From assembly GCA_016873755.1 (NCBI GenBank), contig VGWB01000014.1, positions 1-33,946 of the forward strand: DNA of 33,946 bases, in the 5' to 3' direction. Within the stretch, counting starts at the first letter, position 1. Each line of letters starts with the position of its first letter. Below the pieces are notes generated by a model that was not told where the DNA came from, ran no database searches, and saw only the letters and a program-made list of their open reading frames with translations. The position numbers and the translations under genes were made by a program. The stretch comes from Ignavibacteria bacterium (GTDB taxonomy: Bacteria; Bacteroidota; Ignavibacteria; UBA10030). This document shows, piece by piece, positions 1 through 33,946 of the stretch.

Positions 1-877
1 GTAGCAGGATCATAGATTTTGTCTCGACATGTCCATCGGCAGCCAGACGATAGAAATAGAGCCCGCTCGGCATCGCCGAAGAGTTCCATTGCACTGAATG
101 AACACCGGGTGCAAGATCGGCATTAACCAGCTCTGCGACTTCCTGGCCGAGCATATTGCAAATCTTCATCACAGCACGGCAGGCCCGTGGCAATTCGAAG
201 CGGATCGTGGTAGCCGGGTTGAACGGGTTGGGGTAGTTCTGATACAGGATGACGTGATTCGGAACGGCTGCGAAATCCTCACGGATTTCAGTCACAGCCA
301 TTTTCGAAACGTACACCGCGATGCAGTAGTTCGACATGAACCCGTACTCGCGTTCCCAACTCTTACCCGAGTACCGGCGGTAGCTTCGATTCTCAGGTTG
401 AGCGAGCCCGTCTCCGCACAGTTGCGAGGTTGCGCCGACTTGCTCGATTCCGACGAAGAAATGTTCCTTGTCGGTGCTCCAGCTCAACGACGAAACAGCC
501 CACTTATCCGAGTTCCAATTGCCGCTACTCACATAGATGGTTTTCGTATCGCTCTGCTGCGGTGGATCAACGGGCCACGTGGATACCGCGTCGCTGTTGA
601 AGTTCTTCCAGAAACATAGCTTGACGGTCTTGCCGGCTGACGATTCCCATACCACTTTGACGGAATCGATCGAGAGCGCCGGCCAGTCGGTCGGCTTTGT
701 AAAGCGCACGCAATAGTACTGCACGGCGAGGTTGAACCGTGTCGAGACGTGACTGGAGTTGTAGTAACTCAGCCACGTGCCTTCGGAACCCTGCTGGCGG
801 GCGTGAACCTGGAAGCTGAGACAGGCAAGCACTGCGAGCAGAGAGAGATGAATCAGCATTGATCTGGTTTGATGCAT
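1..877 (-). CDS. Secreted protein with type IX secretion C-terminal domain (partial, 3' end outside window)
   Basis: The frame is open from an ATG at 877 to the window edge (292 codons), so the stop lies just outside. A GAGGAG ribosome site sits 8-9 bases before the ATG. Residues 1-26 form a signal peptide ending near VHA. Residues 30-195 are a beta-rich region rich in Trp and Tyr that I do not recognise. Residues about 208-292 are a type IX secretion sorting domain: NYPNPFNP at 214-221, then NMLGQEVAELV and SGLYFYRL, as in other Ignavibacteria-like cargo. The protein is therefore expected to be exported through the inner membrane by Sec and moved across the outer membrane. The visible domain end (KSMILL) is within a few residues of where such domains normally stop. 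The passenger's function is unknown. Confidence 0.9.
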   Translation of the reverse strand, partial: MHQTRSMLIHLSLLAVLACLSFQVHARQQGSEGTWLSYYNSSHVSTRFNLAVQYYCVRFTKPTDWPALSIDSVKVVWESSAGKTVKLCFWKNFNSDAVSTWPVDPPQQSDTKTIYVSSGNWNSDKWAVSSLSWSTDKEHFFVGIEQVGATSQLCGDGLAQPENRSYRRYSGKSWEREYGFMSNYCIAVYVSKMAVTEIREDFAAVPNHVILYQNYPNPFNPATTIRFELPRACRAVMKICNMLGQEVAELVNADLAPGVHSVQWNSSAMPSGLYFYRLAADGHVETKSMILL

Positions 878-1553
878 GGTTTTGTCTCCTCGGGAGGAAT
901 GATCCAGTGCTCTAGCCATCGATCCCTGTGCTCTCCATAAAGGTCCTGAAAAATCTTGACTGGAGGAGCCCGCTGATCGATGCTTCCTTCAAGGTTACGA
1001 GGAAGCCGCCATACAAGCGCAACGGGAAAGTGAAAACTCTGTGGAGATTGTGTGAAGCGGGGATGGAGAAGAATTTCGAGTTCGAAAAAGGTACGTCATC
1101 GCTGCTTCACGAGCGGACGGAATCGGAAATAATCAAGGTCGATACAAGCTCAGGCAGGGAACGACCCGCGGTCAACATTGATGAGCAGCTGTTGCTGCCT
1201 CTAGGAGCGGCGGGAGGGGCGAGTCCCAAGCGTCCCGATTGAGGAATCAAACTCACCGATGTCCCACCGCACCGAACATGTCCTCTCACTTGATGACCAA
1301 TTGTTGCTTTTTCCTTTTTACCAGGGCCCTCCCCCTCGTCCGTCGTCGCGGCTGTGCCCTAATCCCTAACCGGCCAACCCTTCAACGTGTTTGAGAAAAT
1401 GAGATCACTCAGGATGGAAAACACCCACCTCACCTGAGAGGTGCAGGTTGAGCCTCCTTCCGTTGTCTTTCTGATGTTGTCATCAGATGCGATCAACCAG
1501 CCCGTTGATGTGTGATGAAGATTCGAGTGCATCAAGTTGTGCGAGAATGCTTA
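878..1553. other. Intergenic region with a dispersed element, no convincing gene
   Basis: There are 676 bases between the cargo gene start (877) and the stop of the lipoprotein-barrel gene (1554). The only open frame of note (plus, 928-1242) starts with GTG, lacks a ribosome site and has no recognisable protein character. The region holds one copy of an 83-bp element (975-1057). A small hairpin at 1426-1443 (CACCTC/GAGGTG) has no T tract and is not a clear terminator. The rest shows nothing I can name. Confidence 0.6.
975..1057 (-). repeat. 83-bp upstream element, copy 1
   Basis: It aligns without gaps to 4513-4595 at about 67 of 83 positions by eye. The half 1015-1057 matches 4553-4595 at 42 of 43. 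On the minus strand it ends 97 bases before the ATG of the cargo gene at 877. Copy 2 ends 71 bases before another minus-strand start. The shared distance and orientation suggest a promoter or leader element, but a dispersed intergenic repeat fits equally well. Confidence 0.7.
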
Positions 1554-2936
1554 CTACCATCGGTACGAGACGCCCACGCTCAACTGCGTGAGGAAAATCT
1601 TCTCGTTGCCGAAACTCTGGAAAATCCGGACGGCCGGATCAACCGTCAGGGAGCGAGATACAGGGATTGCAGCATAGAGCCTCGCTGATCCAGCTGGTTC
1701 CGTCGAAGGGCCCTCGGCCGGCTCGAATGTCTCGTAAGTGAAATAGGGCGTCGCAACGGGTACCACCTCATAGCGATCCTTTGCACCTGAAAAAAACAAA
1801 ACCCCAAGTCCGAGCGAGCCATACAATGTTGCTGTCCGGATGTTGCCAAGTTTGATGTCCGCGACTCCTTGTATGCCGTGTCCGAGAAATTCATTCTCAG
1901 CGGCTGACGAACCAACGGGAATTCCTGCATACGACCATTCAATGGTTCCGCCGCTCGGTTCGGATGCCAGAATCTGCACGCTGTATTCAGCCCCGAGCCG
2001 CACTCGCGAATTCATCAGCGACGTACGGAACAGGAGACGTGCCTCCACACCTAATCCTCCAAAACTCCCTTGATCGCCCCAGTCAAAGCGAATCTGGTCG
2101 TTCGGGGAAAAGAATCCATATACTAATGATCCCGACACGGCCGATCTGTTCCAAACACCTTCGTCCGCTACGGTCGGGGTGCTCCGAGTCCCCTCGTCTG
2201 CTCGGGAAACTCCAGGCGCCGAAGGCGCTACCATCGTCCCGCCAAAGAAATCATTTTCAAGATAGACTTTCGCCCGGTTCACAGTCTTGTATAACGCCTT
2301 TGTCAAGTCGAGAAAATCAGGCGGCTTGTCCCACTCTCCCTCTACATCAACCTTGGCGTCTTCCTCGTTCATTTCAACTCCCCATTCAAGGGCGTTCGTG
2401 CGCAGGTTGATGAGCTCGCCTCTTCCCACACAGAACGGCTTTGGCGATTCAAGTGGAATGAACCCGTAGTATTTGCGCGTCGTCCCCCAACGGTCAATTG
2501 AAAGCAGTACAAGGGCGTCAATGCCTTCATCAGCGGCAATCATCCGACAGTCTCGCTCGTGAAAGTCGCCGGAGGCAGTCGGAGTGTACTTCGCAAATTT
2601 CTCCAGATCAATCGGCTTCTCAATGAGCTTCACATTGAATCCCCGCCCCTTCAGATTCTCCCAGAATCTCCGGGCAACGTCGTCAAAGCCGCTCGAATCG
2701 ATCGACTGAAGATGCGCTTCCAGGGTCCCGGTCGCGGCTTTCGCAATCGCTTGGTCGAGCAACCCTCCTCCCTGCCGGTACGTCGCTGCAACAGGGGCTT
2801 TGGCAACTGCGACTCCGATGTTTCGTTCTTTGGTCTGCCAAAAATCACTCTTGAGCGCCAGGTTGGAGGGACCACATCCGCACGCAAGCACAAGCGAGGC
2901 TGACCCGAGGACGACAAACAACAATGGTTTTGACAT
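1554..2936 (-). CDS. Lipoprotein with C-terminal outer-membrane beta-barrel, paralogue of the next gene
   Basis: This protein has 460 residues from the ATG at 2936, which has AAGGAG seven bases upstream; the frame extends further up but without a ribosome site. Residues 1-20 are a lipoprotein signal, with the lipidated Cys in LVLACGCGPS. Residues 20-235 are about three-quarters identical to the adjacent 241-residue lipoprotein (shared blocks LALKSDFWQTKER, MIAADEG, LLSIDRWGTTRKYY, EGEWDKPPDF). A linker with a repeated ADEG motif follows. From about residue 265 to the end is a beta-strand-rich barrel-like region ending in VGVSYRW, a terminal aromatic typical of outer-membrane proteins. The N-terminal layout resembles GNA1162/YajG-type envelope lipoproteins, but I cannot assign a family. 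It likely arose by duplication of the neighbour with barrel fusion, or by barrel loss from the neighbour. Confidence 0.85.
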   Translation of the reverse strand: MSKPLLFVVLGSASLVLACGCGPSNLALKSDFWQTKERNIGVAVAKAPVAATYRQGGGLLDQAIAKAATGTLEAHLQSIDSSGFDDVARRFWENLKGRGFNVKLIEKPIDLEKFAKYTPTASGDFHERDCRMIAADEGIDALVLLSIDRWGTTRKYYGFIPLESPKPFCVGRGELINLRTNALEWGVEMNEEDAKVDVEGEWDKPPDFLDLTKALYKTVNRAKVYLENDFFGGTMVAPSAPGVSRADEGTRSTPTVADEGVWNRSAVSGSLVYGFFSPNDQIRFDWGDQGSFGGLGVEARLLFRTSLMNSRVRLGAEYSVQILASEPSGGTIEWSYAGIPVGSSAAENEFLGHGIQGVADIKLGNIRTATLYGSLGLGVLFFSGAKDRYEVVPVATPYFTYETFEPAEGPSTEPAGSARLYAAIPVSRSLTVDPAVRIFQSFGNEKIFLTQLSVGVSYRW

Positions 2937-3238
2937 GATCGACTCCTTCTTTTTTGCGTTGAGAGCCCGACTCAAAAATGCTGCTCTCCCTTTCGCGACT
3001 TGCGCCAAATGGGTCCTTCGAAGGAGCACTTCGCCCCGCCTTCAGGTGTTCGCGAGCGGCCAGAACAAAACCGCCCGGTCGGGATGCGTTGAGCCTTCGG
3101 ACCGTTGCCACAAGCAACCAAAGAAGAGATAGTAATAGGTTTTGAAGAAATGCTGTTCGGGAAAGCCTCCAGTGAAATTGACACATTTGAGAACAACTTG
3201 TTTCTGAAGCACGACGGAACGACGCGAGCTCAATAGGT
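2937..3238. other. Spacer between duplicated lipoprotein genes
   Basis: These 302 bases contain no plausible gene. A 27-base stretch at 3206-3232 resembles 4008-4034, which lies in the 3' end of the upstream glycine-zipper gene: the first 16 bases are identical and about 7 of the next 10 match. This could be a remnant of the duplication that produced the two lipoproteins. A short palindrome CCTTCGAAGG lies near 3016. No promoter motif could be assigned. Confidence 0.45.
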
Positions 3239-3964
3239 TCAAGGCGACATAGGCTTGGCCGATTTTCCTGCAAAGAAGTCATTCTCCAGAAAGGCTTTTG
3301 CCTTGTCGACCGCTTTGTACAACGCTTTCGTCACCTCTGGGAAATCAGGTGGTTTATCCCACTCTCCTTCTACGTCGACCTTCGACTGATCTTCCTCCAT
3401 TTCAACGCTCCACTCCAGCGCATTCGTGCGGAGGTTGACGAGCTCGCCTCTCGCGACACAGAAGGGCTTTGGAGACTCAAGTGGAATGAAAGCGTAGTAT
3501 TTACGCGTCGTTCCCCAACGATCGATTGAAAGCAGCACGAGGGCATCGACACCTTCATCAGCTGCAATCATTCGGAGGTCTCGTTCATGGTAATCGCCAG
3601 ACGAAGTCGGTGCAAACTTGGGGAGTTTCTCGAGGTCGATCGGCTTCTCAACAAGCTTGACGTTGAATCCTTGCGTTTCCAGGTTCTCCGCAAACTTTTG
3701 GGCGACGTCCTCGAAACTCTTGGAATTAAGCTTCTCAAAATGGGCATCCAGCGTCCCAATTGCAGCTTTCGCAATGGCACGATCGAGCAGGCCCCCTCCT
3801 GCTTGATGCGTCGCGGCAACCGGGGACTTAGCTACAGCGACTCCGATCTTTCGTTCTTTCGTCTGCCAGAAATCACTCTTCAACGCGAGCTTTGACGGCC
3901 CGCACCCGCAGACAAACGCGAGCAGCACAAAGCCGAGTACGGACAAGAACAATGGCCTAGGCAT
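3239..3964 (-). CDS. Lipoprotein of unknown function, paralogue of the barrel-fused lipoprotein
   Basis: This protein has 241 residues, with an ATG at 3964 and AAAGGA six to seven bases upstream. Residues 1-19 are a lipoprotein signal, with Cys in the FVCGCGPS segment. The mature part repeats the first 235 residues of the gene at 1554-2936 but stops at the point where that protein continues into a barrel. The core (VDALVLLSIDRWGTTRKYY, then a GELVNLRTNALEW segment) recalls envelope lipoproteins of the GNA1162/YajG type, where a conserved strand precedes an LRTN-like turn. That link is only inferred. The gene begins 15 bases after the glycine-zipper gene ends, so the two are probably co-transcribed. 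Confidence 0.85.
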   Translation of the reverse strand: MPRPLFLSVLGFVLLAFVCGCGPSKLALKSDFWQTKERKIGVAVAKSPVAATHQAGGGLLDRAIAKAAIGTLDAHFEKLNSKSFEDVAQKFAENLETQGFNVKLVEKPIDLEKLPKFAPTSSGDYHERDLRMIAADEGVDALVLLSIDRWGTTRKYYAFIPLESPKPFCVARGELVNLRTNALEWSVEMEEDQSKVDVEGEWDKPPDFPEVTKALYKAVDKAKAFLENDFFAGKSAKPMSP

Positions 3965-3979
3965 GGCTGATTCCTTTCC

Positions 3980-4441
3980 CTATTGTGATTGAGAAGAATC
4001 CCCTTTCGAAGCACGACGGAACGGAGCGAGGTCCACCGTTTCCCAGGACTGCTCGCCGGCCCCAAGCACAGCTCCTACCACAACGGCGGCGGCGGTGAGA
4101 GCAGCTATCGCGCCGTAATTCACCTTCCCATTTCCCTCCCCCTCCGCGAGGAAGATCGCACACAACCCAATTCCCACGCCGAATCCGCCACCCAGCAAAG
4201 CATACTCGCCTATTTTGGATCCTTTGGAGACATAAAGGGTCTTCACGGAAGAAAGAGGTACCGAGATCGGAACACCGGCCGTCGTCACACCCGAGAACTC
4301 TGTTGACGAAAGAAAACACTTCGTTCCCTCGATCCGCTCGCCGTTTTCTAAGAGCGCGACGAAGTCGGCGTATGCTGACATCGGCCGCTGGGCAACGGCT
4401 AGTTGGGTTATCGTGGCGCACACCAACAAAACGTAACGCAA
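3980..4441 (-). CDS. Small exported protein with glycine-zipper membrane segment
   Basis: This protein has 153 residues. No ATG is available: an in-frame stop at 4451-4453 limits the start, and the first candidate is TTG at 4441, preceded by GGTGAGG about eight bases upstream. Residues 1-17 form a signal peptide ending LAVA. Residues 25-70 (ENGERIEGT... PLSSVKTLYV) look like the small beta domain often seen where a protein defines a quantity 'with respect to' a membrane component; the fold is unassigned. Residues 78-125 hold two Gly/Ala-rich hydrophobic segments (GGGFGVGIGL, AALTAAAVVVGAVLGAG) typical of glycine zippers. It sits immediately upstream of the lipoprotein pair, so a shared envelope role is likely. 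Function is unknown. Confidence 0.75.
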   Translation of the reverse strand: MRYVLLVCATITQLAVAQRPMSAYADFVALLENGERIEGTKCFLSSTEFSGVTTAGVPISVPLSSVKTLYVSKGSKIGEYALLGGGFGVGIGLCAIFLAEGEGNGKVNYGAIAALTAAAVVVGAVLGAGEQSWETVDLAPFRRASKGDSSQSQ

Positions 4442-4512
4442 GACCGGCCCTCACCTTCAACTGACGTGGATCCGACGCACTTCACCGTAACCGAAATCGG
4501 AGACGTCTCTCC

Positions 4513-4595
4513 GATCAAATCTTCAGTTGATAGTACGGGGAGGCCGCGACATAAGCGCAACGGGAAGGTGAAAACTCTGTGGAGATTGTGTGAAG
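4513..4595 (-). repeat. 83-bp upstream element, copy 2
   Basis: This is the second copy of the element at 975-1057. It ends 71 bases upstream of the TTG start of the glycine-zipper gene and begins 38 bases after the stop of the propeller gene at 4634. The most conserved part is 4553-4595. It contains no open frame conserved between copies. Confidence 0.7.
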
Positions 4596-4633
4596 GATTA
4601 CTGTAGGGAAGGCCGGTGGTTCGGTAGCGGATT

Positions 4634-6604
4634 TTACTTGGCAGCAAGCGGTTTGAAGCGGATATAGTCAAAATCGACATAGCTTCCGGCCGGCGTGAAC
4701 CACCCGCCTCCACTGATAACCAGCTGCTGATCACTCGCGAGTGCTTCCTTCGGGAGCGTACCGGAACGAACGGGAATATAGGCGACGCCATCTTCGCTCA
4801 TCTCGACGGTCAGACGGCTTTCATTCCTTATGAAGCGGGTGTAGGCGGTGTACGGCAGCGGCTCGGTCGTGTCGCCCGGAGGGATATATGAGGGTGCTCT
4901 CGTCGCCTCCTCTTCTACCAGATTACTGAACTGGATTGAGAACGAAGGTCTGTTCCCCCAAGAACGCGAGCGCATAAAGGTTGCAGAAGCCGTGGGAGCA
5001 CCATTCCGGGCAAACGTAACTGAGATCCAGAGATACCTGCTGTCCGCCGGTCGAACAATGCTGTATCTTGCCTTGATTTCCAGCATCCATGAGGTTCCGT
5101 CTAGCTTCCGACGAAGCTGAAGCGCAGGATAGTACCAGTATCCGTCACCGTCGCGAAACATCGCAAATTGTGGTAGAGATGACCAGTATGAGATCGGATC
5201 AAGGCTATATCGAAGGTGCCCCGGATTGTCGATTAGGGAGATGCGCCCAAACGTATGGAAACCGTACTCATTCGGTCCCTGCCACTGCACGACTTTCCAC
5301 CCTGAATCCAGTTTCGAGGCGCTGAAATCATCGTCGAACGAGCTCTCGGCGGGCTTGTCGGCCAGTGCACTTTCTTGTACGATCTCTTGAACTGCTGCTG
5401 CCAGCTCCTTTCTTTCGATCCCAGCTCTCCTCTGTATCTCCGCTTCGAGATCCATTAACAGCACAAAGGGACTGCCTGCTGGCCCTCCGTCGCGCATCGT
5501 GATCGCCATCAAGTGAGCGTCTCTGCCTGCTGCAACGCGAAACAGGATGTGTCGTCCGCCGGGAGACCAAAGCGGCGTGTCCTTATCGCCGCCGATCGAT
5601 TCGGTGACGCTACTCAGAGTCCGATCTGCAATCGAGAACGTGTACACCTGACGAAGGTGCTCCTCCCCCTTTCCCAAATCGAAAACGGCGTATCTTCCAT
5701 CAGGCGAGAAGCGTAGACCGCGTGAGTTCCCGTCAAGGATCGTCAGCGAATCACACTCTCCACTCGCGGCGTTGATCGCTACGAGCATCATGGCATCTTG
5801 AAGGACAGAGTGCTCGCGAGTTGCGACACGGGCAAGGATGCGCTTTCCATCACGTGACCAATCTGACGGGAAAATCATCCAACCGCTGCGCCCCTGAACA
5901 ACCTCCGGCTCGCCGCCTTCGACCGAGACCGTGCGGAGATCTACATACCAACTCTCTCTGTACCAACCGTAAGCGATCTTTTTGCCATCGGGGGCCCAGA
6001 CCTTGTAGTAAGCGAATTCCGGAGATTCGCTCCAGGTCTTATGGGTCAACTGCGTGATCCTCCCAGTCTTCCGGTTTTTCACCACCAGGTTGCCCGTCTC
6101 CCAGTCGGTATGAGCCTCCATCGTTTCATCGGGAGAAATCGCGCCAAGGGGTTCAAGGGCAACGCGCGCGAGGTAGTAGTCGATCATCGCCGTGTAGTCA
6201 GGCATTCTCGCGGAGAGCACTGCAAGACGGGCCCGGGCAGTCCGGACTGCGTCGGAATACTTCGGGAATCGACGCATCACGGTCCGATAGATTTCCAGAG
6301 AGCGCACATCACCTTTCTTCTCGTAGCAGGATGCCAGCCGCAGATGCGTGCAGATGAGGAGGGAGTCGTTTCGCGAGGGCCCATCAAGGATCTGCACATA
6401 GAGTCGTTCCGCCCCTTCGAGGTCGCCCTCTACGTCTTCGCGATACGCCGCCTCCTGCAGAAGTTTCTCCGGTGCGGTCTGACACAGGCAGAGCGAGGAG
6501 ACAATGGTCAGACCAAGAAACAGCCGCCTTGAAGATCGTGCGATCAAGGACAAATTCAACAGTGGCGAGCGGGACATTGGCAGAGCTCTCAATCCAAGAT
6601 TCAT
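4634..6604 (-). CDS. Exported TPR, WD40-like beta-propeller and jelly-roll protein
   Basis: This protein has about 656 residues from the ATG at 6604, one base after the response-regulator stop; a second ATG at 6577 is also possible. A signal sequence (RRLFLGLTIVSSLCLCQ) covers about residues 25-42. Residues 45-130 are TPR-like helices (EGAERLYVQIL, LRLASCYEKKGD, YRTVMRRFP). Residues about 160-410 hold TolB/PD40-type propeller repeats, visible as VWAPDGKKIAYG, DWSRDGKRILAR, RFSPDGRYAVFD and LWSPGGRHILFR. The rest, from FDDDFSASKLDSGW to DFDYIRFKP, resembles the concanavalin-like DUF1349/laminin-G group that binds glycans. It is the last gene of the kinase-regulator operon, so it is probably an accessory or output of that signalling pair. 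Ligand unknown. Confidence 0.85.
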   Translation of the reverse strand: MNLGLRALPMSRSPLLNLSLIARSSRRLFLGLTIVSSLCLCQTAPEKLLQEAAYREDVEGDLEGAERLYVQILDGPSRNDSLLICTHLRLASCYEKKGDVRSLEIYRTVMRRFPKYSDAVRTARARLAVLSARMPDYTAMIDYYLARVALEPLGAISPDETMEAHTDWETGNLVVKNRKTGRITQLTHKTWSESPEFAYYKVWAPDGKKIAYGWYRESWYVDLRTVSVEGGEPEVVQGRSGWMIFPSDWSRDGKRILARVATREHSVLQDAMMLVAINAASGECDSLTILDGNSRGLRFSPDGRYAVFDLGKGEEHLRQVYTFSIADRTLSSVTESIGGDKDTPLWSPGGRHILFRVAAGRDAHLMAITMRDGGPAGSPFVLLMDLEAEIQRRAGIERKELAAAVQEIVQESALADKPAESSFDDDFSASKLDSGWKVVQWQGPNEYGFHTFGRISLIDNPGHLRYSLDPISYWSSLPQFAMFRDGDGYWYYPALQLRRKLDGTSWMLEIKARYSIVRPADSRYLWISVTFARNGAPTASATFMRSRSWGNRPSFSIQFSNLVEEEATRAPSYIPPGDTTEPLPYTAYTRFIRNESRLTVEMSEDGVAYIPVRSGTLPKEALASDQQLVISGGGWFTPAGSYVDFDYIRFKPLAAK

Positions 6605-6605
6605 G

Positions 6606-7292
6606 TTACTCGTGGAACTTGTATCCCACACCACGTACCCCCTGAATGTATCTCGGCTCTGCAGGGTCATCCTCCAGCTTCTTCCGTAGATGTGCAATGT
6701 GCGTGTCAACAGTCCGGTTGTCAACGTACACCTCTTTCCCCCACACCTCATCAAGGATGGCATCACGCGAAAGCACTTCCCCTTTGCTGTTTATCAGGTG
6801 TCGCAGGAGGGCAAACTCCAGGGAGGTGAGGTACACCGGACGATTCCCTTTCCGCACTTCGTATTTCCTGAAATCGATCTCCACGTCGCCAAATCGCGCT
6901 ACTTCAATCCCCTGTCGCGTCTGTTTCACTCGACGCAATATAGCGTTGATGCGTGCGAGGAGCTCCCGCGGGCTAAACGGCTTCGTAACGTAGTCATCTG
7001 CGCCAAGTTCAAGCCCGAGGACCTTGTCAGCCTCTCTGCCTCGCGCCGTGAGCATGAGAATCGGGATGGTGATCCCCTCCTGCCGCAACTGTCTGCATAC
7101 ATCAAAGCCGCTCATACGCGGGAGCATAATATCCAGAACAATGAGGTCATGCCGTCGCTCCTTCGCACGCGACAGACCAGCAAGTCCGTCGCGTGCGGTA
7201 TCGATCTCAAATCCCTCCATCTTCAGGTCATCCTCGAGCCCCATGAGGATGCTTTCGTCATCCTCAATGATGAGAATTCGTTCCGTGTGCAT
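6606..7292 (-). CDS. OmpR/PhoB-family response regulator
   Basis: This protein has 228 residues from the ATG at 7292, which overlaps the kinase 3' end by 29 bases. The frame is open further upstream but that part lies inside the kinase gene. The receiver (residues 5-118) has the acidic pair in IIEDDES, phospho-acceptor Asp54 in VLDIMLP, Thr82 in LTARG and Lys104 in VTKPFSP. The C-terminal winged helix (about 130-226) has the usual YLTSLEFALLRHL, LDEVWG, VDTHIAHLRKKLE and RGVGYKF blocks. It should bind DNA when phosphorylated by the adjacent kinase. Its targets are unknown; the downstream exported protein is one candidate. Confidence 0.95.
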   Translation of the reverse strand: MHTERILIIEDDESILMGLEDDLKMEGFEIDTARDGLAGLSRAKERRHDLIVLDIMLPRMSGFDVCRQLRQEGITIPILMLTARGREADKVLGLELGADDYVTKPFSPRELLARINAILRRVKQTRQGIEVARFGDVEIDFRKYEVRKGNRPVYLTSLEFALLRHLINSKGEVLSRDAILDEVWGKEVYVDNRTVDTHIAHLRKKLEDDPAEPRYIQGVRGVGYKFHE

Positions 7293-9420
7293 AGTCTTCT
7301 GTCCCTGTGGTCGGAAGCTTGATGGTGAAAGTACTCCCGTTTCCAAGCTCGCTCTGCACGGCGATCGTGCCGCCGTGTCCTTCGACAACGTACTTGACGA
7401 TCGTCAGGCCGAGTCCGGTCCCTCTGGTCGCGAGCACATCTTCGTTTGGACCGCGATAGAACCGATCGAAAATTTTCTTGATCTCGTCTTGACGAATTCC
7501 GATGCCCCGATCGATCACCTTGATCGCGACACAACCATCGTCATAGAGCACTTCAACCCTGACCTCCTTCGAAGATCCGGAGAACTTGATCGCGTTGTCC
7601 AGCAGATTGACAAGCGCCTGTGCCAGGGCATCGCGGTCGATCCTTGCGGGCGGCAAAGCTTCAGCCGTCACGAGAGAAATCCTGTATCCCTCATGCTGGA
7701 TCTGATGCTGCATGCGGTCAACCACTTCACTCACGAAGCTGTTGATATCAGCCTCCTCGACATGAAAGACTTTCCTTCCCTCTTCAAACCGTGCAAAGTC
7801 AAGGATATTCTCCACCAAGAGTGACAAACGCTCACTCTGTTCGACCATCGTATCGTAATACCGCTGCCGGCGTTCCTCCGATGGAATCCGACCGCGCTGA
7901 AGCATCTCTGAAAGCTGCCGGATCGAGGTGAGGGGACTCCGAAGCTCGTGCGACACGGTGGAAACGAAATCCGCCTGTAGTTTTGCCAGCTCAACCTCCC
8001 GTGCGATCATCCGCCACATGAGGATGCTCCCGAACACAACGACACCGACAGCGAGTACGAACGCCAGGACATACACACGCCTCCGTGAAGTCAAGAGTTG
8101 GTCGAAGAACGCTGCATCCCTGTGATAGAGGGTGATCGTCCATGCCGGTACGCCGCCGGGGAATTCGACCTGAATTGTTTTCCGCGCGGTTTCGGGGAGT
8201 AATGAGCCCACCGCGCGATCATCACGCTCGTTCCCGACCTGGACGAGGGTGTTTGGTGGCAGGACGAGTTTTTCAAGGAGTGACAAGAGACCGGAGGAGT
8301 CCTGGTCTGCCTTGAGCAAAACCCCCACCATTGAAATCTCTTCGGCGTTTGCACCTTTGGATGGAACAGCAATCACAGAGACATTGCGCGAATTCACCGT
8401 GGTCTTCCATCGTCGGCTGGAGGATGTGCCGTCATGCCTGGTGAGGATGACGCTGAGCAGGTCCGTCAGCACTCTCGCTTCGAGCGCCATCAGTTCTTCA
8501 CTTGATTCGAACGCGCCTTGAAGCCGCTCTTCCGCCTTACGGATACGTTCCTCATATATCGAGGGTAATGTCGCGGGAGGAGCCGAGAGACGAGACCACG
8601 CGGTTTTCAGAGAGCTCAGAATGAACTCACACTGGACTCTGGCCAGGGACCAGGTTCCGTCGAGGAGGTCTTCGTACATCTTCACGATCTCATCCGCGGC
8701 CTGCGAGCTCTCCCCTTCGAACCGCAGACCTTTCAGAAGCTCCAGCCGGGCCGCGAGGTCGACCGGGATACCTCCCGCGATGGAGAGACCTTTGTATCTC
8801 CGGGCGATCTCTCCGTACACGCTGGCCGCCTCATTTGTCTTTTGCGACCGGCTCAACGCGCGGGCATGCGCGAAGAGAACTGTCACTCGATCCTGCGGTG
8901 CCGTAGCCTTCTTGAGAGCCTCCGCATACGCCGCCGACGCACCCTCGAAGTCCCGCGCCTGAAACTCGCGCTGGATGGCCTGAAGGTACTCCTCGTTGGA
9001 TTCTGTCATTGAAAGAGATGTGGGAATCATCTGAGCGTCATTCTCTCTGCGGAACAGCCGGGTAGCGAGAGGAAAGACAAATTGTGTCTTGCTCACAAAG
9101 AAGGGCTCGCCCACCAGAGGGCTTGAGAGTTTGATTCGCTCCGCCATCGACCGAAGGTCTGACGGGTCTTGCCGTCGCTGGCGGTTGAGGAGATCGTCTG
9201 CTGTCTGCTCGATCCGCTGAAGCTCCTGCTCGATCACATTGACGATGGACTGTGCGATTCCTTCGTGCTGCTCGAGGAGATCTCGTTCAGCAGCGGCACG
9301 CTCACTTTGTATCCCGCGAAGTGAGAGATAGGCAAGAAACAGTGAGGGGACGGCAACCGTTAGGAAAAAGAAAACAAGGAGCCTTGTTTTCGTCTTGAGC
9401 TGTTTCACCGTCATCATCAC
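7264..9420 (-). CDS. Membrane histidine kinase with large TPR-like sensor domain
   Basis: This protein has 718 residues; the start is GTG at 9420 or one of two following ATGs, with no strong ribosome site. TM1 is about 13-33 and TM2 about 450-469, leaving an extracytoplasmic domain of some 415 residues. That domain contains TPR-like helices at about 143-215 (REFQARDFEGASAAYAEAL, HARALSRSQKTNEAASVYGEIARRY). The cytoplasmic part has HisKA with His491 in STVSHELRSP, an N box (NLLDNAIKF), G1 (VIDRGIGI), an F box (FDRFYR) and G2 (GTGLGLTIV), so it looks catalytically complete. It heads the operon with the regulator and the TPR/propeller protein. The TPR segment suggests sensing through protein contact rather than a small ligand, which is an inference. 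Confidence 0.93.
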   Translation of the reverse strand: MMMTVKQLKTKTRLLVFFFLTVAVPSLFLAYLSLRGIQSERAAAERDLLEQHEGIAQSIVNVIEQELQRIEQTADDLLNRQRRQDPSDLRSMAERIKLSSPLVGEPFFVSKTQFVFPLATRLFRRENDAQMIPTSLSMTESNEEYLQAIQREFQARDFEGASAAYAEALKKATAPQDRVTVLFAHARALSRSQKTNEAASVYGEIARRYKGLSIAGGIPVDLAARLELLKGLRFEGESSQAADEIVKMYEDLLDGTWSLARVQCEFILSSLKTAWSRLSAPPATLPSIYEERIRKAEERLQGAFESSEELMALEARVLTDLLSVILTRHDGTSSSRRWKTTVNSRNVSVIAVPSKGANAEEISMVGVLLKADQDSSGLLSLLEKLVLPPNTLVQVGNERDDRAVGSLLPETARKTIQVEFPGGVPAWTITLYHRDAAFFDQLLTSRRRVYVLAFVLAVGVVVFGSILMWRMIAREVELAKLQADFVSTVSHELRSPLTSIRQLSEMLQRGRIPSEERRQRYYDTMVEQSERLSLLVENILDFARFEEGRKVFHVEEADINSFVSEVVDRMQHQIQHEGYRISLVTAEALPPARIDRDALAQALVNLLDNAIKFSGSSKEVRVEVLYDDGCVAIKVIDRGIGIRQDEIKKIFDRFYRGPNEDVLATRGTGLGLTIVKYVVEGHGGTIAVQSELGNGSTFTIKLPTTGTEDYAHGTNSHH

Positions 9421-9822
9421 CCCAGGATACGAAAACCCAGGGGTGCGAGTGTTAAGTTCGTGTGAAGATTGGGTGGAACGAGCGGCGCGAGTGCTGCGAA
9501 GGTGTCACGTTGCGCCCACTTTGCGGTGCTCCGCGCTACCGTTGCACTGGTAAGTTATACGAAGCTTGGATTGATAGCAAGAGGTGAATCGAGACGGCCC
9601 CCGTATTGCAAGATCATGCAATATCGGGATGATGGAAGGAGGAAATAATGGAAAAATGGAATGGTGGATTGATGGGATGGCGGAAGAATAGCGAGGAGAA
9701 TGCCTTTTGTGTGGCAGAAAGAAGGGATTCGCAGGAGTAGCACAGGAAATGAACTTGTCGACTCTTTCCAGCGAATTTTACGTTAACTTTTTTGGAGTTT
9801 GTGTATCTACTTGGATGAGGAC
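9421..9822. promoter_or_regulatory. Divergent intergenic region between kinase operon and sigma operon
   Basis: Some 400 bases separate two divergent operons, so promoters for both must lie here. A palindrome at 9600-9628 pairs TATTGCA with TGCAATA around a six-base loop, with CCCG/CGGG outside it. This may be an operator or a transcript hairpin. From about 9626 to 9690 there is a purine-rich, quasi-periodic tract of GGATGATGGAAGG-like units. Inside it a 30-codon frame (9648-9740) follows a perfect AAGGAGG site, but its composition is that of the tract, so I do not call it a gene. No ECF promoter could be identified with confidence. Confidence 0.5.
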
Positions 9823-10380
9823 ATGAGTCAATCAAGTCTGACTGAAAGACGGCTGGTAGAGCATCTTCGGCTGGGAAGTCGAGAAGCGTTCGGACAGATC
9901 TACGTGCGCTACAAAGGCAGTTTATGCAACTATTGCTACTGGCTCGTCAAAGAAAAGGACCGAGCCGAAGATATCGTACACGAAACGTTTCTCAAGGTGT
10001 GGAACAACATCGGCACCCTGGACGATTCCAGCTCATTCCGGTCCTGGCTTTTCACCATAGCACGAAATCAGGCGCTACTTTTCCTCCGAGATCGAAGACC
10101 ATTCGAAGAATTGACTGATGAATCATCGAGCGAGAACGACGATCCACTCCATGCACTCATCAGTACTGAACTGTCGGATTCCATAAGCAGCTTGCTCAAT
10201 GCGCTGAGCCCTGCCTATAGAGAACTCATCGTGTTGAGAGTCTATGAAGGACTCTCATATGCGGAGATTGCGAGCGTGACCGGACTATCCCTTTCGGCTG
10301 TACGGGTGCACCTGTACCGGGCAAGAAAAGCTCTCGCCAGGCTGTACAATGAACAATATGGAGATAAAGATGACGGGTGA
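9823..10380 (+). CDS. ECF-family RNA polymerase sigma factor
   Basis: This protein has 185 residues from ATG 9823, with GAGGA upstream; a TTG 24 bases earlier is less likely. Region 2 (residues about 22-92) contains the DRAEDIVHETFLKVW helix and the -10 recognition segment FRSWLFTIARNQAL. Region 4 (about 128-172) shows SPAYRELIVLRVYEGLSYAEIA and the recognition helix SLSAVRVHLYRARKAL. The 3' end overlaps the next gene by 11 bases, and that gene encodes a zinc-finger anti-sigma, so the pair forms a standard sigma/anti-sigma switch. The regulon is unknown. Autoregulation is likely for this class but no matching promoter was found. Confidence 0.95.
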   Translation: MSQSSLTERRLVEHLRLGSREAFGQIYVRYKGSLCNYCYWLVKEKDRAEDIVHETFLKVWNNIGTLDDSSSFRSWLFTIARNQALLFLRDRRPFEELTDESSSENDDPLHALISTELSDSISSLLNALSPAYRELIVLRVYEGLSYAEIASVTGLSLSAVRVHLYRARKALARLYNEQYGDKDDG

Positions 10381-10876
10381 ATGCAATCGGTATCAAATGG
10401 CCTTAAGTGCTTCTCTCGACGGAGAGTTGGATACTGAAGCGACACGGGCGTTGTTCTTTCATCTGGCAGAATGCGAGCGATGTCGTTTGTTTTGGAATTC
10501 TTCGATCAGGATCGAAAGAGAACTGTTGAAAGAGGAACGCATCAGGGCATCAACGGCTCTCGATGCGCGCGTTGCTTCGATCGGTAGACTTGGGCGACTC
10601 GGTGGATTTGGGAAGAGCCTCAAACAATCGTTGCTCAGACCTCTACTTGATCGAGCTGCGACGAGCCCATCTACGCTCGGGGAAAAGGTCGCACAAGAGC
10701 GTGTGTCCTTTCCGTATTCTTTCGCAGCGATCGTGTCGATTCTTGCGGTTGCTCTTGGCTATATCCTTGGAACGGTCCAACCATGGTTAGAGAACACAAT
10801 GAACGAACGCGAACCTCAAGTTGTGTATGTCTCAGTTCTTCCAGACATAACGGTCGTCGGTCATCTTACAGAATAA
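10370..10876 (+). CDS. Zinc-finger membrane anti-sigma factor
   Basis: This protein has 168 residues from ATG 10370, with GGAG eight bases before it; an ATG at 10349 has no site. The N-terminus has the anti-sigma zinc-binding pattern His31-x3-Cys35-x2-Cys38 in FFHLAECERCRLF, preceded by the usual SLDGEL segment. A single transmembrane helix lies at about 115-137 (FPYSFAAIVSILAVALGYIL), leaving a short 30-residue extracytoplasmic tail. It overlaps the sigma gene by 11 bases, so translation is coupled, and it should hold the sigma factor at the membrane until signalled. The short outer tail suggests that the signal arrives through the membrane or via the downstream TonB-domain protein, which is inference. 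Confidence 0.9.
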   Translation: MTGECNRYQMALSASLDGELDTEATRALFFHLAECERCRLFWNSSIRIERELLKEERIRASTALDARVASIGRLGRLGGFGKSLKQSLLRPLLDRAATSPSTLGEKVAQERVSFPYSFAAIVSILAVALGYILGTVQPWLENTMNEREPQVVYVSVLPDITVVGHLTE

Positions 10877-10895
10877 GCTCCGAAGAGGTACTGAA

Positions 10896-11312
10896 ATGAA
10901 GAAACGGACTGTGGTCGTACTGCTTACGCTGCTGGTTATTCTTGGCCTGGCCGTCGGGTTTCTTCTGAGCAGCTTACAGCGCACAAAACAGCGGACGGAG
11001 GTGGCGGTGCGCATTACTGAGCTACACAAGGTCGTCACGGTCATCAAGCGAGTCGAGCCAACATACCCGCAATCGGCGCTGAGGGACAGAGTGGAAGGGA
11101 CTGTACGGCTCGATGTGACAATCGGAGCGGACAGTTCGGTGACATCGGTCAGAGTGATCAAGGGGGTCAGAGAAGACCTTGACGATGCAGCGAAGCAGGC
11201 TGTGATGTTATGGAAAGTTGTGCCGTTGATTCCCAGTCATCCGCGAGTGTCGGAGTCTTTTGCAATAGTGTCGATAGAATTCAAGCTCGACAGCACAAAG
11301 TCAACGAAGTAG
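10896..11312 (+). CDS. Small TonB C-terminal domain protein
   Basis: This protein has 138 residues, with ATG 10896 and GAAGAGG upstream, 19 bases after the anti-sigma stop. One N-terminal transmembrane helix (about 4-26) anchors it in the inner membrane with the rest in the periplasm. Residues about 50-134 match the TonB C-terminal fold: PTYPQSALRDRVEGTVRLDVTIG, SVRVIKG, DDAAKQAVMLWKVVP and a final SIEFKL strand. The Pro-rich spacer of true TonB is absent, so reach across the periplasm would be short. It could be a dedicated energy transducer or a signal partner of the sigma/anti-sigma pair. No TonB-dependent receptor gene is nearby. Confidence 0.88.
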   Translation: MKKRTVVVLLTLLVILGLAVGFLLSSLQRTKQRTEVAVRITELHKVVTVIKRVEPTYPQSALRDRVEGTVRLDVTIGADSSVTSVRVIKGVREDLDDAAKQAVMLWKVVPLIPSHPRVSESFAIVSIEFKLDSTKSTK

Positions 11313-11349
11313 TGTAGCCGTAGGAACGGTGAACGACCTGCGCGTTTCC

Positions 11350-11374
11350 GAACTCACCCCCGCGGGGTGAGTTC
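11350..11374 (+). terminator. Hairpin terminator after the sigma operon
   Basis: An exact 11-bp stem (GAACTCACCCC / GGGGTGAGTTC) closes a three-base loop and is followed by AGTTTA on the plus strand. It lies between convergent genes and may serve both, although the T tract is short. Confidence 0.7.
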
Positions 11375-11439
11375 AGTTTAACACCGGAAGGACTTTCTGC
11401 ATGAACCCACGCGCTGCTCGGTTCGCCGTTAGCTACTTC

Positions 11440-13068
11440 TCACCACTCCCTCATAATCTCCGCAAAACACTCCAGCCCGCTCGGTATGACCGCACCGTAA
11501 CCATGTCCCGGCCTCGTCCAGGCTCCCGCGAGAAACAGATTCTTGATAGGCGTCTTGTGTGATAGCCTGTTCTGACCTGAGTTATTCAGCGTCTGATCCC
11601 AACCGTAAACCGCACCACGGTAGTTGCTTGTATAACGGACGTTGGTCAGCGGCGTGCCGATTTCGATGACCTCGATCGCATCCCGAAGTCCCGGCAGCAG
11701 CGTCCTTTCCACCTCGTCTATCAAAATGTTCGCCATTCGTTCTTTCTCAGCCCGATAGGCGGCCTTCCTCCCCTTGAAGTAGTCTGCTTCATACTTCTCC
11801 CAGTGGTCGTAGCCCTGGAGCGTGAGAATATTCAGGGTGTTCCTCCCTTCAGGCGAGTAGCCCTCGTAGAGATTGTCATAGAGTGTGAGAGCATAGCCGC
11901 CGCTTACATCGGCTCTGAGCATACGGTCGTAGTCTCTGTCCAGATCGTAATCCGAATTGTAAAAGATCTCCGTGTCCTTAATGCCAATTTCACCGGCAAG
12001 ATCTTTCTTGAGCCCGAGGAACACCTGGAATGACGACAGGCTGACACTGTAGGTGCTGAGCTTCTGGAGGTAGTCGGCAAGGAGCTGCTCTTCACTTAAC
12101 ATCTTCCTGAAGGTCTCGTGCGCGCTGGCATTCGAAACAACGACCCGACTCTTGAACTCCTCTCCGCGTTCAGTCCGTATCCCGTACGCGGCGTGATCTT
12201 TAACGAGAATTTCCTTCACTCGGGTGCCAAGCTTCACCCTACCTCCGCGCGCTTCGATGAACTTCACAAACTCGTCACTGATTTTCTGAGATTTTCCGAT
12301 CGGGTAGTACCCTCCCTCGTGAAGATATCCTATCGTCGGAATTGCATAATAGAACGGCGAGAGCTTGGACGGCGGCAAACCGTAATATCCCCAGAGCGAC
12401 GAGACGATCGCCTTCAGTTGGGGACTCTTCACACGGGCATCGACCATTTGGCCCCAGGTTTTGTTCACGCTTTTGAACAGATACGGAAAGTCTACAGGAA
12501 AACGGTTCATATCGATCTGTCCCCGAGCCTCGCTGATCTTCTGCACATCGTTCCAGAGTCCGCGCATATCCTCAAAGACACCCTCGATACCGCCTTTCTC
12601 ATCCGGGAAGTAGCGGACGAGCATTTCGCTATACTGCTGCAGGTTTTTTGCGGGGACGCGGATATCGTGTTCCGGGAAGATGACTCGATACACATTCGGA
12701 TGGGCGACGAACTCTACCTCGGTGATCTCGGGGAAACCGTAGATCAGATTTCGGCGGCCGTCCCGTTCACCGACGACGGTTGAATGAAGCGAGACATCGA
12801 AGACGAAGCCCCGTCGCTCGAACGTTGTGGCGTAGCCGCCGGGCTTTGTATGCTGTTCGAGAACCAGCGGCCTGAAGCCCTGCCGGGCAAAGGCCGCTGC
12901 ACAGCTCAGTCCGCCCAGGCCGGAACCTATGATGATCGCATCGAACTCGTTGTCGTTTGTGTTTGCCAGCGAGCCGACTGGAAACGCACTCCAGTCAAGG
13001 GCCCCGATGGAGAGACTTGCCAGGAGAGATTTGACAAAATCCCTGCGTTTGAGGTCGTTGGTAGACAT
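11440..13068 (-). CDS. Tat-exported FAD-dependent oxidoreductase, phytoene dehydrogenase/retinol saturase-like
   Basis: This protein has 542 residues from ATG 13068, with AGGAGCC upstream. The N-terminus carries a twin-arginine motif (KRRDFVK, residues 7-13) and a hydrophobic stretch, so export by Tat is likely, carrying folded FAD. The dinucleotide-binding fingerprint GSGLGG is at 48-53, followed by E71 and the PGGYATTFERRGFVFD block typical of the CrtI/retinol-saturase superfamily. The C-terminal block NLFLAGAWTRPGHGYGAVIPSG is the second FAD contact region. The reaction is probably oxidation, saturation or isomerisation of a polyene or other lipid; the substrate cannot be read from the sequence. 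It follows the DUF5916 gene with a hairpin between them. Confidence 0.88.
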   Translation of the reverse strand: MSTNDLKRRDFVKSLLASLSIGALDWSAFPVGSLANTNDNEFDAIIIGSGLGGLSCAAAFARQGFRPLVLEQHTKPGGYATTFERRGFVFDVSLHSTVVGERDGRRNLIYGFPEITEVEFVAHPNVYRVIFPEHDIRVPAKNLQQYSEMLVRYFPDEKGGIEGVFEDMRGLWNDVQKISEARGQIDMNRFPVDFPYLFKSVNKTWGQMVDARVKSPQLKAIVSSLWGYYGLPPSKLSPFYYAIPTIGYLHEGGYYPIGKSQKISDEFVKFIEARGGRVKLGTRVKEILVKDHAAYGIRTERGEEFKSRVVVSNASAHETFRKMLSEEQLLADYLQKLSTYSVSLSSFQVFLGLKKDLAGEIGIKDTEIFYNSDYDLDRDYDRMLRADVSGGYALTLYDNLYEGYSPEGRNTLNILTLQGYDHWEKYEADYFKGRKAAYRAEKERMANILIDEVERTLLPGLRDAIEVIEIGTPLTNVRYTSNYRGAVYGWDQTLNNSGQNRLSHKTPIKNLFLAGAWTRPGHGYGAVIPSGLECFAEIMREW

Positions 13069-13089
13069 GGTTGGCTCCTAAGTAGGAAA

Positions 13090-13131
13090 CCTTCCGAAGG
13101 TTCTTTTGGCAGCTGACATACCTTCGGAAGG
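13090..13131 (-). promoter_or_regulatory. Hairpin between the DUF5916 gene and the oxidoreductase gene
   Basis: Two 12-bp arms, exact inverse complements (13090-13101 and 13120-13131, built on CCTTCCGAAGG), flank an 18-base loop. Each arm is itself nearly palindromic. On the minus strand the second arm is followed by TTTCC, then by the ribosome site of the oxidoreductase gene. It could be a weak terminator, an attenuator or an mRNA-processing site. The arms' self-palindromy also allows a protein-binding operator. Confidence 0.6.
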
Positions 13132-13160
13132 CTCATGAAGAAGTTGGACTTCTACATGGT

Positions 13161-15317
13161 TCATAACCTCCAAAGATATGATGCCTTGAAGAAGAATCCT
13201 CGCTTCGTTTCCAGGAACCGGTCGCTGGGGATGTAGTTCGCTTGATCCCAATGGATCTTCTCGTAGAGGGAACCGTAGCCTAGATGCAAGACCGTGCCAG
13301 GAATGTAGGTGAACGAGGCGAGGAGATCGGTCAGCAACCGCTTTCGGTAGTTGTTGTACTCCACGATCCCCCGGAAGAAAAGGTACTTGTTGAGCTGATA
13401 GGTAGCCTTCAGTCGTGAGATCGTGTACTCGTAGATACGCACGTCATCACTCTTACGGTAGAAGTCCGCGAAGGTGAGATTGTAATCGGCCATGAGGTTC
13501 TCCCATGGCTGATACCGGAGGTAGAACGCGAGTCGCCTGCCGGCCCCGGAATACGGATCCGCCGAATAATAGATCGCGTTTCCGTATGTGACCCTGAGGC
13601 TCGAATAGAGCTTGTTCGTTGCCTGAGCGCTCACGGATGCTTCAACTTGGTTGGTATTGAGTTCCCTACCCAGAAACACTTCCGTCTGCGCTGATGCGTA
13701 CACCGAAGCGTTTACAGTTCCGCCGAGAAGTAATGAGACGCTGAGATCGTATCCATTCTCCCAGATGAGACTTGGAAGATCTTTGTACTGTCTTGTCCCG
13801 AGGAAAAAGGATACTCTTCGTAGCAACTCCGATTCCGGGTAGAGGCGTGGCTGGAGATAGAGTTCGAGATACATGATGCCCGGACGCGGTATGTAGCCCA
13901 TTTCGGCAACAAAGTTGTCAGAGATCCTTCCGAAGGTTGCACCATACCCAATACTCCGTTCTTCGTGGCCGTACATGAACTCGTACTTGTGCCCTCGCTC
14001 GAAACCAGAGGTTGGAATGTCGGTCGCGTAAGAAAGCAGTCCCGCGAATCCAAACGTGCTCGACGGGGTTACTCTGATTGAGCCGTCGATCCCCGCGACC
14101 CGGTTGTTGTGCTGCTTCATCTCCTTACCTGCGTAGAGGGCTGCGATGAAGCCGTCATCGCTCAATGCGTGTTTGTACCGCACAATGCCGAAATGCGCGT
14201 GCCGCCCCGTTACATCGGGATTGGTCGTATACAGCTCGTCCATCGCGTAGAGTGAAGCGATGTGAGACTTCTCAGCGACTTTCCCCGTTACCTTCATCCC
14301 AACCAACGGGTTGATGATCGTTCGAGTGTAGATGAGGTTCGGGCACCCTGTGACGCTGAAGTTCTCGTTCCCCTCCAGGAAGAACGGACGCTTCTCCGGA
14401 TAGTACAGGTTGTAACGAAGATTGATATCCACCTGGCCCGCATCCGCCTCCACCTGGCTGAAGTCGGGATTGTACGTCCCATCCAGAATAAGGTCCTGCG
14501 TGATTCCGTACTTGGTCGTCACGCCGAACTCACCTTTGTTCTCGTCCGTGACCAGTCTCCCCTGGTCGGCTTTCTCCCTGTTTGTGTACGTCACGGCCGG
14601 AAGCACTTCGAACAGCTTCGACGGTTTGATGTCGTAGTACACCATCGGGTGCATCTGCGTGAGCCAGGAATTTCCCTTGGCCGGATCAAGCGGAGGAAAC
14701 GTTCCCGCCTCGGAGCGGCGATTGATATACCGTTCGAAAATAACACCCATTGTCACCGGATTTTTTTCCGAGAACCGGATGCTCTTGAACGGGATGCGCA
14801 CTTCGATATGGTAGCCTTCGCTGTTGATGTGGCCCGCAGAATACCACACAGCATCGAAGTTCCTGTCTTCGTTCGTCGGCGTAGCCCGAGAGTCGCCCTG
14901 AATCCCCAGGGGATTGATGTAGAATCCATAAAGCGCCTGTTGGTCCCCAAAGGAATCCAGGTTGATGCAGACCCAATCATCGGAGAACATCTTGTCCCGG
15001 CTCGTAACGGACGATTTGATCTTGTCCTGTTCCCGGTCGTAGCACCGGAACGCGAAGTAGAAATTCTCCGAATCATAAGCCATCAGCACTTCCGTTTTCT
15101 CGGAGAGGTCCTTGCTCCAATCGGGACGATAGGTCTTGAAATTGGCCACCATCGGCGCAGCCTGCCAGACAGCATCATCCAACCTGCCGTCGATCGCGGG
15201 GGGAGTATCCGTGCGCAACGGCTTGAACGGCTCTTGCGCCGATGCTAAGGAAATCGAAATGCAGACGATCGCCGTAACGAGGAATGGCTTGTGAAAGCGT
15301 TGCTGATGTCGGTGCAT
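13161..15317 (-). CDS. DUF5916 outer-membrane protein with carbohydrate-binding family 9-like domain
   Basis: This protein has 718 residues from ATG 15317, with AAGGAG seven bases upstream; an upstream in-frame ATG at 15332 lacks this. A signal peptide (residues 1-27, ending LASAQ) is followed by a CBM9-like domain at about 33-230: PPAIDGRLDDAVWQAAP, FYFAFRCYD, GYHIEVRIPFKSIRF. The remainder is a DUF5916 region rich in aromatic beta strands (NPDFSQVEADAGQVDIN, YYPEKRPFFLEG) expected to form an outer-membrane barrel. These proteins are common in this phylum but their substrates are largely unknown. The gene precedes the Tat oxidoreductase on the same strand, so both may act on the same envelope substrate. 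Confidence 0.9.
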   Translation of the reverse strand: MHRHQQRFHKPFLVTAIVCISISLASAQEPFKPLRTDTPPAIDGRLDDAVWQAAPMVANFKTYRPDWSKDLSEKTEVLMAYDSENFYFAFRCYDREQDKIKSSVTSRDKMFSDDWVCINLDSFGDQQALYGFYINPLGIQGDSRATPTNEDRNFDAVWYSAGHINSEGYHIEVRIPFKSIRFSEKNPVTMGVIFERYINRRSEAGTFPPLDPAKGNSWLTQMHPMVYYDIKPSKLFEVLPAVTYTNREKADQGRLVTDENKGEFGVTTKYGITQDLILDGTYNPDFSQVEADAGQVDINLRYNLYYPEKRPFFLEGNENFSVTGCPNLIYTRTIINPLVGMKVTGKVAEKSHIASLYAMDELYTTNPDVTGRHAHFGIVRYKHALSDDGFIAALYAGKEMKQHNNRVAGIDGSIRVTPSSTFGFAGLLSYATDIPTSGFERGHKYEFMYGHEERSIGYGATFGRISDNFVAEMGYIPRPGIMYLELYLQPRLYPESELLRRVSFFLGTRQYKDLPSLIWENGYDLSVSLLLGGTVNASVYASAQTEVFLGRELNTNQVEASVSAQATNKLYSSLRVTYGNAIYYSADPYSGAGRRLAFYLRYQPWENLMADYNLTFADFYRKSDDVRIYEYTISRLKATYQLNKYLFFRGIVEYNNYRKRLLTDLLASFTYIPGTVLHLGYGSLYEKIHWDQANYIPSDRFLETKRGFFFKASYLWRL

Positions 15318-15435
15318 TCTTGACTCCTTCATATGTCGTAGATGTGGAAAGACGAGGTAGCTATTTTTGAGCCGGATGGCTGCATTTCTTCTGAGAATCA
15401 GTCGCTCGCGTGGAAGTAATTCGTCACGGTTGAGC

Positions 15436-16968
15436 TCACCACGGGCGATTTCGTTTCCAAAGGTCTCGGAGAGACTCCCTGGGCTCCCGGCAGATCCACA
15501 CGCGAAACGGACTATCACCGGGATTCACGCTCTCCAGCGGGATTTCAGCAGCAAGCTCGGCGTATCGGAATACTCTGTCAACCGATCGTCTTCCCCAGCC
15601 TGCGGCAATCACCGTGCCGACTGAATCAGGAGGTGTCCACCAGAGCCAGCACGAGAGATTGGCGGAGACTGCATCCGGAAGTCCATAGGGCTTGCCGAAG
15701 TACTTGATCGCACCGACGTTTCCATAGCCGGCGCCCCAGATGACGGCCTGTTCCTTCTCGCCCACCGGCAGTTGGTTGTAGACCTGAGCGACAGCTTCCA
15801 CCCTTTCCCTCCATCCAAACATCCCGCGGAGGTCTCCCGTCACTTCATAGATATTCTCGAATGCACCGAAGGTGATGCCGTGTGCAAACTTCTCTGTCGA
15901 ATTGACGGAGAGAAGAGGAACAGAGATCGGGACGAATACAAGAGCAAGAAGCGCAGCAAAGGAGATTGCGATCCTTTTTGACCACACTCCACTCCACCGG
16001 CGCCACGTACCCTCGAGGAGAATTGCACCGCCGGCAAGAAGAGCAGGATAGGCCGGCGCCAGATAGTAGATCTTGCTTTTTGTAATGACAAGAAGAAGGA
16101 AAACGCTGAGCCAGATCCATCCGAGCGCCCGGTAGGGTCTTCCTTCGTCGCGGAAGAAGTACCACACCAACCCCGAAATCCAGACGATGGCATTGAGCGG
16201 ATGGAGATAAAGCAATTGCCCCGCTGTGAACTGCAGGAGGGAGATACCGCTCATAACGTTCTTGTTGAGGCTGACCAAGAACGTGACCGTCGGCCATTCA
16301 TTCTGCATCTGCCAGATGACGTTCGGCAGAAAGATCACCAGGGCAACGGCTCCGCCAAGGTACAGCCACAGCGATCGGAAATGCTTGCGGAGAGGAGTCA
16401 GGAGAAGGGCAATCAACAAACCGAACGCGAAGAAAAACATGGAATGCTTGTTCAGCAAGCCCAAGCCGATCACCAGGCCCACCCAGATCCAGAGCTTCGA
16501 ATGCCCCTCCTGAATAATCCGGACAACGAGGTATGAAGCGAGGGCCCAGAACAGAGGCTCGAATGCCGGAATGCACAACATATTCGAGGTACGAAGATAG
16601 ACCGGAGCGATGAGCATCGCGATACAGGCAAGACCCTGAGCGATTTTCCCTCCGCCAAGACGGCGTACCAGGAGGCCGGTGACAAACACTGCTGCACCTC
16701 CGGCGAGGAGTGCGGCGATGCGGAGACCGAACAGCGATTCGCCAAATACGATGGTTGCGGCGCGAGCAACCCACGGCACCAGCGGCGGGTGATCAACGTA
16801 GCCGAGTGCAAAGTGCTCGCCGCATGCGATGAAGTACAGCTCGTCGTGGTGATAGCCGTAGCGGTGGAGAATCGGAAGATGAATAAGTACCTTCAGCAGC
16901 GCCAGAGACGCCACGAGAGTAAGGTCGCCGAACGGTCTGACAAACCTTGGAGGTTCGTTGGCACTCAT
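15436..16968 (-). CDS. GT39-family (ArnT/PMT-like) membrane glycosyltransferase
   Basis: This protein has 510 residues from ATG 16968, with AAGGA nine bases upstream. In-frame starts further up (17007, 17127) have no ribosome site. The N-terminal lumenal segment holds the family's acidic catalytic motif at Asp42-Glu43 (HHDELYF) and a VDHPPLVPW block at about 58-66. About ten hydrophobic helices follow, e.g. LWIWVGLVIGLGLLNKHS and LWLSVFLLLV-type stretches, ending in a soluble C-terminal domain of about 140 residues. Such enzymes transfer sugars from a polyprenyl-phosphate carrier to lipid A or proteins at the periplasmic face. The acceptor cannot be told. Lipid A acyltransferase and heptosyltransferase genes nearby suggest an LPS context. 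Confidence 0.87.
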   Translation of the reverse strand: MSANEPPRFVRPFGDLTLVASLALLKVLIHLPILHRYGYHHDELYFIACGEHFALGYVDHPPLVPWVARAATIVFGESLFGLRIAALLAGGAAVFVTGLLVRRLGGGKIAQGLACIAMLIAPVYLRTSNMLCIPAFEPLFWALASYLVVRIIQEGHSKLWIWVGLVIGLGLLNKHSMFFFAFGLLIALLLTPLRKHFRSLWLYLGGAVALVIFLPNVIWQMQNEWPTVTFLVSLNKNVMSGISLLQFTAGQLLYLHPLNAIVWISGLVWYFFRDEGRPYRALGWIWLSVFLLLVITKSKIYYLAPAYPALLAGGAILLEGTWRRWSGVWSKRIAISFAALLALVFVPISVPLLSVNSTEKFAHGITFGAFENIYEVTGDLRGMFGWRERVEAVAQVYNQLPVGEKEQAVIWGAGYGNVGAIKYFGKPYGLPDAVSANLSCWLWWTPPDSVGTVIAAGWGRRSVDRVFRYAELAAEIPLESVNPGDSPFRVWICREPRESLRDLWKRNRPW

Positions 16969-18362
<1,394 letters not shown>

Positions 18363-18486
18363 TCCTCCTGCTCGAAGGCACTCGCAAAATGAATCCGGGC
18401 TTCACGCTGCTAGGGGCGTCGAGGCAGGCTGATCGGGTCACCTCGGCGACGCAGCTCCGGCCTTCGCACCATCCACCATTTGATTG

Positions 18487-19548
18487 CTATTGGGAAGGAC
18501 TGTTGATACCAGCTTGTTCGAGCACGCGCATCACGGTTTCGAAGACGCGTTCGTAGCCGATGACAATCATGCACTCGAACGTCTTGATGGGGCATTTCTC
18601 CCCGCCGTGGATCGAGCACGGTCTGCACTTCAGGCCGCGCGTTTCAACAACCGCATCGTGTGGTCCAGCGGGGCGGAAGCCGAACTCGGGGACCGTCGCA
18701 CCGAAAATCGCCACTACCGGTGTACCCACGGCGACAGCCATGTGCATGGGGGCGCTGTCGTTGGAAATGAGTACTTTACAGCGGCGGATCAGCTCCGCTG
18801 ATTGCAGTAGCGAAAGCTTGCCGGCTGTCTTATACACCTTCGATGATCCACTTAGCTTCTGAATCTCGTCACAGAGTTTCTCATCCGCCTTCCCGCCGAT
18901 CAGCACAATCTCGAATCCTTCATCGTCCAATCTTACGGCGAGGGATGCAAATCGCTCCTTGGGCCAGCGCTTGGTATTCCATATCGTGCCCGGCGCGATG
19001 CCGACGAGGTTTTCGGGATTTCCAACCTCGAGCTCAATGAGCAGCTTGTTCACTCGCTTTTGGTCATTCGCAGAGGGGTATAGACGGGGGAGTTCGCGCT
19101 GTGCCTTTTCGATGCCGACGCCCCACAGAAGCGAGACATTACGGTCAATTTCGTGGAAGTCTTTCCGATATCGCACTCTCTTGCTGAGCAGGAATCGGCC
19201 GGCGCTCTTGTCGAACCCAATACGGTGGGGAATACGCAGGAGCCACGCGAGGGCCGCACTGCGCAAAGACCGGTGGGGAACGAATGCGACGTCATACCGG
19301 CGGTTTCGGAGACGCCTGGCCATTCTCAGTAATCCGCGAAGACCGCGATCCAGACCGCGCTTGTCGTAAGGGATCGTCTCGCGTATCGCCGGATGGTTGG
19401 CAAAAAGATCTTTGGTTCGGGGTGCAACAACAATGTCGATTTCAGCGTGGGGCGCAAGGCGCTTGACGTGTTGCACCAACGGCAGCGTAAGAATTGCGTC
19501 ACCGATGAAAGCCGTTTGAACGAGTAATATGGTGTCAACGTCCTTCAT
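18487..19548 (-). CDS. waaF: Lipopolysaccharide heptosyltransferase (GT9, WaaF-like)
   Basis: This protein has 353 residues from ATG 19548, with GAAGGGC five bases upstream; a GTG four codons earlier is also in frame. The N-terminal domain begins DTILLVQTAFIGDAILTLPLV, the standard GT9 opening with the acceptor-side Asp. The nucleotide-sugar half has GIAPGTIWNTKRWP, a FEIVLIGG strand and the conserved NDSAPMHMAVAVGTPVVAIFGAT block that binds ADP-heptose. The Cys-containing CRPCSIHGGEKCP segment fits WaaF-type enzymes. It would add L-glycero-D-manno-heptose to the LPS inner core on the cytoplasmic face. Substrate position is inferred from the family. Confidence 0.85.
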   Translation of the reverse strand: MKDVDTILLVQTAFIGDAILTLPLVQHVKRLAPHAEIDIVVAPRTKDLFANHPAIRETIPYDKRGLDRGLRGLLRMARRLRNRRYDVAFVPHRSLRSAALAWLLRIPHRIGFDKSAGRFLLSKRVRYRKDFHEIDRNVSLLWGVGIEKAQRELPRLYPSANDQKRVNKLLIELEVGNPENLVGIAPGTIWNTKRWPKERFASLAVRLDDEGFEIVLIGGKADEKLCDEIQKLSGSSKVYKTAGKLSLLQSAELIRRCKVLISNDSAPMHMAVAVGTPVVAIFGATVPEFGFRPAGPHDAVVETRGLKCRPCSIHGGEKCPIKTFECMIVIGYERVFETVMRVLEQAGINSPSQ

Positions 19549-19596
19549 GCAGCCCTTCACCCTGTTCTCCCGGGGAAACCATCCGGTCGTCAGTCT

Positions 19597-20343
19597 CTAT
19601 CGTTGCTCATCTTGATCGTCGTTCGCCGGAGAGATCCGTATCTCGTCGAATTTTCGCGTGACCATCGTTGAGATATTACGCATTGAACTGACTCCGGATG
19701 CAATCACATCGATTCGTTGTCGCAGCTCGGCGAAGGCGTCTTTGCACTGTTTGTGCATTTCCGGCTTCACGAGCTTCATCAGCCTCAGCTCGTGATGGTG
19801 GAGCTCCTTCACCAATTCCTGCAGACTCCGTTCGAGAAGCTGACCTATGGGGATCACCGTGTCATGAAGTTCCTTCAATGCATCCAATTCCTTTTGTTTC
19901 TCCTTGAGATGATTCGTCTCTAACTCTTGTTGATGGATCTTCTTTCTCAGGAGGAAACGTTCGTGAAGTCCCTTGATTTCGAGTGAGAGCTTATCGATCT
20001 CAAGCTGATCCTTGCGGAAGTAGTCGAAGACCCCGAGTTTCATTGCTTCCACAGCGAGAGATTCGGACCCGACCGCAGTAATCATGATAGCGGGAGTCTG
20101 GATCCCCTGCTTCTGCATCCAGCGCAACACGTCGATTCCCGACAGGCCGGACATCGCGTGATCGAGGAGGATGATGTCAAACGTCTCTTTCTGCATCAAT
20201 TCGATTGCGCTTTCGCCAGAGTCACACGATTCTACCACAAAACCTCCTGCCAGCTTGAGTGCCATTTCAACACTCAAACGAAATGAATCCTCATCGTCGA
20301 CAACAAGAACATGGATATGACGGGGGCTCTCGAACGGTTCCAT
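19597..20343 (-). CDS. Receiver-domain response regulator with coiled-coil C-terminus
   Basis: This protein has 248 residues, with ATG 20343 and AAAGGA seven bases upstream. The receiver (about 9-125) has the acidic residues in VVDDEDS, phospho-acceptor Asp61 in LLDHAMSG, Thr89 in MITAVG and Lys111 in FRKDQ. The proline usually found after the Asp is replaced by Ser in DHAMSG. Residues about 115-190 are a charged coiled coil rich in Glu, Lys and Leu, including LETNHLKEKQKELDALKEL. There is no DNA-binding, GGDEF or kinase domain, so the output is probably protein contact. No cognate kinase gene is adjacent. A small hairpin (TGCGGG/CCCGCA, 20360-20376) lies just upstream of its ribosome site. 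Confidence 0.9.
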   Translation of the reverse strand: MEPFESPRHIHVLVVDDEDSFRLSVEMALKLAGGFVVESCDSGESAIELMQKETFDIILLDHAMSGLSGIDVLRWMQKQGIQTPAIMITAVGSESLAVEAMKLGVFDYFRKDQLEIDKLSLEIKGLHERFLLRKKIHQQELETNHLKEKQKELDALKELHDTVIPIGQLLERSLQELVKELHHHELRLMKLVKPEMHKQCKDAFAELRQRIDVIASGVSSMRNISTMVTRKFDEIRISPANDDQDEQR

Positions 20344-20485
20344 CCATCAGTCCTTTCTGTGCGGGATCAACCCGCAAATCCTGTCGAACTCACAATGAGC
20401 TGCAATTGGAATGCTGTCGAATGAAGCCTTCTTCCTCCCTGCCTCTTCGCCAAAGGCCGGACAACCTTCGTGATCTCTACGTTCT

Positions 20486-21472
20486 TCATTGAGAGACTTT
20501 TATCGTTCCGGTCTTGCTCGCAGGAGGTGTGCGTGCTTTCTCGCCCGACTCAGACGTGGATATCGTTGAGGAGCGATCTTCCCCGGAATCGTCGGCAACG
20601 TGCTTCCATCGTTTGTGCATCCACATCCAGTGGTCCGGGTACTTGCGAATGAACTCCTCCGTAATCTTCACGTGCCGACGAGTGAGCTCAATGACATTTT
20701 CCTCGGAGAACTCTCTCAGGTCGTCCGTCGCGATCTCGAGCACCTGTGCATCATAGTTCCCATCCGGCTGGCGAAGAGAGAATATGGCGACCAGCGGGGC
20801 ACCGATCTTCAGACTGAAGATTGCGGGTCCAAGGTGCGTCGGAACCGGACGACCGAAGAACTCGACGGGGGCGTTTTCGCGCGGCGCGGCCTGGTCCGCT
20901 ACGATACCAATCACATTCCCTTCCCTCAACTGCTTCAGCACCTCCCGCAAGGCCGCCTCTGTGGCAACCACTTTGTTCCCCAAACGGGTCCGCCGCTCGT
21001 TAATCCGACGGTCCACTAAGAGATTGGCCTGAGTCTTCACGATGATATGGACGGGAAGACCGAGACTTGCGACAACGCCCTGCGCAAGCCATTCCCAATT
21101 TCCGAAGTGGGCCGTCAGGAGCAGAGTCCCCTTCCCTTTGGCATGCGATCGTGTAATCACGTCCGGTTTATCGAACCGGACGAGCCCTCGGAGACGCTCG
21201 CTTGTCATTCGGGAGAGCCACATCAGCTCGAAGAATGTGATACCCACATTCCGGAATGCCCCCCTGGCAATCTCTCGGAGCTCCCGTTCCGCCTTCTCCG
21301 GAAACGCCTTCCGTAGGTTGTCCAATGCGACGTTCCTGCGATAACCCCAGGAAAAATATGCCGCAGACCCCATCCGAGCGCCCAGGCTTCGGACGAACCG
21401 CAGAGGAAGGACGTGGACGACCCCTGCGGCCAGCTGAAAAAGACAATACTCGATAACGTGTCCGACCCTCAT
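20486..21472 (-). CDS. LpxL/HtrB-family lipid A acyltransferase
   Basis: This protein has 328 residues from ATG 21472, matching the family's usual start (GHVIEYCLFQLAA); a GTG at 21508 would add 12 residues. Neither start has a clear ribosome site. One N-terminal hydrophobic segment anchors it to the inner membrane. The catalytic HX4E motif is His122...Glu127 in LTAHFGNWEW, followed by a basic ANLLVDRRINERR segment and the IVADQAAP and FFGRPVP blocks. It would add a secondary acyl chain to the lipid A precursor. The last 35 residues are Ser/Thr/Lys-rich and probably disordered, longer than in enterobacterial LpxL. Confidence 0.88.
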   Translation of the reverse strand: MRVGHVIEYCLFQLAAGVVHVLPLRFVRSLGARMGSAAYFSWGYRRNVALDNLRKAFPEKAERELREIARGAFRNVGITFFELMWLSRMTSERLRGLVRFDKPDVITRSHAKGKGTLLLTAHFGNWEWLAQGVVASLGLPVHIIVKTQANLLVDRRINERRTRLGNKVVATEAALREVLKQLREGNVIGIVADQAAPRENAPVEFFGRPVPTHLGPAIFSLKIGAPLVAIFSLRQPDGNYDAQVLEIATDDLREFSEENVIELTRRHVKITEEFIRKYPDHWMWMHKRWKHVADDSGEDRSSTISTSESGEKARTPPASKTGTIKVSQ

Positions 21473-21518
21473 CACTGCTTCATGAGCTCGCAATCTGAAA
21501 TCTATCACCTACGATGAT

Positions 21519-21572
21519 CAATCTCAACTTCCAACGCTCAATCTTCAATTTACAATTTTCAATCTACAATCT
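21519..21572. repeat. Quasi-periodic CAATCT/TTCAAT tract
   Basis: About 54 bases of repeated CAATCT-, TCAATTT- and ACAATT-like units with a period near 7-11 bases lie between the YjbQ stop and the acyltransferase start. On the minus strand it reads as GATTGTAGATTGAA-type units, so it sits in the acyltransferase leader. No open frame or clear hairpin explains it. Confidence 0.65.
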
Positions 21573-21577
21573 AACGC

Positions 21578-21991
21578 CTACTCCCCCATCACTTTCACGA
21601 TTACCCGTTTGCGGCGCTGACCATCAAATTCCGCGTAGTAGATTTGCTGCCACGGGCCGAAATCGAGCTTGCCGTCTGTGACGGGAACGACGACTTCGTG
21701 ATGCATGAGGAGACTTTTCAGGTGCGAGTCCCCATTGGTCTCGCCCGTCCGGTGATGCCGGTAGTTCAGATTGAAGGGCGCCAGCTTCTCCAGCCACTCA
21801 TCGATGTCCTGGATGAGACCCGATTCCGCGTCGTTGACGTAGACGGAAGCCGTGATATGCATCGCAGAAACGAGAATCATCCCCTCTTGGATACCGCTAC
21901 GCTGCAAAATCTGTTCGACGTCCGGCGTGATGTTGACGTATTCGCGATGCTTCTTGGTATTGAACCAGAGATACTCTGTAAGGAATTTCAT
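21578..21991 (-). CDS. yjbQ: YjbQ family (UPF0047) protein
   Basis: This protein has 137 residues, matching the family length. The conserved core is complete: [14 protein letters not shown] at 41-54, [11 protein letters not shown] to about 80, then [19 protein letters not shown] and [14 protein letters not shown]. The clustered His and acidic residues are the family's metal and ligand site. Members have been described as secondary thiamine-phosphate synthases in complementation tests, but true function is unsettled. Its ATG overlaps the TGA of the GH13 gene as ATGA, so translation is coupled to the maltodextrin operon. No thiamine gene is visible, so the operon position may reflect another reaction on a phosphorylated sugar or metabolite, which is speculation. 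Confidence 0.93.
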
Positions 21992-23820
21992 TGCCTTGCT
22001 GCTCCGGAAGTTGGTAGAAGGATCTTGTAGCCGAGAGGATCAACTGAAAGACGAAGCGTTCGTTGACCTGCCAAAAAGCTCATTCCAGAGAAGTACTCGA
22101 TCAACTCACCTGTCACGTCCGGCGGCAGGCTCATTTCCACGGTCTGCGGAGTCTGATCAAAATTGATGATAACGACGACGACATCGCCACCGTACTGCCG
22201 GGCGAAAGAGAACACTTTAGCGCTACCACTGTTCTTCAGCGTCAGGTATTCCCCTCTGCGCAGAGCCGCATGGTCTCTCCGAAGAGCACCCAGCTTCTGA
22301 TAGAGGTCGCGGAAGTCGTGGTTTCCGCGCCAATCGATCCCCACTTTCTCGAACAAATCGAGCTTCTTGTCGTTCCCGGCCTCCTCGCCGTTGTACACCA
22401 ACGGCACACCAGGAAACGTGAAAATCAGCACAGCTGCGGCTTTTGCTCCCTGTCGGCCGTATTTCAGCACGGCAGGCGCATCATAGGCGTTCTTGTCGTG
22501 GTTTGTGTTAAACCGGAGCCGGAGCGACCCCTTCGGGAACCTGTACGATTCCGCCTGCAGGATTTCATCGAATACTGCGACGGGAGTTGTGCCATTGATG
22601 GTCGGTCCGAGCATGTCGTAGACGCTCCAGGAGTACGTCATATCGAACGCTTCGAGGTGATGCTCGGGCAGCGTTCCCTCCGAAATCATCAAGATTGGCT
22701 TGATTTTGTCCAGCTCCTTGCGCGCACGCTCCCAGAAGTCTGTCGGCACCAATTCTGCAACATCACATCGGAATCCGTCGATGCCGATATCACGGACCCA
22801 GTACTTCATCATTTCGATCATGTATTTGCGGAGCTCGTGATGGTTGTAGTTCAGATCGGCCACATCCGTCCAGTCCGCATTTGGTGAAACCAGAGCACCC
22901 TCCGCGTTCGTGGTGAACCACTCAGGGTGCTCCATCACCAGCTTGCAGTCCCACGCGGTATGGTTGGCGACGAGGTCGATGATGATTCTCATTCCCTGGT
23001 CGTGGGCCGCCTTCACAAGAGATTTGAAGTCCTCCAGCGTCCCGAATTCCGGATTCACTTCATAATAGTCTTGCACCGCGTACGGGCTTCCCAAGGTGCC
23101 CTTGCGGTTGAGCTCCCCCACCGGGTGGATGGGCATTAGCCAGATGATGCTGACACCGAGTTCTTTCAGTTCACCCAGCCGGTGCTCGAGAGCCTTAAAC
23201 GTCCCCTCCTGTGAGAATGAGCGGAGATAGACCTCATAAACTACCCCATCGCGGACCCAGTCCGCAGTCGGTCGCGCATCGAGCTCAGCATATTTCGATT
23301 TCAGAAGTTCCTGGACGCGCTCGATCGGAGTAACCGCGACGGTTTTGTAGATTCCGCCCGGGCCGCCGTGATCGTTGACACGCACAACGAGTTCGTTTTC
23401 GCCGCTCTTGGCGACCGTATTATTGATGTCGAAATAGAAGGGCTCGCTGTAGCCGAAATGCACACCAAGTTTTTTCCCGTTGAGCCACACTTCTGCATCG
23501 TCGTCAATCCCACCGAAGAAAAGTGCAACCCGCTGAGTGGTATCTGTGAACGTGAAGGACTTAGCGAACCAGCCGGCTCCGTCGTACGCCTCGAGCCCAT
23601 AGGTGTCCCAGCTCGCCGGAACGTGCACGCTTGACCACCCCGAGCGATCATAACCTTCCGCGAACCATCCCTCCGACAAGCCGACGCCGAGGGAATCTGT
23701 CTTGAAGAGCCATTGTCCTTCAAGCGAGACAGAGGGTTCTTCTTTTAGCGAGCAGGCAGAGGCGAACAATAACGAAACCAGAAGCACGCGGCAAAGAGAC
23801 TCTGCTGTCAGGGAGTTCAT
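21988..23820 (-). CDS. Lipoprotein alpha-amylase (GH13) with N-terminal GH2-like sugar-binding domain
   Basis: This protein has 610 residues from ATG 23820. A lipoprotein signal places the modified Cys at 23 (FASAC). Residues about 30-165 are a jelly-roll domain of the type found in GH2 enzymes ([36 protein letters not shown]). The GH13 barrel spans about 190-530, with region I IIDLVANH and catalytic Asp353 (GFRCDVAE), Glu381 (ISEGTLP) and Asp442 (NTNHDKN). A C-terminal beta domain (about 530-600) ends the protein. It should hydrolyse maltodextrins in the periplasm or on a membrane surface, close to the transporter encoded upstream. Whether it prefers linear, cyclic or branched substrates cannot be told. 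Confidence 0.92.
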
Positions 23821-23887
23821 CGGACATCACCTGCAGTTGATGACGTGTCACATCGGGAAAACTTTTGGTTTTTGTCCGATTTCACGT

Positions 23888-24733
23888 TCAGCCTTTCACA
23901 CTACCCAGAGTGAGGCCGGAAACGAGGTAGCGGCTCAGCATCAAAAAGAGCACAACGACGGGAATCATCACGACAATGGACGCCGCGCCGTAAAGTCCCC
24001 ACTCCGTGCTCATGCTTGATTCAAAGGACTTGAGTCCCACAGGGAGCGTCCAGAGAGTGGTATCTTGCAGGATCTGTGCCGCTACAAGATACTCCGACCA
24101 CGCCGTCATGAATGAAAAGAGCGCCGTGATCACAAGGGCCGGTGCTGCAAGCGGGAGAATGATCTTGTAGAACGCCTTGAACTGTGTACATCCGTCGATA
24201 CGAGCAGCCTCTTCAAGGCTTACCGGAATCGTGTCGTAGTATCCTTTCATCGTCCAGATACAGAACGGAAGGGCCGTTGCGCTGTAGACGATGACGATAC
24301 CCAAATACGTGTTGATCAAACCCAGCTTGATCAGCATGATGTACATCGGCAGGAGGAGCATTGTGGCCGGAAACATTTGCGTGGTGAGCAGACTGAGCAA
24401 ACCGATCCTTCTGCCGAAGAAACGAAATCGCGAGAAGCCGTAGCCGGCCATGGAGGCGAAGATCACCCCGGTGACCGTTACTGCCGCGGACACGAGCGAG
24501 CTATTTCCCATCCATCGGAGAAAATCACGCTCGGTGAACAGCCGGATGTAGTTGGACGCGGCGGCTTGAGCGGGAATGAACTCCAGCGACGTCGACAAGA
24601 GCTGATCACCGGGGCGAAGCGAGATATTGACGACCTGCCAGATCGGGAAGACCGCAATGAGCGCGAACACGATAAGGACCGCGTGCGTCGCCGTGCGCTG
24701 AATGAGTCTTGCTCGTGTAGAGTGGATCGCCAC
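23888..24733 (-). CDS. malG: ABC sugar transporter permease, MalG-type
   Basis: This protein has 281 residues with six predicted helices, the usual MalG size. The first helix is at about 15-36 (AVLIVFALIAVFPIWQV), followed by the periplasmic loop NISLRPGDQLL. The EAA motif that contacts the ATPase is at about 174-193 (EEAARIDGCTQFKAFYKIILP). The C-terminal part shows TLPVGLKSFESSMSTEWGLYGAAS, the block conserved in maltose and multiple-sugar systems. It lies 72 bases downstream of malF on the same strand. The transported sugar is inferred from neighbouring amylases. Confidence 0.93.
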   Translation of the reverse strand: MAIHSTRARLIQRTATHAVLIVFALIAVFPIWQVVNISLRPGDQLLSTSLEFIPAQAAASNYIRLFTERDFLRWMGNSSLVSAAVTVTGVIFASMAGYGFSRFRFFGRRIGLLSLLTTQMFPATMLLLPMYIMLIKLGLINTYLGIVIVYSATALPFCIWTMKGYYDTIPVSLEEAARIDGCTQFKAFYKIILPLAAPALVITALFSFMTAWSEYLVAAQILQDTTLWTLPVGLKSFESSMSTEWGLYGAASIVVMIPVVVLFLMLSRYLVSGLTLGSVKG

Positions 24734-24805
24734 GATTCCTGGAGATTGCTCTTTTCTATAAGGTTCCTTACAAAAAGCGGACGTTAGCGACAGTCGGCCG
24801 CCCGG

Positions 24806-25693
24806 TCAGTATGCCGCCTCCGTGGCCCTTGATTGTCTCACGAAGACCATGCTCAGCACAAGGAGAAGAAAGAAAATGACAAGCGACAGTGCCGCTGCAT
24901 AGCTGAAGCTGTAGAAGTTGAACGCGGCCTTATACACGAACGAAACAAGAATGTGCGTGTTGTCCGAAGGCTCTCCCCCGTTGCTGACGAGCCAGACGAT
25001 GTTCACATTGTTGAACGTCCAAATCGTGCCAAGCGTGACCGCGGGGATCATCACGGGACGGATCAGGGGGAGCGTTATCGTCCGCAGTTTGTGCCACCAC
25101 GATGCGCCGTCGATATCCGCTGCTTCGTAAAGCTCTTGCGGTATGCTCTGGAGTACACCGAGAGCGACGACCATCATGAACGGGAACCCCAACCACACGT
25201 TTGTCAGGATGCATGCAAGGAAAGCTTCCAGTGGACTCCTGAGCCATTCAACCGCTGGAAGACCGAGGTATTTGGTGATGATCAGGTTTATCGATCCGTA
25301 CTCATAGTTGAACATCCCTCGCCACGTCAGGGCCACAATGTATTGCGGTATAGCCCAGGGAAGAATCAGCAGTGCGCGATACATCGATCGGCCCCTGATC
25401 GCCTGGTTCAGAAGCAAGGCCAGGAAAACGCCAATCACGACGTGAAAGAAGACATTTGCGAGGGTCCACACAACCGTTTTCCCGAAGACCGCATAGAAGT
25501 CGGGCTGTGTCGGTTCTGCAAAGATCTTCACAAACTGCCGCAGCCCGATGATCTGCCAATCCTGGATCTTGTTGAGATTCATGTTCGCGAACGCGAGCAC
25601 CACGTTGTACGCGAACGGGTAGAAGACCACCGCCGCCAGCAAAACGAACGATGGAACCACAAGAAAGCCTATGAAGAGCCTTGTGCGATTCAA
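24806..25693 (-). CDS. malF: ABC sugar transporter permease, MalF-type
   Basis: This protein has about 295 residues from TTG 25693, which overlaps the preceding TGA as TTGA. A GTG at 25738 is in frame and adds 15 residues encoded by low-complexity sequence of the upstream gene; neither start has a ribosome site. Six helices are visible, the first at about 8-30 (FIGFLVVPSFVLLAAVVFYP). The EAA motif lies at about 190-208 (ELYEAADIDGASWWHKL). The C-terminal NNVNIVWLVSNGGEPSDNT segment is typical of maltodextrin permeases. Its original translation start was probably altered by the inserted four-helix-bundle gene. Confidence 0.88.
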   Translation of the reverse strand: MNRTRLFIGFLVVPSFVLLAAVVFYPFAYNVVLAFANMNLNKIQDWQIIGLRQFVKIFAEPTQPDFYAVFGKTVVWTLANVFFHVVIGVFLALLLNQAIRGRSMYRALLILPWAIPQYIVALTWRGMFNYEYGSINLIITKYLGLPAVEWLRSPLEAFLACILTNVWLGFPFMMVVALGVLQSIPQELYEAADIDGASWWHKLRTITLPLIRPVMIPAVTLGTIWTFNNVNIVWLVSNGGEPSDNTHILVSFVYKAAFNFYSFSYAAALSLVIFFLLLVLSMVFVRQSRATEAAY

Positions 25694-26154
25694 TGTTGTA
25701 TGTTGTAGGTAGTGATGCTGTACGTTCTCCGGGCGCACTCGAGGAGGGCTGACCGCGGTTCGGAGACAACTATGACTGGTTTCGCTGTGCCCGCACCCGC
25801 CGCAGATACCCTGATCAGTCCATAGGTGATGCGCGCGACAACTGAAGCAAGCTCGTAAGCCTCTTGAAAATCCCTGTCGGTTATGTACTGCTGGTCGTGC
25901 GCAACGTAGAGCTGGCTCTTCACCTCCGACGTTGAGCGCCGGGCGTATACCAGAAACCTGATGAACTCCGCCTTCGATTCTGAGTCAAACCCCTCTGCGA
26001 TATTCGAGGTTACCGAAATCGCAGCTCTTCTGACTTGATCCCTGAGCGAGAAATCCCTGGAGAATTTCTGACGATTCGACATTCCGTAAATGCGGTTAAC
26101 GAGCTTTCGACCTTCCTTCCACGCATCCAAATCCTCAAAGCACATGATTTTCAT
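25690..26154 (-). CDS. Four-helix-bundle protein (23S rRNA intervening-sequence type)
   Basis: This protein has 154 residues from ATG 26154, with a perfect GGAGGAGG upstream. The first 120 residues match the family: FEDLDAWKEGRKLVNRIYG, SLRDQVRRAAISVTSNIAEGF, EFIRFLVYARRSTSEVKSQLY. The last 30 or so, including TTYNIQH, read through flanking low-complexity DNA and are probably not functional. These proteins occur inside 23S rRNA intervening sequences and as small dispersed cassettes; their role is unclear. The gene sits between the binding protein and MalF genes of a transporter operon, where it does not belong functionally, and its end overlaps the malF start. It is best read as a recent insertion. 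Confidence 0.9.
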   Translation of the reverse strand: MKIMCFEDLDAWKEGRKLVNRIYGMSNRQKFSRDFSLRDQVRRAAISVTSNIAEGFDSESKAEFIRFLVYARRSTSEVKSQLYVAHDQQYITDRDFQEAYELASVVARITYGLIRVSAAGAGTAKPVIVVSEPRSALLECARRTYSITTYNIQH

Positions 26155-26260
26155 CGATTCCTCCTCCGTTTGATACCGGTCTTGATTTGAGCCTTCTTAA
26201 CTTTCCGTTCAGGAATAACGCACTCAAGATGTCAATCCTGGACACACACAACTTACAACC
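25694..26260. mobile_element. Probable IVS-like cassette with imperfect inverted flanks
   Basis: The four-helix-bundle gene is bracketed by TGTTGTATGTTGTAGG (25694-25709) and, on the other strand, GGTTGTAAGTTGTGTG (26245-26260). Aligned, these match at about 12 of 16 positions. Elements carrying this gene family in 23S rRNA are also flanked by pairing ends. The low complexity of the flanks means that chance similarity cannot be excluded. No target-site duplication was identified. Confidence 0.45.
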
Positions 26261-26284
26261 ACCACTCCTACAGCCTATTGGTTG

Positions 26285-27568
26285 CTACTCATTCATCTCC
26301 TTAATCTTTCGCACCGCGAGCGCCTGCATTTCCCTCGCCGCCGCTTCAGGCGTCTTTGATCCACCCATCACTGCCTGATAGCCCGGGCGCATCGCGTCCC
26401 ACACCGCGCGCATCTCGGGCACGACCGGCATCGGTTTCCCCCGTGAGATTTGGAGCAGGGAGTTCTGCACGATCTGGTTCGACAGGATCTCGGGATCACG
26501 GTACAGCGCCTTTCTCGTCGGTGCAGTATTGAGAGCCCTCACGGTCTCCATCTGGCTCTCTGCCGAGAGGAGAAACTTCAGCACGTCAAGAACGAGTGCG
26601 ATTTTTTCCTCGGGTACATTCACGTTGACCGAATAACCCTTTGGCGAGGTCATGGGTGCACACCAGAGACCCGTGGCCGTGATTCTTGGGAGCGGTGCTA
26701 TGCCAAGATCGATCCCCCTCTGCCGATAACCCGCCCAGGACCAATCACCATTGATCAGCATAGCCGCTTTCCCATCCTTGAAGAGCGCATCTGCGATTTC
26801 GTAATCCGCCTCAAAAGGGATGATCTTCTCCTTGTCTCGGAGTTCGCGGATGAAATTCAATGCGTCGATCATCGCCCGGTTGTCCAGTGACGGGGTCACG
26901 CCATCCTCAGCAAAGACCCATCCGCCAAAGCCGGTGTAGAACGGAATGAAGAAGAACGGCTCGATGTAGTTCCACGTCAGGCCGTAAACATTTGGCCGAC
27001 CCGCCGTGTAACCATGCATATCCTGAATTCTCCTGCTGAGCTCGATCAGCTCGAAGTCCGTCTGCGGCGGAATTTGGACGTATTTCTTGTTATAGACAAG
27101 CGCAAGGTGGTTGCCGATCTTATCGGCGACCTGGTAAAGATGCCCCTTGTACCAGAGGAGTGATGTCGTGTCAAAGTCAGAAAGGTACGATGCCGCCAGG
27201 AGGTCCTCGAGCGGCCTGATGCTCTTCGTTGCCTCGTATACACCGACCGGATCGGACGGGCCGTACACGAAATCCGGTCCCTGACCCGCGAGCGCCGCCA
27301 CTACGAATCCGCTTCTCAGAACCTCGGTCTCTTTGAACAATTCCTCAATTGTGATGCCGGGGTGTCTTTGCTCATATCGCGCAATCTGCCGTTGAAGCAC
27401 ACCCCGTTCGTCGGGCCTCATCTGATGCCAGATGACCACTCGATTAGGATTGTCACGGTGACCGGCACAGCCGGACGAGGCCATAATGAGAGAGGCAAGG
27501 GCGAAAAGGTAGGAACCAGATCCTCCAATAATACAGTATGCGTAAGGGCCTAATCTCTTTGTTTTCAA
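26285..27568 (-). CDS. Lipoprotein sugar-binding protein of ABC transporter (MalE-like)
   Basis: This protein has 427 residues from TTG 27568, the only early candidate, 14 bases after the GH57 stop; no ATG or strong ribosome site is available. The signal ends in a lipobox with Cys34 (MASSGCAG). The mature part follows the family 1 solute-binding layout: VVIWHQM, ITIEELFKETEVL, AGQGPDFVYGPSD, LALVYNKKYV, DALFKDGKAAMLINGDWSW and the C-terminal AAAREMQALAVRKIKEM helix. It would deliver maltodextrins to the MalF/MalG permease. Lipid anchoring in a didermic cell probably places it on the outer face of the inner membrane. The binding specificity is inferred from the gene neighbourhood. Confidence 0.9.
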   Translation of the reverse strand: MKTKRLGPYAYCIIGGSGSYLFALASLIMASSGCAGHRDNPNRVVIWHQMRPDERGVLQRQIARYEQRHPGITIEELFKETEVLRSGFVVAALAGQGPDFVYGPSDPVGVYEATKSIRPLEDLLAASYLSDFDTTSLLWYKGHLYQVADKIGNHLALVYNKKYVQIPPQTDFELIELSRRIQDMHGYTAGRPNVYGLTWNYIEPFFFIPFYTGFGGWVFAEDGVTPSLDNRAMIDALNFIRELRDKEKIIPFEADYEIADALFKDGKAAMLINGDWSWAGYRQRGIDLGIAPLPRITATGLWCAPMTSPKGYSVNVNVPEEKIALVLDVLKFLLSAESQMETVRALNTAPTRKALYRDPEILSNQIVQNSLLQISRGKPMPVVPEMRAVWDAMRPGYQAVMGGSKTPEAAAREMQALAVRKIKEMNE

Positions 27569-27582
27569 GGAATTAACCGCTT

Positions 27583-29802
27583 TTAGATCTTCCCAAATCT
27601 ATCCAGTAAGACCTGCCGGGATTGCTCGTCGCCGCAAACAGTAATGGTTCTGTGCTCCCAGGGAAACTCCTCCCCGGGATCCCAACTCCCCTCTGCACCG
27701 CTGTTGGTGTACTTGTATTGTATCTCCATCCCCGGAGGCAGTTGAATCTCAAGCGTCCAGATACTATCACTTTTGCGGAGGTCTCCGTGAGTACCGTCGT
27801 CGTACATTCTGACCCTATTCGGGACCCAGCTCCCAAGGAGTTCGTGATTGCCGACGATATAGATCGATTTCCGTACGTACATACCTTTGCAATCAACCTG
27901 AAAGACTACTGTGACCATCTCTTCGCTGCTTTGCGCCATCGTTCCCCCTGCCCGTCGTTGTACCGTCGCAGGCACACGCGCAATCGGCTCGAAGTTGCGC
28001 TTGGGCAGTTTCCTTTTGGCGAGCTCCACAAAGGCATAGACATTGTTTAAGTGAGTGATGTATGCCAGGTCAAACGGTTTATCTCCGGCTGGCGCTGTCT
28101 GATCCGTGCCGTACCACCAGAACCAGTCGGATCCCTCGGCAGCGTAGAGGGATTCCCAGGCTTTGTAGCTGTAGTAGGCGATCGATCCCTTTCTCGGTGG
28201 CTTCGAAGCGGGATCCGGCGACAGGATGCCCGATCGCTCGAGGTCGGTTCGGGCAGTCAGGAGATATTCCCATGCGCGATTCTCCTCTTCCTCACCAATC
28301 CACGTATCATAGTTCGCGTTGATCCAGGAGCCGGGATAAAGCCGCTCCAGTGTCGGCAATGTTCCGATCGGATGCGCTGCAATACCGCGCGACGGATTGC
28401 CATCAATGTATTCTGTCACTGTTGTTGTGACGATCTGACGGGTCTCAAAGAGCTTCGAAAGCTTCCGGTAGAGCGCGTGCTGAAACTCCTTTCCGTCGTT
28501 GTCGTGACGATACCACTCCCAGGCATTTTCCCCGTCCAGAATCACGGTCAACAACCGGTCCGGCTCATCTTCACGCGGCACATACCGCAAGGCGTGCCGG
28601 ATGAAATCGTCCGCCGCATCTTCTCCCCTTGAATGCTGATAAACAAAGCCGATTTTGTCGGACAATTCTGTGTCCCTGAAGACGATCACGATTGAGTGCG
28701 TCTCTCCATCCCCTTTCACGACATAGGGATAATATTTCGGAAGGTTTGCGGGCCTGGACCGGGAAAGGATCTTTTCATCGGTTGCGATCCACAGAATACC
28801 CTGTTTCGCGAGCAGCGGGACGATCTCGTGAGCAACCGCGCCCTCTGCCGGCCACATACCTGTTGGCCGCGTGCCAAACTGGGATGTAAAGTAGGCCACC
28901 GCCTTTGCCACCTGTGCTTCTGCATCCTGCGGGAAATGAAACCGAGGCGGCAAGGCATCGTTCGGCTGACATTCCCTCGCGATATCTGTGTCGTAGATCA
29001 GCGGCAAGATGGGATGATAGAAGGGTGTTGTGATAACTTCGACCTGACCCGTTCCGCTTGCCGGCCTGTACATCATGGTCTTATGGAGGGGAACAATTGC
29101 GGCGAGAACTTTATAGGCTTCGGCCACAATACGGTTGCAGTCGTCTTCATTGATCGCTTTCTTCAGCCGGTAAGTCCCGTCAGCATCCTTCCCGACGAGA
29201 TCCGTCAGATCGATCGTCGTACCGGTCACGAGCCTCACTCTCTTTTCAAGAAAATCGGGATCGAAGTGCGCGAGATAGAACCAAAACTTTGTTTCCCGGA
29301 GTTCCTGTTCGGTCAAACTCCCGGGGCCAAACGAATCGTATTTGTCCTTAAGTGCCTTGTATTGCGGAAACCGGCGAATGACAACCTCGCTCACACCGAA
29401 CGCATTCCAGACGTTGGTGAGAAGAACCTCAAGGTCGCGTTCGTCGAAATTCCGGGTGGGCTTCAGTGCGACATCAATCCAGGGATCGGTTTTTCCGGCG
29501 AATGTGCGGAAGTATTTAGCTGCGTTGACGCGGTTGGTCTTGAGGTTTACACACTGCTTGAGGCGCTTCACATAGTGCTCGTCCAGTTGCACGAGGAGCG
29601 ACGAGGTGAGATTGACCGTGAAATGGACGTTGGGATAATGTTCAAGAATAGATGTCGTGTCGTAGTAGTCCTTCGTGCCATGCGTGCGCACCCACGGTCC
29701 CTGCAGTTGATCCGATGCGGGATCAAGATACAGCGGTTGGTGCTGGTGCCAGATAATATTGAGGTACAGCGTCTTTCCTGTTCTTGGGTAGTCGTCTGCC
29801 AT
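27583..29802 (-). CDS. GH57 alpha-glucan hydrolase with C-terminal starch-binding CBM20
   Basis: This protein has 739 residues from ATG 29802, with only a weak ribosome site. The GH57 opening WHQHQPLY is at 18-25. The catalytic pair is Glu320 in GMWPAEGAV and Asp423 in ILDGENAWE, matching the amylopullulanase/alpha-amylase type of GH57. Residues about 640-735 form a CBM20-like starch-binding domain (SIYIVGNHELLGSW, MEIQYKYTNSG, EFPWEHRTITV). There is no signal peptide, so the enzyme is probably cytoplasmic and acts on imported or stored glucan. A CBM20 on an intracellular enzyme suggests a role on glycogen. It is first in the transporter operon. Confidence 0.92.
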   Translation of the reverse strand: MADDYPRTGKTLYLNIIWHQHQPLYLDPASDQLQGPWVRTHGTKDYYDTTSILEHYPNVHFTVNLTSSLLVQLDEHYVKRLKQCVNLKTNRVNAAKYFRTFAGKTDPWIDVALKPTRNFDERDLEVLLTNVWNAFGVSEVVIRRFPQYKALKDKYDSFGPGSLTEQELRETKFWFYLAHFDPDFLEKRVRLVTGTTIDLTDLVGKDADGTYRLKKAINEDDCNRIVAEAYKVLAAIVPLHKTMMYRPASGTGQVEVITTPFYHPILPLIYDTDIARECQPNDALPPRFHFPQDAEAQVAKAVAYFTSQFGTRPTGMWPAEGAVAHEIVPLLAKQGILWIATDEKILSRSRPANLPKYYPYVVKGDGETHSIVIVFRDTELSDKIGFVYQHSRGEDAADDFIRHALRYVPREDEPDRLLTVILDGENAWEWYRHDNDGKEFQHALYRKLSKLFETRQIVTTTVTEYIDGNPSRGIAAHPIGTLPTLERLYPGSWINANYDTWIGEEEENRAWEYLLTARTDLERSGILSPDPASKPPRKGSIAYYSYKAWESLYAAEGSDWFWWYGTDQTAPAGDKPFDLAYITHLNNVYAFVELAKRKLPKRNFEPIARVPATVQRRAGGTMAQSSEEMVTVVFQVDCKGMYVRKSIYIVGNHELLGSWVPNRVRMYDDGTHGDLRKSDSIWTLEIQLPPGMEIQYKYTNSGAEGSWDPGEEFPWEHRTITVCGDEQSRQVLLDRFGKI

Positions 29803-29896
29803 TGTTTTCGATCAGCCTTCGTGTACTGGAGTTCAGAGTGTTGGACCCGTGCTGTTTCGATCTCGCGGCGACTATAAGCCTTCTCAATAATCGCTT

Positions 29897-29973
29897 GTGA
29901 TTCCCGCCGGTCTTAGGCAGGCATCCAGACACTGCGATGTTCTGGATTCCGTCTAGAAATCCGACGGAATGAC
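29897..29973. repeat. 77-bp palindromic intergenic repeat
   Basis: Its ends are GTGATTCCCGCC and, inverted, GTCATTCCGTCG. Inside are two alternative stems: ATCCAGA/TCTGGAT (29923-29947) and ATTCCGTC/GACGGAAT (29946-29970). This is the layout of the widely dispersed 'ATTCCCGC...GGAATCCAG' intergenic repeats of many environmental genomes. A single copy is in this window. Confidence 0.6.
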
Positions 29974-30137
29974 TTTTCTCTTTGAGCGCCCTCAATATAC
30001 GCACAGATGAGGTAAAACGGAATGTAGTTCGCCTCTTCACCGCGCCTAGTGCCACCCTCCCAAAAGAAATATCGTGTTCGTGTATCTATGGTTCCTAACG
30101 CAGAGGTCGTTGGCATTCTCACTCTGCTGCGGTCCTC

Positions 30138-30160
30138 CCCGCCTGAATGCCGCAGGCGGG
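30138..30160. repeat. GC-rich hairpin repeat
   Basis: An 8-bp perfect stem (CCCGCCTG/CAGGCGGG) closes a seven-base loop, and is followed by another CAGG unit. This motif is a common intergenic dispersed palindrome. It has no T tract on either side, so terminator function is doubtful. Confidence 0.6.
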
Positions 30161-30212
30161 CAGGTGCGGCTCTGCGTCAAAACTACAAGATCATTTGTCG
30201 GGAACGGCACTA

Positions 30213-30229
30213 GCTGGTGTGGCACCAGC
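30213..30229 (-). terminator. Possible weak terminator of the secreted amylase gene
   Basis: A perfect 7-bp stem (GCTGGTG/CACCAGC) with a three-base loop begins six bases after the stop on the minus strand. The sequence beyond it is not T-rich, so intrinsic termination would be inefficient. Confidence 0.35.
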
Positions 30230-30234
30230 AAGTG

Positions 30235-33120
30235 TTACCTGATGAGGATGAGCCTTTTCACGTCTGAAAACGATCCTGCTACCAATCTTGCGAAGTATAC
30301 ACCGGAATGCGCCGACCAACCGTCCAATCCAAGCCCGTTCCAGCGGACCGTGTAGAAACCCGCTTCCTGCCACTTGTTAACAAGAGTCGAGACCTCTCTC
30401 CCCAGGATGTCATAGATCTTCAGACTTACGCGGTCGGCCGTGGCGATCTCGTAGCTGATTGTTGTTGTTGAATTAAATGGATTTGGATAGTTTTGATAAA
30501 GCTTGAACTCCGAAGGAACGGGCGCGTTGCCCGCTTCAACCGTAACGGGAATACCTAAGGACTCGTTGCTGCGATTCGAAAATACGACGGCCGTGTATCC
30601 TGGCACTGTCATTGAGCGCACCGAATCATCGGACACCGTCAGCGTGCTCTGGTCAAACACATTGTACCAGGTTCCACCTCCAAGCCACGGAACGCTCAGG
30701 AGGGTCTGGTCTGTACCAGAGAGGTTTGCAACGATCACGACCCTTGAATCCGTCGCCGAATCCTTGAATCCCCAAACAAGCACCTTTTCGGCCTCGTACC
30801 GCCTCAGCTTGATCAACTCCCCACTGAATAGAGCTGGGTTATAGCGCCGTTGTCGTACGAGTGCACGGTAATAGTCATAATGTAACTTTCCGCGGGCAGT
30901 CGGAAGCCAGTTCCACTCTAGCGCACGATACGAAAGCCTCTCCCCACCGTCTCTCCATCCTCGCGGAGCGCTAAACTCCACACCCTGCCAAAGCATTGGG
31001 ATGCCGAGCGAAGTGAACATGAACGTCCCGTACAATTTGTCTCGCCGCACCGCCTCATCGATTCCAACATTTTGAAACGTTGTCATCTCGTAAATCAACG
31101 ATTGCTCATCATGGTTGACCGTACAGTTGACCGGCTGGGTTCTGTTGGAATATTGGTTCGGGTACGCGGGACTGTCGTTGCCTGGATAAGCCATCAGGTC
31201 GATGACGAGCCGTTCGAAGTTCGAGAGCGAAACGTTGCGGAACCGCGCCTCGTTGAAGATTTCATCGTGAAAGCTGTCGTGCCATCCGCCTGTGAGACCG
31301 GTGAAAAAGAGGAGCGCCGGACTTTCCGGAAGATGCTCGGCAATTTGATAGATCGCTCCTTTGTATCGATCCCTCACCTTGTTTGCCCATCCTAATATGC
31401 CAACCGTCGTGTCCTCCTTGTCCCACCCGATTCCCTGTGTGAAATCATACCGGAAGCCGTCGACGCGATATTCTTCTATCCACATCTTCAATGCCTCAAA
31501 CACCAGCTCCTGCGTGGCATAGCTCCAGTGATCCAAGTCCTTAAAGAAAAAAAGCGGATCCTCGTTGGGACGCAGGAAGCTTGTAGGCTTGAAATACGCA
31601 TTCTTACTCTCATCCGGCTCCATCTGCCACAACGGACTTGTGTCATTGAGATGGTTGAAGACGACATCAACGATCACCGCAATCCCACGTGCGTGTGCCG
31701 CGTCGACAAGAGCCTTGAAGTCGCGCGGCTCGCCGTACGCCGGTTCCAATGCGAAGTAAGAGTTGACGTCATATCCCCACGAATGTCCTGACCTCCCCAC
31801 AAAACCGTAGTCGTTGATTGGCATCAACTCGATGGCATTGACACCAAGCGAGTCAAGATATGGAAGCAACGTGATCAAATCCCTAAACGTTCCTTGTCCT
31901 GGTGCCTTGCCATAAAATCCTCCCGCGAACTCGCCGACGTGAAGTTCATAGATAATCAGTTTGTTGAGCGGCGGCCGCCGGTACGAAATTGACTGCCACA
32001 CATAATCGTCTGCCGTTAAACCTTCCGCCCCAATCGTAAAGCGTGTTCCCTTGTCACCATTCCGCCTGCCCCACGGATCATTGATCTGCGTGCCGTTCTC
32101 CAGCTCATAAACATATTCATACGTTCCATCGGGCAATTTCAAGTTCAGCCACCAATCATCCGAGTTTGTCGACTTCCTCATAAGAAGCGGCGGAGCATCT
32201 GCAGGCGTTTGACCTAGAGGTGCAATGCGTAGGAGTATGTAGCTTCTCCCCTTCAACCGCAGTCTGAATGTCGTTGAATCCGTCGAGACGGTGCCCGGTA
32301 GATTTACACCGTGTCGCGTGCCGGAAGGCATCGGCATTTGCATAACGTCATAACCGCCCTTTATGAGCGCGACGGAATCTCCCCGGCTGTTGTACGCAAC
32401 GAGGCGAACATAGCTGAGCAAACCGATTGGAGCTGCAAGCAAGAAATCCAGGATGCGTTTGCTGTGTTCGAAGTTCGTGGTTACGTCGGTTGTTGTAAGA
32501 GGCGCTGAAGGAGTCGCGCCCGTCGTGAGCTTCACCGCGACGATGGAATCACTGTTCGAGTGAATAAGCCCAACCGTAATGCGGACGATCTGCTGGTTGA
32601 CCACATGCGGGTAGTATTGAAACCAAAAGAACTTCGTCATACGAAGAACAGAATTGTTGTATTCGTTTCTGTTCTGCTCCGGGTTTAATGGATCGCTAAA
32701 CCATCCCGTCCGTAATCCTCCCCGATTGAACTTGTATTGAAATACCGAGTCACCAAGTGTCCGCCTCGAATCGGCAGCATCATGAATCCTGAAGGTGTAA
32801 GTCTTGATCCAGGCACCCAGCGTCGTATCGTACGTCATTTGAGACACGGCGCCGGGGGCAATGAGACCGTCCGAGTTCGGACCCCAACCATTGAATTCTC
32901 CCGGCACAAACATCGTGGTTGATGCTGATTCATGAGTCCGAAACGTGATGGTGATGCTATCGGCCGATGTCTGTGCACGGACCGCACCCAAAGCGATCAT
33001 TGCTGAGAGAATCAAAAAAACACAACTGCTCGACCGACAGGATCGTACCCGGTTCCGCCACCGTTCGTGACGGGTGGATAGAAAGAGGGAGCTCGTTGTC
33101 GCGTTCTCGTCATTCAACAT
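30235..33120 (-). CDS. Secreted alpha-amylase-family enzyme (GH13) with type IX secretion domain
   Basis: This protein has 961 residues from ATG 33120, with AGAGGT about ten bases upstream. A signal peptide ends near residue 49 (GAVRAQ). Two N-terminal beta domains follow: one at about 55-160 with the glucan-binding VPGEFNGWG pattern, and a CBM48-like one at about 285-375. The GH13 barrel runs about 385-790, with region I VDVVFNH, catalytic Asp559 (GFRYDFTQ), Glu595 (QIAEHLPE) and Asp671 (VNHDEQS). The CBM48-plus-GH13 order recalls branching, debranching and glycogen-type enzymes. The last 90 residues, including YQNYPNPFN, form a type IX sorting domain, so the protein is exported to the cell surface or medium, where it would start breakdown of starch-like polymers. 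Confidence 0.93.
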   Translation of the reverse strand: MLNDENATTSSLFLSTRHERWRNRVRSCRSSSCVFLILSAMIALGAVRAQTSADSITITFRTHESASTTMFVPGEFNGWGPNSDGLIAPGAVSQMTYDTTLGAWIKTYTFRIHDAADSRRTLGDSVFQYKFNRGGLRTGWFSDPLNPEQNRNEYNNSVLRMTKFFWFQYYPHVVNQQIVRITVGLIHSNSDSIVAVKLTTGATPSAPLTTTDVTTNFEHSKRILDFLLAAPIGLLSYVRLVAYNSRGDSVALIKGGYDVMQMPMPSGTRHGVNLPGTVSTDSTTFRLRLKGRSYILLRIAPLGQTPADAPPLLMRKSTNSDDWWLNLKLPDGTYEYVYELENGTQINDPWGRRNGDKGTRFTIGAEGLTADDYVWQSISYRRPPLNKLIIYELHVGEFAGGFYGKAPGQGTFRDLITLLPYLDSLGVNAIELMPINDYGFVGRSGHSWGYDVNSYFALEPAYGEPRDFKALVDAAHARGIAVIVDVVFNHLNDTSPLWQMEPDESKNAYFKPTSFLRPNEDPLFFFKDLDHWSYATQELVFEALKMWIEEYRVDGFRYDFTQGIGWDKEDTTVGILGWANKVRDRYKGAIYQIAEHLPESPALLFFTGLTGGWHDSFHDEIFNEARFRNVSLSNFERLVIDLMAYPGNDSPAYPNQYSNRTQPVNCTVNHDEQSLIYEMTTFQNVGIDEAVRRDKLYGTFMFTSLGIPMLWQGVEFSAPRGWRDGGERLSYRALEWNWLPTARGKLHYDYYRALVRQRRYNPALFSGELIKLRRYEAEKVLVWGFKDSATDSRVVIVANLSGTDQTLLSVPWLGGGTWYNVFDQSTLTVSDDSVRSMTVPGYTAVVFSNRSNESLGIPVTVEAGNAPVPSEFKLYQNYPNPFNSTTTISYEIATADRVSLKIYDILGREVSTLVNKWQEAGFYTVRWNGLGLDGWSAHSGVYFARLVAGSFSDVKRLILIR

Positions 33121-33156
33121 GTTGTTGTAGACCTCTCGTGCAGCAACCTAAAGAAA

Positions 33157-33195
33157 AAAGGCGAGGTATTCTAGAGCACGGAACACCTCGCCTTT
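33157..33195 (-). terminator. Strong intrinsic terminator after the right-edge cargo gene
   Basis: A perfect 11-bp stem (AAAGGCGAGGT / ACCTCGCCTTT) with a 17-base loop is followed on the minus strand by a T-rich TTTCTTT run. It begins 21 bases beyond the stop at 33217. It separates this gene from the amylase gene, whose ATG lies only 36 bases further on. Confidence 0.9.
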
Positions 33196-33216
33196 CGATG
33201 ATGATGCATTAGTTAC

Positions 33217-33946
33217 TTACTTCAGCAGCGTCATCCTCTTCGTGGCTCTGAATTCGCCCGCTGTTATTTGATAGAAATAGATTCCAGTTGGCAAGTTCGA
33301 AGCATCAAACCCAACTAAGTGAGTACCCGCCGACTTCTTCTCGTTGCTCACGAGCTTGGCAATTTCCTGTCCAAGCAGGTTGAACACCTTCAACGTCACA
33401 AACGACTCATTCGACAGTCGATATTCAATTGTCGTTGACGGGTTGAACGGATTCGGGTAGTTCTGCTCAAGTGAGAAGCCCGTCGGTATTGCTTGCGGAC
33501 GATCTGTCTCGACGTTTGTTATGCCATAGGGCGAAGTCTCAACGAGCAGCGGCGGATCCTGCTTGTACGTGTCAGTTGGGAACGTGAAGCTCGTGGGCCA
33601 GACAGTCCCGACTTTCCTGACATAGCGTGTCCTGAACCGACCATAGTCAAATCCGCCCCCTTCAGAAGTGCCGCCGGAATACTCAGCCTGATACTGGATA
33701 GCTGCTGGGACAGGCCCCTTGATGCTGAACTTCAGCGTGTAGATGCTGTCTCCATCGACATCTGTATATTTCAGGGCGCTCTGTCTTCCGGGTGTCCACC
33801 CTTGCGAGTGTGCCCAGTTCTCCCAGTTCGTCACAAACCAAAGAGTATCAGTTTTCTTGAAAGGCAGCGTTGGAGCTTTGAACGCGGGTCGCATGTCAAT
33901 ATTGAAGGTCAGTTCAATATTGGTACCGGCAGGGATCACAGCTTCT
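33217..33946 (-). CDS. Secreted beta-domain protein with type IX secretion domain (partial, 5' end outside window)
   Basis: The frame is open through the right edge, so the start is outside; an internal GTG at 33939 should not be taken as the start. The visible 243 residues begin in a beta domain: IELTFNIDMRPAF, a Trp-rich WFVTNWENWAHSQGW segment and DGDSIYTLKFSI. This pattern resembles the E-set or starch-binding domains of secreted amylolytic proteins. The end is a type IX sorting domain with LEQNYPNPFNPSTTIEYRL, a NLLGQEIAKLV block and the final RATKRMTLLK. Location beside the secreted GH13 suggests a surface glucan-binding or enzymatic partner, which is an inference from the fold pattern. 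Confidence 0.88.
   Translation of the reverse strand, partial: EAVIPAGTNIELTFNIDMRPAFKAPTLPFKKTDTLWFVTNWENWAHSQGWTPGRQSALKYTDVDGDSIYTLKFSIKGPVPAAIQYQAEYSGGTSEGGGFDYGRFRTRYVRKVGTVWPTSFTFPTDTYKQDPPLLVETSPYGITNVETDRPQAIPTGFSLEQNYPNPFNPSTTIEYRLSNESFVTLKVFNLLGQEIAKLVSNEKKSAGTHLVGFDASNLPTGIYFYQITAGEFRATKRMTLLK

Follow-up and report, generated by a model that had tools for sequence, protein, structure and literature searches.

A duplicated lipoprotein locus of an Ignavibacteria bacterium with a barrel-like extension and a distant link to GNA1162

Three consecutive minus-strand genes of an Ignavibacteria bacterium, encoding an exported glycine-zipper protein (GZ), a lipoprotein (LP1) and a barrel-extended paralogue of that lipoprotein (LP2-barrel), are tentatively regarded in this work as a locus that has been duplicated and has partly eroded, and that encodes a periplasmic module of the GNA1162/PelC-like kind, anchored in the outer membrane. 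We place this reading somewhat short of probable, and the function assigned to it is the one that we infer below. The genes lie in a window of 33,946 nucleotides (contig VGWB01000014.1), which is the whole stretch of DNA that was analyzed (Table 1). A previous sequence-only reading had described them as an envelope cluster in which a lipoprotein stands beside its own barrel-extended version, and this description was confirmed, with open reading frames at the positions given and a 73% identity between LP1 and LP2 over the whole lipoprotein.

Table 1. Features of the locus, in positions of the window
Feature	Positions	Strand	Description
GZ	3980..4441	-	Exported, 153 aa; small beta domain at the N terminus (by eye), followed by two hydrophobic segments rich in glycine
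LP1	3239..3964	-	Stand-alone lipoprotein, 241 aa; putative GNA1162-related domain; without barrel
LP2-barrel	1554..2936	-	Lipoprotein domain and C-terminal barrel-like domain, 460 aa
LP2 mature lipoprotein domain	2241..2870	-	77% identical to LP1
LP2 barrel-like domain	1554..2201	-	C-terminal end SVGVSYRW; homologous to stand-alone exported protein on own-genome contig C147
GZ fossil (putative 3' end of second GZ gene)	3187..3240	-	Directly behind LP1; match to 3989-4042
Direct repeat R2, 83 nt	4513..4595		71 nt upstream of GZ start
Direct repeat R1, 83 nt	975..1057		97 nt upstream of next minus-strand gene (start 877)
PD40/TPR-like exported protein (neighbor)	4634..6766	-	Upstream of cluster
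OmpR-type response regulator (neighbor)	6606..7388	-	Upstream of cluster
Sensor histidine kinase (neighbor)	7264..9420	-	Upstream of cluster

Searches of Pfam and NCBIfam with GZ, LP1 and LP2-barrel gave no match of note, no description of the cluster was found in literature searches, and no relatives were found in viral contigs and plasmids. The R1/R2 repeat had no Rfam match and its folding was not unusual (z -0.95 to -0.01), and a promoter and terminator scan was uninformative.

Relationships of the lipoprotein domain

An N-terminal lipoprotein signal, which is shared with GNA1162-like proteins, is present in LP1, LP2 and their orthologue in genome G031. The lipobox region reads ...FVCGC GPS (VCGC) in LP1 and ...LVLACGC GPS (ACGC, by eye) in LP2, and that of the orthologue is a textbook LAGC. 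Since the signal peptide of LP2 is encoded at the ATG at 2936, this start is likely to be the correct one rather than the GTG at 3029 given in the list of open reading frames. The mature domains of LP1 and LP2 (77% identity) differ with a dN/dS of ~0.08 and a dS near saturation, and the low dN/dS argues that both are coding genes under selection.

By profile comparison, this domain appears to be distantly related to GNA1162-like lipoproteins (PF05643), and thus to be an alpha/beta domain of the TolB/CsgG clan. It is considered a relative and not a filed member because it is missed by Pfam's own model, which gave no match up to E 10 for LP1, LP2 and 15 alignment rows (HMMER filters drop most matches above 0.1). 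Alignment of the LP and PF05643 profiles with hhalign resulted in a Prob of 94.5 when signal peptides were included, and the mature parts only gave a score of 36.9 (P 6.8e-5), as compared to 17.5 for the best of 40 column shuffles, 16.1 for the reversed profile and 15.6 for CsgG. This link needs the pooled window-type and Weeksellaceae-type rows, as either subset alone gave Prob values of 1.9 and 2.1. Two families were compared by profile, namely, CsgG and GNA1162, the latter chosen on account of its motif. CsgG (PF03783) was rejected as the parent family, given the lack of a Pfam match for LP1, LP2 and the 15 rows and the profile comparisons, with hhalign Prob values of 1.4 and 0.4 and, in the comparison of mature parts, the score of 15.6.

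The proposal that the cluster corresponds to no described system is not supported, given the distant relation to GNA1162 and a parallel in layout with CsgG. A known family with a known partner was found in part for the lipoprotein domain: it is distantly related to GNA1162, but the Pfam model misses it and the CsgG and DUF4810 partners do not adjoin it.

The structural model of the lipoprotein domain was of low confidence (pLDDT 44.5, pTM 0.45). With this model, Foldseek gave no match at E<=0.001, with LpoB (4q6z) at rank 42, and VIA-align returned mostly anticodon-binding-type folds, with PelC (Z 5.7 and 5.6; for the former, rmsd 5.3 and 99 aligned residues) and FlgT (Z 5.5, rmsd 4.9, 116 aligned residues) among the rows. 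GNA1162 (4hrv) and LpoB are absent from the VIA-align rows, which says nothing against either. A prediction of the whole LP2-barrel (pLDDT 32.9) was discarded. When the LP profile was searched against PDB sequences, the matches were taken for chance, the best (E 0.0049) being a designed binder over 34 positions; the barrel part gave no match of note. More loosely, the domain may be akin to the TolB_N/CsgG/LpoB/PelC kind.

The ~215-residue extension of LP2 is predicted from its sequence to be an outer-membrane beta-barrel. All of the five barrel homologues (5/5) end in an aromatic G-x-x-Y-x-W motif, which we take to be a C-terminal beta-signal for BAM. Barrel-only homologues are encoded in the same genome (contig C147) and in G017, and the stand-alone homologue carries an export signal. 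A Pfam search of the five homologues matched no family, including OMP_b-brl, and the AlphaFold pLDDT is ~20 over the barrel-like part of LP2. With a crude strand counter, the score of the LP2 barrel was reached by 55 of 200 shuffles, so that the window's sequence was not separated from them, and those of four homologues were reached by 11, 13, 1 and 18 of 200 shuffles.

Distribution and history of the locus

The lipoprotein domain was detected in 4 of the 100 genomes near the window, its own included; weak matches in G018, G026, G028 and G030 were dropped, being located in or beside RpoN, S41 protease and LysS regions. The three relatives contain only fused forms. G027 possesses GZ and a fused LP-barrel, with N bases between them and the contig ending inside the barrel; in G031, the fused gene follows that of another small lipoprotein, and neither GZ nor a stand-alone copy is present; the G029 contig starts inside the domain. 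The three-gene order, which had been proposed as a unit to be sought in related genomes, is therefore conserved in none of the three relatives (0/3), and neither is the stand-alone copy (0/3). The GZ homologue adjoining the fused gene of G027 is 56% identical, and relatives of ~28% identity were found in 6 other genomes, in addition to a G027 paralogue. GZ and the lipoprotein are not always kept together, as they adjoin in two of four genomes (the window's own and G027; G029 is not judgeable).

Since only fused forms occur in the relatives and what appears to be the end of another GZ gene is preserved right behind LP1, stand-alone LP1 looks derived from the fused form. The fossil is 72% identical to its counterpart in GZ, with a local score of 43, whereas none of 200 shuffles scored above 25, and tblastn aligned it with GZ residues 134-151 (E 2.9e-4). 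A possible barrel remnant between LP1 and LP2 was not counted (best tblastn E 0.029, with the G031 barrel). Together with the fused forms of the relatives, the GZ fossil suggests that a unit of GZ and LP-barrel was duplicated in tandem. A later deletion would have cost the first copy its barrel and the second copy almost its entire GZ gene, so that LP1 retained its lipid only. Against this history counts that the noncoding fossil is retained at 72-78% whereas synonymous sites of LP1 and LP2 are near saturation, so the deletion must much postdate the duplication. Furthermore, "fused first" applies only to the window's own lineage, as Weeksellaceae-like genomes carry the stand-alone form. The domain alone, as a lipoprotein, occurs in 13 of 149 genomes around G365.

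The truncation and the fossil, together with the 0/3 count of stand-alone copies, would also agree with LP1 being a decaying duplicate without own function, with GZ and LP-barrel alone being of relevance. This is judged unlikely, since the frame, signal peptide and lipobox of LP1 are all intact, its dN/dS against LP2 is low and its branch is not longer than that of LP2 (0.13 and 0.13) in a tree in which LP1, LP2 and the G027 protein form an unresolved trio of similar branch lengths, although the barrel loss may be too recent for visible decay.

Possible function and comparison with known systems

For the favored outer-membrane module, the LP2 domain and those of its near relatives would hang under the outer membrane, held by the N-terminal lipid and a C-terminal barrel of roughly eight strands. 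As a barrel of eight strands encloses no channel that could be used, it would be an anchor and not a transport pore. The domains may self-associate as those of PelC and CsgG do, LP1 and LP2-barrel may co-assemble with the barrel fixing the assembly in the membrane, and GZ, whose two glycine-rich hydrophobic segments begin close to residues 80 and 107, may be a small self-associating membrane partner. The module would serve the outer membrane alone, either maintaining the envelope or assembling surface structures. Its regulation would be of the envelope type, for which the regulatory genes next to the LP-barrel or barrel genes of G027, G031, contig C147 and the window, detailed below, speak. 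In a more specific form, given a slim chance, LP1 and LP2-barrel would build a mixed ring or patch of the PelC/CsgG class, in which a minority of subunits bears the barrel and the deletion-made LP1 sets the ratio.

A station for secretion or polysaccharide export, with LP1 arranged in a ring as in PelC or CsgG beneath barrels provided by LP2, and with GZ as gate or cap, was also considered. PelC dodecamers occur in the fold list of the low-confidence model, twelve copies of the lipoprotein PelC are described as forming a ring on the PelB barrel (PMC12141448), and CsgG is present in 19 of 40 genomes around G365, where the long ones read have a C-terminal barrel-like domain. However, a barrel of ~215 residues is too small by sequence, no CsgE, CsgF, Pel or other export gene was recognized beside the trio, the CsgG profile comparison is at noise, and the G031 fused form has neither GZ nor a stand-alone copy, which leaves such a station decidedly improbable.

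Similarly small is the chance of a sensing module, in which LP-barrel would report the envelope state to neighboring regulators. On three contigs (G027, G031 and C147 of the own genome), an LP-barrel or barrel gene is part of an operon headed by the same gene pair, one regulator-like and one encoding an FG-GAP membrane protein, and the window trio lies behind histidine kinase, response regulator and PD40 genes. However, in other genomes these operon heads are followed by diverse envelope genes, so the LP and barrel genes look like targets and not sensors, and in G025 the pair has no LP or barrel gene behind it.

The two-membrane device initially suggested, for which GZ would lie in the inner membrane and LP-barrel in the outer one, is very improbable: the two hydrophobic segments of GZ could sit in either membrane, but none of the three proteins has a periplasm-spanning segment, the cluster lacks an inner-membrane or periplasm-spanning partner, and GZ adjoins the lipoprotein in two genomes only. 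The evidence does not support a device made up of the three genes. We see in the locus a modest new variant and not a new machine.

The closest known proteins are the GNA1162-like lipoproteins (structure 4HRV), for which similarity to TolB and LptE has been reported (PMC6497663). In profile-profile alignment, the LP domain shares with them a core helix, a strand, ...ADAVL..., [WY]G and ...LVDLKTG..LW. They differ in that their usual neighbors are CsgG and DUF4810, in an operon whose gene order was borne out by Pfam matches in L092 and L096, whereas the window genes neighbor GZ, PD40, response regulator and histidine kinase genes, and LP2 has its domain fused to a barrel. The stand-alone Weeksellaceae-like lipoprotein is homologous to that of the window across the whole domain (19-27% identity) and often lies beside an SPFH/band-7 gene, but the 7 loci viewed contain neither GZ nor a barrel in its vicinity. 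PelC, of the Pel polysaccharide export system, is likewise an outer-membrane lipoprotein working on a barrel and may share the broad fold class of the LP domain (a weak fold match), but PelC and the large PelB barrel are separate proteins, and no Pel genes were recognized at the window. Flavobacterial CsgG of the curli operon resembles LP2-barrel in combining a lipobox, an alpha/beta periplasmic domain and a C-terminal barrel-like domain, and in length (456-463 aa with the tail, as compared to 460 aa), but neither domain is detectably related in sequence.

An unassigned Bacteroidota lipoprotein family may thereby be tied to the GNA1162 group, with a domain now seen alone, fused to a barrel-like tail and, apparently, un-fused again through deletion. 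If a mixed ring of LP1 and LP2-barrel did exist, it would be a new mode of outer-membrane lipoprotein assembly, independently paralleled by barrel-tailed flavobacterial CsgG. Barrel-like tails on LP2 and on this CsgG, two similarly laid-out but not detectably related lipoproteins, raise the testable question of whether C-terminal barrels serve more generally to anchor periplasmic modules to the outer membrane.

The gene trio, its relatives and its probable duplication history

The window spans one entire contig, C14 (33,946 bases); the draft genome to which it belongs totals 3.97 Mb and is split into 376 contigs. Three consecutive minus-strand genes encode a glycine-zipper protein (GZ), a stand-alone lipoprotein (LP1) and an LP1 paralogue extended by a C-terminal barrel-like domain (LP2-barrel), as the sequence-only reading had observed. 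Pfam and NCBIfam gave no match of note for any of the three. Upstream on the same strand lie genes for a histidine kinase, an OmpR-type response regulator and a PD40/TPR-like protein. The trio is flanked by two 83-nt direct repeats of 81% identity. Each lies upstream of a minus-strand gene, at a distance of some 70-100 nt, and the two agree at 40 of the 41 positions of a core segment; a 33-nt core has two copies in this genome and none in 40 relatives, and the repeats are possibly a shared regulatory element.

Features of the trio and of its surroundings in the window
Feature	Position	Strand	Remark
GZ	3980-4441	-	153 aa
LP1	3239-3964	-	241 aa
LP2-barrel	1554-2936	-	460 aa counted from ATG
Repeat of the GZ gene 3' end	3187-3240		directly behind the LP1 stop
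Direct repeat, first copy	975-1057		83 nt
Direct repeat, second copy	4513-4595		83 nt
Next gene downstream of the trio	1-877	-	C-terminus is an NYPNPFNP-type sorting tail, also found on BNR-repeat cargo proteins of related operons
Alpha-amylase-like enzymes and sugar ABC transporter	21988-33120		assigned by eye from the ORF listing; looks ordinary

The lipoprotein domain common to LP1 and LP2 (LP domain) gave matches at E ≤ 0.01 in 8 genomes among 100 relatives, the own genome counted. Real carriers are the own genome, G027 (GenBank DOWV01000387), G029 (JACVXU010000364) and G031 (QYQB01000020); matches in G018, G026, G028 and G030 were dropped because they lay in or beside unrelated genes. Each of the three relatives has one copy of the LP domain with a barrel behind it. 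The G029 contig starts within this gene, and the G027 gene is incomplete, with N bases between GZ and LP-barrel and the contig end within the barrel. GZ adjoins LP-barrel in G027 only; in G031 the neighbour is a different small lipoprotein. The sequence-only reading had suggested a two-membrane device for assembly or transport; the analysis does not uphold such a three-gene device.

LP1 and LP2 are two lipoprotein paralogues under selection (73% identity across 241 residues; dN 0.13, dS 1.7, dN/dS 0.08), and their distances to each other and to the G027 copy are about equal. The duplication fossil behind LP1 is 72% identical to the GZ gene over 54 nt, with a local alignment score of 43 against a maximum of 25 in 200 single-base shuffles, and by tblastn it covers GZ residues 134-151 (E 2.9e-4). 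The gap between LP1 and LP2 holds no convincing barrel remnant (tblastn, best E 0.029). Judged from the fossil and the relatives, the evolutionary story is fairly clear: in the simplest history, a unit of GZ and LP-barrel would have been duplicated in tandem, both copies would have stayed under selection for a long period, and a younger deletion would have taken the barrel of the first copy along with most of the GZ gene of the second.

Affinities of the lipoprotein and barrel-like domains

An LP domain profile (15 rows) was compared by hhalign with a profile of members of PF05643 (9 rows), the GNA1162-like lipoproteins, for which 10 of 306 genomes had matched. With signal peptides included, the match reached Prob 94.5 and E 7e-8. 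With them removed it scored 36.9 (P 6.8e-5), the aligned stretch running through the core between the second helix and the 'LVDLKTG..LW' strand, against 17.5 for the best of 40 column shuffles, 16.1 for the reversed profile and 15.6 for CsgG. Two families were tried, CsgG and GNA1162, the latter picked by its motif. The signal is absent with window-type rows alone or Weeksellaceae-type rows alone (Prob 1.9 and 2.1), and at the same depth the GNA1162 and CsgG profiles do not match each other either (Prob 1.5). We conclude that the LP domain is a distant relative of the GNA1162-like lipoproteins, outside PF05643 itself. The trio's lipoprotein represents a variation on an established type of outer-membrane lipoprotein, and its function is a prediction. 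The fold is probably of the TolB/CsgG type. Structure prediction was poor (pLDDT 44.5, pTM 0.45), and a second look at the structure matches of this low-confidence model was dominated by folds of the anticodon-binding type, which from the match titles we read as Brix proteins and tRNA synthetases, along with PelC (Z 5.7 and 5.6) and FlgT (Z 5.5), values that can arise by chance, as the tool states for Z <8.

The LP domain profile matched 2 of 294 genomes at class level (own and G027) and 2 of 395 at phylum level (own and G365). The G365 protein is a stand-alone lipoprotein of 224 aa with 22% identity to LP1 over its length (pair E 3e-17), and its type occurs in 13 of 149 genomes around G365, presumably Weeksellaceae-like as judged from their gene content. 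In the loci viewed (7 of 13) it has neither GZ nor a barrel beside it, and in five of these (L037, L040, L041, L043 and L045) it follows an SPFH/band-7 gene, so named from a Pfam match at one of the five; a functional link between the two is possible.

Over its last 215 residues, LP2 has homology to a stand-alone exported protein encoded on another contig of the same genome, C147 (30% identity, pair E 4e-16), and to a second such protein in G017, showing that this domain also occurs alone and exported. All five homologues share a C-terminal G-x-x-Y-x-W, and none has a Pfam match. AlphaFold gave no usable model of the domain in LP2. From the strand alternation pattern, we read it as a putative barrel of about eight strands; the pattern exceeds shuffles in the C147 homologue (1/200 reach it) and not in LP2 (55/200).

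Operon settings

One pair of genes heads the operon that contains the LP-barrel or barrel gene in G027, in G031 and on C147 of the own genome: a regulator-like gene without a Pfam match and an FG-GAP-repeat gene. This pair was seen at L036 (2285-4849, on C147), L012, L013 and L084-L088, and the FG-GAP gene encodes a membrane protein with a zinc-finger-like N-terminus. Elsewhere the same heads precede other, varying envelope cargo, and 34 of 61 genomes carry relatives of the regulator-like gene, frequently more than one each. Our guess, from the HxxxCxxC-like N-terminus, is a sigma/anti-sigma pair, perhaps of an undescribed type.

Distant GZ relatives (~28% identity) were found at seven loci, five of which (L021-L024 and L027) have an exported 'ERNLGGPRLGVTY' gene adjoining; neither the GZ-relative family nor the ERNLGGPRLGVTY-motif family has a clear Pfam name. 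Wider flanks were taken for six of the seven. Homologues of the window's histidine kinase and response regulator lie near GZ relatives in G018, G027 and G029, and G011 has a response regulator gene ~6 kb away; G002 and G019 have neither within the wider flanks. Because response regulators are common, this recurrence is only suggestive.

Proposed working and comparison with known systems

The LP domain would sit under the outer membrane, held by its lipid and in LP2 by the barrel too; LP1 and LP2 copies may co-assemble, with GZ as a small membrane partner. In PMC6497663, the function of GNA1162 is given as not known, and its similarity to TolB and LptE is read as a hint of transport. Among the loci viewed (4 of 10), CsgG and DUF4810 genes adjoin GNA1162 at L092 and L096, confirmed by Pfam, and by eye at L089, but not at L097; neither stands beside the trio.

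Two precedents combine a lipoprotein with a barrel, PelC/PelB and flavobacterial CsgG, with sequence kinship to LP2-barrel shown for neither; CsgG and LP2-barrel profiles match at noise level. PelC forms a ring mounted on the PelB barrel, according to PMC12141448. The flavobacterial CsgG loci (L053-L064) adjoin curli-type genes, with CsgF and CsgE named by eye, and their 12 aligned proteins (456-463 aa) combine a lipobox with a CsgG domain and, at the C-terminus, a barrel-like domain of ~180 residues.
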